Shown: in pieces, positions 1 through 64,000 of the stretch
Layout of the letters: every line of letters starts with the position of its first letter
Numbering within the stretch: the first letter of the stretch is position 1
DNA from: Cephalotus follicularis
Taxonomy: Eukaryota > Streptophyta > Magnoliopsida > Oxalidales > Cephalotaceae
Assembly (NCBI GenBank): GCA_001972305.1
Contig: BDDD01001804.1
Span: 155,100 to 219,099 of the forward strand
DNA length: 64,000 nt
Direction: 5' to 3'
Made by a program: the position numbers and the translations under genes
Notes under the pieces: model-generated
What the model was told of the DNA's origin: nothing
The model's database searches: none
Seen by the model: only the letters and a program-made list of their open reading frames with translations

Positions 1-1221
1 GGAAAGCGGGATCTAACAGCCCTCACGAGAGTTGGACCCAGCTACACTACCTGAAACACAATACATTTCCTATCTCGAAGGATGGGTTAGCTATAGAGCT
101 AAATAGGTACATCACATAGCACAGATTATGCTATATATATGTATATAACATCATATATAAATATGTAAGTGAACAGTTTAGGTAATGAGTATACAGTAAT
201 AATGCATGACATATGAGAATGCATGAAGGCCAGTTACGATTTACTGGTCGTATACAACCGTCTCAGATCAGTGCATAAGAGTGAGATCTAATAAAATCCT
301 AATAATCATCTAAAGATCAACTGATAAAAGAGTGCTAGTACACTCAACCCATATCAATCGAGTATAATTAGATATCGGCAATTTAACCCCCGAAGGGTAA
401 TCCTTTGTATAGGATGACTAAATCGGCTTAGTAGACTTGAGTCGGCTAAATCAAGTCAACTAGTCCTTCCTAATGGTAAGTGCCATTGAGCGCCTATCAA
501 GTCGAGCAGATCAATCAGGTCAAGTATATCAAGTCTAATCAAATCCAATCAAATCAACTCAAGTAATCCCATAGAGCGTGTGACCTCATCAACATAAGTC
601 AAGTAGAATGGCAATCTAACCCCCGGAGGGTAGTCTTATAGAGAGGACGACTAGATCGTCCAAGTAGATTCCGATCAATCGATTAAACCTACTAGGCCTG
701 GTTAGTGGTAAGTGCTTGATAAGAGCCTACTCAGTGGTAAGTACCATCTGAGCACATACACAGTGGTAAGTACCACTCGTGTGCATACGTGGTAGTAAGG
801 GCCACCATATACATCATCAAATAATCAGGAGTCATTGTATACACAACGGTAGATACCATCAAGCGTGTTCACAGTGGTAAGTGTCACCGAATGGGATCAA
901 GTAGCTCTGCCCGTAGGCAGCTCAAGTAGCAGCATAGCCAAAGGCTGGTAATGATCCAATCAGTGAGAGTAGATTGTAACAATGATCATCTCGCATCTGC
1001 ACTAGGGGTCGGAAGGTAGCTCTAATAGGAACAATCAAATCAAATCAAGTAGCCATTAGATGGCAAGTACCTAATTAGACGAAACAGATGGTTGTACAAC
1101 CAATGCCCTAGCTTCCTGACTAGATAGTGCTAAGCACCTATGGTCCAATCAAACAGCTGGTCAAATCAAATCAAGTAGTAAAAGCCAATAAGCGACGAAG
1201 ACCTATCAGGGGGAACAGATG
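1..1221 (-). mobile_element. LTR-X, left visible segment (gypsy-type LTR, start outside window)
   Basis: Non-coding sequence interrupted at 1221 by Gy1 and continuing at 10911. It belongs to an old Ty3/gypsy-type LTR read on the minus strand. The far end (39942) ends in TTACA, so on the minus strand it starts TGTAATGACCC, the usual start of Tekay-like LTRs. Its other terminus is not in the window. The sequence is AT-rich with many short TCAAGT/AATCAA runs and a degenerate GGTAAGTGCCA repeat. No coding potential was seen. Assignment to one LTR together with 10911-12908 and 39778-39942 is inferred from removing the nested elements at their TSDs. Confidence 0.55.
467..890. repeat. Degenerate short repeat (AGTGGTAAGTACCA type)
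   Basis: About six copies of a roughly 29-36 bp unit containing GTGGTAAGTACCA(C/T). The copies between about 703 and 815 are nearly adjacent; outliers lie near 470 and 870. The core GTGGTAAGTACCAC is an imperfect palindrome. Short internal tandem repeats also occur in the other gypsy-type LTRs of this window. Confidence 0.6.
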
Positions 1222-2365
1222 TGTCACACCCCGTCTTTATTTAACACATGGTTAATCATTTAATCAAGTATTTACCAATAATTGAAAATTTAAAACTTTG
1301 CGGAAGCATTAACATTATACTGGATTGTTCAAGTAGCATACACATGTAGCCCATACTACATGCTTAAGCTTTAGTACACTACAAAGTTATATATTACATA
1401 TTGGGAATGTAAATATAACAAAAGGGGTACGACTTAAACATTTTACAAATACAACCTTAAAATTAAGCTTCGCCGCGAAACTTCAGCAGCAAGTCTCCAC
1501 TTTCTTTCGTTAATATACAATTGTATGTATTAGACTTTGTCCTCACTCGGCTAAGTAGGATTTATGCATGAAGATGAATATATAAATGTAATCATGCATG
1601 ACGGTTTAAATTTTAAAACATTATATAAATGCCAATATATATAAGCAACTATGCCAAGTGGCTGCAAACAATCAGTTATCAAGAATACCACAAAGGGTAC
1701 AATCCATCAGTCCAGTTCTCTGAAGACCAGTATTGGGTGTCATCTGTCGCTACCTCCTAGCCCCAACGATGCACCACCTAAATACCACTATACACTCCGA
1801 TGATGATAGAAAAGATAAACAGTATTTCTTGCACTTAGAGGGCAATCAACAGTCATGATCTGCATTGCAGATAAGTTAGGTGTATAAACTCTAGCCAACT
1901 CCTGGCACCAAGGCTCACCTCTGTAGTCCGTGATACACTCCGATCACAAGACCATCAGAAACTATCAATCACAGTCAATACAGTACAGTACAATAGTTAC
2001 ATGTATAATGTAATATGAAAGTAGTTCTCTTTTGAGAAAACAGTACAGTGGAAAAACAGTTAATTGTGCATATAGCACTCATTTCTGGTAATCCATGGAA
2101 AATAGTAGTATTTGTGTAAAATACTGGATAGATATAACTATCTATAACAGTAAGCAATCAGTAATTGCATCACAATGCAACATTAATAGTTCAAGAAATA
2201 AGAGTGGATAACAGTACACTCAATCAATCAATTTATATGAATCAAACAGTAGATGCATAAATCGTTTGATTCCTATATTTTGACTACACATAGCAAGGAC
2301 TGATTGTGAAAATCATCCCATTTGGAAGCCAGTGTAATCAGGAGAATTAAATGCGAAACAGGCCT

Positions 2366-2470
2366 TTAAGCGTCGACAATTTAATTCAAAGCGTCGACAG
2401 TGTTCTTCACTTAAACGTCGATGAAATTCTATCTTAAGCGTCGACGATTTAATTCTAAGCGTCGACGGTT
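2366..2470. repeat. Phased GTCGAC palindrome array, Gy1 3' LTR cluster 1
   Basis: Five units of the AAGCGTCGACG type with the G of GTC at 2372, 2393, 2417, 2440 and 2461, i.e. spacings of 21, 24, 23 and 21 bp. Spacers are T-rich and poorly conserved while the palindromic core is kept; the third unit has decayed to GTCGAT. The matching cluster in the other LTR has about eight units. Confidence 0.85.
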
Positions 2471-3078
2471 TATGGCGTCCATGCAATTTACAGTAGCAGA
2501 AAGAAAACATAGCATGTATTCCTCAAACTTCAATCAGTCCAATTCCACATGAATACTTATATATAGCCATCTCAACATGAAATACATACTATATGTTCAA
2601 AATCATGTCATAAACCCTACCTCAATTCGCTTTCCCAGAATCAATTGAATTTATTCTTCTCTTTAACTCCAATAAACCTTCAATTCCAATTAATCTTCAA
2701 TAATATAGTAACCAATCCATTGTATATGTTTAACAGTAGATACAAAAACAAAAATCAGTAGATATACATCAGGATTAACTACCATAGAAACACTAAAATC
2801 ACTAAAATCAAATCAGAACTTTACCAGTTCAATCGGAGCTTCCAATTTCCACTTTTGAACACCAATTTCTACATGCAATTTCATACAGTAGATAGACTCC
2901 TCCTTGTTCAACGTTTCTAGCTTTCATTTCACTCTCTCTATCCTCTGATAAAAAGAATTTGAGTCTCAAAATTCATTTGATTTCTCTAACTCAAACTGTT
3001 AACCTTTCTCTTCTCTCTCTTTTACTATTTCTATCAATTTTTTGTTTTCTCATCACTTTTCTTTTCTTTCTTTCTATT

Positions 3079-3092
3079 TTGCAGGTGGCAGG
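3079..3092. promoter_or_regulatory. Conserved LTR block TTGCAGGTGGCAGG
   Basis: The 14-mer TTGCAGGTGGCAGG follows a long polypyrimidine stretch (about 2990-3078). The identical block occurs in the other Gy1 LTR (10524-10537) and in the different LTR family sG-B (28500-28513), each time before a palindrome cluster. On the element's sense strand it is a CCTGCCACCTGCAA motif followed by a purine-rich run. Its role is unknown. On the antisense strand it resembles a 3' splice site. Confidence 0.45.
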
Positions 3093-3239
3093 TGACTCAT
3101 GCAGTCCAAATCCCCTTCAGGCAGTAGCTAGCAGTTGATTTCCCGTTTTTGGACATGTTTGTAAGACACATGTCCTGTTAAGACGCCAGACATGCCACCA
3201 TTCTGTGTTAATCGCCTGCAATAGACACATGTCTGTGTG

Positions 3240-3318
3240 CAAAGCGTCGCCGGTTTCATTTTGGGCGTCACCAGTTAAGCACAAAGCATCAATGCTTTAA
3301 TGTTGGCGTCGACGGTTT
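3240..3318. repeat. Phased palindrome array, Gy1 3' LTR cluster 2
   Basis: Four units with cores at 3246, 3267, 3288 and 3308 (spacings 21, 21, 20). Sequences are GCGTCGCCGG, GCGTCACCAG, GCATCAATGC and GCGTCGACGG, so the spacing is better kept than the bases. The other LTR keeps only two of these units (10691 and 10712). Confidence 0.8.
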
Positions 3319-3517
3319 GGCACCACAATTCGTTTTTAAAGTGTTATTTAACAACTTTCAATTTACTTCAATTTAGTCCAATTCCCTATTCAATTGAGCC
3401 ATCAACTTAATTCAATAACCACAATTCACATAAAAAATGAACAATTAATTTCAATTTAATGTATAATTTATTCATCAATTATACAATATACATTAATTGA
3501 AATTTATGGTTATTACA

Positions 3518-3531
3518 TTCCCCCCTCCTAA
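3518..3531 (-). other. Gy1 polypurine tract
   Basis: Plus-strand TTCCCCCCTCCTAA directly abuts the 3' LTR; the minus strand therefore reads an A/G run ending at the LTR's TGTAAT. This is the expected primer position for plus-strand DNA synthesis. Confidence 0.85.
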
Positions 3532-3559
3532 CAAAAAAATCGTCCTCGAATTTAGTTCT

Positions 3560-3994
3560 TTACATACCAAACAAATGAGGGGATGTTTCCGTCATTTTAG
3601 CTTTACGTTCCCATGTAACTTCTTCAGCTCCCTGAAACTGCCACAGAACCTTCACCATCGTAATGGTCTTCGTTCTCAAAACGTTGTCCTTCCTGTCCAG
3701 AATTCGCATTGGTCGTTCTTCATACGAGAGATTGTCATTGATAAATCCTGGATCATAGCTCAACACATGAGAAGGATCGGGTACATATTTCCGTAACATA
3801 GAAACATGAAATACATTATGTACATTAGACAGGCTGGGTGGTAACGCTATCTGATATGCCAATTCCCCAACTCTCTCTAGGATCTCGTATAGTCCGATAC
3901 ATCTTGGAGCTAACTTTCCTTTATGGCAATATCTGGATATCCCTTTCGAAGGTGAGATTCTCAGAAAAACATGATCTCCCTTCTCGAACTCCAT
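3560..3994 (-). pseudogene. Gy1 integrase C-terminus with chromodomain-like tail
   Basis: A 144-residue open segment. It starts in the integrase C-terminal region (GDHVFLRISP, then KGKLAPRCIGLYEIL, then LPPSLSNVHNVFHVSMLRKY) and ends with a chromodomain-like block, VKVLWQFQGAEEVTWERKA. In plant Tekay-like chromoviruses this tail is thought to guide insertion by reading chromatin marks. The segment is in the same frame as the upstream integrase pieces; a TGA two codons before the M at 3994 and a TAG at 4160 separate them. It stops close to the polypurine tract, as expected. Not a usable gene on its own. Confidence 0.85.
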
Positions 3995-4159
3995 CTTTCA
4001 TCTTCTTCTATCAGCATAACTCTTTTTTCGACTCTGTGCGGCAAGTAACATTTTCTTGACAATTATAACCTTGTCGGTAGTTTCTTGAACAAGGTTTGGT
4101 CCCAGTACCTGTCTTTCACCCACTTCATCCAAGCATATAGGAGATCTAAATTTCCTTCC

Positions 4160-4507
4160 CTATAAGGCTTCATAAGGTGCCATCCCAATGCCAGAATGAT
4201 AACTGTTGTTGAAGGAGAATTCAATAAGTGGAATATGATCCTCCCAACATCCAGCAAAATCAATCACACAAGCTAGGAGCATATCTTCTAGGGTTTGAAT
4301 GGTACGCTCGGATTGTCCGTCAGTCTGTGGATGAAATGCAGTACTAAAACTCAAGGTCGTTCCCATAGCTGCTTGGAACTTCCTCCAGAACCTTGAGGTA
4401 AATCTTGCATCACGGTCACAAACAATACTGACTGGCACTCCAAGTAACTTCACAATCTCCCGAATATACAGTTGAGCTAACTTCTCAATAGAATATGTCA
4501 TATTCAT
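4160..4507 (-). pseudogene. Gy1 integrase catalytic core, second half
   Basis: A 115-residue segment of the rve integrase core. It shows VSIVCDRDARFTSRFW, where the second catalytic aspartate lies, and STAFHPQTDGQSERTIQTLE, which holds the catalytic glutamate. It ends at a TAG at 4160 where related elements continue into an LYGRKCRSP-like block. Reading in the same frame continues on both sides through stops. It is part of the broken Gy1 pol. Confidence 0.85.
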
Positions 4508-4582
4508 CGGAAGAAAGTGAGCAGACTTGGTGAGTCTGTCAATGACAACCCAAACTGCTTCATGGTGATTCTGTGATCTCGG

Positions 4583-5191
4583 CTATCCAGGCACAAAATC
4601 CATGGTTACATGCTCCCATTTCCATTCTACTACTGGTAAAGACTGTAACAATCTGGTAGGTTTCTGATGTTCTGCTTTGACTCTCTGACAAGTTAAACAC
4701 CTTGCCATGAATTTGACAATATCTCTCTTCATGCTGCTCCACCAGTAGTTTCCCTTCATATCATGCAACATCTTAGAGCTACCCGGATGTACACTGTATG
4801 ATGATTTATGAGCTTGTTGTAATAGCTCATCTCTTAAGCTCTCATCATCAGGAACACATACTCTCCCTCGAAACCTCAATATACCATCAGAATGTATAGA
4901 GAAATCAGAGTTAGGATCTGACTCTAAATTCTCACGGATGTTCCACAATTCGGTGTCACTAAACTGAGCATTCATGATGCGATCAAGAAGTTCCGGTTGT
5001 ACTCTAAGACTTGCAACAATAAGACCTTTGGAAACCATGAACGGATTCCATCGCTGAAAGTCCTCCAATAGTTTCCACTGCGAAACCATCGCACCAGCAA
5101 TCATTGCTTTGCAACACAAGGCATCCGCAACAACATTCGCATTCCCTGTGTGGTATTGAATATTGCAGTTATAATCATTAAAGAATTCCAC
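4583..5191 (-). pseudogene. Gy1 RNase H end plus integrase zinc-binding domain and start of core
   Basis: A 202-residue segment. It opens with the RNase H/connection end (NIQYHTGNANVVADAL), then a linker. Next is the integrase H2C2 zinc-binding domain with HKSSYSVHPG, MKGNYWWSSMKRDI and CLTCQRVKAEHQ. It ends in WKWEHVTMDFVPG, which contains the first catalytic aspartate. A TAG at 4583 cuts the core just after it. The stretch from 4508 to 4582 still encodes core-like residues. Confidence 0.88.
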
Positions 5192-5200
5192 CCACCTTCT

Positions 5201-5755
5201 CTACCCCTTGTTTAACTCCTTCTGATAAAATAGATACTTCAAACTTTTGTGGTCTGTAAATATCTCGAATTCAGCACCATAGAGGTAATGTCTCAATTTC
5301 TGTAAAGCGAATACTATGGCAGCTAATTCAAGATCATGTACATGATAGTTCTCCTCGTATAGTTTCAGTTTCCTTGAAGCATAAGCAATTACTCGACCAC
5401 GTTGCATGAGAACACATCCCAAGCCTTTTCCAGAAGCATCACTGTAAACTGTAAAGTTTTCATTACCTTTAGATAATACTAAGATAGGAGCCGAAATCAA
5501 CTGACTCTTCAGTTCCTGAAAACTTGCTTCACAAGCATCATTCACATCAAAATTTGACTTCTTCTGAGTCAAACGAGTCAACGGCATAGCAATCTTGGAA
5601 AATCCTTCAATAAACCTTCGGTAATAACCGGCCAATCCTAAGAAGCTACGAACCTTAGTAACATTCTTCGGTTGTGGCCAATTCACAATACTTTCAATCT
5701 TTGAAGGATCAACAGATAACCCTTCACTAGATACAATATGACCAAGAAAAGTCAC
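5201..5755 (-). pseudogene. Gy1 RT thumb and RNase H
   Basis: A 184-residue segment beginning [15 protein letters not shown] (end of the RT palm/thumb) and continuing [20 protein letters not shown]. The RNase H domain then shows all three acidic anchors: [23 protein letters not shown] and [10 protein letters not shown]. It ends at a TAG at 5201, where relatives continue in frame into the integrase linker; a CAG to TAG change would explain it. Confidence 0.88.
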
Positions 5756-5806
5756 CTGATCTAGTCAAAATTGACATTTATTGAATTTAGCAAATAACCG
5801 TTCCTT

Positions 5807-6322
5807 TCATAGGGTTTGAAATACAATCTTCAGATGTTGCAGATGCTTCTCAACATCATCTTTGTGAATCCTCGACTGATGGTAGCATGTCCTCAAGTCA
5901 AGTTTAGAGAAAATAGTTGAGCCTTGCAGTGGATCGAACAACTCCTCAATGTGTGGAGGAGGATATTTGTTCTTCACAGTCACTTGATTCAACAACCGGT
6001 AGTCAATGCATAACCTCATCGACCCATCCTTCTTCTTTACGAACAGTTTCGGTGCTCCCCACGGTGATATACTCAGTCTGATAAATCCCTTATCAAGATA
6101 GTCTTGAAATTGAACGTTTAACTCCTTCAGTTCAGTCGGAGCCATTCTGTATGGAGCTTTAGAAATAGGAGCAGTTCCTGGTATCAAGTCAATACTGAAC
6201 TCCATATCTCTCTCTGATGGAAATGAAACAAGATCTACTGGAAACACATCAGGAAATTCATAAACAACAGGAATCTGTTCCAGACTAGGTATACATTTTG
6301 TCCTGTCCACCACATAGGCCAA
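5807..6322 (-). pseudogene. Gy1 reverse transcriptase with catalytic centre deleted
   Basis: A 171-residue segment with the RT entry region ([45 protein letters not shown]) and palm motif [12 protein letters not shown], including the first catalytic aspartate. About 12 residues later it jumps to [12 protein letters not shown]. By comparison with Gy2 in this window, about 58 residues are missing in frame, including the whole xxDD catalytic loop; the joint lies near 5846-5850. A TGA at 5807 and a second stop near 5766 follow. This RT could not have been active. Confidence 0.9.
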
Positions 6323-6324
6323 GT

Positions 6325-6966
6325 AGCCTTCACACCCTTGCTTGAGATATTTATTTCTCGAGTAAAAGATATAATCGAAGTAGAAGTATTCTTTTCTCCC
6401 ATGAACTGGAATACAGTTCCATCTGATAGATGAAAAGTCACCACCTTATTGTAACAATCAACACAAGCTCAATGAACATAGAGCCAGTCCATCCCTAAGA
6501 TAATATCGAAATCTCGGATTGGCAGTACAATCAGATCAGCGAATAGTTGAACCCCAGCTATCATGATCTCACAGTTATTTGCTACTATATCAGTCAGTAA
6601 ACAGTCTCCAGTTGGAGTATTCACCTCCAGCACATATGGTAAACAAGAAGTTACACAATGCAAGTTGCAAACAATATATGATGCAATGAATGAGTGTGTA
6701 GCTTCCGAATCAATTAAGACGCGAGCTAATATGCCAGATACGAAAATGGTACCTCTCACAGTAGAAGTAGACTCTGGTATGTCATCCTTAGACAAATTAT
6801 AGACTCTACCTTTCACAATTCCCTTTCCAGTATCTCTTCGCGGTTGAGCAGCCACACCATTTCCACTAGCTCCAGAACTTCCTTGTTGATTGCGCATTTT
6901 CTCTCTAGCGGTTGGACAATCTTTTAACTGATGCTCATGCGAGCCATATCTCAAACACTTCCCCAT
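6325..6966 (-). pseudogene. Gy1 gag zinc knuckle and aspartic protease
   Basis: Open segment 6469-6966 (165 residues) plus its continuation to about 6325. It begins with a degenerate CCHC knuckle (CLRYGSHEHQLKDC; the second cysteine is tyrosine). It runs through RRDTGKGIVKGRVY and reaches the retroviral-type protease motif VLIDSEATHSFIA. The usual DSG of the active site is DSE here, a glycine loss. It continues to LPIRDFDIILGMDWL. A TGA at 6469 fits a CGA to TGA change. A frame change near 6320 separates it from RT. Confidence 0.85.
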
Positions 6967-7339
6967 CTTCTTCCAGCAAACACTCTCATTGTGGTTCGAA
7001 GGACCACATAAACTGCACCGTCCATAACTCTATTGGCTGCTTCGGTTAGGAGTCTTTGAACGAGAAGTATTTCATTGAGAACCTCCTTGTCCCATTTTAC
7101 CAGACTTCGATCACCCAGCAGGATTATTACTTCCCTGCCCTTGTGATTAAACAGGTCTCGATTGAGAACCACGAGATCTCTCCATCCTCTGTTAATTTGC
7201 ATCATCCTCCTGAATTCTTGCCTTCTCAGTAACATCCACAAAAGAAATCAATTGCAGTACAACTAGTTTAGATATGATATCAGGCCTTCAAGAACCTCCT
7301 TACCTTCCTTGACTCTCCCTTCACCAGATAGGGCGTGTG
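6967..7339 (-). pseudogene. Gy1 gag C-terminal region, frame broken
   Basis: This stretch joins the gag N-terminal segment (7340-7918) to the knuckle/protease segment, which lies in another frame. Relatives carry the end of the Retrotrans_gag domain and the first zinc knuckle here. No continuous frame survives; stops and at least one indel are needed to join the two sides. Confidence 0.6.
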
Positions 7340-7918
7340 TCATGCCAAACCAATGAATTTGGTATGATATTGAGCTATCGTCATATCTCTTTGACGTAAC
7401 TCCAGCAGTTCGGTCTCCCTCATGTCACGCTCCATCTGTGGTACATAAGTCTCAAAGAACTCAGATCCGAATCTGTCCCAACTCCTATTAAGATCCATAG
7501 ATACCCACTTCATTTCAATCATCTCCCACCAATGGCTATCTTCTCCCCATAAGTGGTACACTGCAAAATTTAGCTTTTGTTCAGTACACTCGAGAGTACC
7601 AAATATCTTCTCCATATCCTTCATCCATTGTTCCACTACGGTAGCATCAAGTTCACCCTTAAACATCGGAGGATTCTGCCTCATGAATCTCTCTAAATCT
7701 CTCCCAAATCCACCAGCATGATAAACTTCAGGAGCATGCTGATACCCTTGGTTAGCTTTATACATGTGCCGCAACTCAGCCATATTCACTGCATTGGCTT
7801 GTATCTGTTGTTCAAAATGATCAGCCATGAGATCCAATGCACTTCTCTCTTCATTCACTGGTCGGGCATTTCTTTTTTTGGCCCTAGGCCTTCCCCGTCT
7901 ACCTCTTTGGTGATCCAT
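7340..7918 (-). pseudogene. Gy1 gag, N-terminal part
   Basis: Start chosen at the methionine of MDHQRGRRGRPRAKK (codon 7916-7918), about 110 bp after the primer site; an upstream in-frame methionine at 7966 would add a non-homologous leader. The basic N-terminus is followed by the Retrotrans_gag domain with RFMRQNPPMFKGELDA, WMKDMEKIFGTLECT, YHLWGEDSHWWEMIE and ELLELRQRDMTIAQYH. These match the Gy2 gag in the same order. Gag forms the cytoplasmic virus-like particle. The reading frame closes at 7340, well before the zinc knuckles. Confidence 0.88.
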
Positions 7919-8013
7919 TCTGTTTCCTATAAGAAAAATGATATTAATCATCAGGAAACAATTCACTTAATTGCGAGGATAGTATCCCAGCGATAACTTA
8001 TAATTAAATATAA

Positions 8014-8025
8014 GCTATGATACCA
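8014..8025 (-). other. Gy1 primer binding site (initiator-Met tRNA type)
   Basis: Minus strand reads TGGTATCATAGC, two changes from the common plant PBS TGGTATCAGAGC. It lies four bases inside the 5' LTR end. tRNA-iMet priming is usual for plant gypsy and copia elements. Confidence 0.85.
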
Positions 8026-9170
8026 TGCTTGTCACACCCCATCTTTATTTAATACATGGCTAATCATTTAATCCAATATTTACCAATAATTGAAAATTTA
8101 AAACTTTGCAGAAGCATTAACATTATACTAGATTGTTCAAGTAGCATACTCACGTAGGCCATACTACATGCTTAAGCTTTATTGCACTACAAAGTTGTAT
8201 ATTATATTTTGGGAATGTAAATATAAAAAAGGGGTACGACTTAAACATTTTACAAATACAACCTTAAAATTAACCTTCATCGCAAAACTTCAGCAGCAAG
8301 TCTCCACTTTCCTTCGTTACTCTGCAATTGTAGGCATTGGACTTTGTCCTCACTCAGCTAAGTAGGAGTTTTGCATGAAGATGAATATATAAATGTAATC
8401 ATGCATGACAGTTTATTTTTTAAAACAGTATATATATGCCAATATATATAAGCAACAATGTCAAGTGGCTACAAACAACTAGTTATCAATAATACCACAA
8501 AGGGTACAATCAATCAGTCCAGTTGTCCGAAGACCATTAGTGGGTGTCATCTGTTGCTACATCCTAGCCCCAATGATGCACCACCTAACTACCACCATAC
8601 ACTCCGATGATGATAGAAAAGGTAAACATTATTTCTTACACTTAGCGGACAATCAACAGTCACGATTTGCATTGCAGATAAGTTTGGTGTATAAACTCTA
8701 GCCAACTCCTGGCACCTAGGCTCGTCTCTGTAGTCCATGATACACTCCAATCAGAAGACCATCAGAAACTATCAATCACTGTCAATACAATACAGTACAG
8801 TAATTACATGTATAATGTAATATGAAAGTAGTTCTCTTTTGAGAAAATAGTACAGTGGAAAAAGAGTTAATTGTGCATATAACACTCATTTCTGGAAATC
8901 CTTGGAAAATAGTAGTATTTGTGTAAGATACTTGATAGATATAACTATCTATAACTGTAAGCAATAAGTAATTGCATCACAATGCAACATTAACAGTTCA
9001 AGAAATAATAGTGGATAACAGTACACTCAATTAGTCAATTTATAGGAATCAAACAGTAGATGCATAAGTCGTTCGATTTCTATATTTTGACTACACATAG
9101 CACGAACTGAATGTGGAAATCATCCGGTTTGGAAGCCAGTGTAATCAGGAGAATGAAATGTGAAACAGGC

Positions 9171-9338
9171 CCTTAGGCGTCGACAGTTTTGACTTAAGCG
9201 TCGACAGCTTAATTCAAAGTACCATCAGTAATCTTAAAGCGTCGACAGTGTTCTTCACTTAAGCGTCGATGAATTTCTACCTTAAGCGTAGACCATTTTG
9301 CCTTAAGCGTCGATGGTTTAATTCTAAGCGTTGATGAT
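9171..9338. repeat. Phased palindrome array, Gy1 5' LTR cluster 1
   Basis: About eight units, with cores at 9179, 9200, 9219 (very degenerate), 9241, 9265, 9288, 9309 and 9330. Spacings are 19-24 bp, most often 21. Units read GGCGTCGACAG, AGCGTCGATGG and similar. The 3' LTR has five units at this place. Confidence 0.82.
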
Positions 9339-9433
9339 TTATGGTATCCAGGCAATTTACAGTAGCAGAAAGAAAACAGAGCATGTATTCTTAATACTTC
9401 AGTCAGCCCAATTCAACATGAAAACATATATAT

Positions 9434-9969
9434 GTAATCCGAGATTCTTGATATTTTATCTATTCTGATTTCATTGCGATATTGTTGTATTCGGATGGTA
9501 TTACCTTTATTTGTGCTGTTGTTCAGCGGATATTCAGTTGTTATCTTGGGCCTAAAGCCTGGTTACAGTTATGGTTTAATTGTTTCCGTTATTGAGTTAA
9601 GACGATCATGTTCTTTTCATTAATTGATTCTATTATACCTGTGACCTACCCTTTGATTATAGTACATAATTCATTCCACGCATCCGGTTATTTGTGTGGA
9701 TGCAACAGGGAATGACTTGGCTCAACTCACTTAGTCATTTGGACTAACCCCCGCTTATTTAATTTAGTCAGTTGAGGCAGCAGAAGTTGATCCACCTTAT
9801 CCACTAGTGCAGTAGCAGTTGGATTTGTTAGAGGTATACCACGAGATTCAGGCACCTTACACTGGCAGTTCTGGCCAGTCTCACATGCATTGCATAGGGA
9901 CTTTGGGATGTTTTACTATGATCATGATGATGATTTTGAGATGTAGATATATGATAAGTAATGTGTGTA

Positions 9970-10002
<33 letters not shown>

Positions 10003-10020
10003 GAGAGAGAGAGAGATATA
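9434..10020 (+). mobile_element. LTR-like fragment inserted in the Gy1 5' LTR
   Basis: About 585 bp present here but absent from the other Gy1 LTR, where ATATATAG continues straight into CCATCTC. The insert holds ACTTAGTCATTTGGACTAAC and following sequence that resembles part of sG-A (about 38030-38200) and the complement of LTR-Y (about 53110-53140). It is thus a piece of a related gypsy LTR in plus orientation. It ends in a GT/AT/AG microsatellite. Exact ends and a target duplication are unclear because both borders are AT-rich. Confidence 0.6.
9963..10019. repeat. Compound microsatellite (GT)n(AT)n(AG)n
   Basis: Runs of GT, then TA, then AG, ending in GATATA, at the right edge of the inserted LTR fragment. 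Simple sequence; open frames across it are artefacts. Confidence 0.95.
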
Positions 10021-10523
10021 ACCATCTCAACATGAAATACATGCTATATGTTCAAAATCATGTCATAAACCCTACCTCAATTTGCTTTCCCATAATCAAT
10101 TGAATTGATTCTTCTCTTTAACTCTAATAAACCTTCAATTCCAATTAATCTTCAATAATTCAGTAACCAGTCCATTGTATATGTTTAACAGTAGATATAA
10201 AAACAAAAATCAATAGATATACATTAAGATTAACTACCATAGCAACACTGAAATAAAATCAGAAGTTTACCAGTTCAATCTGAGTTTCCAATTTCCACTT
10301 TTGAACACCAATTTCTGCATGCAATTTCATACAGTAGATAGACTCCTCTCTCTTCACCATTTCTAGCTTTCATTTCACTATCTCTATCCTCTGATATAAA
10401 GGATTTGAGTCTCAAAATTCATCTGATTTCTCTAACTCAAACTGTTAACCTTTCTCTTCTCTCTCTTTTACTGTTTCTGTCAATTTTTGTTTTCTCTTCA
10501 CTTTTGTTTTCTTTCTTTCTATT

Positions 10524-10537
10524 TTGCAGGTGGCAGG
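10524..10537. promoter_or_regulatory. Conserved LTR block TTGCAGGTGGCAGG (Gy1 5' LTR)
   Basis: Identical 14-mer to 3079-3092 and 28500-28513, again after a polypyrimidine stretch and before palindrome cluster 2. Function unknown. Confidence 0.45.
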
Positions 10538-10684
10538 AGACTCATGCAGTCCAAATGCCCTTCAAGCAGTAGCTGGCAGTTGATTTCCTGTTGTTGGACA
10601 CGTTTCTAAGACACATGTCCTATTAAGACACTAGACATGCCACCATTTTGTGTTAATCGCATGCAATAGACACCTATCTGTGTG

Positions 10685-10722
10685 CAAAGTGTCACCGGTT
10701 TCGTTTTTGGTGTCGCCACAAT
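10685..10722. repeat. Palindrome array remnant, Gy1 5' LTR cluster 2
   Basis: Two degenerate units (GTGTCACCGG, GTGTCGCCAC) with cores at 10691 and 10712, spacing 21. The other LTR has four units at the same spot, so two units were lost or gained after insertion. Confidence 0.7.
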
Positions 10723-11778
10723 TCGTTTTTAAAGTGTTATTTAACAACTTTCAATTTACTTCAATTTAGTCCAATTCCCTATTCAATTGAGCCCTCAACT
10801 TAATTCAATAACCAAAATTCACATAATAAATGAACAATTAATTTCAATTCAATGTATAATTTATTCATCAATTATACAATATATATTAATTAAAATTTAC
10901 GATTATTACAAGATGAGTATGATGTCATCATATGGCCTGCCCGACTAGAAGTCGCTAACGTGCCTATGGTCATAGTCAAATCAAGCAAGTGTTAATCAAC
11001 ACGACCACATAATCGTAAGGCATGAAGAATCGGTGGATAGGTGGACCATAGTCGCAAATCAGCTAGTCAAGCAATACTACTTGGTCGATTGATTGGTTAG
11101 CTAAACGTGTCAATCGAAGTGGCAAACGATCGACTGATCTGCCAAAAGATCCACATGACCTACTTAATCGAGAAAAAAATATTTTGAAAATACTTTGATT
11201 GATCTCAAGTGAAATCCGGTCAAGTGGTCCTTTGAAATCATGCAAACGATTTTAGGCGGCAAGGGATAACTCAAATCAAGAAGGTTAGATTCCAAGAATC
11301 GGCACTTAGCTTATGGAACTAAGTCAAGTGTTGATGCTCAGGCTAACAATCAACTATAGGCAAAGAACACTCCGGATAGAGCATCATCGTTTAACCACCT
11401 AGAACCTCAGTATTGTAAAGATAGTCATTAAGCGAGTACGACTCGGCTCAAGCAAGAATGCTTAGTGAAACATGGTTACCTAATGTCATCGGTCAATAAA
11501 CATATAAAATATGTTAACACATGTTTAAAGGAAAGTTATTTGGGACTTGGAAGGCTCCTGTAGAAGATCATTTGAGAAAAACAATTGGAAATATTCAAAC
11601 GGTCCAATTCCTAGAAACCTCCACAAAACTTTACTTTTCAAATCCCTTTTGTTCAATTTGTCAAATCCTTGATAAAACATGGTAAAAAGGCTTAAGTGAT
11701 CTCCAGAAATGACTAGGTCAAATAGTTGTTTGAAAAGGATTGAAAATAGATTAAGTTGTATAAAACAAAGCCTTAATT

Positions 11779-11912
11779 AAGCGGCGGCGCTTTTGTCGAA
11801 AGCGGCGACTCTTTGAGCCTCAAATCCAGTTCTATGAAGAGTGTGCTAAGCGGGGATAGTTAGACTAAGTGGCGATGCTTTGTATGTCAATGCCTGGTGT
11901 CCATGCTTAGCA
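11779..11912. repeat. Degenerate palindrome array in LTR-X
   Basis: Units of the AAGCGGCGGCGCTT / AAGCGGCGACTCTT / AAGTGGCGATGCTT type with core positions near 11783, 11804, 11852, 11871 and 11899. Adjacent spacings of 21 and 19 bp recur. This is a third LTR family with the same layout. Confidence 0.65.
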
Positions 11913-12063
11913 TTGTTCACAGCGCTTTGCACTAAAATGAAGCCATTTTAAGCAGCGACGATTGATATTAGGAGTCATAACTTAATATCAAACTGTCAGC
12001 GCTTAACATCAAAGAGTTGATGCTTTGATCATATTCGTCAGGTTTCCAAGTAATTACAACACT

Positions 12064-12097
12064 AAGCGTCGACGCTTCTTGGTAAAGCGTCAGCGCT
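12064..12097. repeat. Perfect 14-bp palindrome and neighbour in LTR-X
   Basis: AAGCGTCGACGCTT at 12064-12077 is a perfect 14-bp palindrome. The next unit, AAGCGTCAGCGCTT, has its core at 12089, 21 bp after the first (12068). Confidence 0.85.
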
Positions 12098-13263
12098 TAG
12101 CCTGATAGAAGTATAGTCCAGTTGATGTGTTTCAGTCCATTTTTAACCAATATCTTTACCAACCCATTTTCTATCAATTTTAGGAGTTCATACAAGTATA
12201 TTAGGGTCCAATAAATATGATTCCATTCACTGAATCCATTGTCTAACCCTGATTCCAATTCTAGGTCATAAATGAAACATAACCTAAACTAGCATTATCA
12301 ACCAAGTCAATCCAAATCAGTTCAAATCAATCAAATATACATGTTATATAGTGCATAATCAGTTGCATTTTAGGTAGAGAAACTCTACCAAAATGCTTGA
12401 AGCTTGAGAGTTATTGAAACAAGAGAAATCGAACGTTAAACTTAAGTATAAATCCACAAGTTTTGAGCAAGCTTCAAAGGGGGTTGTAATGGTGGTGTAG
12501 AAGCAAGACAATGAAGCTCAAATCTTCTACTTCTCCTTTTGGTCAGTTTGGCAGCATCAGGGAAAGTTGAAGAGAGGGTTATGTCTTTTGTCTTATGTGT
12601 TTGTTGCTTGTATGAAAGCTTTGCTTTGCTAGAGTGTTATAGTATATAGGACAAGAAAGTGGTGATTGGGAGACATAAGGAGTGGGTATGGGTGAGTGGA
12701 GAGATTTGTGAGATAGGGTAGGGGTTATGTTCTAAGTGTAGGAGTATAAAGTATAGGTAAGTGTAATGTGTGTCTAGGAATTCAGAACAAGCAATATGAA
12801 TGAGTGGCTACGTTGAGAGATTGGGATATTTGTGGACAGGATAGGATTGCATAATGATGTAAGGTGGGGTTGGCCCATATATAGTCTAAATGGCTACAAT
12901 GGTCCGACTGTTGAATGGTAATGCAAAGAAACCCTAATTGTAATTTTGGCTAGAATACAAAGTGGATTTCAAAAAAATTTCTTTACAAAACCAATCCTTT
13001 CCAATGATCATTGATGCTTAAGTAGGTTTTTTACATATATTAGAAACTATTTGTAACATTGGAAGAACAGTTAAACTTACATGATGGAGCCATTCATTCC
13101 TTCAACTTCCTTTGGGTTCCAAGTTAGCCGCCAAGTGTTGGATGGCCTCTAAAATGGTCCACACCAAATTGATCTCCTTTTTTTCTTCTAGTTCCAAGCC
13201 TTAGGATACAAGAGGAACTATTTCTCTCTATTTCTCTAGGTCGGCCGAACTTGGAAGAAGTTA

Positions 13264-13357
13264 TAAGTGTGTCTATTTGTCTTACTCTCTTATTTTATAT
13301 CTTATGTTAGTAAGTGTGTCTATTTGTCTTACTCTCTTATTTTATATCTTATGCTAG
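13264..13357. repeat. 47-bp tandem duplication in the Co1 3' LTR
   Basis: Two almost identical 47-bp copies beginning TAAGTGTGTCTATTTG (13264-13310 and 13311-13357). The 5' LTR has a single copy near 23355-23401, so the duplication is private to this LTR. Confidence 0.9.
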
Positions 13358-13887
13358 TAAGTCCAAAAATAAGATGATAAGATTAAGCATAAAAATCTTA
13401 GCATTACTTAACGATTAAGTATTTGACTAAGTCAAGACTTTAACCTAGTCATGGATGAATTTTTCATGATATCATGGTTTAATTCATATGCTTCACACTT
13501 AGTGTTTGAGATCAACACTTGTATTGTGTGTGACTCTTTAGGTTCATTATTACGTTGGCCATAGAATTAAATGGCGATTCTTGCATTCAATCAATTAAAT
13601 ATTTTTCATCACATGAAAACATTTTAATTGGTTTTCCTAATTAAAAATCTTTTAATTCTTTTTCATCCGATATAGGTTATCAAGTTGTCTCAGGCATTCT
13701 ACTGATCAGCATCGATATCTAGCAATGCATACTAACCCCCTGGTAATATGAATTTTCCTTGAACCATAAAATGCAGTTTCATGCACATTTAATCCTTCCA
13801 TTGTCAATGCTCTAATTAAACCTAGGGTATGGATTACGTCAAACCCTAATAGCTTAATTAATAGGTACCATGATATAATGTCATTGG

Positions 13888-16125
13888 TGTTAGATAGGGT
13901 GACCCGACAAGCAATTGGATGGGCTGATGTATTGGACCTGTCTATGTATATAAACAGTCTTTTTCCATATATATATGACATCTGCTAATTTGTTTATAGT
14001 AATTATGGAAATATCACTTGTGTTTTATCACATAATTGAAGTATTCTAAATTACTCTACTTACACTTGTGATGCCCTGACATAAGGTTGGATGCCAAGCA
14101 TGGAGGTAGTGGGATTGTCTACCTTATTCCTTATGTTGAATTAGTTCCAAGTCATAGGTTCACTTTGTGGGCATTAGTGAACCGGATAGACTTTCCCGTA
14201 TGTTTCCTGCTTTTGGGAATTGGAGGATGGATTCTCTCACTACCATCTGTGTTGTGACACTATGGCAAATATGGGGTGCGTTGGGAGCGTATACACTGAA
14301 CTGGACCCGCGTAGGAGACACTATTTGGATAGTCACTATTCTCGTGTCAGTAGTGACTCCTACTTGTTGCGGTTGTGTATAAGTGCTAGTCACTTAGCGA
14401 GTTTCGAACTCATCTGATCCTTAGACCTGAACGACTGCTCTATATTGTATGGAGACGGTTATGCTTTGATCTCCACCTTACCCAGTTCTTACGCGGGGCT
14501 AGCAATCGGGTGGTCTTTGGGTATGATTGAATCTATATGAATATAAGCGAGTGTGCAATATGGGATTGTCACACATGAGCGAAGGTGATTGGCCCTATTA
14601 TGGTTTGATTGTACTTTGGACTTATGAAATCCTTGGCCAAGGTAAAGGTGGACTGAAAATTGTATTTCTGGAGAGTCTACCAAAGGTTCTAGTAATGATT
14701 AGATATTTTAACCATTGAGGTATTATCTAGGGTTGACACGTATCCTTACCCTAGACCTCAATCGGGGCCAAGTATGACGAGGGATTATAGTACACGTTAA
14801 CCGATGACTCAAAAAGTCTTGCATTATGGCGATGTGTGATAAATAAGAAGAAAATTAGTTGGATTAATTTGTTTCATCTGTAAAATATTGGATATTAGTC
14901 CATAAGCATTTAAATAGGTCTTGAACTATTTAGAATTGCTTAACCGAACCTTGGGAGTGTTTCTGTAATTTATCAACGTCTCTGAAAATAACCAAGGTTT
15001 TAAAGGCTCCATACCCAATAATGATTTCTTCATAATAAGTTGGACATATTTAATCATGGTGACAATTATAAAATCAAATATTGGTTAGGTGGATTATGCA
15101 AATTGTGTTATCGTTAAATGGTGACACATAGCACTGCTTCGCTTGATCTTATCTAATTAATATTCGAAGGGATATGTGGCATCACTAAAACGAGTAGGAC
15201 TCATTTTAGTTATTGGTGGCTGTTTTCTTGGAGAAGTGGACATGTGGCACTCATTGGATGGTACTAGTGAACATGTGACATGCAAAGAATGAGTTGGACT
15301 CATTCTTTGTCACATGTAAGGCCAGCCCACTAAAAGAGGAAATGGGAACATGTTTTATGTTGTTTTTCCTACTGGTTGATAACGTAAGAAGTGGATAGTA
15401 GCCATAACACCACAAAAATGTGAGCACGTTCTTTCTCCAACTCCCAGCCGTTTTTCTTCTTTAAAAAAATAAATATGAGGAGAAAAAGTGGGAGCATGTT
15501 CGTGATTATTCCAGTAGTTTTCTTAGAGAAAACGGAATACGAAGAAAACGAGAGTGAGAATGAGAATGAGAGAAAGGGAATACAGTGAATGAAAAATACT
15601 AAGTGCCTGGTTTCTACCATCTTTGGTGTTGTTCGCCAACCTTGGAGCTAACCTAGGGTGGATTGATATTGACACCCTTAGTCAATTTTAATACTCCCTT
15701 TGTGAGAATAGATAGAAACTAATAAAAGGAATCTAGAAAATCAGCTTTAGTTAATTGAAGAAGGCTGCTGATTTTCTTGGTGCTTGGAGCAATAGATTTT
15801 AGCATCTTGGATGAGCTAAACGCTTAGAGAAATCAAAGGGAGTCTTCCCAAGCATGTACAAGAAAAGAGAATGAGCCATCGTGTATGGTATGTTCTTCTA
15901 ACACTCTATTTGTTATTTGTACATCACACTACCATACATGTGTGATGTCAATTTGATTGTGATGTGATGTGGTTTTTCCTTAGACGTAGAATATGTAAAA
16001 TCAGACCTGGTATAATAGTGGCTTTGAGGGGTTTACTTCTGCTGCACAAAACAGAAAATTAAAATTACACCCATTTACACCCTAAGTCCGATGTTGCCAC
16101 CGGAGATGAATATCCATCCCTAACA
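13888..16125 (+). mobile_element. sC-1: solo LTR (copia-like)
   Basis: A 2238-bp sequence with LTR-type ends TGTTAGATAGGG and CCCTAACA (TGTTAG/CTAACA inverted), flanked by the perfect duplication ATTGG (13883-13887 and 16126-16130). No internal region or coding sequence. A second copy, sC-2, lies at 48621-50692 with its own TSD, which shows that this is an independent LTR family and not native Co1 sequence. Plus orientation is tentative, based on an ACTTCTGCTGCACAA-like motif near the right end. Confidence 0.9.
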
Positions 16126-16954
16126 ATTGGCCCCATCATATTAGAGGTGCCCATCTAATATGAACCAGCAATATCTAAACACTTCCTTCATATCACTGCT
16201 CTTACCCTGGCCAGGGATTTCTGTCAATGACCAATCAATATGAGCATCTTTCCCTTTTACTGGGAGCGATGAATCCAATCTTGCTCACTCACCTATCTCT
16301 GCCATAAACCTGCCATACCCAATCAATACCTGTATACTCCACATGGTTAGGGGACATATATAAGCATTGTTAAAGTATAGCATCCTATGCACAGGATACA
16401 AGTGGTGGCTCATGTCTAAGGACCACTATTGCACTGCTACTATCAGGAATGTCCGTTTGACGTACAGTAAAAATTCCATACGGGCATTCCATCTTGCAAG
16501 TCAGCTTCAGTGAACTCATTCACCCACGTGTATTTCCCTTGTCTCCACAAGATGACTTATGAGATTAGTCACCTTCTAAACGAACTGGAATACTACGTGC
16601 TGGTCTCATTGGATTGAGTATGCCCCGAGTACTTAATCTTACAACCAGGAAGATTCAAGAATAAACCTTATCGAGGTTCCAATTCTCACTTCTTGATCTC
16701 ATCAAGAATTTGGTTCCTCCAGCTTTAATCTTAGGACATTCAAATATTAATACGCACTTTGATACATTAAATGAACTCATAGCCATTGATAATAAATTAT
16801 ACATTTTATTGAATATCATTAAAAAAAGTTTACATATTATAAGAAATGGCAACTGCTTGTAGGATTTATCTCTAACAATCTCGTACTAGGACTGAAGCCA
16901 GTTACCATTGTGTCTCACACCCGTCCCCGAGAGATGACGCTCGAAGACTCCTTA

Positions 16955-17326
16955 CGGTAAAGCTTTAGTCAGAGGGTCTTCTATGTTATCTTCCCCTGGT
17001 ACTAGTTCCATTTTTATATCCCCTCGTTCTACGATTTCTCGTATAAGGTGAAAGCGCCGCAAAATATGTTTTGATCTGGCGTGTGACCTTGGTTCCTTTG
17101 CCTAAGCTATGGGTCCATTATTGTCGCAGTACACAGATACCAGGTCCTCAGTGGTAGAAATGATGCCAAGATCATAAATGAACTTCTTCATCCAAACACC
17201 TTCTTTAGCTGCTTTAGATGCCGCTATATTTTCAACTTCCGTGACTGACTCCGCAGTGGTTGATTGCTTCGAACTCTTCCAGCTCACTGCTCCACCATTT
17301 AAGGTGAATAATTTTGAGTCATCCAC
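16955..17326 (-). pseudogene. Co1 RNase H C-terminal part
   Basis: Segment 17102-17326 encodes AVSWKSSKQSTTAESVTEVE (catalytic glutamate region), then WMKKFIYDLGI and VSVYCDNNGPIA (catalytic aspartate). A TAG at 17102 fits a CAG to TAG change. Beyond it the same frame continues with RSKHILRRFHLIREIV and NIEDPLTKALP, the usual C-terminus of copia pol, ending near 16955. Confidence 0.85.
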
Positions 17327-17678
17327 ATCTGTTTGAAAATTAGAGTTAGTAAAACCCTAAATATTCAATCCTTTTCCTCCATATACTAGGAACAAATCCT
17401 TAGTCCTGTTAAGGTACTTTAGGATGTCCTTGGCAGCTTTCCAGTGACTCACTTGGATCTGACTGATATCTGCTTGTAACACTTACAACATAAGCTTCAG
17501 TTGTCTTAGTAGACATCTATTTAGAGAGGGAGATTCCATGACAGATTAGTATGAAACCTTTCTTGGAATTCTCCTTGCTAAACCGCTTTAGCACTTTGTC
17601 AATGTATAAAGACTGGGATAATTTGAGCATCCTATTGTGTCTATCTCTATAGACTTTTATGCCTAAAATATAGGAAGC
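17327..17678 (-). pseudogene. Co1 RT/RNase H junction, degraded
   Basis: Between the RT and RNase H segments. Fragments of the copia RT thumb and connection can be recognised in shifting frames, but there is no open frame of useful length. Confidence 0.5.
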
Positions 17679-18035
17679 TTATCCCAAGTCTTTCATGGAG
17701 AAAACTTTGGATATCCATGCCTTTACGTGTAAGAGCATATCTACATCATTCCCAATGAGTAATATGTCATCAACGTACATGACTACAAATGTCTCTGAGC
17801 TCCCACTTGTTTTCTTGTATACACAACATTCATCCTGATTCTCTACTAAATCAAACTCTTTGATTGCTTCATCGAATCGGATGTTCCATCTCCTTAATGT
17901 TTGCTTCAGTCCATAAATGGACCTTTGTAGCTTGCACACTTTGTGGTCTTCACCACTAGATATGAAATCCTCAGACTGGGTCATATAGATGTCTTCATCA
18001 ATGGTTGCATTTAGGAAATCAGTCTTGACATCCAT
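17679..18035 (-). pseudogene. Co1 reverse transcriptase palm
   Basis: A 118-residue segment with MDVKTDFLNATIDEDIYM (first catalytic aspartate), then KLQRSIYGLKQTLRRWNIRF and FVVMYVDDILLIGND, the YVDD catalytic loop. It closes at a TAG just after SMKDLG. Only one stop codon (18036) separates it from the preceding RT segment in the same frame. The catalytic residues themselves are intact. Confidence 0.9.
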
Positions 18036-18443
18036 CTACCATATCTCATAGTTGTAGTGTGCAGTTATGGCAAGCAGAATCCTTATGGATTTAAGCATGG
18101 CTACAGGGAAAAATGTTTCCTCACAGTCTATTCCCTCTCTTTGATTACAGCCTTTAGCAACAAGCCTAACTTTGAAGGTCTTAACCTTCCCATTGTCTCT
18201 GATATTTCTTTCAAAAATCCATTTGCACCATAAGGGTTTAACCCCTTCAAATGCATCTATCAATTTCCAAACCTGATTGGAGTACATGGATTCCATCTCA
18301 GAATTCATGGCAATAAGCCATTTTTCAGAATCCATATCTGATATGGCATCTTGGTAGCTCAATGGGTCATCTTCCATAAGATTTACCTCTTGAATGCCCT
18401 CAATGAGGAAACTACCATAATATCTGTCAAGTGCTTTAGACAC
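18036..18443 (-). pseudogene. Co1 reverse transcriptase, N-terminal part
   Basis: A 135-residue segment with the copia RT entry: YQDAISDMDSEKWLIAMNSE, then NQVWKLIDAFEGVKPLWCKW, IFERNIRDNGKVKTFKVRLV and AKGCNQREGIDCEETFFPVA. The stop at 18036 falls directly before the MDVK motif. Confidence 0.88.
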
Positions 18444-18472
18444 TCTTCCTGACTTACGAGGAGGTTCTTGTG

Positions 18473-18937
18473 TTATTGTGGGTTGAGTCGTTTGGGGTTT
18501 TGAAACTTGACTTGGTCCAGGTAGATCCTCAATTGTACTGCTTTAGACTTCTCATCAAGCTCTACTTGGCTCCCATTATTTCCTTCTAAAAGGAATTCCT
18601 TCTCAAGGAATGCAGCATGTCTTGACACGAAGACATTACCTTCGGGAGGATAGTAGAAATAATACCCTTTTGTTTCTTTAGGGTATCCCACAAATTTGCA
18701 TTTTATGGATCTAGCTTGCAACTTGTCTGCATTTATCTACTTCGCATAAGCAGAACAACCCAAAATCTTCAAGAAACTAAAACATGTTTTCTTTCCTGTC
18801 CATATCTCATATGGTGTTTTGGGTACAGACTTAGTTGGCACCAAGTTTAGGGTATGGACTACAATCTGCAGAGCGTATCCCCATAAAGAAAATGGAATAT
18901 TAGTATGACTCATCATACTGCATACCATGTCTAACAA
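18473..18937 (-). pseudogene. Co1 integrase C-terminal region
   Basis: Two pieces in one frame. 18737-18937 has [40 protein letters not shown] and [12 protein letters not shown]. 18473-18721 has KCKFVGYPKETKGYYFYYP and EGNVFVSRHAAFLEKEFLLE. These are the end of the rve core and the conserved copia post-integrase block. A stop near 18735 separates them. Confidence 0.85.
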
Positions 18938-19216
18938 GGTGTGGTTCCTCCTTTCTGATACACCATTATGTTGTGGTGTACATGGAGGTGTCCACTGTGA
19001 GACAATCTCATTGTCTCTGAGATAATCTAAAAATTATGCGGAGAGATATTCTCTACCATGATCTGATTGTATAACTTTAAGACTTTTACCAGTCTTTTTC
19101 CCTACTTCTAACCTGTAGTCGTTGAACTTTTCAAAAGCTTCATATTTATACCTCATTAGGTATAGATAACCATACCACGAGTGATCATCAGTAAAGGTTA
19201 TGAAGTAGGGATACCC
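18938..19216 (-). pseudogene. Co1 integrase core, broken
   Basis: Shifting frames still show QNGVSERRN-like and HGREYLS-like motifs of the integrase core on the minus strand (around 18950-19060), with stops. It connects the pre-integrase segment to the integrase C-terminal pieces. Confidence 0.6.
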
Positions 19217-19705
19217 TCATCTTGCTAGAACCATCATAGGACTACAGACATCTGTACGTACGTGTCCTAACAGTTCTATAGATCTTTCACCCATTCCAGT
19301 AAAGGGCAGTTTGGTCATTTTACCATTTATGCAGGGTTCACAGGTTGGATAACTTTCATAATGAGTGATATCAAAATATCCCTCATCAACTAACCTGTGA
19401 ACTCTCTTTTCGCCTACATAACCTAATCTACAATGCCATAGGTAGGTTCGATTAAGATCATCTCTCTTTCTTTTGTTGTCTTTTACTATGTTATAGGCAA
19501 TCTCATGTTTATCTAATATGTATAAGCCATCATGGAGAAAACATTGGGCATATTTCATATTATCAAACATAATAGTACAACATTTGTTCTTTATGTTTAC
19601 AACAAAACCATCGGCATCAAGTGCCGGAATAGATACAATGTTTCTCAAAATGCTAGGAGCATAGATACAATGTCTAAGTTCTAATCTCAAGCCCAAAGGC
19701 AACAT
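19217..19705 (-). pseudogene. Co1 GAG-pre-integrase domain and start of integrase
   Basis: A 162-residue segment. CIYAPSILRNIVSIPALDAD leads into the GAG-pre-integrase domain, with YLWHCRLGYVGEKRVHRLVD (the H in LWHCRLGY) and CEPCINGKMTKLPFTG (the CxxC). Together these make the copia HHCC zinc finger. The start of the rve core follows (ELLGHVRTDVCSPM). Confidence 0.88.
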
Positions 19706-19814
19706 TATACAAACAGTTCCTACAGCTATAACTTCAACTGTTGAGCCATCTGCTAGCCGTAGGTTTTCTTCTCCTTTGTCAAGTTCTCTTCTTTCCTGCA
19801 GTGCCTACATATTA

Positions 19815-19990
19815 GAACATATGTGAGTAACACATCCACTGTCTAATTTCCAGGAAGAAGAATCAGGCAAATACATATTAATTTCGATAAAAGACAAGTA
19901 TCTCATACATTTGGCTATTGATTTAAGTTAAAGAGGACAATTCCCCTTCCAATGTCCCATTTGTCCACAATGGAAACAAGGTCCCTATTC
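19815..19990 (-). pseudogene. Co1 gag zinc knuckle and protease active site
   Basis: Too short for a long frame but clear by motif. Minus strand near 19943-19984 encodes CFHCGQMGHWKGNC (CX2CX4HX4C knuckle) followed by a stop. Near 19825-19860 it encodes WKLDSGCVTHICSN, the protease DSG motif. Confidence 0.82.
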
Positions 19991-20053
19991 AGGATTCTTG
20001 GCTGTAGAGGTGGAAGCCTCAAAATTTATCGCTGGCGGTGCTGTAACTCCTTG

Positions 20054-20278
20054 CTACAGTCTCTTTCCTGGACTAGCTCTCTTTTTCTTGAAAGCTGGCG
20101 GTTTAGGTAGCGACGCCCCCTGTTTTGTCTTACCCTTATCAAGGGTAGACTTGCCCTTTCTCTTGGACCTAGAGGATTGTCCCACTGCCATAACGAGCGC
20201 TTTTCCCTTTTTCATATTCACCTCTGGTTCCCTTAACATGTTTAAGAGATCATCCAATATGGCCTGAATCCTATTCAT
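20054..20278 (-). pseudogene. Co1 gag, C-terminal basic linker
   Basis: A 74-residue lysine-rich segment (MNRIQAILDDLLNMLREPEV, then KRKGKSTLDKGKTKQG) between the gag core and the zinc knuckle, same frame as the gag N-terminal piece. Confidence 0.7.
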
Positions 20279-20461
20279 ATTGAAGTTCGTAATTAATCCA
20301 GAAAACGAAAGGCAGGAGTGAATGCAAAATCAGATCCGTGCTTAACTCCGCATCTTGGATGATGTCGAGAGTTGCGAGACGTTCAATCGCATTAATCATT
20401 CTTAGCACATGATCATTAACTGATGTCCCCTCTGCCATTTTGCTGCCAAATAGTTAAGCAG

Positions 20462-20674
20462 TTAATTGGAAGTGAGCATTCCTACTGCTTCCTTGTAAAG
20501 CTCATGAAGATGAAGCAAGATGGCTCTAGCATGTCGTATTGTATCATGTTGCAGTTGGAGGGCATTAGACATAGATGCCATCATATAGAATCTAACCTTT
20601 TCATCATTCTCTAGCCATTTCTTGTAAATGGCGAGTACCTCAGGTGAGGCATCTTCTGCAGGTAATGCAGGCAT
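20462..20674 (-). pseudogene. Co1 gag core fragment
   Basis: A 70-residue segment with KKWLENDEKVRFYMMASMSN and LQHDTIRHARAILLHLHELY, typical of the UBN2/copia gag domain of Angela- or Tork-like elements. It ends at a stop; the following part up to 20279 is in other frames. Confidence 0.8.
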
Positions 20675-21026
20675 AGGAGATTCAAGAACATAATCTATGT
20701 TCTCCGAATCTAGAACGATTCTCGTATTTCTGAGCCAGTCCTAAAAGTTGGGACCAGTGAGCATATTCTTCTCAACAATGATGGATAAAGGGTTTGTCAT
20801 AGCGAAATCTACAAATATATAAAAAAAGAAAATAAATAATAAAGCAGAAATTAAATTCAATAAAAATATAAGCATAAAGTTTTGGTCTATAAACTTTATC
20901 ACACCTCCCACTGTTTTTCAAGAATCCCATAACCCTCAAAATATCGGAGACTAGAATTAGCAAACCATCTCATGGACTCTAATTTCGAGTGGGTGATCGA
21001 TGTCCTGCAACCTTTTTATCATAACC

Positions 21027-21334
21027 TTGAGTGTGCTCAACAAGTCATGATAATCATTCCAATTAGGCAAAGCTCTTTACCGATTATGCAACACCTTGTA
21101 CAACCATCGATCTTTTTTTTTGCCGTCAGTTGCAAACTGACCTCGAGTGTGCTAAACAAGTCAAATGCATCCTAGTTAAGCATGACCCTCTATCAACACA
21201 CATGTGAATAAGTGATAAGACCATTGGGTATGGCCAAAACCGAATCTGATCACTAATCCACTAGTATGCACATCTTATGTCGTATTGATGTGAATACCCT
21301 ACTAGAATGCAAACTTTGAGTGTGCTCAACAGGT
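21027..21334. repeat. Three copies of a TTGAG-TGTG-CTCAA stem-loop motif
   Basis: TTGAGTGTGCTCAACA at about 21027, CGAGTGTGCTAAACA at about 21144 and TTGAGTGTGCTCAACA at about 21316. The 5-bp arms TTGAG/CTCAA could form a small hairpin with a TGTG loop. The middle copy has a broken arm. Confidence 0.7.
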
Positions 21335-22045
21335 TTACATCCTATAGAATCATCCACATTAATAGTAATGGAGGAAGGCGATGACCTAATACTATTTAGA
21401 TTCATCATGTGCTTGATATTTGTTTTTTGAGGGTTTGTAAGGTCACTTTTTAATTATTAGGCCAAACCTTTATTAATCACATTACATGTATATGCCATAA
21501 TGTTGAGAGGCCATTGGAACCTCTAGCATAAATTAGGCATGCATCTCATATATTTTAACACCCCAATGATAAATCATGGACTTCTACTACTGTGACTTGC
21601 TTGAGCTCTAATCAAGCCACTGGTCTTATCCCTCAGCGTGATTATTACAACAAGCATTCATATCCCATACATGCCATGGGTCTTGTAATATTCTTTAGTC
21701 TTCATTCATCTCAACATTTTGTTTTTGTTGCGACTCTTGATAAAAAAAATTACAATTTTCCTCCTATAACTAAAGAAATCTTGATTCTTAATCAAAAGGA
21801 GTTACAAGGAGAAAGAAAGAATTTACAAATACATATTCAATAGGGACAAGAGGCATGCAAGCCCCAATAAAAAAATATTACAAACATTCCCATCTTTGTA
21901 ATACAATCACATCATTTAACACTTGAATTTAAAACCCTAAATAAGGTCAAGTCTGTGAAGTATCATCATGCATATTAATTCAATCTCATGAAGTAATACA
22001 ATCTGTGATCTATTTGCTACTATCACCGTAGTATATTGATTGAGT

Positions 22046-22325
22046 AATAATGGAAGCTCAAGAGTCATACCCTAAGGGTTGGAATTCATTGTTTAGGGTC
22101 TCTAAAACCCTAAACTATGTTATAGAATTTTCAGGTTAGAGTTTTTAAAACCCTAAAATTTGTGTCTTTGATTAGGGTTTCTAAAACCCCAAAAATTGTT
22201 CCTTGAATTAGGGTTTCTAAAACCCAAAAAGTACATGTCTAAGGTTATGAACCCTAAGGGTTAGGGTTTGGGAAATCCTAAGAGTTTAGGGTTTAGGGTT
22301 TTTAAAACCCTAAACTACAAACCCT
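22046..22325. repeat. Inverted telomere-like (TTTAGGG/CCCTAAA) repeat cluster
   Basis: At least five units in which TTAGGGTTT faces AAACCCTAA across a few bases. They start near 22092, 22135, 22172, 22208 and 22291. The last, at about 22291-22315, is a near-perfect 25-bp palindrome of telobox halves. They are not tandem telomere repeats; each is a fold-back unit, spaced about 37-43 bp. Confidence 0.8.
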
Positions 22326-22983
22326 TGCCACATGTCATCACATGACATCTCTACCTCACCAATTTCTAACGCTAGCCGACCGTAACCCTTAAAAAATTAG
22401 TCAAGATTAAGTCATACATAATCAAGATATTTTTGTGACCAAGAAATTCAACTCTTATCCATTAGGTCAAAAATTACACTATTATAAACTTTTATAAAAT
22501 CATGACCTTATCATCTCATAATTGAGTCATCTTGTTTGTCCAAGGGGGAGACCTTGACATCTCCATTAATGGAGTCGGCCATGGAGGTGGAGGTGGTGGC
22601 CAAAGGTGGTTAGTAGTGGTCGTGGTGGTGGTGAAAACTTCCAACACAAAAAATGTTCATTGTTACCTTCAAAACTTTTTTAAAGAAATCAATTTTTATA
22701 GAACTAACCCAGCACCACTTTGTACACCATCAAACCCAAAAATTCAAGAGATCATAGGGAGGAGATATTGTGGTTATAAGATCAAAATTCAAGAACATAA
22801 AATGATCACCAAATCCCACTCATTACAACCATGACATTAAATTCAATTTTCAAACAGCTTTGAACAATAATTTTGCCACAATTTCCAAGTAACCCTAGCA
22901 TCCAATTCAGCCCTTAACTACAAAGAAAACTCAATAATTACAAGCAAATAAGATCACTAAAATAACTTACAAGCATCAATTAA

Positions 22984-22995
22984 TCTCTGATACCA
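22984..22995 (-). other. Co1 primer binding site
   Basis: Minus strand TGGTATCAGAGA, the initiator-Met tRNA type, two bases inside the LTR end at 22998. Confidence 0.9.
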
Positions 22996-22997
22996 TT

Positions 22998-23929
22998 TGT
23001 TGGAATGGTAATGAAAAAAACCCTAATTGTAATTTTGAGTAGAATGTAAAGTAGATTTCAAAAAAAAAATCTTTACAAAACTAATCCTTTCCAAGGATCA
23101 TTGATGCTTAAGTAGGTTGTTTACATACATTAGAAACTATTTCTAACATTAGAAGAAAAGTTAAAATCACATGATGGAGCCACTCCTTCGTTCTAGTTCC
23201 TCTGGGTTCCAAGTTTGCCTCCAAGTGTAGGATGGCCTCTAAAATGGTCCACACCAAATTGATCTCCTTCTTTTCTTCCAGTTACAAGCCTTAGGATGCA
23301 AGAGGAACTCTTTCTCTCTATTTCTCTAGGTCGGCCGAACTTGGAAGAAGTTAGAAGTGTGTCTATTTGTCTTACTCTCTTATTTTATATCTTATGCTAG
23401 TAAGTCCAAAAATAAGATGATAACATTAAGCATAAAAATCTTAGCATTACTTAACAATTAAGTATTTGACTAAGTCAAGACTTTAACCTAGTGATGGCCG
23501 AATTTTTCATCATCTCATGGTTTAATTCATATGCTTCACACTTAGTATTGGAGATCAACACATGTATTGTGTGTGACTCTTTAGGTTCATTATTACGTTG
23601 GCCATAAAATTAAATTGTAATTTTGGCAATCAATCAATTAAACATTTTTTATTACATGAAAACATTTTAATTGTATTCCTAATTAAAACTATTTTAATTC
23701 TCTTTCATCCGATATAGTTTATCAAGCTGTATCAAGCATTCTACTGATCAACATTGACATCTAGCAATGCATACTGACCCCCAGGTAATATGAATTTTCC
23801 TTGAATCATAAAATGTAGTTTTGTGCACGTTTAATTCTTCCATCGTCAATGCTCTAATTAAATCTAGGGTATGGATTACGTCAAACTCTAATAGCTTTAT
23901 TAATAGGTACCATGATATAATGTCATTGG
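22998..23929 (-). repeat. Co1 5' LTR, proximal part
   Basis: Starts TGTTGGAATGG next to the PBS and matches 12909-13887 up to the target ATTGG (23925-23929), where sG-A begins. The rest of this LTR is at 39034-39777. Confidence 0.92.
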
Positions 23930-24769
23930 TGTAATGACCCGTGTTAATTTTGGACAAATTAGCATTTGGGCCTTTGGGAAATATTTCTTTTCCTTAGGTT
24001 GGTTCGGTTTTGGCTTATCTTTGGTAAGGCCCAATGTGGTAAGTTATGAGATAAAGGAGATATTTGTTGACTTTACCTTGGGAAGCCCAAAACTTTTTGA
24101 GGAAGCTTGGAAGTTGGTGTGCTTTCGGCTGAAGATAGTGATAGTTGTTGTTTCTGTCAGTTCACGTTGGAGGAAGTGTTTTTTCTTGTGAGCTTTTCTT
24201 TCCTTTCTTCTTCATTTTCTCTGTAGGAAGTCTAGAGGAGGGGTGAATAGACTTATAAAAATTAACTAGCAAAAATATCACAATCAATTTAAATTCAATC
24301 ACACAAATGCGGAAATATAAAGAGTGTAGGGTTGAGAGAGATTGCAAACAGATGTATAGTGGTTCAGCAAACCGCCTACGTCCACTCCCTAAGGCCTCCC
24401 CTTGAGTATTTCACTAGGTATGCCCCAATCTGGGCTTGAAACTCCAACCGAGCTTCAACAACCTTCGCTCCAACCAAGCGAATATAAATTTGCTCCAACC
24501 AAGCAAAACAAGAGACAACCTCTCTTGTTTATGTGTGAAAGTACTGTTTAAAGATTACAAATTCGTAATGAATTTGTTTACAATTTCGCTCAATTTGAAC
24601 AAAGCTCTTAGTGTATAGAAAATGTAAATTACGAAGGCTTTGTAATGTGAGGGATAGCTTTGATATGATCTCTTTTGATGTTTTGAAAGCTTGGAATTGT
24701 GTTTGAGTTGACTATAATGAATGTTCACTTTGATTGCAAGAGATGCCCCCAAGAATGCTCCACTTTGGC

Positions 24770-24776
24770 ATTTATA
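24770..24776 (-). promoter_or_regulatory. TATA box of Co3 3' LTR
   Basis: Minus strand TATAAAT, 45 bp on the transcribed side of the nearest palindrome unit (core 24821). Same arrangement as in the 5' LTR. Confidence 0.65.
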
Positions 24777-24816
24777 CTTGTGCTCCAACGGATCAATTTT
24801 TGAAGTTCAGTTATAA

Positions 24817-25250
24817 TCCAGTCGGCTGGATTTATATGGCAGTCAGCTGGATTTGATGGCGCGTATTTTGAATATAGCCGTTGGTGATGGACAGTCGGCT
24901 GCTTCCTCTGGGCAGTCGGCTGGTAGACCTGGCAGTCGACTGGTGCTCTGTTCCAGTCGGCTATTGGTGCTAGAAATGGAGTTTTCAGAAGTCACTGCCT
25001 GAAATTGCACAAATGTGGACAGTCGGCTGGATTCACTGGCAGTTGACTGGATCCCCTGGCAGTCAACTGGTACCCTGGTTCAGTCGGCTGTCTTGGCCTG
25101 GCAGTCGACTTCTCCCCTGTGGCAGTCGATTGGATCATGTGTTCCTGCAGTTTCTGGACTTGTTTGAAGAACCAGTCGGCTACTCAACTCATGGCAGTCG
25201 ACTACTCATCCTTGGCAGTCGGCTGGATTTTTTGGCAGTCTGCTGGATTG
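24817..25250. repeat. Phased palindrome array in Co3 3' LTR (16 units)
   Basis: Sixteen CAGTCGACTG-type units. Cores at 24821, 24842, 24894, 24915, 24935, 24956, 25022, 25042, 25062, 25083, 25104, 25125, 25175, 25197, 25218 and 25238. Within the four groups every spacing is 20, 21 or 22 bp. Spacers are unrelated in sequence. Variants include GTCGGC, GTCAGC, GTTGAC, GTCAAC and GTCGAT; several fit loss of the central CpG. On the sense (minus) strand the GTCGGC units read CAGCCGACTG and so contain RCCGAC. Confidence 0.92.
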
Positions 25251-25409
25251 CCCTGTACGTGCAGAAATAGCCTTGGCACAACTTTGGACACAAAATCAAG
25301 TGAGTATATGAAGTTGTAACTCAGAGAATTATGCATACAAGTGTTATACGTTTGTTAATCATCAAAATAACATATGTTAATACAATTAACGGGGTGGCAA
25401 AGGCTAACA

Positions 25410-25424
25410 ATCTACCCCTTTTTG
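25410..25424 (-). other. Co3 polypurine tract
   Basis: Plus-strand ATCTACCCCTTTTTG next to the 3' LTR; the minus strand is an AAAAAGGGGTAG run, the position expected for plus-strand priming. Confidence 0.8.
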
Positions 25425-26159
25425 ATGATTGACAAAACATGCTCATTTTGCATAAAGTCTTGTCAAACTAACCATTTTTAGTTCCAAAGTTCAATATTGT
25501 CAATTTTATCTTAACCATTGCATATGGCATATCAAAATACACTTACTCAACATAATATTTTCAATGAATATCCATTTTGAACAAAATATGCAACTTTAAC
25601 AATATAGTCATTATACATGCAACTTCAATAACATTATGCAACTTCAATGCAACCTTAATAACATTTATAAACCTTATGCAATACAACATCTCTTCCCCTT
25701 TATGCAATTTCCCCCAAATGCAAGTACAATCATATCTCCCTAATGCAAATGCTACTTTCAACATATTTATGCAACTTCTCCAAACATTGTTATTTGTTAT
25801 TTCTCTCTCCCATCATGCAATGCAAAATGTATTTCTCCCCCTTTTTGTCAAACAACAAAAAGAGTAACGGAAGCTCCCCCTCAATCAAAGCACGGATTGA
25901 AGAGCTCCCCCTCAACATATGCATACATATTCAATTAAGTAGAGAAGCAATGAAGTACACAATTATATAAATCACATTCATTCAACATAAGACAATAGAG
26001 ATTGAGACACATTGCCATTAAACACTCAAAAACATCAAGTACATTAACCAACACAAATTGTCTTTTACATAATTCATCAACAATTGAAGAAAGACATTAC
26101 AAATTCAAAGTTCACCAATACAATGAAAACATGAGAATGCAACTAATGTAGCTCAAGAT
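25425..26159 (-). other. Co3 3' untranslated region with extra PPT-like runs
   Basis: No coding similarity. On the minus strand it holds several purine runs resembling the true PPT: near 25690, 25710, 25832 (AAAAAGGGGGAG), 25873 (GAGGGGGAGCT) and 25904 (GAGGGGGAGCT). Repeated PPT-like tracts upstream of the 3' LTR are a known trait of SIRE-type elements. Many ATGCAAC(T)TTCAA-like short repeats fill the rest. Confidence 0.7.
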
Positions 26160-27495
26160 TGTCACACCCCGTTTTTCGGTTCCATCATTAGACAAGCATA
26201 TATAGTGATATCAGTATTAAACATATATTCCAGCATTTTGTTTAACAGAATATAACAATGTGCGGAATCGGTCAATACACCGAAATACAAATTACAAGCC
26301 ATCCGCACGCATCCCATACTACGTGCGGGTACAATTCAAACATAATCCTTAACATAAGGAAATACAACATAAACGAGATATGAATTGTTCCTTTCATTAC
26401 AATACATCAAAGAAATAACAACCTTGAAACGACAAGCGAGAAGCTCTCCAAAGCTTCAGCAGCAGTCTCCGAACGTCCTTGCTCAATCTGTAATTGTAGG
26501 GGTTAGCCGTTGTCCTCACTTGGCTAAGTTGGAAGATAAAGTATGCTGAGGAATATATGAATGCAACATGTATGACAGTTTATATAAAAATATCAGTTCA
26601 GTGAGCCATTATATAAGAAAACATGCCAAGTGGCCTTAAACAGTACATATGCAAAGATACCGCACAAGGGTACAATCAATTCATTCAGTGGTTGGGTGTC
26701 ACATGTCGCTAACTCCTAGCACCAACTGTGCACCACCTAACTATCACCCTATACACCGAGGATGATAGAACAGGTAACATTTACTACCGGCGTTGGCGGG
26801 TAGTTTAACAGTAATTTCGGCAATTGCAGACAGTGGGGTGATACTCTGGCCAACTCCTGGCACCCAGGATCACATCCATAATCAGTGATATCCTCCATCA
26901 CTAACTACGGCAGTAGCATAGACAATCAATTCAATCAGTACAATCAGTAATAATATTACATATATAATCAATATGCAATATTAAGGTGTTTTCTTTAGAA
27001 ACATATAACATTTCAGTAATCGTACATCTCATGTGAGGAAACGATATCAGTACAGTGGTGGTTTCCAATTCGGAAACAAAACAGTAGGTGCCTCTCATAT
27101 TGGAGGAAATCAGTGGTACCTTTAAACAATAAGTGTTCCTTTGAAATGGATAGTAAATATCATAATTTTGGTACAAAGCCCATAAATGGTTTCAATCTTT
27201 AAATTATCAGTGGTAATGGTGTTAATAGCACCAAACAGTATCTACTAACATAAGTAGCATATTCAGTAACATTGATCAAAACAGTAGTTTTTGTAACTAA
27301 TAGTTTTCACTTGAAATGGTGTTTAAAACCATAAAATTGTGCATATAGCACATAGTTTCATTCGATCAGTGAAATATCAGTAGGAATGATGTTAAATAAC
27401 ATCAAACAGTACATACTATATGATAGTAGCATATACAAATCAATAGCAATGCAAAACGATAGCAATTCAATCAGTTGTTATGTAATTTCTGCCCA

Positions 27496-27612
27496 GACAG
27501 TCGACTGCCCTCAAGAACTAGTCGGCTGTTGGGTTGTGTAGTCGACTACCAGGCTTTGCCAGTAGACTGGATCAATTGTGTAGTCGACTGTTTTCAATGC
27601 CAGTCGACTGTT
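27496..27612. repeat. Phased palindrome array, sG-B cluster 1
   Basis: Six units with cores at 27500, 27521, 27541, 27562, 27583 and 27603, i.e. spacings 21, 20, 21, 21, 20. Four read AGTCGACT, one GTCGGC, one GTAGAC. Uninterrupted and very regular. Confidence 0.93.
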
Positions 27613-28499
27613 TTTGCCCAGAAATGCAGGCAGAACAGTGTATGTGTAGTACGATTTCAATACAAATCAGTTCAATGCAAGTAGAAATTAACATACATGA
27701 AATGCATGAACATATCATCCAAAACATAACACTACCCCTACCTCAGATGCTATCCCAAGATCAATTGTAGGTGATCTTTCTCTTCAAAGCTTCCAAAGCC
27801 TTTTCCAAGCTTCCATCAACAATTCTTTTAGTCTCAGTAGGTTCAATCTATACATACATGTTTATGGATACATGCAACAGTAACAGTAGATTCAGTAAAC
27901 ACTTATAGCCATTCCAATCAATAGCTTAAGTCATTAGTTCATTACCTTATATCAACTCCCTTTTTTACCACACCTTATGCCCTTTTCAATTATATCAATC
28001 CATTATCTCTTAAGTGGCCAGTAGATGTGTTTGTATATCCATAAGAAATTCAGTAGCTTATTATGTAACTAACAACAGCTTACTAATCAATTTTAGAGGT
28101 TACATATCCATTCCCTTGAACTAATGTGCCATATTTCATATCCATTCATAATTCTTAGAAGATGCTAATAATAACCATAATAATAGAAGATTAAGCATTC
28201 TTCTAGATACCTTACTGTTGGATTACAACAACACAAGGAGTTCGAATTTGAACTTACCAGGAAAGTCCCCAAGCTTGGCTCTCTTGTTCACTCACTCTTG
28301 GAGTCTCAAACTTCAAGCATGCAAATTCCAATTCTCCAGTAGTTCCTCAATCTTTAGTGTTTCTGGCATTCACCCTCATCTTATGCACAGCTGATATAGG
28401 CTCAGGAGTGTTTAATTTTGCCAGAGTCCTTTACACTAACAATTTCCTTTCTTCTCCCCTTCACATGCCTTTGTTTCTTACTCATTTCTCCTTTCAATG

Positions 28500-28513
28500 T
28501 TGCAGGTGGCAGG
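28500..28513. promoter_or_regulatory. Conserved LTR block TTGCAGGTGGCAGG (sG-B)
   Basis: Identical to the blocks in both Gy1 LTRs although most surrounding sequence differs. It follows a pyrimidine-rich run. Confidence 0.45.
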
Positions 28514-28649
28514 TCTGCAAGATGCAGAGCACATACAAGCATGTCTTTGCATGTTCTGGCAGTTTGTGTCGCCTCCCAACACTTGTCCCTTCATGCAAAG
28601 CCCCGTCATTCAGCTTACAGGCATGCACAGACACCTGTTCTGTCACAAT

Positions 28650-28732
28650 TCTAGTCGACTGCCTCATGTGTCCAGTCGACTGCCATACCACGAATCAACC
28701 CAGTCGACTGTTGCCCTGTGACAGTCGACTGT
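28650..28732. repeat. Phased palindrome array, sG-B cluster 2
   Basis: Four AGTCGACT units with cores at 28654, 28675, 28703 and 28724 (spacings 21, 28, 21). All four cores are intact GTCGAC. Confidence 0.9.
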
Positions 28733-28903
28733 GGAGGCTGATTGAATAAACTTACTTAGGTCATTTAACCCATTTACATATTAACTCATTCTTGGCATAC
28801 AAGTAAGGCATATAACACATTAACTGGACAATTAATTCAATTAAAATGTATATTTTATTTCAATAATTGGATCAATATACATGAATTGAAATTGCGGTTA
28901 TTA

Positions 28904-30079
28904 CAAAGATGAATCGGGAGGAGGGTGTTGAGGGAATGCATTCTGAAACATTTGAATGAGATTGGCTTGTCCCTGAATGATAGTGGCTTGACCCTCACAA
29001 AACTGGTCCATTCTCCCTTTGAGGTACTCAATGTTGGCTTGATCTAAGTCCATCCTAGCCTGAAGAGACTCCAGGGTAGGTCTGCTGCTGCTGCTGCTCG
29101 TTCTGACATGTGCTCTCATCTCAAACTGTTAAGCATCATCCTCATCGTCATCCTCATCATCACCAGCTCTAACATTAGCTTGTTCTCTCATTTGCTCTCT
29201 TCCCCCACCTTGTAACTTAACCCACACTCTATCCTCAAAATGAATATTACAAAGTTTAAGCCCAAACTTATTAATCAACTGCTTATGAGATGGTTTGACA
29301 TACTGCTCATCATCAGGAATGTTAAGGTTTAGAGATTCGAAAATCCTACTCAAAAGCATAGGATAAGGAGTATGATTGGGTCTAGATAACAAGTGATTGA
29401 CTATTAGGTAGGGAAGGTTCACGGGAGTTCCATTTTTAACACAAGCTATGAATTTAAGGTCTCGCTCCGAAGGAAGAGTGTGCGAGCCTTCTCTTGGTAG
29501 GAATGTGTTTGTGACAAGTAAAAGGATAATCGTAGTGGCAATAGGTAGATGGCTACTAGTCACATTCATAATTGGGTTAACATTGGGTTGTTCCAAGAAA
29601 ATCCCTAAGGCTTCCATTTTTCCAACACCATTAAAATGTGTTATTCCGGAATTGGGAATTCCTAGGGTTTCAGCAATCAATTCAGGAGTTATGGATATGG
29701 GATTGCCTAGGACAAAAGAATTAGCAACGCAAGAGGTTGAGCTATCAAGATTGGCATAAAACAACTTGACTAGTCTAGGGTAAATGACATGTGATGAGCA
29801 AAGATAGTCAAACCAACCCATTCCTTCTAACCAAGTGATAACAATAGCTAGATTACTAACTAAAACATCTCTAGTTAACCATTTTTCAAAATGTAACTTC
29901 ACAAAGCTAAAAACGGAATTATACCGAATTTCTTTCTCTTTGGAGAGAAAGAGGTTGTTGTCGTAGTCCAATTCCGCTTGTGAAGCCCTTGGTTTCCTAG
30001 AAGCCATGCTCTTTTGTCTTTTTGGTGCCGTTTGAGTCGAATACAGGTCGAAATTGAGAGATTTTAGGGTTTTGGGCAT
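28904..30079 (-). pseudogene. Co3 third ORF (plant transposon-protein-like, env position)
   Basis: Main open part is 29129-30079; the methionine at 30079 (MPKTLKSLNFDLYS) is preferred over the upstream one at 30259, whose first 60 residues only translate the palindrome spacer. Conserved-looking blocks are WLTRDVLVSNLAIVITWLEG, RLVKLFYANLDSS, VLGNPISITPELIAETLGIP and FESLNLNIPDDE. They resemble the family catalogued as putative plant transposon protein (Transposase_32-like), assigned from memory. An acidic DDEDDDEDDA tail follows, then a TAA at 29129. The same frame then continues for 72 residues of likely coiled coil. sG-B ends the frame. Function unknown; this position has been called env-like in SIRE elements. 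Confidence 0.75.
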
Positions 30080-30145
30080 TTTAGAATTGGGAGAGAAGTG
30101 AGAGAGCAGATGGGAATTCGGGTTTAAAACCCTGATTCCCGCACT

Positions 30146-30220
30146 TCCAGTCGACTGGGCCTTTAATGCCAGTCGACTGGATGGCAGGGAGTCGACTGGA
30201 CAAATTGTCCAGTCGGCTGT
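30146..30220. repeat. Palindrome array between Co3 pol and third ORF
   Basis: Four units, cores 30150, 30172, 30191 and 30212 (spacings 22, 19, 21). Three read AGTCGACTGG and one AGTCGGCTG. It lies about 70 bp upstream of the preferred third-ORF start, outside any LTR, so it is not there merely because LTRs are repeated. Confidence 0.9.
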
Positions 30221-30436
30221 TTTCTGCAGAATTTGGAAATGCAGAAAATGCCAATCCAAATTGTTTTACAAACCTTTGGTTAACTATTATGGACTAATAG
30301 CAACCTAGGTACATGAGCTAATTTAAGTTATTGAGTTAAAAACTCAATGTTTAATGCATGATGATCTTTGAAAAACATTTTTCAACCAATTCAATCAAAA
30401 ATTAACAAAGCATCACAATTGCACATATATTGAGAG

Positions 30437-32287
30437 TTAGGAGGGATTTTGCATACCTAGCTCCCTTCGCAATGTGCAAAATCTTTCATTGCCCAGTGGC
30501 TTTGTGAATATATCTGCAACTTGGTTCAAGGTGTCAATATATTCAAGAAAAATATCACCTTTTTCAACATGGTCTCTAAGAAAGTGATGTCTAATCTCAA
30601 TGTGCTTAGACTTAGAGTGTTGAACAGGATTTTTGCTTAAATTGATAGCACTTGTATTATCACATTTTATGCAAACATTGCTAATACTAATGCCGAAGTC
30701 ACAAAGTTGTTGCTTTAGCCACAAGACTTGTGCACAACAACTTCCCGCCGCTACATATTCGGCTTCGGTGGTTGATAGAGCTACACTATTTTGTTTCTTG
30801 GAAAACCAAGACACTAAAGAATTGCCAAGGAATTGGCAAGTGCCACTAGTGCTCTTTCTATCAAGCTTACAACCACCATAATCGGTATCGTAATAGGCAT
30901 GCAAATTAAACAATGAATCATTCGAATAAAACAATCCTAATAGAGGTGTGTATGCAAGATATCTAAAGATTCGCTTAACCGCAATTAAGTGAGATTCTTT
31001 AGGTGATGATTGATACCTAGCACATAGACATACACTAAACATTATGTCCGGTCTACTAGCGGTAAGGTAAAAGAGTGATCCTATCATGCTTCTATATAAT
31101 TTTTGATCTAATTCCTTACCATTTTCATCCTTGTCAAGTTTGGTTGTTATGCTCATTGGAGTCTTGCAAGGCTTTGAGTGTTCCATTCCAAATCGCTTGA
31201 GTAAGTCCTTTGTATATTTGGATTGGTTGATGAAAGTGCCTTCATTTCCTTGTTGGATTTGAAATCCAAGGAAATACTTGAGTTCTCCCATCATACTCAT
31301 CTCGAATTCACCTTGCATAGTGTTAGCAAACTCAACGCAAAGAGAATCGTTAGTAGAACTAAATATAATGTCATCTACATATATTTGTACAATAAGAATA
31401 TCATCAAGTTTAGTTTTTACAAAAAGTGTTTTATCAACTAAACCTCTTTTAAAATCATTTTCCAAGAGAAATTGTGAAAGCCTTTCATACCAAGCTCTTG
31501 GTGCTTGCTTTAAGCCATAAAGTGCTTTAGACAATTTAAAAACATGATCGGGAAAATGCATATTTTCAAATCCCGGAGGTTGTTGAACATAAACTTTCTC
31601 ATTTATAATGCCATTTAAAAATGCACTTTTGACATCCATTTGATGCAATTTAAAACCTTTAAAACAAGCAAAGGCCATTAACAATCTAATAGCTTCTAGT
31701 CTAGCTACGGGAGCAAAGGTTTCATCATAGTCAATGCCTTCCTCTTGACTATAACCTTGTGCGACCAATCTAGCCTTATTTCTAATAACCAACCCATTTT
31801 CATTCATTTTATTTCTAAAAATCCATTTAGTTCCAATTATGGATTGATTTTTAGGCCTAGGAACTAATGACCAAACATTGCTTTTGTCAAATTGGTTTAG
31901 TTCCTCTTGCATAGCCACAATCCAACAATCATCATTTAAAGCATCAAAAATATTTTTGGGTTCGATATTGGAAATAAAACCTACATTATCACAATACTCC
32001 CTAAGAGCGGAATGAGTTCTTACCCCCTCGGTAGGATTACCGATTACCTCGTTGTCTTTTACGTACTCTCTTTCTCTTTTTGCTATTAGCTCCTTGGTGA
32101 CTTGAGTTTGTTGAATTTCTTCTTCATGTGCACCTTCTCCTTCCATCTTGTCAATTTTGACATCTTCTTTAGAGATGTCCACGCCTTCCATTTGCTCCAA
32201 AATACCTACATCATCAACAATATCTCCCTTTCTCGGAGCACTATTAGACTCTTCAAATAAAACATGAATAGACTCTTCAATAATCAA
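30437..32287 (-). CDS. Co3 pol: reverse transcriptase and RNase H (open C-terminal part)
   Basis: A 616-residue open frame. RT covers about residues 139-380: VWSLVPRPKNQSIIGTKWIF, KARLVAQGYSQEEGIDYDET, HQMDVKSAFLNG (D218) and QIYVDDIIFS (YVDD 303-306). RNase H follows with YYDTDYGG (about 467-470), STTEAEYVAAG (E508) and IKCDNTSAIN (D543). It ends FCTLRRELGMQNPS, the normal SIRE-like pol end. All catalytic residues are present. The M at 32287 is only the first methionine after a TGA at 32306-32308; the same frame extends upstream through two more stops to integrase and protease. It is the longest intact coding stretch in the window. Confidence 0.93.
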   Translation of the reverse strand: MIIEESIHVLFEESNSAPRKGDIVDDVGILEQMEGVDISKEDVKIDKMEGEGAHEEEIQQTQVTKELIAKREREYVKDNEVIGNPTEGVRTHSALREYCDNVGFISNIEPKNIFDALNDDCWIVAMQEELNQFDKSNVWSLVPRPKNQSIIGTKWIFRNKMNENGLVIRNKARLVAQGYSQEEGIDYDETFAPVARLEAIRLLMAFACFKGFKLHQMDVKSAFLNGIINEKVYVQQPPGFENMHFPDHVFKLSKALYGLKQAPRAWYERLSQFLLENDFKRGLVDKTLFVKTKLDDILIVQIYVDDIIFSSTNDSLCVEFANTMQGEFEMSMMGELKYFLGFQIQQGNEGTFINQSKYTKDLLKRFGMEHSKPCKTPMSITTKLDKDENGKELDQKLYRSMIGSLFYLTASRPDIMFSVCLCARYQSSPKESHLIAVKRIFRYLAYTPLLGLFYSNDSLFNLHAYYDTDYGGCKLDRKSTSGTCQFLGNSLVSWFSKKQNSVALSTTEAEYVAAGSCCAQVLWLKQQLCDFGISISNVCIKCDNTSAINLSKNPVQHSKSKHIEIRHHFLRDHVEKGDIFLEYIDTLNQVADIFTKPLGNERFCTLRRELGMQNPS

Positions 32288-32806
32288 AGTCCTTTTATTA
32301 AATACTCAATATGCCTTAGAATTTAAAGAGTAGCCTAGAAATATTCCTTCATCACTTTTGGCATCAAATTTTCCAAGATTGTCTTTCCCATTGTTTAAAA
32401 TGAAAACTTTGCAACCAAAAGGTCTCAAGTGACTAACACTTGGTTTTCTATCGTTAAAGAGTTCATATGGGGTTTTCTTCAAAATAGATCAAATCATGAC
32501 TCTATTTATTATGTAACATGCGGTGTTCACGGCTTCCACCCAAAAATATTTTGGCAAATTATTTTCACACAACATGGTTCTCCCCATTTCTTCTATGGTT
32601 CTATTCCTCCTTTCAACAACACCATTTTGTTGAGGAGTTCTAGGAGCCGAGAAGTTATGGTGAATACCTAGTTCATTACAAAAGTTTTCAAAACCAAGAT
32701 TTTCAAATTCTTTGTCGTGATCACTACGTGTGCTAACAATAGATAGACTCTTTTCATTTTGAATTCGTCTACCAAATTTAACAAAGGAATCTAAGGCATC
32801 ACTCTT
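32288..32806 (-). pseudogene. Co3 integrase, C-terminal half
   Basis: Same frame as its neighbours but interrupted by a TGA at 32489-32491 and one at 32306-32308, both explained by CGA to TGA. Readable blocks include APRTPQQNGVVERRNRTIEE (catalytic glutamate region), TACYIINRV and RPFGCKVFILNNGKDNLGKF. This is the end of the rve core plus the linker to RT. Confidence 0.85.
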
Positions 32807-33541
32807 TTAAGCTAAGAAAATAACCCAAGTAAACCTAGAGTAATCATCTACAATTACTAGGCCATATTGTTTACCACCAAGGCTTAAAGTTCTAGTTGGT
32901 CCAAACAAATCAATGTGCAATAGTTGTAAAACTCTAGTAGTAGAAACAACATTTTTAGCTTTAAAAGATGTTCTTGTTTGTTTGCCTTGTGCACAAGCAT
33001 CACACAATTTATCATTTTCAAATTTCATTTTTGGCAAACCAATTACTAAATATTTTCTTGAAAGTTTGGCAAGAACATCCATGCTAGCATGGCCTAATCT
33101 TCTATGCCAAAGCCATTTGTCATTTGTATTAGCATTAAAACAAACATCTTTTGAAAACATTTCTTTTAGATAAACAATATACACATTGCCTTGCCTATGA
33201 CCAACAAACTTCACATCATTGGTGCTAATGTCAATTATGTGACAACAAGAGGATTCAAAATTAATCTTAAATCCTATATCACAAAATTGGCTAACACTAA
33301 GAAAATTATGCTTAAGGCCTAAAACATAAGAGACATTTTCAATTAAAGTAAAAAATTTGTTACCTATTGAGCCAATACCAACAATTTTGGCCTTGTTGTT
33401 ATCTCCAAAGGTGACCTTTCCTCCATCAATTTCTTTAAGATCAATGAAGAGGCTTTTGTCACCCGTCATGTGCTTCGAGCATCCGCTATCCACGTACCAC
33501 GGTTGTTCCTCGTTGTGGTTGGCTTGCAAGCACTGTTCCAC
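32807..33541 (-). pseudogene. Co3 protease, pre-integrase and start of integrase
   Basis: A 244-residue segment. It opens with the aspartic protease, PWYVDSGCSKHMTGD. The GAG-pre-integrase HHCC finger follows (KWLWHRRLGHASMDVLAKLS and KLCDACAQGKQTRTSFKAKN). The integrase core begins with LHIDLFGPTRTLSLGGKQYG and LVIVDDYSRFTWVIFLA, including the first catalytic aspartate. It closes at a TAA (32807-32809). Downstream coding is in the same frame. Confidence 0.9.
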
Positions 33542-33749
33542 CTACAAAAATGTCAAAATATTTTGACCTTAGTACCCATTGTTTGTTGGGTCCTTTAGAG
33601 TTACATTTTGGACTAATTGTTCCCTTGGGAACCCAAACTTGTCTCAATGTAATTGGATTATGATTAGGTGATGGTCTAGTGTGTGAATGTGAGTGTGCAA
33701 TCCTTTTAAAGCATTTATTTCTAACATGTCCCATCTTAAATAAGTACAA
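33542..33749 (-). pseudogene. Co3 gag-protease linker, shifted frame
   Basis: A stretch read in a different frame from both neighbours, with KMGHVRNKCFKR (second zinc-knuckle remnant, GH and C) and QVWVPKGTISPKCNSKGPNK, a block usually found just before SIRE protease. Two frame changes, near 33740 and 33541, isolate it. Confidence 0.75.
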
Positions 33750-34213
33750 TGAGGTCTAGTTTTAGTATTCTTTAACTTAGCCTTAACCTCTAGAGGAGCA
33801 TAACCTATACCGGTTTTATCTAGGTATGATCTTTGACTACCTAGCATCTCCTCTAATTTCTTGCTACCTAAAGTGAATTTACTAAATGATTTTTCTAAAT
33901 TCACATTCTTTTCTTTTAGTGATTCTACTTCATTTTCTAAAGCAATGTCATTAGATGGAGTAGGTTTAGCAATGTCATTTTTCAAGAGACTAAGTTCACT
34001 TTTTAATTTCTCATTTTCAATTACTAGCAAGTCCTTCTCATTTTCAATGCTAACCATATTTTTCTTAAGAGATGAACATTGAGAACATTTCTTTTTAAAC
34101 TCTACTAGTAATTCATCAAAAGCAAATTGTAATTCACCAAAGGTATAAGAATCGTCAACCTCATTGTCGCTATCCTCGGTGTCGCTCAATGCCATGAAGC
34201 AAAGGTTGGCCAC
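33750..34213 (-). pseudogene. Co3 gag-pol linker with coiled coil
   Basis: An open segment (to 33644 in this frame) that starts MANLCFMALSDTEDSDNEVD. It continues as a long heptad-rich helix: LQFAFDELLVEFKKKCSQC, then IENEKLKSELSLLKNDIA and VESLKEKNVNLEKSFSKF. Such acidic-plus-coiled-coil linkers lie between gag and protease in SIRE-like elements. A TAG at 34277 separates it from gag in the same frame. Confidence 0.82.
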
Positions 34214-34276
34214 TTGTTCGGTGACTTCATCATCGGAAGAGTCATCATCACTTAAGTGCCAAGCTTTGAGGGCTTT

Positions 34277-34738
34277 CTACTTGAATAGTTTCTTCTTCTT
34301 CAATTGAGGACAATCCACTTTGATATGTCCTGGTTTGTTACATTCAAAGCATGTAGGAGGATCCATCTTGCTTCCCTCTCCCTTGTTGAAGTTCTTCTTT
34401 TGAAACCTTCTTGCTTTGTTCATCTTTGTGAATTTTGTGAAACGTTTCGCAAGGAGAACGTAGTCCTCTTCTTCAAGCTCCTCATCACTTGATACTTCTT
34501 CCTTGTGAATGCTCTTGAGGGCTATGTCCTTCCTTCTTTCCTCTTGCGGCTTTGTCTCCACAAGGTTGGCGGATTTCTTGTTCAATTTAACCTCATGAGT
34601 CATGAGGGAGCCAAGAAGTTCTTCAATCTCCATGGTCTTTAGATCCTTTGATTCTTCAATTGCCATGACTTTGGGTTCCCACTCATCATTGAGACACCCT
34701 AGCAATTTTCTCACAAGTTCGTCCTTTCCAAAAAACCT
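34277..34738 (-). pseudogene. Co3 gag, C-terminal part with zinc knuckle
   Basis: From the gag frame change near 34738 onwards: RFFGKDELVRKLLGCLNDEW, then EIEELLGSLMTHEVKLNKK. The CCHC knuckle CFECNKPGHIKVDC lies near the end. The frame is open upstream to 34804, but the first residues there are non-homologous. Confidence 0.85.
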
Positions 34739-35246
34739 TTCCAAGACCAAGTAAACCATTAGTAATATTAAGCAACCGATTATACAAATTCTTGATAGAT
34801 TCATTCAGTTGCATTTTGAACAATTCATAATCTATATTTAATAAAGCAAGTTTAGCATTCTTAACTTGCTGGGTACCCTCATGGGTAAGGATGAGCAATT
34901 TCCACACTTCATGTGCGGAAGTACATCTCCTAACGAGATTGTATTCGGTTTTATCTAGAGATACTAGCAAAATATTAAGGGCTTTATTGTCTATAGTCAA
35001 TTTCCTAAAATCATCCCCATCCCATTCGTCTTCCGATTTGGAAACGAGTTCATTTTTGTCATTTAATTTCGTAGGGATGTGAGGGCCATTTTTCACACTA
35101 AGCCAATTTCTAAAGTCTCTAGACTTAAGGTATATTTCCATACGACTTTTCCAATATGGAAAATCGTCACCACTAAAGAATGGTACCTTAAATTCGGAGA
35201 CATCGTCATTGTGTCTAGATTGGTTGTTCATGCTAGTTGAGGCCAT
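34736..35246 (-). pseudogene. Co3 gag, N-terminal part
   Basis: Starts at MASTSMNNQSRHNDD (35246), 45 bp after the PBS. VPFFSGDDFPYWKSRMEIYL is the retrotran_gag N-terminal signature. SAHEVWKLLILTHEGTQQVK and LNESIKNLYNRLLNITNGL follow, typical of UBN2-type copia gag. One frameshift near 34738 separates it from the rest of gag. Confidence 0.88.
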
Positions 35247-35290
35247 GATCTTTTACTCAAGATGTTAATCTTTGTAAAATGAGCACACTA

Positions 35291-35302
35291 TCTCTGATAC
35301 CA
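35291..35302 (-). other. Co3 primer binding site
   Basis: Minus strand TGGTATCAGAGA, initiator-Met tRNA type, two bases from the LTR end at 35305. Confidence 0.92.
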
Positions 35303-35851
35303 ATTGTAGGAAGTATAGAGGGGGGGTGAATAGACTTATAAAAATTAACTAGCAAAAATACCACAATCAATTTAAATTCAATCACACAAATGCAGAAATA
35401 TAAAGAGTGCAAGGTTGAGAGAGATTGCAAACAGATGTATAGTGGTTCGGAAAACCGCCTACGTCCACTCCCTAAGGCCTCCCCTTGAGTATTTCACTAG
35501 GTATGCCCCAATCCGGGCTTGAAACTCCAACTGAGCTTCAACAACATTCGCTCCAACCAAGCGAATACAAATTTTCTCCAACCGAGCAAAATAAGAGACA
35601 ACCTCTCTTGTTTATGTGTGAAAGTAGTGTTTAAAGATTACAAATTCGTAATGAATTTGTTTACAATTTCGCTCAATTTGAACAAAGCTCTTAGTGTATA
35701 GAAAATGTAAATTGCGAAGGCTTTGTAATGTGAGGATAGCTTTGATATGATCTCTTTTGATGTTTTGAAAGCTTGGAATTGTGCTTGAGTTGACTAGAAT
35801 GAATGTTCACTTTGATTGCAAGAGATGCCCCCAAGAATGCTCCACTTTGGC

Positions 35852-35858
35852 ATTTATA
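35852..35858 (-). promoter_or_regulatory. TATA box of Co3 5' LTR
   Basis: Minus strand TATAAAT within AAGTATAAATGCC, about 45 bp downstream (sense) of the nearest palindrome unit (core 35903). This places the palindrome array in the U3 promoter region of Co3. Confidence 0.68.
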
Positions 35859-35898
35859 CTTGTGCTCCAACGGATCTATTTTTGAAGTTCAGTTATAA

Positions 35899-36308
35899 TC
35901 TAGTCGGCTGGATATATACGGCAGTCAGCTGGATTTGATGGCGCGTATTTTGAATATAGCCGTTGGTGATGGACAGTCGGCTGCTTCCTCTGGGCAGTCG
36001 GCTGGTGGACCTGGCAGTCGACTGGTGCTCTGTTCCAGTCGGCTATTGGTGCTAGAAATGGAGTTTTCAGAAGTCACTGCCTGAAATTGCACAAATGTGG
36101 ACAGTCGGCTGGATTCACTGGCAATCGACTGGATCCCTTGGCAGTCGACTGGTGGCCTGCTTCAGTCGGCTATCTTGGACTGGCAGTCGACTTCTCCCCT
36201 GTGGTAGTCGGCTGGATCATGTGTTCCTGCAGTTTCTGGACTTGTTTGAAGAACCGGTCGGCTACTCAACTCATGGAAGTCGACTACTCATCCTTGGCAG
36301 TCGGTTGG
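35899..36308. repeat. Phased palindrome array in Co3 5' LTR (15 units)
   Basis: Cores at 35903, 35924, 35976, 35997, 36017, 36038, 36104, 36124, 36144, 36165, 36186, 36207, 36257, 36279 and 36300. Spacing within groups is 20-22 bp. Eight units carry GTCGGC, i.e. RCCGAC on the sense strand. Confidence 0.92.
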
Positions 36309-37353
36309 ATTGCCCTGTACCTGCAGAAATAGCCTTGGCACAACTTTGGACACAAAATCAAGTGAGTATATGAAGTTGTAACTCAGAGAATTATGCATAC
36401 AAGTGTTATACGTTTGTTAATCATCAAAATAACATATGTTAATACAATTAACGGGGTGGCAAAGGCCAACATTCTTTGAAGCTTTGTTCGTTATCTGAAG
36501 TTTGGAACGCCCTCGTTGACTACTTGTTTAGCAAGGTCAGTGTTCTCCTTGGTAAGTTAGTGTAACGATGTTCTCGTCGCACAGTAACGGTTGTGAGATT
36601 GAGGAAGGGTTTTGTTGTGGTTCTTATGCGTGAGTGTTCATGCATGTTCCTCGGAAGTTTGTGTTGATGGTTGTAGCTAAGCTTGTTGTGTGTTGATCTT
36701 GTGGAAGAAGATCTAGGCGCGGAGTCCTCACAGCAAGGAAGCTAGTCAGAGGTCTTGCATACTGTGAGTGGAATCTTTCCTTTCTATCAATTGATACTGA
36801 GAGTCTTGATGTTTAATACGACTTTTCCATGATACTATCTTTGACCAGGGTCATTTCTCCTATTGTCTTGTTGATTATTGCATGTTGATACTATTTTCTT
36901 TCGAACAAGGATGCTCTATAGCTGGGTTGGTGTGTTTTCCCCCTATTGTTATAGTATTTCAAGCTTCCTGATATCATGTGTTGTTCTTGGATACTGGTTA
37001 CTGGTATGCTCGGATATATGAGACTCATATTGGTTGGAAGAGGAGTGGGCGTTCGATCCCAATTCCATTCAGCAGTTGCATTGTCCATGATGGGCTGTTG
37101 GGTGTAACTGTGCCCGGGTTCCATACCTGGATCTGCTTGTTTCGTTGGTCTATGGAGAAATGTTGTGTGAGGGTAGCCGATGGATCCACTACTTCTTTGG
37201 TCAGCCATGATTGAGTGCTCGGACACGAGATTGCCGACCTGAGATGGTCTAAGTGGTGATTCGCTCACCTCTGGGTCGAAGTTATCCTCTGTCATTTCAA
37301 CAAGGGTGGAGCTGAGCGGTGATTCGCGGGCCCCTTGGTTGATGTTGTATTAT

Positions 37354-37562
37354 GTGATTTCCGACGAGGGAGTGCTTGTGTAGCCCCTTGATCGAAGTTC
37401 ATGTGGTGCAGTACTTGGAATTACGTGATTGCCGACGAGGGAGGGCTTGCATAGCCCCTCGATCAAGGTTCATGTAGTTTTGTACACCCAACGTGTGATT
37501 GTCGTCGAAGGAATGCTTGCGTAGCCCTTCCATCGATGTTCATACGGTGCTCTGGAAGTGGG
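37354..37562 (+). repeat. 70-71 bp tandem repeat in sG-A (3 copies)
   Basis: Copies start at 37354, 37425 and 37495 with GTGATT, then CCGACGAGGGAG, then TAGCCCCT(T/C)GATC and GTTCAT. LTR-Y has a 64-bp repeat of clearly similar content on the opposite strand. Confidence 0.85.
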
Positions 37563-39033
37563 TATCTATACGCGTATATGAGGGATGTGTACAATCCTGT
37601 AGCCCATGACCTCGCTGGTGTGGTCCCAGCGGAGCTGTTACTTGTGATTGTCGAGGTGGTTCCGGCAGTGGAAATGTGTGAGTATGATGTGTGTATGAAT
37701 GTGTGGCATGTGTGCATGTGGTTGATATAGTACCAGTAGTCCTCTGATCTGTTGTGATCCTTGGAGTCTTGATCATTGTCGATCCTCTGATATATGGCTC
37801 CTCGGCATATTATGCATCATTGCTATTCTTACCTTCTTTCACTGAGATTGGTCATTGAGTGTTACTCTGACGTTATTTCTCCTTGTTATCTTATATCCTT
37901 GGTCTATGCATATTCACCTCTTTAATTGTTTCATTGAGCAGTGTTATATCTTGTGTCCTTGGCCCAGTTGGGGCAGGGCACGAGTTGTTCGTCTAGCACC
38001 CTATGGTCGTGGTGTGCTCGAGAAGTTTCCTTACTCTCACTCACTAGTCAGTTGGACTAATCCTCTCTTAGTTTTTGTGCAGAGGAAGTAGGGGTTCAGA
38101 GTTCTTGAGATCTACCAAGTGAAAGCATGTTTTGGAAGAGGTAGACATTGGCGCAAGCACCTTAGGATGGCTCCTCGGCCATGTCCAACCTTCATGCATT
38201 TTGGAAAATTTTGGGGTATTTTGGGGGTTTTGTATAGATTCTTTTTGTTATTCTTGGAAATCCTTGAGCCCTGTAAACTTCATAACCTTTAATGTATATC
38301 ACCTATGGCTTTTATGTGTTTCGTTTGCTTGTGGATGCTCGGTATTTTCATGTTTATGCGTAGTGATGTATATGAGATCCTTGGGATGTTTTATGATGTT
38401 GTTATGTTCCCTGTAGCTGTAACCCCATGATGCCAGAGGACACGACAAGTCCTCCTCGACTTAGGTTAGATCTCCTCAGTCTTTAGCAAACAAAATCCCT
38501 AGGTAAAGGTAGTGTAGTTTTGGGAACCTTGTCCTCGGACATAAGGTGCCCTCGGACGTAGGTCGCAGACGTTAAGTGATAGTTGACCTTTCCTTAGTTT
38601 TGACCGACCTCCTGACCCCCGACCAATAAAATTCCTTGAGATGTTTTGATGTCTGACCCTACGCCGACCTCTGGAGTGCTCGGGGGTTGTGTGTTCCCAG
38701 CCACTTCTTTGGGTGTTTGGGGGACCTCGTGTTGTTGTCCTCCGCAACGCATTTGTTCTCGAATCCTAGAGTTGATCTTGGGCTTAAGGCTTAGTCATAC
38801 GTTGTCGTTTCTTGTGCTCGGGCGTTGCTTTGTTTTAATGCCTTAGAGTACGTGGTCGTCTGGGGAGCTCGGACAGCTGTCCTTTGCAACGTGTTTCCAC
38901 GTCTAATCTCATAGCTTAGAAGGTCAGACTTTCGAGTTGGAGTTTTGGTGTTTGAGGTTGAGGATCTGGGTGGTGGATCCTTCTTCCTGGCACGGCTGTG
39001 TCCCCGGGTGTTGTTTCGGAACAGGGCGTGTCA

Positions 39034-39777
39034 ATTGGCCCCATCATATTAGAGGGGCCCCTCTATGATGAACCATCGATATCTGAACACTTCCTTCATA
39101 TCACTGCTCTTACCCTAGCCAGGGATTTCTTCCAATGACCAATCAATATGAGCATCTTTCATTTTTACTAGGAGCAATGGATTCAATCTTGCTCACTCAC
39201 CTATCTCTATCATAAACATGCCATGCCCAACCAATACCTGTATACTCCCCATGGTTAGGGAACATATGTAAGCATTGTTAAAGTATAGCACAGGATTCAA
39301 GCGGTGGCTCATGTCTAAGGACCACTATTGCGCTGCTGCTATCAGGAATGTCCGTTTGACGCACAATAAAAATTCCATATGGGCATCCCATCTTGCGAGT
39401 CAGCTTTAGTGAACTCATTCACCCATGTGTATTGTCCTTTTCTCCACCAGATGACTTATCAGATCAATCACCCTCTAAATGAGCTGGCATACTACATGCT
39501 GCTCTCATTGGATTGAGTATGCCCTGAGTACTTAATCCTATGACCAGGAAGATTCAAGAATAAAGCTTACCGAGATTCCAATTCTCACTTCTTGATCTCA
39601 TCAAGAATTTGGTTCCTCCAGCTTTAATCTCAGGACATTGAAATATTAATACGCACATTAATACATTAAATGAACTCATATCCATTGATAACATATTATA
39701 CATTTTATTGAATATAATTAAAGATAAGTTTACATATTACAAGATATGACAACGATTTGCAAAACTTATCTCTAACA
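39034..39777 (-). repeat. Co1 5' LTR, distal part
   Basis: ATTGGCCCCATCATATT to CTCTAACA; matches 16126-16877. It is separated from its other half by sG-A, Co3 and sG-B. Confidence 0.92.
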
Positions 39778-39942
39778 CCGGCACACTGAAACTCTAACGG
39801 AATAAACCTGAAAACAACAATAAGTATGCATAACACATACAAATAGAACAAGTATAAAATACTTCAGTCCATCAAATACAAATAGGTACGTAAAGTACCG
39901 AGCATACAATAAATATAATATAGATAAGTTTGGGTCATTACA
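39778..39942 (-). mobile_element. LTR-X, terminal segment
   Basis: Continues LTR-X after Co1 and ends GGGTCATTACA; the minus strand starts TGTAATGACCC like the sG-A LTR. The matching target duplication (expected TATGC-like) would lie outside the window. Confidence 0.55.
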
Positions 39943-39981
39943 TATGCCATGGTAGTCGGTGGTCAAGCTTGGCTTGTGTGG
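39943..39981. other. Short spacer between LTR-X and Co2
   Basis: 39 bp ending in the Co2 target copy TGTGG (39977-39981). Probably pre-insertion sequence continuous with 51050 onward. Confidence 0.5.
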
Positions 39982-40207
39982 TGTTATAATCATTATATTA
40001 GATTGTAATATTAAGAATACAGGATGTGACCGTTAGTCATAATTATTACATTTTGAAGTTGTTAAGAAACAAGATAACTGTTAACAAGGGTTTCTTATGT
40101 ATTGATTGGTTAACAAATGTTATGTTAGATGTCAACAATTGTAATGCTATGAACAATTACAACTTTATAAAGTGAAAGGATAGTTAACAAGTGAGACTCT
40201 TTATGAA

Positions 40208-40440
40208 AGGTCATAACATTTACAATGAAAACATATGACTTTATAAAGAGATACAATTGTAATGGACATACATGACTTTTTATGAAAGGTCATAACCATT
40301 AAAATGAAAACATAGAACTTTATAAAGCGATGTAATTGTAATGCATACATGACATTTTATGAAATGTCATAAACTTTAAAATGAAAATATATGACTTTAT
40401 AAAGAGATGTAATTGTAATGGACATACATGACTTTACAAA
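40208..40440 (+). repeat. About 78-bp tandem repeat in Co2 LTR (3 copies)
   Basis: Copies start with (A)GGTCATAA or ATGTCATAA, then AAAATGAAAACATATGACTTTA and GTAATTGTAATG..CATACATGAC. They end just upstream of the TATA box, so they could be promoter repeats. The 3' LTR has fewer copies. Confidence 0.8.
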
Positions 40441-40460
40441 GAGATGTAATGGTTCACTTC

Positions 40461-40468
40461 TATAAATA
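40461..40468 (+). promoter_or_regulatory. TATA box of Co2 LTR
   Basis: TATAAATA followed by GAGCAGTCGTCC, about 260 bp before the LTR end. The 3' LTR keeps CATAAATAGAG at the same place (near 50787). Confidence 0.65.
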
Positions 40469-40752
40469 GAGCAGTCGTCCACATATGTGATATACTATAT
40501 TCACATTATTTTCTTCCTAGTTACTTCAGTTTCTATAAAGTTTGTGAAAGGGTTTTGAGGAAATTCTTCAGAATTGTTGTCTGCAAAATTTCATCAAGGC
40601 ATTGTTGTATCTTAGAGGATTTTTGCATTAATCCCATCACCAATGGTGTAGGGCAAATAAATTCTTAAAAAAAGTGATTTATCATGCCTCAAAATTCGAT
40701 TCTACATCTTGTTTTTACTAACAATTTTAAGGATTTAATCTCGTCTGCAACA

Positions 40753-41640
40753 ATGGAGTCAAACTCAATCAAAGTGATGAACCAGGATATGGAAAAACTA
40801 GACAGGTTTGATGGCAACAATTTAGCATGCCAGCAGGGGAATATGATGTTTCTCCCTACTGCATTAAAATTTTCATACATACTCAATCCTAATTTGGAAC
40901 CAATTGAGGATCCCAATCCTACTGCGGAAGGCGTTCCACCAAGTGCAGAAGATATTGAGAGGATTATAAGGAGAAGCAAAGGAGTGAAGAAGATGAACTT
41001 CTCTGTCGTGGTCATATTCTTAACACCCTATTGGAAAAGTTGTATGATCTGCTTACTGAGATGAAGACCGCAAGGGATATTTAGACTGCTCTTGAATTTA
41101 AACACAAGACAGAAGAATAAGGTACTAGTAAATATCTCATTGCCAAGTATTTTGATTTTAAGACGGTCAATACAAAACTTGTTCTTAAACAAGTCCATGA
41201 ATTGCAAGTGACTGTTGATAAGATTTGTGCCCTAAAAATTGATCTTCCTGACACTTTCCAAGTTGGTGCTATTATAGCCAAATAGCATCCTTCCTGGAAG
41301 GAGTGCGGAAAGAAATTTTTACATAAATATGAATATATTAGTTAGGAGCAAATTCAAAAACACTTGCGTATTGAAGAGAAACCATGAATTTGTGATGGCA
41401 AGAATTATGCTCCAAACGTGTCTAAGGTTATTTTGCTTGAAGGGCAAGATTCTAAAGCAAAGAGGAACTTGCAATGTTTGAAGCCAAAATTTGGATAGAA
41501 ATTCAAGAAACAGAAGAAGAAAGGAGGTTGCTATGTTTGTGTAAAAAAAGTGGGATTATGCCAAAAAAATGCAAGCATCACAAAATCACAAACAATGATG
41601 CAAAAGAGAGTGCCAACATAGTCGAAGGAAATCTGGTCGC
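40753..41640 (+). pseudogene. Co2 gag
   Basis: Start at ATGGAGTCAAAC, 30 bp after the LTR. EKLDRFDGNNLACQQGNMMF then LPTALKFSYILNPNLEP is a copia gag N-terminus. The frame breaks near 41060 and resumes with TSKYLIAKYFDFKTVNTKLV and QVHELQVTVDKI. A degraded zinc knuckle starting CYVCVKK lies near 41531. At least three stops or shifts. Confidence 0.8.
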
Positions 41641-41654
41641 CATGATTTTCTGAG

Positions 41655-41864
41655 GTGAATTTGGCCATCATCAAATCTGGTTGGTGCCTAAACTCTAGTG
41701 CAACAGTACATGTTTGCAAGAATAAATTGGATTTCAAACATTTTGATGGAGTTGTTGACATTGATGTTCAAGAAATGCTGATGGGAAACGGTACTCTTGC
41801 TAAAGTTGCTGGAAAAGGGACCGTTCAATTAAATTTTACTTCGAGCAAAGAGCTTCCCTTTTAA
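41655..41864 (+). pseudogene. Co2 protease, active site mutated
   Basis: SGWCLNSSATVHVCKNKLDF aligns with the copia protease start where a DSGA motif is normal. Here it reads NSSA: both the catalytic aspartate and the glycine are replaced, each by a G to A change. VLMGNG-like and TVQLNFTSSKEL blocks follow. Confidence 0.82.
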
Positions 41865-42275
41865 TGTCCTTTATGTACCTGAAATTATGAAGAATTTAAT
41901 TTCTATCAACTTGCTTTTCAAGAAAGGATTTCTGTAGCTTTTTAGTCAGACAATGTTATCCTGTCTAAGGGTGGGATGTTTGTGGGTAAGGGTTACTCCT
42001 TTGATGGAATGTATCAACTATCTATTAACAACAATAATACCACAGTTTTTATTGATATGCTTGAATTATCTTACATTTGGCATGATAGATTAGCACATTT
42101 AAATTTTTGATATTTAAATAATATGAAAAAGTTAGACTTAATTAATTTTAATGATGGACTTGATAAATGTGAAATTTCTGTAAACTCGAAATTTGTTAAG
42201 AGAAAATTTCCAATGGTTAAAAGAGATACAAACATCTTAGATTTATGACACTCCGATATATATCAATTTAATGGC
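41865..42275 (+). pseudogene. Co2 pre-integrase region
   Basis: Fragments in changing frames: VPEIMKNLISINLLFKKGF, then YIWHDRLAHLNF (H of the zinc finger) and NNMKKLDLINFNDGLDKC. Equivalent to the GAG-pre-integrase domain. Several stops. Confidence 0.75.
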
Positions 42276-42760
42276 ATGCTAACTCGTGGTGGTAATATAT
42301 ACTTTATTAGATTTATTGATGATTGTAGTAGATACACATATTTTTATCTTCTTAAAATAAAAGATGAAGCATTCTCCATGTTCAAGAAATACAAAGAGGA
42401 GGTAGAGAATCAAATAGGAAAGAAAATCAAAGTTCTACATTCAGATGCAGGCGGAGAATATTTTTTAAATGACTTTACTTTATTTTGTGAGGGACATGGC
42501 ATTGTACACCAAACTTCAGCACCTTATACACCGCAACAAAATGGCCTAGCTGAAAGAAAAAATCAATTTTTAGGTGATATGATTAATTGCATGCTTGTTC
42601 ATGCAAAGTTACCCACGAATATATGGGGTGAGGCTTTATTGACAACGTGATACATTCATAATCGGGTACCATAAAAAATAAATAATTTAAGCCACTACAA
42701 ATTATGGAAAGGAATAAAACCTAATTTATCATATCTTAAAGTGTGGGGGTGTTCGACTAA
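42276..42760 (+). pseudogene. Co2 integrase core
   Basis: Open part 42276-42650 (124 residues): NIYFIRFIDDCSRYTYFYLL (first aspartate region), KIKVLHSDAGGEYFLNDF (second aspartate) and TSAPYTPQQNGLAERKNQFL (glutamate). After a stop the frame goes on to SYLKVWGCS, where sG-C is inserted (target ACTAA). Confidence 0.88.
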
Positions 42761-43054
42761 TGTAACGCCCCTAAATTCCATAAATAATTATTATGAAATT
42801 GGTGCGTGTACGATCGTGATAAAACCGATAGAGGCCCGGAGTGATAAAAATGCATTACTCATTTAAGCCGTAATTACATTGGCCAAAATGACTAATAAAG
42901 CCTATTTTTAATGCGCGACAGTAAAGCCCAATGTTTGAAATATTATTGCAATTATTTTGGTGGCTGTTCGGATAATTTATATAGCGATTCGCGGAAAAAT
43001 CGGGACCCAGACCTTAGTATTTTACCAGGAAATACTAAGGAGGAAGCAAGGTTA

Positions 43055-43200
43055 TAAGGAAGGGAGAGAGAGACACGGGCGCATCACGCGCCCGTGCAAG
43101 AAAGAGGCAGCGAGCGCTCTGTGCGCCCGCGCTAGAGAGAGAGCGAGAGAGAGTGGGAGAGAGCTCGGAGCAGAGGGAGAGAGAGCGCACCGGAGCCAGC
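43055..43200 (+). other. GC- and GA-rich tract in sG-C
   Basis: AGAGAGAGAG runs mixed with CpG-rich CGCGCCCGTGC-type sequence, then CT-rich sequence to 43310. Unlike the AT-rich surroundings. Open frames across it (42957-43394 plus, 43035-43367 minus) are compositional. Confidence 0.75.
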
Positions 43201-44191
43201 CACCGGGCCAGGAGACGACGGCGAGCAACCCAGGCCCTCAACCCGCCAGTAAGCTCTTCCCCCTTCCCCTCCTTTCTTTTCCTTTTCTTCTTCTTCCCCA
43301 CAACTGTCAGCGCCTCTGCCAGGCGTTTCCCGGCGCCGTTAGCATCGCGGATGGAGGGGGTTTTCATCTAGAAGGCCCGCTCTTCCCATTTTGACCACCA
43401 TTGACACGTGGTTCGGCCGGAATCGGTCGGAATCAGTGCACCGAGTCGACTCAGCGAGTTGACTCACGGCCACCTGACACCGCGCTTTTGACGCCGAGTC
43501 TCGGTGAGTCACAGGCATGGATGTGTATAACTGGTGAATGTGGGGTATTTTTGAGTGGTGATCGGACCTGTTGAGGTCCGACGAGTCGATTCAATGAGTC
43601 GCAACTCGCTGCCGGCCGTGGCGCGGCGTTCGGCGCTGATTCATGATGAGTCTTGATCGATTTTGTGTAGACCGTTCAATGTGGAACCCGTTTATGGGTG
43701 TTTTACAAGCTGGATGAGTTGGCCATAATCTGGCCGGCGTTTCGGTGGCGGCAATGTTTTCTGTGCATTGATCATAATGAAATGTGCAGTGTGTGAGTGG
43801 CAATTGGATTTGGAGGTAAGGACTTGATCGATTGGCAAGAACCAGATTCGGTTCAACGGTAATTGGAAAGGTTCAACAATTGAACCGGCGGCTCGACTGT
43901 GCTGTTGCGGCTGTGATTTCCTAACTTGGAATCAAAGGTAGGGGATTTTATAAATGTGGTTTAAGTTCAATTATAATAAATATTCATTGATGAAATGCAT
44001 GCATATCGTATCTTGGAATGATTGTGGGCTGTGGATTGTGGGTGGTGTGATTGTGTTAGGGTTGCTATGAATAGCTAACCTGTTATGATTATTGTGTTTT
44101 ACAATGATTGGGAATCGGATTGCATGTGTTGTATGCCTTGATTTCTATCGGTTTTGAGACGGGTTGAAGGAACCATGTTTTGGTTCACTTA

Positions 44192-44295
44192 ACCGTCGAC
44201 GCTTAGGAAAAAAGCGTCGACGCTATGGATTGTTATACGGAGGATGAGTCCTGATTCGCGATAAACGTCGACGCTTAGAGAAAACGTCGATGCTA
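44192..44295. repeat. GTCGACGCT palindrome units in sG-C
   Basis: Two pairs: cores at 44195 and 44216 (21 bp apart) and at 44267 and 44286 (19 bp apart). Units read CCGTCGACGCTTAG, GCGTCGACGCTATG, ACGTCGACGCTTAG and ACGTCGATGCTATG. Confidence 0.85.
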
Positions 44296-44373
44296 TGATT
44301 CGTTGTGTGTTAGAATGGATTGTTGTGAGTTGTCGCTTTGTTTTGCTATTTTTTTCTGCACTATCTACAGAAT

Positions 44374-44684
44374 CCAGCCAACTGTCCAAAAGGACAGCCG
44401 ACTGCTCGAGTGCGCCAGTAGACTGTTCAGTATGAACAACCGACTACTCAATGGATCCAGCCGACTGTGCTTGGGAGCCAGTCAACTGTCCATGTGTGTT
44501 ACAGAGAAATGCCTGCAGAGGCTTGAGTAGCAGACTGCTGTACGCCAGCGACCGACTGTTGGGTATGAACAGCCGACTGTCAAGGATGACAGTCGACTGT
44601 CGAGTGAGGGCAGCTGACTGCCAGTGTTAGGGTAGCCGACTGTTGAAGGAAAACAACCGACTGTTAGTGAGAGACAACCGACTG
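44374..44684. repeat. Phased CAGCCGACTG array in sG-C (13 units)
   Basis: Cores at 44377, 44397, 44418, 44439, 44460, 44481 and, after a gap, 44551, 44572, 44592, 44613, 44635, 44656, 44677. Spacing is 20-22 bp throughout each half. Eight units contain RCCGAC on the sense strand. A TATAAAT lies about 100 bp further on, at 44785. Confidence 0.92.
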
Positions 44685-44784
44685 TTAGGGTCTGTTTTGC
44701 ATTATGAGCATGTGAATGCATCGTGTACTGTGATAACTGATTGTGAACTGTTATACCATCTTTTGGAAGTGCATTCTTGATTAT

Positions 44785-44791
44785 TATAAAT
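44785..44791 (+). promoter_or_regulatory. Possible TATA box downstream of the sG-C array
   Basis: TATAAAT about 108 bp after the last palindrome core. AT-rich surroundings make a chance match possible. Confidence 0.35.
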
Positions 44792-45311
44792 CATTACTTT
44801 ACACGAAAATGTATGTTTTGCGAAAATATATATTCGAAAGATCGTGAAAATGGCTTCCAAAACACCGTGTATCGAGTTTTGTGATATTGTGAACTGAGAA
44901 CCATGACATCGTGAAAATGAGTTTGCTTTCAAGTATTTTGTTTTATAAATTACTTGGGAAAACTGTTTTGAGCATCGAGATGATTGTGTTTGTGTTTGAC
45001 CGTGAATGTTGATTGTGATTGCGACTGTGGCCGTACTAGTTGCGTGGCGGAGATGCCAGCGATGACTAGTGGTCGGGTTGACTCAGGGACCAGGAGTTGG
45101 CTGGGTGACTCACTGTACCGTGACCTGCTTCGTGCCGTCCGGAGTTGGGGCCGATGACAGGAGTATGATGTTGGGGCCAGGAGTTGGCGACGCTCTTCGT
45201 ACCCACCATGAACCATGAACCGAGAATTGTGTAGTCCTTTGGACTTGTTTGGAACCGTGAAATGTGATATTGTAATCTTGTGACATCATGAACTGTGACA
45301 TTGTGGTTGGG

Positions 45312-45338
45312 TATATATATATATATATATATATATAT
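45312..45338. repeat. (AT)n microsatellite in sG-C
   Basis: Uninterrupted AT dinucleotides of about 27 bp. Confidence 0.95.
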
Positions 45339-45813
45339 GCATCGGGATATAGTATGTATTGCATCATATTGCATTCATTGCATAGCATTCTTTATCATTG
45401 ACCCCACATCATGTTTATAACTTAGCCGAGTGAGGACAAAGGCTAACCCCCTACAATTTCAGATTGATTTCAGGTTGATGCAGCGGATTGTTACCGTTGA
45501 GCTCCGTGGAGCAAAGTGGAGTTTATGTTGTTTTTACTTTTGAGAAATGTTAATGGATCATTGTAATAAATGAATCGATGTATTGATGAATATTGTTCAC
45601 GCTCCGTTTGAGGGAAGTTAACTTTGATGATGTTTATTGTTGTAGCATGTAGTATGTGATGCATGTTACGTTTTAATTCGGCTTATATTTAAATGCTTCC
45701 GCAAGTTGTTCATGGCATTGGAAAGTTTTAAATTTATGGTAAATCGCATAAGCCGGATTTATATGTTAATTGCCACCACTATATATATGTCGGTTGTGAA
45801 ACGGGGTGTGACA

Positions 45814-46340
45814 GCTAATTATCAAGTACATGGTCCTAAAAGAACGAAATTAGGTCCTAGAGCTATTAAAAGTGTGTTCATTGGATATGCAGAGAATAGC
45901 AAGGCATATATATTACTTGATTTACAATCAAATGTAATCGTAGAGTCGAGATGTATAATTTTTTAAATTAAATATTCTACAGATTTTGAAATTGTGGAAA
46001 CTGATTTTGAAGAGCCAAGTTCTAGTTTTTTGAAGAGGAAAGAAGTACAAGTAAAGGAAATTGAGACCTCTAAAGAAATAGTGGAACCAAGAGGAAGCCC
46101 TCGAGCTAGAAAAGAGAAGGATTTTGGTCTTGATTTTATCTATGATGTTTTCCTTGTTGAAAGAGACAAAGATAATAATGTGGTAAGTAAATATCCTTTA
46201 GTATTGAATATGGAAGACAATCCCCAAAGATTTAAAGAAGCCATGTCTTCTAGAGGTGTTTCCTTTTGGAAGGAAGCAATTAATGATGAAATGGACTCAA
46301 TAATATCCAATAATACTTGGGTATTAACAGATTTACCATA
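45814..46340 (+). pseudogene. Co2 integrase C-terminus and RT linker
   Basis: ANYQVHGPKRTKLGPRAIKS, then VFIGYAENSKAYILLDLQSN is the copia post-integrase block. It is followed by an acidic linker (TDFEEPSSSFLKRKEVQVKE) and then KEAMSSRGVSFWKEAINDEM, the start of RT. Stops at about 45964 and 46339. Confidence 0.85.
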
Positions 46341-47333
46341 AGGATCAAAACCTATTGGGTGCAAATGGGTTTCAAGAGAAAATATAATTCTAATGGTTAT
46401 GTCTCTGTTTTTAATGCTAGATTAGTAGCCAAGGGTTTTAAACAAAAAGAAGGAATAGATTATTTTGACACATATGCACCTATAACACATATAACATCTA
46501 TTCGAATTCCTTTTGCATTAGCTTTTATGCACCATCTTCACATACATTGAATGAATGTCAAGACTGCTTTCCTAAATGAAAATTTAAATGAAGAAGTTTA
46601 CATAAAACAACCAGAAGGATTTGTCCTTCTTGTAAATGAAAAGAAAGTATCTAAATTGCTTAAATCTCTTTATGGTTTTAAACAAGCACCAAAGCAGTGA
46701 CATGAGAAATTTGATTCAGTTATATTGTCAAATGGTTTTAAACACAATAGTGCTGACAAGTGCATTTACTCTAAATTTACTAAAGACTATAGTATTTTAG
46801 TTTGCTTGTATGTTGATGATATGCCTATCTTTGGAACTAATATAAATGTTGTGTGTGAAACCAAGAGGCTCTTATCTTTCATGTTTAAAAGGAAAGATTC
46901 GGGGGATGTGGATACCATTTTGGGTATCAAAGTTAGGAAACATAGTGGGGGTTCTGCTTTGAGCCAATCTTACTACATTGGGAAGATGTTAAACAAATTT
47001 AATCATCTTGGGTTCAAAGAAGTGAATACTCCATATGATTCTAGTGTAAATTTTGAATACGATACTGGAAGAATGATATCACAACTTGAATATGCTAATG
47101 CTATAGGGTCTTCAATGTATGCGATTCATTGTACAAGACCGGACATTGCTTATTCAGTGTGTAAGTTGAGTAGATATACTAGTAATCCGAGCGCAGATCA
47201 TTGGATTGCGATTACCCGAATATTTGGTCATCTTAAGAAGACCAAGACTATGGGATTGTTCTACTATCAATATCCAACTATATTAGAAGAATGCACCAAA
47301 GCTAGTTGGATTATAAAAGTGGAAGATAATTAG
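46341..47333 (+). pseudogene. Co2 reverse transcriptase
   Basis: Segments 46317-46550 and 46725-47333 plus the stretch between. FNARLVAKGFKQKEGIDYFD, NVKTAFLNENLNEEVYI (first catalytic residue D changed to N), KLLKSLYGFKQAPKQ, a stop replacing a tryptophan near 46698, then LVCLYVDDMPIFGTN (YVDD intact). It ends IGSSMYAIHCTRPDIAYSVC and KKTKTMGLFYYQ. At least three stops. Confidence 0.88.
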
Positions 47334-47740
47334 GCCACTTCAGGTTGGGTCTTCACTATTCCAGTTGGAGCCGTTTATTGGGCGAGTAAGAAACAAACAG
47401 TAATATCTCACTCAATAATGGAATCAGAATTTGTTGCCTTAGCGGCAAGTAGGAAAGAGACTGAATGGATAAGAAATTTAATATTGGATATCAAATTGTG
47501 GCCTAGTTCTATGCCTTCTATTTCCATCAATTGCAACAATCAGGATACTTTATCGCGAGCATATAGTAGCACTTACAATGGAAAGTCTAGACATATAAGT
47601 CTTAAACATGAGTTTGTGAGATAGTTGATTTAGGATGGTACCACAACAATTGTCTATGTGGAATCAAACAGAAACTTGGTTGATCATTTTACAAAAGCTC
47701 TATCGAGAGAAGTAGTAAAGAAGACATCCTAGGAGATGGG
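47334..47740 (+). pseudogene. Co2 RNase H
   Basis: SGWVFTIPVGAVYWASKKQT, VISHSIMESEFVALAASRKE (catalytic glutamate), SISINCNNQDTLSRAYSST (NN where DN is usual), NGKSRHISLKHEFVR, then after stops NRNLVDHFTKALSREVVKK. The last is the normal copia pol terminus. Confidence 0.85.
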
Positions 47741-48295
47741 GCCAAAACCTTTCAATTGAAATCACCAGCAATGATAACCCAACCTTTGACTAGAAAATGA
47801 CCAGTTGAAAGGTTTAAAGGGTAAGAGCAAGTTACTGAATGTGGTTGTTTAGCACTAATGACACATAATAGAAATAAGTACCGCTCGTTACGATTTTAGA
47901 GGCTGAGTTGAACTCTTAATAAATTTTAATACTTATTTAGTAGTGTGCCAAAAGTAACAGAGACACGTTGAAGAAAATTTACCTATATGAACTTAAAAAT
48001 GATGCCGCTTTTTTAAAGAGTTAAGGTTTACTCTTGAGAGAGCTCATGAACCAAGGTCAAGCACATGGCCATAATAGTGCTAAGCGAATTATGGACCCCT
48101 TATAAAACTGAATGTTATTATGCGTGTGGTGTTTCTAATTCTAATAAAAGAATTAATCATTTAAGCTTAGGCTATCAATAACTTCGCTAGAATTTTGCAA
48201 CTCTTACACTAATTGAATGTTTAAATTGAAAAATACTTTCATGTATGCATAATAATGCTATTAGAAAGTGATAGAGAATTTTAATATTACAACCT
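47741..48295 (+). other. Co2 3' untranslated region
   Basis: AT-rich, no frame or repeat of note, between the end of pol and the polypurine tract. Confidence 0.7.
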
Positions 48296-48305
48296 AGCGG
48301 GGGAT
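48296..48305 (+). other. Co2 polypurine tract
   Basis: GCGGGGGAT directly before the 3' LTR start TGTTATAATC. Confidence 0.8.
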
Positions 48306-51049
48306 TGTTATAATCATTATATTATATCACAATATTAAAAATAAAAGATGTGACTGTTAGTCATAATCATTACATTTTGAAATTTGTTAAGAAACATGAT
48401 AATCAATAACAACGGTTTCGTATGTATTTGTTCATTAACAAATGTTATGTTAGATGTCAACAATTGTAATGCTATGAACAACTGCAACTTTATAAATTGA
48501 AAAGAATAGTTAACAAGTGTGACTCTTTACAAAAGGTCATAACCATTAAAATGAAAACATATGATTTTATAAAGAGATGCAATTGTAATGGACATACATG
48601 ACTTTTTATGAAATGTCATATGTGAGGTAGGGTGGCCAAACAAACCATTGGATAGGCTTATGTATTAGGAACTATCTATGCACAGAACAATATTTTTTCA
48701 TATATAGGACATGTGCTAATTTTGATTATATTGTTTATGGCAAAATCACTTGTGTTTTATTACATAATTGAAGTAGATTTATTTACTTATTTACACTTAT
48801 GATGTCCTTACATAAAGTTGGATGCCAAGCATGGAGGCAGTGAGATTTACTACCTTACTCCTTGTGTCAAAAATAGTTCGAAGTCATTGGTTCACTTATT
48901 GGGCATTTGTGAACCGGATAGACTTGTGCGCACGTTGCCTACTCCCGAGAAGGGGAGGATGGAGTCTCCCACTACCATATGTGAGGAACACTAGGGAAAG
49001 TATGGGGTGCACGCTGGGAACGTGTATACTGAACTAGACCTGCGTAGGAAACACTATTTGGATAATCGCTATTCCTACATGTTGTGGTTGTGCATAAGTG
49101 TTGAACACTTAGCGAGTTCGTAGAGAACTCGTCTGATCCGTAGACCTAAGCGACTGCTCTATATGGTATAGATTGTCTTGGTTTGATCTCCACCTTACTC
49201 AGTTCTTTTGTGGGGTTGACAATCGGGTTGTTTTTTGGCATGATCGAATCTGTACGAATATAAGCAAGTGCGCAACATGGGATCGTCAGACTTGAGCAAA
49301 GGTGATCGGCCCTGATTTGATCTAATTGTAATGTGGACTTATGAAATCCTTGGCCAAGGTTGAGGTGGACTGGAAATTGGATTTCTGGGGAAGTCTACCA
49401 AAGGTCCTAGTATTAATAAGGTATTTTAGCCACTAAGGTAAAATTAGGGTTGACACATATCCTTACCGTAGACCTCAGTCGGGGCCAAGTATGAAGAAGA
49501 ATTATAATACACGACGTAAAAAGTCATGCATTACGGCGGTGTGTGATAAACTATGAGAAAATTAATTGGATTAATTTTTTATCTGGATAATATTGGATAT
49601 TAGTCCGAGAGCATTTTAAATAGGTCTTGAACTATTTAGAACGGCTTAACCGAACCCTGAGAGCATTTCGGGTAAATTATCATAACTGCCGATATTAACC
49701 AAGACTTTAAGGGTCCCTACCCGAGAATGTTATCTCAATAAATGTTTGACATTTATATCTTGGTAAAAATTATAAAATCATATATTGGTCGGGTGGATTT
49801 TGTGAGATGTGTCACCATTGGATGGTGACACATGTCACTACCTCACTCTATCTTACTTAATTAATGTATAGAAGGGACAAGTGGCTTTTATATGCATGAG
49901 TTGGACTCATTTGGTGCTTATCCAGCCTGCCACATCATTGAGAACTCTCTCAACTATTCTAACCAGCCAAAAATTGAGAGGAAGAAAAAGGGAGAAAAGA
50001 AGTGAAACTTAGGGTTCTTCATCTTCTCCAAATTCTCAAGCTTGGAGCTTGAAATTTCTCTTCATCCCTTCTTTGATTTCGATCACCAAGGCCTAGTAGC
50101 TACCTAGGGTGGACTATAATTGATAAATCTTGTCAATTTTAACTATCCCTTTGATGGAATATTGGGTAGATGCAAGCTCTCTATGTAACTAGCATCCTTT
50201 GAGACAAACTCTTGTCTTGGGAGCTTACATAGCATAGATAGAAGCTTGTTTTAGACACCAGAAAATTAGGGTTTCTTTTAGAGGGGCTACCAAAATTTTC
50301 CTGAAAAAAAAAACAAAGGAATCAGCATCTTGGAGGTGTGGAAAGCTTGGATTAATGAAGAGGAGTCTTCCCAAGCAAGTACCGGCAAAGAGAAGGAGCC
50401 GCCAAGTTTGGTATAGCTTCTAGACTTTCTATTTGCATTTGATTTTTATAATTATCTCATTGGCATGCATATGTGATAATTATTTGTATATGGAATTGGT
50501 TTGGTGTTCCTTGGCATGCATGTGTGTTGGAATTGGAATTAGCATTGTCTAGATGTATAGGGGTGTTGTTTACTTCCGTTGTGCAATCTGATTTTGAAAA
50601 TTATGCCCCTTAACATCATTATGAATTCCTTAGAGGAAATGAGATACTTATATTCAATTCCCACAAACGGGGATGCATATCGAATTCCAACATCATAACC
50701 ATTAAAATGAAAACATGTGACTTTATAAAGAGATGCAATTGTATTGGACATACATGACTTTACAATCAGATGTAATGGTTCACTTCATAAATAGAGCGGT
50801 CGTCCACGTATGTGATATACAATATTCACATTATTTTCTTCTCTTATAACTTCATTTTCTATACAATTTGTGAAAGGGTTTTGAGGAAATTCTTCAAAAT
50901 TGCTATCTGCAGAATTTCATCAAGACTTTGTTGTATCCTGGAGGATTTTTGCATTAATACCATTAGCAACGATGTGGGGCAAATAAATCCTTAAAGAAAG
51001 TGATTTATCATGCCTCAAAGTTCGGTTATACATCTTGTTTTTACTAACA
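48306..51049 (+). repeat. Co2 3' LTR (split by sC-2)
   Basis: Parts 48306-48620 and 50693-51049 match the 5' LTR; the split is at target TCATA. It ends TACTAACA. Confidence 0.92.
48621..50692 (+). mobile_element. sC-2: solo LTR, same family as sC-1
   Basis: 2072 bp, TGTGAGGTAGGG to ATTCCAACA, with perfect duplication TCATA (48616-48620 and 50693-50697). Long colinear similarity to 13888-16125, for example GTTGGATGCCAAGCATGGAG in both. No coding sequence. Orientation tentative. Confidence 0.92.
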
Positions 51050-51610
51050 TATGGTGTGTAGGTTGTGGTGGATGTTGAACCCAACAAATTTGTGAAAGTT
51101 TACTGAGTTTTCTACTTTTCTTCCTAAAGATCCATTAATGACGTTTTTTAGTTTTTAATTGTGGGTTTTGTCTTTGCTTTGAAAGAGAATAATGGGTCTT
51201 ATAAATTATTAATCCATATGTGGCCTGTGGGTTTGGTTTTGAAGTTAGAGGATTTGTGATTAAAGATGGATTGTGAGAACACAATAGGTATGCAAAGAGA
51301 AAGAAAATATGAGCTGGAAGTTCAAGTTGATATGGCTCATGCAATGTCAGTCCGGAGGATAAAATTTTGGGAAGCAGTCGGGATATATAGCAAAACCCAT
51401 CAAAAAAATATAGGGGATAACCTTATGAAAACTTGAACCCAATACCTAGTGTTCTAATGTCAATATTATTATCATTAAAGCTACGTGACACCCACCACTC
51501 ATAGAGATTAATTCCTACAACCCAACTAATAAGAAATTATTAATAGCAGCTTAATAAAACTATGTATAAGTGTTGTTGTAGTCAAAACATGTATAGTTTA
51601 GTAAAATACA
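51050..51610. other. Unassigned AT-rich sequence
   Basis: No coding similarity, LTR or TIR recognised. Probably the ancestral locus into which Co2 inserted; the only sizeable part of the window without LTR features besides the next 700 bp. Confidence 0.5.
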
Positions 51611-52334
51611 GGGGTGCAAACGAGTCGAGTAAAGCGTAGACATGCATGTTCAAGCTAAGCTTGTCAAAATTTTATCTAGTTCTTGTTCGAACTGAGTTTT
51701 TAACCAACCCAATTTTTTTTTCAAAATCGGTTCATTAAGATTTTATAGAGTTTGCGCATGAGTGAGTCATTATTGAAAAACCGGACAGGTCGGTTGGACC
51801 ATATTGGACATGACACGGACACCTTTCTGGTCTGATAAACCACAAAAAAAAAAAAAAGGTTTTAAATCATTGGTTTTAAATCATTATTGAAAAACCAGAC
51901 CAGACTTGACTACCTTGGTGGGTCGATGGCCAGTTAAGGTTTTAAATCATTGGTTTGAGTTCGAACCGAGTTTTTAACGAGCTCAAAAAATTATTGTTCG
52001 AGGTCAAATCAATAAAAAAATTTACGAACTAGAGCTCAATTGAGTTTGAGCTCTCACCCTTGGACTTGTTTATAATATTTTTCTTTTTTCTCTAATAAAA
52101 AATTACAAATATAAATATTTCAAATCAATATAAGAAAAAATTGAAATAATTAATATAAACAAATGTGTGTGTGTGTGTGTATATATGTATATTCGAGTTC
52201 TTCACAAGCATATAATTAAACAATTAACGATTTAACGGGCTGTTCAGGAACCTTAACGAGTCAAGCTCATTTTTGTTCAAGTTTGGTTTGTTAAGCTAAC
52301 GAGCTTTAAAATCATGTTCATGTTTGTTCATTAA
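51611..52334. mobile_element. Possible decayed hAT-like non-autonomous element
   Basis: Starts CAGGGGTGCAAACGAGTCGAG, a start of the kind seen at plant hAT-type element ends, and holds GAGCTCAATTGAGTTTGAGCTC and repeated GGTTTTAAATCATTGGTT/GAAAAACC(G/A)GAC blocks. No matching inverted end is visible; LTR-Y starts at 52335, right where the other end would be expected. Weak call. Confidence 0.3.
52164..52180. repeat. (GT)n microsatellite
   Basis: GT dinucleotide run followed by ATATATGTATAT. Confidence 0.95.
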
Positions 52335-53357
52335 TGTCACCCTCCAAACCATGGGAGAAGCCCACAGCTCGACACGTGACAAAACCATCCATTCGGTCAA
52401 TCTTTATATAGCATAATATCCAAAAATACGCTATAATTTAAAACTTTAATAATCAACCATATAACGGAAGATAACCATTCAGATACTTGCATAGATAAAG
52501 CAAAGGTTATACATAACGTTGAACACATGTCTGCAGCACTGTCTGTCACACTCGTCCTGACCGAGGTGGATGTGACCATCACGTGGCAGTCCCCTTTCGA
52601 AAACCTCCACGTGATATGCTAAAACCAATTTGAAACCCACTTAAAACCATATAATCAAGTCATACGTTGAAATTTTCCCAAAAGCTTTGAAATTTTTTCT
52701 AACTCTTAAATTTTTACGAAAATCGAGCATGTAATATCTGTTTATCGGACTATGCCCCCTGTAAAGAAAAACACAGTTTATATAACCACACTCCCAATGA
52801 GGAATCATCGGTTTATAAATAGGTTCAGCCCTTAGTAACCATAAATTTAAAGCAGTAAACAAACATGGATTGGGCTCCGCCTCAATCATAATATCAAGCA
52901 TGAAGCACAAATATATAGGGCTCGGCCCTTCAAAGCAAAATCATAAAAGAAAATCATTTATATAAAAACATAGGTAAATGCGTAATTTAAATGCTGATAT
53001 AGTGATGCTATGCATGTGTTGGAACCCTGGTAGGCATGCCATGCCCTCTTGGTCCATCATCTACGGAAACATACTTAGCAATCATCTTGCCTCTATCTGG
53101 AAGGGAAAGAAAAACGAAGGTGTTAGTCCAAATGACTAAGTGAGTAGAAACAAAACATCTCATGTTACATCCATCAAGGACCTAGATGTGCTGAATAAAA
53201 TGAGCATAATATAACAAAGAATATATACAACAAAAAAAAGATAATGTAATTCTTCATAAAGAAAGGCTCAAATCTCAATAAGATCCACAATGATAGCCAA
53301 ACAATTAATACCACAAATAAAACAAGATCCATAACGGAATCAGATCCTCAAGTACGC
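52335..53357 (-). mobile_element. LTR-Y, left segment (gypsy-type LTR)
   Basis: Starts TGTCACCCTCC and holds the TTAAAACTTTAATAA..CGGAAG block that also follows the start of the Gy1 and Gy2 LTRs, then GTTAGTCCAAATGACTAAGTG, similar to sG-A in reverse. Non-coding. Gy2 interrupts it at 53358; it continues at 62628. Confidence 0.65.
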
Positions 53358-54021
53358 TGTCACACCCCGTTTTCCAACTTAAGAGACAACATATAAAGTG
53401 GTAAGGCAACCAACATAAAATAATCCAGCTCATGCAAAAAACCAATAAATTAAAACCTTCAGTGGCGGAAGCAACAACATAAATGAGCCGAATATAAAAA
53501 CACATCACGCATCCCATACTACGTGATGCCCGATAATCCAAACATAACCGTTGATCGCCCAAAACGGAGAGTGAAAAAGATACACTACAAGATAATAAAT
53601 ATCCAATGTTACAAAATCCGAATAACATGTTCAATAATCCAAATACATAAGTAAGAGAAATAATAAGTCTTCTCCTTAAACCTCCGTGCATGCTCCATGT
53701 CAAGATCACTCCATCAATCTGTTACAGTAGGGGTTAGCCTTTGTCCTCACTTCTTTTAAAACATTTCTCAGCCATTGGAAATACTTCCCCAGTCATTTCA
53801 AAAATATATAAATTCATGTAATGACAATTATACATTTTCGTACAAAATGATTATTCAATCGTGCAAGCCTTTCAAAATGGTTATTACTCTTTGAAAATCA
53901 ACCACAATGTATATCACAGTAATAATGCAAACATATGCTCAGAATGCATTTAGGTCCGTTTCTAGAGTCGTTTCGGATCTAACGGGTCCCATTCGAGCAA
54001 AATCTCACTGTCCAGGGGAAA

Positions 54022-54365
54022 AGGCGTCGACGTCATTCCTTAAGGCGTCGATGTCTTTTTCATACCAGAGGGTTCCAGTTCGTGAACCTCAATTCTAGGG
54101 GTTAGAACCCGGCCTTTTAATCCCTCAAGCAACCAAATATCACTCTCAAAACGTGAAAGGGATGCTACTGGTTAACAACAATATATCCAGAACATCAAAT
54201 TGAAATCAAACAGGTGATTCCTAAGTGGCTAAAATGGCCGTCAGAAGCAAATATCGCAGTTCAACGAATTCCCCAGAAAAGGCATCGATGTCAATTGGAA
54301 GACATCGATGTCTTTCACACTTTCACACGAAGGCATCGACGTCTTTTACATAAGCGTCGATGTCT
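54022..54365. repeat. Palindrome units, Gy2 3' LTR cluster 1
   Basis: Pairs at 54026/54047 (21 bp), 54284/54304 (20 bp) and 54335/54356 (21 bp). Typical unit GGCGTCGACGTC, which overlaps GTCGAC and GACGTC palindromes; decayed units read GCATCGATGTC. Confidence 0.87.
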
Positions 54366-55071
54366 GTACAACCCAGAACGGGATTTCCACGATTTTAGCA
54401 CACCAAGCCATTTCCAAATCAAACCTTTACACAACAGATTCATGTATTCATGTAAACTTACATGCATGATCAACTCAGTGTATCACAGTAACACTACAAC
54501 AAGTCCAGAATCCCAAGTCCATCATTAACATGCAATTCACCATGCTATTCATTAACTTAAAACTCAACATGTATATATAAATCCGTCACTTTCCCCTACC
54601 TTATTGTTCCAAGTTAGGAACTGGAAAGTTCACCTCTTTAAGTATCCAAACAGGTCACAGCAGCCTCTCTAGGTCTGTCCCGTAGCTGCACCAGTGGTTC
54701 CAAGGTCCAGGCTCCAAGCTCCAAGCTTAACAATCGCACACACACACTCCCTGTTTTCTTCTGGTGTTATAAAACGAGAGATACAAGTGGGGAGGAATAT
54801 CCTTAAGCAGACAGCTTCCTCCTAACCTCTTCCTTTTGTCATTTCACAGGCCACCCCGAGATCTCTCCCACTTCCAGGTTTTCTGCATTTCTTTTTGTTT
54901 TCTATTCCCCCTTTTTGCAGGTTGCATGATAGGATGGCACAATCCCTTGCATGTTCCATGTGAGGGTAGGTGTTAGTGCTCCTGGTCAGTACTCCAGCAT
55001 GCCCACCACGTCGAAACGCACTTGAAAAGGCATTAGGTAAAGCCTTTAAACAATCCCCCCCTTGCATGTTA

Positions 55072-55260
55072 CTCTGTCGACGAAGAACGTGATGGCCATT
55101 CTTACAAAGGCGTCGACGTCTTTCCTTAGACGTCGATGTCTTTTCCATTTTCGTAAGAAGGTGTCGATGCCTTCTCCCAAGGTCGACGTGCATGCTCGTG
55201 CATTCACGTGTATCCTGGTTCACAAAGGCGTCGACGTCTTTACAAAAGACGTCTATGTCT
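55072..55260. repeat. Palindrome units, Gy2 3' LTR cluster 2
   Basis: Cores at 55076, 55112, 55132, 55163, 55182, 55230 and 55251; close pairs are 20, 19 and 21 bp apart. Units read GGCGTCGACGTC, GACGTCGATGTC and similar. Confidence 0.87.
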
Positions 55261-55430
55261 TTATGCCAAAATAGTGTCGTTTCCAGCTTTTAACACACAT
55301 TCCATTTCCAAGACCATAATTAGGGTTTGTAAGCATCTTTTGAGTCCAAAACTCAACATTCTCATTAAATCAAGTTTAATGATACATCATAAATCAAAAT
55401 ATTACATCACGAAAAATACCGGGTGTTACA

Positions 55431-55447
55431 TCCACCCCTCCTTCAAG
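55431..55447 (-). other. Gy2 polypurine tract
   Basis: Plus-strand TCCACCCCTCCTTCAAG beside the 3' LTR; purine-rich on the minus strand. Confidence 0.85.
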
Positions 55448-55475
55448 AAATTTCGTCCTCGAAATTAGCACAATA

Positions 55476-57026
55476 CTAGAACAAGTGCGGGTAGCGTTCT
55501 TGGATGTCCTCCTCACGCTCCCAAGTCGCCTCATCAGGTTTGTGAAACTGCCATTGAACCTTGACCATTGAAATGGTTCGGTTCCTCAAGGTCTGCGTCT
55601 TCCGATCGAGAATCCGCACAGGTAACTCCTCACAAGATAGATCATCCTGTACAGGAACAGTATCATAATCCAGGACATGTTCCGGGTCCGGGATATACCT
55701 CCTCAGCATAGATATGTGGAAGACGTCGTGCACGTTTGACAGTGCAGGAGGTAAGGCAAGCTGATAAGCCACCTCCCTGACTCTCTCTAGAATCTCGAAA
55801 GGACCAATGTAGCGTGGAGCTAATTTTCCTTTCTTTCCAAACCGTTGCACGCCCTTCCACGGTGATACTTTCAAGAACACGTGATCACCCACGTTAAAGA
55901 TCAGAGGTCTCCTCTTCACATTGTCAGTGTAGCTCTTCTGTCGACTCTGAGCAGCAAGCAGCTTCTTCTTGATGAATTTGACTTTCTCCGAAGTCTCCTC
56001 CTCCAAATCTGACCCAAGCAGTGGTCGATCCCGAACTTCGTCCCAACAGACAGGTGACCTACACTTCCTCCCATACAGTGCCTCAAACAGTGCCATACCA
56101 ATGCTGGAATGATAGCTGTTATTGTAAGAAAACTCTATCAGAGGAATATGATCCTCCCAGGTACCAGCAAAATCAATCACACAAGCCTGGAGCATATCCT
56201 CCAGGGTCTGAATGGTACGCTCGGACTGCCCATCGGTCTGAGGGTGGAAGGCAGTACTCAAGTTCAGCTTCGTCCCGAAAGCTGACTGAAATCTCTTCCA
56301 GAAGTTGGAAGTGAAGATAGCATCTCTATCACATACGATGCTGACTGGAACCCCGTGTAGCCTCACTATCTCCTTCACATACAACCGAGCCAACTTGCTC
56401 GCAGAATCTGTGACATGTGTCGACAGAAAGTGCGCTGATTTGGTGAGTCTATCCACGATAACCCACACGGCATTATGATGGTTCCGAGTCAAAGGAAAGC
56501 CCGAAACAAAATCCATCGTAACATGTTCCCACTTCCACTCTGGAATTGGCAGAGGTTGTAGCAAACCTGCTGGCCTCTGGTGCTCGGCCTTAACTATCTG
56601 GCATGTCCAACACTTCGCCACATACTCGGCAATCTCCTGCTTCATGCCGGGCCACCAGTAACACTTCTTCATGTCTTGATACATCTTTGTGCTACCAGGA
56701 TGGATGCTGTACATGGATTTATGAGCCCCGCGGAGTAGCTCATCCTTCACTCTAGGTTCATTCGTAAGACATACACGTCCCCGATATCTCATAATACCGT
56801 CTTCGTGTACTCTAAAATCTGACTCCGAATCCAGATTCTCTCGAATCTTCTGTAATTCAGGATCATGCGGTTGTGCCTCTTTGATGCGATGCAGTAACAC
56901 TGGTTCTACTCGCATTTCTGCTAGAATGATTCCCGGTGACTGATTAAACGGATACCATTCTAGGAAGTCTTCCAGCATCTTCCATTGTGACGCCATTGTA
57001 CTAGCAAGCACAGCCTTGCGGCTCAA
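55476..57026 (-). CDS. Gy2 integrase with chromodomain-like tail (pol C-terminal part)
   Basis: A 516-residue open frame. The H2C2 zinc-binding domain uses H102, H109, C139 and C142. The catalytic core has D172 (TMDFVSG), D233 (IVCDRDAIF) and E269 (TDGQSERT), the D,D-35-E spacing of retroviral-type integrases. The C-terminal GDHVFLKVSPWKG and KGKLAPRYIGPFEIL blocks lead to a chromodomain-like tail (VKVQWQFHKPDEATWEREED, about 488-507). It integrates element DNA in the nucleus. The methionine at 57026 is simply the first after a TAG at 57108; the frame continues upstream into RNase H. All catalytic residues are intact. Confidence 0.93.
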   Translation of the reverse strand: MSRKAVLASTMASQWKMLEDFLEWYPFNQSPGIILAEMRVEPVLLHRIKEAQPHDPELQKIRENLDSESDFRVHEDGIMRYRGRVCLTNEPRVKDELLRGAHKSMYSIHPGSTKMYQDMKKCYWWPGMKQEIAEYVAKCWTCQIVKAEHQRPAGLLQPLPIPEWKWEHVTMDFVSGFPLTRNHHNAVWVIVDRLTKSAHFLSTHVTDSASKLARLYVKEIVRLHGVPVSIVCDRDAIFTSNFWKRFQSAFGTKLNLSTAFHPQTDGQSERTIQTLEDMLQACVIDFAGTWEDHIPLIEFSYNNSYHSSIGMALFEALYGRKCRSPVCWDEVRDRPLLGSDLEEETSEKVKFIKKKLLAAQSRQKSYTDNVKRRPLIFNVGDHVFLKVSPWKGVQRFGKKGKLAPRYIGPFEILERVREVAYQLALPPALSNVHDVFHISMLRRYIPDPEHVLDYDTVPVQDDLSCEELPVRILDRKTQTLRNRTISMVKVQWQFHKPDEATWEREEDIQERYPHLF

Positions 57027-57107
57027 GGCATCAGCGACTACATTTGCTTTCCCTGGGTGGTACTGGATACTGCAGTCATAATCGTTAAAGAATTCTACCC
57101 ACCTACG

Positions 57108-57626
57108 CTATCTCATATTCAGCGTGTCCTGGCAGAAAAGGTACCTCAGACTCTTATGATCGGTAAATATCTCAAACTGCGCCCCGTAAAGATAGTGTCT
57201 CCACTTCTGAAGGGCAAAGATAATAGCTGCAAGCTCAAGGTCATGGGTCGGGTAGTTTTCCTCGTACGGTTTAAGCTTTCTTGAGGCATATGCAATCACC
57301 TTGTCTCGCTGCATCAATACACAGCCCAAACCCTTTCCCGATGCGTCACTGTAGACTGCAAAGCCCTCATTACCTACAGTTAATGCCAAGATAGGAGCGG
57401 AAACCAACCGATCCTTCAGTTCACGGAAGCTAGCTTCGCAATCATCATCCCAGATAAACACGGTCTTCTTCTGGGTCAGTCTTGTCAAAGGCACAGCTAT
57501 TCCTGAAAAGTTATGGATGAATCTTCTGTAATATCCCGCCAATCCAAGAAAACTGCGTACCTCCGTTACATTCTTTGGCTGTGGCCAATCTTGTACTACC
57601 TCTGCCTTTGACGGATCCACCGCCAA
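57108..57626 (-). CDS. Gy2 RNase H (pol middle part)
   Basis: A 172-residue open frame in phase with RT and integrase. RT thumb block [20 protein letters not shown], then RNase H with D94 ([11 protein letters not shown]), E131 ([12 protein letters not shown]) and D156 ([11 protein letters not shown]). It degrades the RNA of RNA-DNA hybrids in reverse transcription. It ends at a TAG (57108-57110) where a CAG is expected from the family. Upstream reading is blocked by TGA at 57714 and TAG at 57723. Confidence 0.92.
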
Positions 57627-57722
57627 ACCCTCTCCAGATACTATGTGACCAAGAAAGATTACATGGTCAAGCCAAAATTCACACTTACTAAATTTGGCAT
57701 ACAGTTGGTGCTCTCAGAGAAT

Positions 57723-58130
57723 CTATAGAGCCAACTTCAGGTGGGAAGCATGCTCTTCTTCACTTTTCGAGTATACAAGTACGTCGTCAATAAACACAAC
57801 GATGAACTGGTCCAAGTACGGTCGGAACACATCGTTCATCAATGACATGAACGCAGCTGGTGCATTGGTAACACCAAAAGGCATCACTAGGAATTCATCG
57901 TGACCGTACCTTGTTCGGAAGGCAGTTTTCTCAATATCTCCTTCCCTCACCCTTAACTGGTGATATCCTGTTCTCAGATCAAGCTTCGAGAACACTCTCG
58001 CTCCTTGCAACTGGTCAAATAGATCCTCAATGTGGGGTAAAGGATACTTGTTCTTGATAGTTGCTTTGTTCAACATCCTGTAGTCAATACAGAGTCTCAT
58101 CGACCCATCTATCTTTTTGACGAATAGCAC
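57723..58130 (-). CDS. Gy2 reverse transcriptase palm (pol N-terminal part)
   Basis: A 135-residue open frame: [32 protein letters not shown] (D51), [16 protein letters not shown], and the catalytic loop [13 protein letters not shown] (FIDD 113-116). All catalytic aspartates are present. The first methionine is an artefact of the upstream stop at 58191; the same frame carries the RT N-terminus there. It ends at TAG 57723. Confidence 0.93.
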
Positions 58131-58190
58131 AGGTGCACCCCACGGAGAAACACTGGGTCGTACAAAACCTTTATCAATCAGGTCTTGTAA

Positions 58191-60020
58191 CTACAGCTTC
58201 AGCTCTCGCAACTCAGCCGGAGCCATCCGATAGGGTGATTTGGAGATAGGAACCGTTCCAGGAATAAGATCAGTAACGAACTCCATACTCCTCTTGGGTG
58301 GTAAGGATCCCAAGTCATCAGGAAACACATTCGGAAATTCACACACAACTGGAATTTCTTCCAAGTTCAAGCCTTTCTCCTTTCTTCTATCAATAACATA
58401 TGCCAAATATCCCTCGCATCCCTTCTCAAGGTATCTTGATGCTCGGATAAAAGATATGATCGGTGTAGAAAATCCCTTGTCTCCCTTGAACTGAAAAGTC
58501 GTTCCGTCGGGCAGACAGAAATCCACGGTCTTGTGGTAGCAATCCATACGAGCACGGTGCGCCGATAACCAATCCATCCCCAAAATTACATCGAAGTCAC
58601 GGATAGGCAGTACAATCAGATCTGCATATAGAGGAATGTCTGCCATAGATATCTCACAACTCCTATATACCAAGTCAGTATAAATAGAAGTCCCAGTCGG
58701 TGTACTCACATCAAGTGTATAAGACAAGCAGTCAGGGGTGACATCTAAGCAAGATGCAAAATGTGCAGATATAAATGAATGCGATGCACCTGAATCCATC
58801 AGTACTCTAGCAGAATAACCATATACATACAGAGTACCTCCAACAACAGAAGTCGACTCTGGAACCTCAGTCTGAGCAAGTACAAAAACTCTACCTTTTG
58901 CGATGCCCTTGCCGGTATCTCTCCTCTGTGATGGTCCCGCGGCCGCACCACTGTTGCTTCCTGGCCCGGTAGGTGCCGTAGCTGAACCCTTCGGGCAGTC
59001 TCTCACCGAATGGCCAAATGCTCCACACCTTAAACATAGCCCATTCATCCTCCAACAATCCTTCTGCAAGTGGCCCTTCCGACCACAGTGATAACAGGCT
59101 CCGGTTACCGCATTACTCCCCTGACTAGGAGTCCTCAGTGTGGCAGTCTGCCCAAATTTGTTCTTCGATGACTTACTCGGAGAACCACTATTCTGCCATT
59201 TCGAAGAAGCTGGTCTTGTCGGGTTTTGGTTACCTTGTTGCACCCGAGCCCTCTCTGCTCGATCCTCACCAGATATGCTCTCTAGCAGCCTCGCCTTCTG
59301 TGCGACCTCTGAAAAGGTACCCAGCTCCATAGCCCTAATCATCGACCGAAGGTCCGGTCGCAAACCCTTCAAAAACCTCCTTATCTTCTTCACATCATCA
59401 GCTACCAGATATGGTGAGTGCCTGGATAGCTTCATGAACCTGGCCTGGTACTCGGCCACAGACATCTCCCCTTGCCGTAACTCCAGAAGCTCACTCTCCC
59501 TCCGTTCTTGCTCCATCCGAGGTACATAGGAATCGAGGAACTCTGTCTGGAACCTCCCCCATGAAGCGTCAAGTCCAGCTGACTCCCACTTTGCTTTGAC
59601 CATCTCCCACCAGTGAGTGGCCTCTCCCCATAGACGGTACACGGCAAATTTCAGCTTTTGAGCATCGGTACAGTCCATCACTGCAAAAATCTTCTCTAAA
59701 TCTTGAAGCCATCTTTCAGCAATTGTGGCGTCAAGCTCACCCCGGAAACTAGGTGGGTTTTGTCTCATGAATCTCTCGATGTCCCTTCCGAATTGACTAC
59801 CATCCTCTCCCGGGTAATGATCGGGAGCTCTGTGTTGCGGTCGGGCTTGCGCGTAGTGCTGGCGCATCTCTTCCGCATTGGCCATATTAAAGGCCATTTG
59901 TTGCTGGAAATAGTCAGCAATCCGGGTCATCGGATCTCTATTATCCTGAGGAACATTCACTCCTTCAGGGGCATTGGCTCTAGTGGCCCTAGCCCTACCT
60001 CGTGTTCTCCTTCGGTCTAT
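58191..60020 (-). CDS. Gy2 gag-protease
   Basis: Open from about 60020 to a TAG at 58191; the part from the GTG at 59960 is 589 residues and is numbered here. The gag domain covers about 56-185 (ERFMRQNPPSFRGELDA, RLWGEATHWWEMVKAKW). Two CCHC zinc knuckles lie at 289-302 and 309-322. The protease DSGASHSF motif is at 389-396 and LPIRDFDVILGMDWLSAH further on. The end reaches the RT entry (SPYRMAPAELRELKL). The start is uncertain: at 60018-60020, where the Gy1 gag start methionine aligns (MDHQRG versus xDRRRT), the codon is ATA. Confidence 0.92.
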   Translation of the reverse strand: MDRRRTRGRARATRANAPEGVNVPQDNRDPMTRIADYFQQQMAFNMANAEEMRQHYAQARPQHRAPDHYPGEDGSQFGRDIERFMRQNPPSFRGELDATIAERWLQDLEKIFAVMDCTDAQKLKFAVYRLWGEATHWWEMVKAKWESAGLDASWGRFQTEFLDSYVPRMEQERRESELLELRQGEMSVAEYQARFMKLSRHSPYLVADDVKKIRRFLKGLRPDLRSMIRAMELGTFSEVAQKARLLESISGEDRAERARVQQGNQNPTRPASSKWQNSGSPSKSSKNKFGQTATLRTPSQGSNAVTGACYHCGRKGHLQKDCWRMNGLCLRCGAFGHSVRDCPKGSATAPTGPGSNSGAAAGPSQRRDTGKGIAKGRVFVLAQTEVPESTSVVGGTLYVYGYSARVLMDSGASHSFISAHFASCLDVTPDCLSYTLDVSTPTGTSIYTDLVYRSCEISMADIPLYADLIVLPIRDFDVILGMDWLSAHRARMDCYHKTVDFCLPDGTTFQFKGDKGFSTPIISFIRASRYLEKGCEGYLAYVIDRRKEKGLNLEEIPVVCEFPNVFPDDLGSLPPKRSMEFVTDLIPGTVPISKSPYRMAPAELRELKL

Positions 60021-60116
60021 ATGTTCCTATAAGAAGGACGACGGTTAGTAACGACTTTAGGAAAACAATTTATTGATTGCCAAGGAAAATATCCTAGCTA
60101 AGCATATATGGAATAT

Positions 60117-60128
60117 GCTCTGATACCA
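60117..60128 (-). other. Gy2 primer binding site
   Basis: Minus strand TGGTATCAGAGC, the exact initiator-Met tRNA complement common in plants, three bases from the 5' LTR end. Confidence 0.95.
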
Positions 60129-60759
60129 CGCTGTCGCACCCCGTTTTCCAACTTAAGAGACAACATATAAAGTGGTAAGGCAACCAACATAAAATAATCC
60201 AGCTCATGCAAAAAACCAATAAATTAAAAACTTCAGTGGCGGAAGAAACAACATAAATGAGCCGAATATAAAAACATATCACGCATCCCATACTACGTGA
60301 TGCTCGATAATCCAAACATAACCGTTGATCGCCCAAAACAGAGCGTGAAAAAGATACAATACAAGATAACAAATATCCAATGTTACAAAATCCGAATAAC
60401 ATGTTCAATAATCCAAATACATAAGTAAGAGAAATAATAAGTCTTCTCCTTAAACCTCCGTGCATGCTCCATGTCAAGATCACTCCATCAATCTGTTACA
60501 GTAGGGGTTAGCCTTTGTCCTCACTCGGCTAAGTGAATAACCCATAAATACAGTTCAAGTCATAAGGTAATGAGTATCATGAATGAATGCATTAAGATGA
60601 AATCAACAGGTTATTAGCACGATGGCCAATAATCAACAAGCACAAGCATTTCACAGTACAAGTCAAGCAGTTACATATAATTACTTGATCCAATATATTT
60701 GTTAAAATATACTTTTACGTTCACAGGTTGCAATAAGTCATAAACTTAAAACAATACAT

Positions 60760-61000
60760 TTCTCTCGTCTTTGGAAATACTTCCCCAATCATTTCGAAAA
60801 CATATGCATTTATACATTTTCGCAATTTCATTTGGTTTCATAATAAAACCTTTAAAACATTTCTCTGTCATTGGAAATACTTCCCCGATCATTTTGAAAA
60901 CATATCCAATTATACATTTTCGCAAAATACTTTGGTTTCATAATCAACCCTTTTAAAACATTTCTCAGCCATTGGAAATACTTCCCCAGTCATTTCAAAA
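60760..61000. repeat. Tandem about 98-bp repeat in Gy2 5' LTR
   Basis: CATTTCTC..(T/C)CATTGGAAATACTTCCCC occurs near 60758, 60857 and 60958, each followed by AATCATTT..AAAACATAT..TTATACATTTTCG. Recombination between such copies could explain the 423-bp deletion in the other LTR. Confidence 0.75.
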
Positions 61001-61218
61001 ATATATAAATTCATGTAATGACAATTATACATTTTCGTACAAAATGATTATTCAATCGTGCAAGCCTTTCAAAATGGTTATTACTCTTTGAAAATCAACC
61101 ACAATGTATATCACAGTAATAATGCAAACATATGCTCAGAATGCATTTAGGTCCGTTTATAGAGTCATTTCGGATCTAACGGGTCCCATTCGAGCAAAAT
61201 TTCACTGTCCAGGGGAAA

Positions 61219-61562
61219 AGGCGTCGACGTCATTCCTTAAGGAGTCGATGTCTTTTTCATACCAGAGGGTTCCAGTTCGTGAACCTCAATTCTAGGGGTT
61301 AGAACCCGGCCTTTTAATCCCTCAAGCAACCAAATATCACTCTCAAAACGTGAAAGGGATGCTACTGGTTAACAACAATATATCCAGAAAATCAAATTGA
61401 AATCAAACAGGTGATTCCCAAGTGGCTAAAATGGCCGTCAGAAGCAAATATCGCAGTTCAACGAATTCCCCAGAAAAGGCATCGATGTCAATTGGAAGAC
61501 ATCGATGTCTTTCACACTTTCACACGAAGGCATCGACGTCTTTTACATAAGCGTCGATGTCT
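61219..61562. repeat. Palindrome units, Gy2 5' LTR cluster 1
   Basis: Cores 61223/61244 (21), 61481/61501 (20) and 61532/61553 (21); same units as the 3' LTR, with one base change at the second (GGAGTCGATG). Confidence 0.87.
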
Positions 61563-62268
61563 ATACAACCCAGAACGGGATTTCCAAGATTTTAGCACAC
61601 CAAGCCATTTCCAAATCAAACCTTTACACAACAGATTCATGTATTCATGTAAACTTACATGCATGATCAACTCAGTGTATCACAGTAACACTACAACAAG
61701 TCCAGAATCCCAAGTCCATCATTAACATGCAATTCACCATGCTATTCATTAACTTAAAACTCAACATGTATATATAAATCCGTCACTTTCCCCTACCTTA
61801 TTGTTCCAAGTTAGGAACTGGAAAGTTCACCTCTTTAAGTATCCAAACAGGTCACAGCAGCCTCTCTAGGTCTGTCCCGTAGCTGCACCAGTGGTTCCAA
61901 GGTCCAGGCTCCAAGCTCCAAGCTTAACAATCGCACACACACACTCCCTGTTTTCTTCTGGTGTTATAAAACGAGAGATACAAGTGGGGAGGAATATCCT
62001 TAAGCAGACAGCTTCCTCCTAACCTCTTCCTTTTGTCATTTCACAGGCCACCCCGAGATCTCTCCCACTTCCAGGTTTTCTGCATTTCTTTTTGTTTTCT
62101 ATTCCCCCTTTTTGCAGGTTGCATGATAGGATGGCACAATCCCTTGCATGTTCCATGTGAGGGTAGGTGTTAGTGCTCCTGGTCAGTACTCCAGCATGCC
62201 CACCACGTCGAAACGCACTTGAAAAGGCATTAGGTAAAGCCTTTAAACAATCCCCCCCTTGCATGTTA

Positions 62269-62457
62269 CTCTGTCGACGAAGAACGTGATGGCCATTCTT
62301 ACAAAGGCGTCGACGTCTTTCCTTAGACGTCGATGTCTTTTCCATTTTCGTAAGAAGGTGTCGATGCCTTCTCCCAAGGTCGACGTGCATGCTCGTGCAT
62401 TCACGTGTATCCTGGTTCACAAAGGCGTCGACGTCTTTACAAAAGACGTCTATGTCT
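62269..62457. repeat. Palindrome units, Gy2 5' LTR cluster 2
   Basis: Cores 62273, 62309, 62329, 62360, 62379, 62427 and 62448, same as 55072-55260. Confidence 0.87.
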
Positions 62458-62627
62458 TTATGCCAAAATAGTGTCGTTTCCAGCTTTTAACACACATTCC
62501 ATTTCCAAGACCATAATTAGGGTTTGTAAGCATCTTTTGAGTCCAAAACTCAACATTCTCATTAAATCAAGTTTAATGATACATCATAAATCAAAATATT
62601 ACATCACGAAAAATACCGGGCGTTACA

Positions 62628-63584
62628 ACAATCAACAATAAGATCAAGATTCACAAGGAAATCAGATTCCCAAGTATGATCGACAATAGGATCAAGATCC
62701 ACAAAGGAATCAGATTTTTAAATATGATGAACAATAGGATCAAGATCCACAAAGGTAAACGAAATCCATAGAAAGGAATCTCAAATCTCAGCAAAAGGCT
62801 CTATGAAAGTAGGTAAAAAGCTCAACAATGGAGACAAATACACAATGAAAATCTCAAGGCATACGCCCAAGATGGAATATAATTCCACTGAATAATCTCA
62901 ATACACAAATAAGAGCTCTGCAAACACCAATAGCATCCACGATAAAATCAGGGTACATAACAATATCAAGTTTGCGGAGGAGATCAACAACCAAAATAAG
63001 GAAATGTGCCCAAGAAATCATAATATCAGGGGATGCTGGTACCACTACAATGTCATCATCATATATCATATATCACCATCCCATATCATATGATCATCAT
63101 ATCTCATGTCATCCTCATATATCAGCTACAAAAATAATCATAGGCAAATAGGTTACAGGATGTGTACATCATCCTTCATACATCGGTGCAGAGTGCCTAT
63201 GGATATTTAACAAACAATCGTACTTCAGACAAAGGGCCTATGTATCACTGCACACTCCCACCCTCGCCGAGAGGCTAACAACCGTACCTCTCACGAGGGG
63301 CCAACGTGTCACTACACGCTCCCACCCTCGCCGAGAGGCCAACAATCATACCTCGCACGAGGGGCCTACATGTCACTACACGCCCCCACCCTCACCGTGA
63401 GGCTAACAACCGTACCTCACACGAGGGGCCTACGTGTCACTACACTCTCCCACCCTTGCCGAGAGGCTGACAATATCCTCATATAAGTAGAACAGTCCGA
63501 TAAGTGAGTAACGGAGCTATGCTGCACTCACACTCAGCATACCATCATAGACAATGGTATACTGTAGATCCAGGCTATGGATAC
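62628..63584 (-). mobile_element. LTR-Y, right segment
   Basis: Continues LTR-Y after Gy2. First an about 46-bp repeat (CAATAGGATCAAGATCCACAAAGG) whose copies resemble the left flank near 53320-53350, then a 64-bp tandem repeat. LTR-Z cuts it at 63585. No coding sequence. Confidence 0.6.
63233..63480. repeat. 64-bp tandem repeat in LTR-Y (nearly 4 copies)
   Basis: Copies start at about 63233, 63297, 63361 and 63425 with GGGGCCTACGTGTCACTAC, then CCCACCCTCGCCGAGAGGCT and AACAACCGTACCTC. The reverse complement resembles the 70-bp repeat of sG-A (GACGAGGGAGGG..TAGCCCCTCG). Confidence 0.9.
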
Positions 63585-64000
63585 TGTTGACATTTATGTC
63601 TCAATCCTATGTTTTGATGATAACATATTTGTATTTGACAAAGTTTCTTTATGTGCAAGAAAGACAAAAGATAAAGAAACCAGCAAAGAATTATGCAGAA
63701 ACAGCACAGACCGCCGACGCTTGCAATTAAAGCGTCTGCGCTTTAGCTGACGGTCGAGACAAGAACAAAGCGTCTACCGGTGAAGCACTTGGAGAATTGG
63801 AAATAAAGCTCAAAACGTCGACGCTCAAATTCAAGCGTCTGCGCTTTGAGGCGCAAAATGCATACGCTTAGTGCAAAGCGTCTGCTGTCTGGTACAGAGA
63901 GGAAATGGCAATTAAAATGTGCCTAAGCGACGACGCTCAAGGCTGGAGGTCGACGCTTTATCTGGCGGTCGACATATTCAATGGAACGTCTACGCTTGAA
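63585..64000. mobile_element. LTR-Z: start of a copia-like LTR, running off the window
   Basis: Starts TGTTGACATTTATGTCTC, then GTTTTGATGATAACATA, a start typical of SIRE/Maximus-type LTRs. It holds a palindrome array from 63709. The other end and the TSD partner of GATAC (63580-63584) are beyond the window; orientation unknown. Confidence 0.6.
63709..64000. repeat. Phased palindrome array in LTR-Z
   Basis: Units with cores at 63713, 63734, 63753, 63772, then 63817, 63837, then 63929, 63949, 63968, 63988, plus weaker ones between. Spacings are 19-21 bp within groups. Units read ACGTCGACGCTC, GCGTCTGCGCTT, GGTCGACGCTTT and similar. The array is cut by the window end. Confidence 0.85.

Follow-up and report, generated by a model that had tools for sequence, protein, structure and literature searches.

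Arrangement of the boxes in the Co3 LTRs

Co3, a copia element in the genome of Cephalotus follicularis, carries in both of its long terminal repeats (LTRs) a series of short CG-centred boxes lying at a nearly constant distance from each other. The locus raises the question of whether the boxes and their distance are kept as sites for a DNA-binding protein or are the product of tandem duplication. A sequence-only reading had proposed binding sites under spacing constraint, in which only core and distance are kept. We analyzed the window, i.e., a 64,000-bp stretch of contig BDDD01001804.1 (positions 155,100 to 219,099), to which all coordinates refer unless contig C1 is named. The main features of the array are as follows.

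24819..25245, minus strand: box array in the 3' LTR of Co3, 16 CAGYCGACTG-type boxes
35901..36307, minus strand: box array in the 5' LTR of Co3, 15 boxes, one 20-bp unit fewer
24771..24776, minus strand: candidate TATA box (TATAAA), approximately 42 bp downstream of the 3' LTR array in the element sense

Boxes were called in the 3' LTR with at most two mismatches to CAGTCGACTG. The 16 boxes and their distances of 20–22 bp within groups, as well as the 15 boxes of the 5' copy, were recovered as the sequence-only reading had counted them. The box starts in the 3' LTR ran from 24819 to 25236 with steps of 21, 52, 21, 20, 21, 66, 20, 20, 21, 21, 21, 50, 22, 21, and 20 bp. Neighbors in a group were thus 20–22 bp apart, and the groups were separated by steps of 50, 52, and 66 bp. 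In the 5' LTR, 14 of the 15 boxes had at most two mismatches and the box at 36255 had three; the pattern was equal to that of the 3' LTR except for exactly one missing 20-bp unit. The array occupied approximately sense positions 165–591 of the 1188-bp LTR, with TATAAA at 634. The GC content and CpG observed/expected ratio of the cluster were 0.52 and 0.51 in the 3' LTR and 0.53 and 0.67 in the 5' LTR. No match was retrieved from Rfam at gathering scores for 24200–36500, or from a protein search with the translation of the array at E ≤ 1.

A motif-free count gave the same period. When CG-centred near-palindromes (at least three of four arm pairs, second LTR copies masked) were paired, 17 pairs were observed at lags of 19–22, compared with at most two in 200 dinucleotide shuffles, and lag 21 was the highest of lags 8–80. 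Twelve such pairs were left after the Co3 LTRs were removed.

The boxes had been described as GTCGAC palindromes. They are CG-centred and partly symmetric, but GTCGAC was present in just 3 of the 16 boxes of the 3' LTR, and most Co3 boxes read CAGCCGACTG, an imperfect palindrome, in the element sense. The box in this sense was YAG-Y-CGACTG. ACT was invariant in all 44 boxes of the five arrays compared below, and position 4 was always a pyrimidine (C in 23 of 44, otherwise T), whereas its mirror position 7 was always A. After 14 loci on contig C1 (some overlapping) were turned so that CAGCCGACTG prevailed, 10 contained any CAGCCGACTG and none contained CAGTCGGCTG. The boxes are oriented, uniformly in the loci inspected; therefore, the term palindrome was only partly right, and an asymmetric reader fits better than a dyad-symmetric one. 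A general asymmetry of the half-sites (42 versus 10 mismatches, p = 9e-6) was rejected, as it was carried by position 4 and fell to 19 versus 10 (p = 0.14) without this position.

Classification of Co3

The following features were identified in and around the internal region of Co3.

24222..36471, minus strand: Co3, Sirevirus-type copia element with an LTR pair, primer-site and polypurine junctions, and copia gag/pol domains; a gypsy solo LTR is nested inside
24222..25409, minus strand: 3' LTR of Co3
35305..36471, minus strand: 5' LTR of Co3
29129..30079, minus strand: env-like gene (PF20167), from the first ATG after the boxes
30148..30219, minus strand: four boxes before the env-like gene, steps 22, 19, and 21 bp
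25835..25912, minus strand: three exact AGGGGGAG polypurine copies
25412..25419, minus strand: terminal polypurine AGGGGTAG, one base off AGGGGGAG

The 5' LTR junction of Co3 (ACA/ATTGG/TATCAGAGA, also written ACA/ATTGG/TATCAGAG) agreed with the Sirevirus form CA/ATTGG/TATCAGAGC except for the last base. The three exact AGGGGGAG copies lay no more than 0.51 kb from the 3' LTR, as a Sirevirus-type polypurine cluster. The junction between the polypurine tract and the 3' LTR showed the near-complementary inverted-repeat arms of Sireviruses (by eye, unscored), and a C-rich LTR end (CACCCCTCCTC) was found, also by eye, approximately 20 bp from the end of the LTR. The flanking 5-mers were TTCTC and TTCTT. 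A copia-type pol and an env-like gene were represented by PF07727, PF14223, PF13976, PF22936, and PF20167. The size of 12.2 kb, or approximately 9.5 kb once the nested solo LTR is subtracted, fits the Sirevirus range of approximately 8–14 kb. Co3 passed most of the tests applied (junctions, polypurine copies, gag/pol domains, and size) and is classified as a Sirevirus of the Ty1/copia superfamily. Its env-like protein had 326 relatives, and all 120 among the matches listed were from Cephalotus follicularis, in which this PF20167 family is hugely amplified. No translated box pairs were found in the first 130 residues of the 120 relatives listed.

The same boxes in Ty3/gypsy LTRs

Boxes of the same type, absent from the sequence-only reading, were also observed at 27498–27610, 28652–28731, 30148–30219, and 44375–44684. 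Except for the four before the env-like gene, they belong to two solo LTRs, which are listed with a second class of boxes.

26160..28905, minus strand: solo LTR A, assigned to Ty3/gypsy (chromovirus-related); inserted in Co3 and flanked on either side by the target duplication AAGAT
27498..27610, minus strand: six CAGYCGACTG-type boxes in solo LTR A, steps 21, 20, 21, 21, and 20 bp
28652..28731, minus strand: four boxes in solo LTR A, steps 21, 28, and 21 bp
42761..45813, plus strand: solo LTR B, assigned to Ty3/gypsy (chromovirus-related); inserted in a different copia and flanked by ACTAA and GCTAA
44375..44684, plus strand: 14 CAGYCGACTG-type boxes in solo LTR B; three have three mismatches and could include a chance match
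44193..44293, plus strand: four second-class boxes (NCGTCGACGC type) in solo LTR B
2370..2468, minus strand: second-class boxes in the LTR of gypsy element G1, steps 21, 24, 23, and 21 bp
54024..55237, minus strand: second-class boxes in the LTR of chromovirus G2

Solo LTR A was 71% identical to the LTR of G1 over 559 bp, and solo LTR B was 67% identical to the LTR of G2 over approximately 245 bp; G2 encodes a gypsy pol with a chromodomain (PF00385). Judged by this LTR similarity, both solo LTRs are assigned to chromovirus-related Ty3/gypsy elements.

The 3-kb loci of contig C1 contained arrays near coding sequences of both superfamilies. The arrays at C1:67005–67084 were near an integrase 71–72% identical to that of G2, those at C1:22293 were near an integrase 49% identical to it, and the arrays at C1:73739 and C1:4552 were near a gypsy gag and a copia gag, respectively. 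The array at C1:7490 was located shortly upstream of a PF20167 gene, and LTRs resembling solo LTR A lay near gypsy integrase on this contig. The 30 C1 loci formed 11 clusters, of which three resembled the Co3 LTR and six (approximately four LTR copies) resembled gypsy LTRs; no LTR match was found for the remaining two (C1:7490 and C1:58920). The CAGYCGACTG box at the same step is common to Ty1/copia and Ty3/gypsy elements, which are superfamilies without other clear similarity. Thus, the array is present in Co3, as had been reported, but is not peculiar to it.

The second-class boxes lie at corresponding intervals in G1 and solo LTR A. CG-centred boxes of the NCGTCGACGC type were also observed at 9177–9337, 12066–12096, and 63711–63995, mostly at steps of 19–24 bp; the sites of this class were in gypsy LTRs and in two further places (12 kb and 63.7 kb). 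Solo LTR B additionally contained GAGTCGACTC-like boxes at 43443–43592, with spacings of 13 and 127 bp. Two other tandem repeats, at 63213–63473 (64-bp unit) and 40195–40435 (79-bp unit), were unrelated.

Spacing of the boxes

For five non-redundant arrays from the two superfamilies (44 boxes), 35 of 39 steps did not exceed 30 bp. These short steps comprised 22 of 21 bp, eight of 20 bp, three of 22 bp, and one each of 19 and 28 bp, so that 33 of the 35 were 20–22 bp. With the second class added, 50 of 65 steps were 19–24 bp, with a mean of 20.8 bp. The list of 65 steps and the corresponding set of 79 boxes were made by hand; second LTR copies were left out, as were ten boxes starting at 1467, 2475, 11328, 28566, 43443, 43456, 43583, 45075, 55008, and 63843.

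The whole genome (1.58 Gb) was scanned with the pattern CAGYCGACTG-N{2,32}-CAGYCGACTG, for which fully symmetric pairs are counted on both strands. Box pairs 12–42 bp apart numbered 118,313 on the forward and 118,596 on the reverse strand (236,909 in total), compared with 368 + 345 = 713 for the reversed-pattern control. In agreement with the 20–21 bp peak that the sequence-only reading had named as a check, 55,531 + 55,829 = 111,360 pairs (47%) were exactly 21 bp apart. The 236,909 pairs correspond to approximately one per 6.7 kb, and the box may rank with the most frequent regulatory-looking sequences in the genome. Of the first 100 pairs listed, all on contig C1, 80 were at 19–22 bp, seven at 27–29 bp, and 13 at 40–42 bp, and none were at 12–18 or 30–39 bp. 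A pattern scan of viral contigs gave 46 loci, mostly ordinary-looking repeats with near-copied spacers as judged by GC content and repeat units; these 46 loci showed no apparent sign of plant LTRs, and a reverse transcriptase search of the viral contigs gave no match.

The array had been described as helically phased. At approximately 20.8–21 bp, the main step agrees with two DNA turns, but longer steps are not clearly in phase. A 28-bp step (approximately 2.7 turns) recurs in several LTR families (28652–28731 and loci L092, L093, L095, L099, and L103), which speaks against a pure phase rule. For 15 between-group steps of 25–100 bp, R was 0.49 at 10.5 bp (p approximately 0.03), the mean phase was -0.19 turn, and the V-test gave p = 0.12 at 10.5 bp and 0.03 at 10.4 bp; no convincing helical phase was evident between groups. 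Besides the helix face, the footprint of neighboring proteins may set the step. The proposed spacing constraint is partly supported, by the short steps and by the exact steps of diverged arrays described below, but some steps are 27–29 bp and the between-group phase is not clear.

Conservation of cores and spacers

Ordinary tandem-repeat dynamics could in principle produce such arrays: a unit of 20–21 bp would have been duplicated early in each LTR lineage, the spacers would have drifted, and the step would be kept by descent, perhaps with LTR exchange between the superfamilies, so that the boxes would have little or no function. Several observations fit this explanation. The gain or loss of exactly one 20-bp unit between the Co3 LTRs indicates that tandem duplication is at work. 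TRF found a period of 20–22 inside the Co3 array, and the block at 24888–24964 resembled that at 25016–25089 at 79%. The spacers had been called unrelated, which was nearly so, although their mean identity within the Co3 arrays (0.32–0.36) exceeded that after shuffling (0.26–0.28), a faint sign of descent from tandem units. For solo LTR A, spacer identity was not above the level of shuffles.

Comparison of homologous arrays in diverged gypsy LTRs gave a different result. In these comparisons, L099 and L100 are one place, L092 and L093 are one place, and three comparisons involving L103 were left out because its sequence had been taken from the wrong strand. For the four-box array (array 2), solo LTR A and L099 shared 39 of 40 core positions and 11 of 40 spacer positions, with equal steps of 21, 28, and 21 bp. 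The first 29 bases 3' of this array were identical at 24 positions, and the alignable stretches of the first LTR part were approximately 69–79% identical. As the upstream flank of array 2 was poorly alignable, the statement that spacers change faster than the flank is limited to the 3' side and to one family pair. Array 2 was identical at 0.95 in cores and 0.35 in spacers between solo LTR A and L092 (steps equal, 2/2), and at 0.95 and 0.38, respectively, between L099 and L092. For the six-box array (array 1), solo LTR A was compared with L090 (core 0.92, spacer 0.77; steps equal, 5/5), L100 (core 0.88, spacer 0.77; two steps equal, one unequal), and L092 (core 0.80, spacer 0.37; three steps equal, one unequal). 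Co3 and three C1 copies, two of which are nearly identical to each other, gave 0.85–0.87 for cores and 0.62–0.68 for spacers, with seven equal steps each and one, two, and four unequal ones. Diverged homologous gypsy arrays thus retain 95–97% of their core letters and their exact steps, while their spacers fall to 28–38%, which is the outcome that the sequence-only reading had expected.

At close range, the expectation failed. The two LTRs of Co3 differed at 11 of 150 core positions and at 8 of 257 spacer positions. Of the 11 core differences, 10 were of the C/T type and fell on CG or CHG sites. The changes per such site were similar in cores (10/92), spacers (2/39), and the rest (5/54); cores differ more because they are rich in CG/CHG sites. 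Box divergence between the LTRs (24222–25409 versus 35305–36471) is thus almost entirely of this type, a mark of a heavily methylated array. The cores are unprotected after insertion and decay freely. Among the 30 closest Co3-like copies (of 40 scored, from 4,899 candidates; a few of the 30 loci also contain gypsy coding stretches: four integrase, one gag, and two reverse transcriptase), the diversity of cores (0.060) and spacers (0.054) was about equal, a further point in favor of tandem dynamics. Outside CG/CHG sites, core diversity was 0.025 compared with 0.048 in spacers, and variants present in at least 20% of the 30 copies occurred in 2 of 160 core columns and 11 of 267 spacer columns. 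The claim that only core and distance are kept therefore applies to the diverged arrays but not to the LTR pair or the close copies.

For the arrays of the window, a neutral simulation using the lowest short-indel rate from LTR pairs kept the steps with P of 0.04–0.54, which is compatible with tandem dynamics; higher rates gave at most 0.06. Duplication and drift without function nevertheless seem unlikely to be the full explanation, given the conserved cores and exact steps of the diverged gypsy arrays, the lower core diversity outside CG/CHG sites, and a box and step common to two superfamilies without other clear similarity.

Comparison with RM boxes of Sireviruses

Repeated boxes in the U3 region of Tnt1 act as an enhancer; Co3 resembles Tnt1 in having repeated U3 boxes, but the Tnt1 copies are few. 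Clustered symmetric boxes in Sirevirus LTRs have been known since 2010. According to Bousios 2010 (PMC2829016), these RM boxes are symmetric, have diverged flanks, and are repeated many times in the upper LTR half, a short distance ahead of the TATA box; further copies precede the env gene. The clusters start at 200–400 of the LTR, and the core signature CGG-CCG was reported in 12 of 13 Sirevirus elements, with Tnd-1 lacking it (PMC2829016). The accessible text of that paper states that no common factor could be identified, calls for promoter experiments, and gives RM boxes as restricted to Sireviruses against other Ty1/copia elements (PMC2829016).

Co3 shares with RM boxes the high copy number, dyad symmetry, cluster before the TATA box, copies before env, and diverged flanks (PMC2829016). 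At least eight dyad-symmetric copies in the LTR characterize RM boxes, and Co3 has 16 and 15, with partial symmetry; its array likewise lies in the upper LTR half and is soon followed by a candidate TATA box, and the copies before env are represented by 30148–30219, before the ATG at 30079, and again at C1:7490. RM clusters form a CpG island, for which the GC content and CpG ratio of the Co3 cluster are borderline. The differences lie in the core, which is not CGG-CCG but belongs to a CAGYCGACTG box, in the orientation of the Co3 boxes where RM boxes are fully symmetric, and in the step, which is fixed at 20–22 bp in Co3 and is not given in the accessible RM text (PMC2829016). Sirevirus restriction does not hold here, as the CAGYCGACTG box is also in Ty3/gypsy LTRs. 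The Vitis Sirevirus RM CGGTCGACCG has the core GTCGAC in common with the Co3 box but differs in the arms (PMC2829016, Table 3). Because the placement matches and the CGG-CCG signature is absent, the Co3 array is a variant of RM boxes. No report of the 21-bp step, fixed orientation, or sharing with Ty3/gypsy was found in the open-access literature, although the figures of the 2010 paper may show the step, and among the literature matches listed for the box letters, none was titled on transposons. A step this regular and a box common to both families appear to be new.

Candidate readers of the boxes

On balance, we regard the array as probably a U3 cis-regulatory block made of oriented, spacing-constrained putative sites for a host DNA-binding factor. 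A sequence-specific protein of the host would occupy oriented YAGYCGACTG sites with the core RYCGAC, approximately 20.8 bp apart. These sites would lie ahead of the LTR promoter and, in Sireviruses, ahead of the env-like gene as well. That two superfamilies share the box suggests a protein of the host, and not one of an element, as the binder. Binding would activate transcription or keep the LTR open, and the step of about two turns would put neighboring sites on one helix face. Arrays would gain and lose whole units, and selection in the replicating lineage would then keep cores and steps. RYCGAC was present in 58 of the 79 boxes, compared with 0.60 sites per kb elsewhere, and is used as a form of the DRE/CRT element (PMC7570135). 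From the fit to the CBF/DREB consensus RYCGAC, an AP2/ERF protein is a candidate reader.

By analogy with VANC, an anti-silencing or packaging factor encoded by the element, e.g., the env-like PF20167 protein, might read the boxes instead, which we consider improbable. VANC proteins target short motifs that are tandemly repeated in noncoding DNA and change between related elements (PMC5735166, PMC10398659); the repeated noncoding motif and its turnover among relatives are alike here, the two box classes occupy matching intervals in related gypsy LTRs, and boxes adjoin the PF20167 gene. VANDAL elements differ from Co3 in being DNA transposons with a reader of their own, and no fixed step is reported in the accessible text (PMC5735166). 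The presence of the box in gypsy LTRs argues against an element-encoded reader, as does the lack of a PF20167 match in the 10 ORFs of G1 and G2 tested (0/10). The predicted structure of the env-like protein (mean pLDDT of 34) was too poor to judge DNA binding.

That the boxes act as RNA, with clustered palindromes forming hairpins in LTR transcripts that lead to small RNAs, as proposed for the palindrome clusters of the maize Sireviruses Ji and Opie (PMC10760457, PMC5311732), is quite improbable, since Co3 has a similar palindrome-rich LTR cis-region but predicted folding showed no clear excess of structure beyond composition relative to shuffles in Co3 (z = -1.42, 5 of 100 shuffles as good) or solo LTR B (z = -1.13, 12 of 100), and hairpins require neither a fixed 21-bp step nor an orientation.

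The host-factor reading can be extended, tentatively and from sequence comparison, to one cis-regulatory code in two unrelated superfamilies of LTR retrotransposons, in which one host DNA-binding protein would read an oriented CGAC-core box every two turns. The box and step would be selected, and the spacer letters would change more rapidly than the LTR DNA around them, which might allow escape from homology-based small-RNA silencing at no cost to the binding sites. With a box common to two superfamilies at one step and more than 100,000 pairs in one genome, the reader protein is directly findable, and the diverged natural arrays are ready-made test pieces with scrambled spacers. If selection does drive the turnover of spacers, with boxes and steps retained, a transposon promoter would keep its activator sites and show small-RNA silencing a changing sequence.
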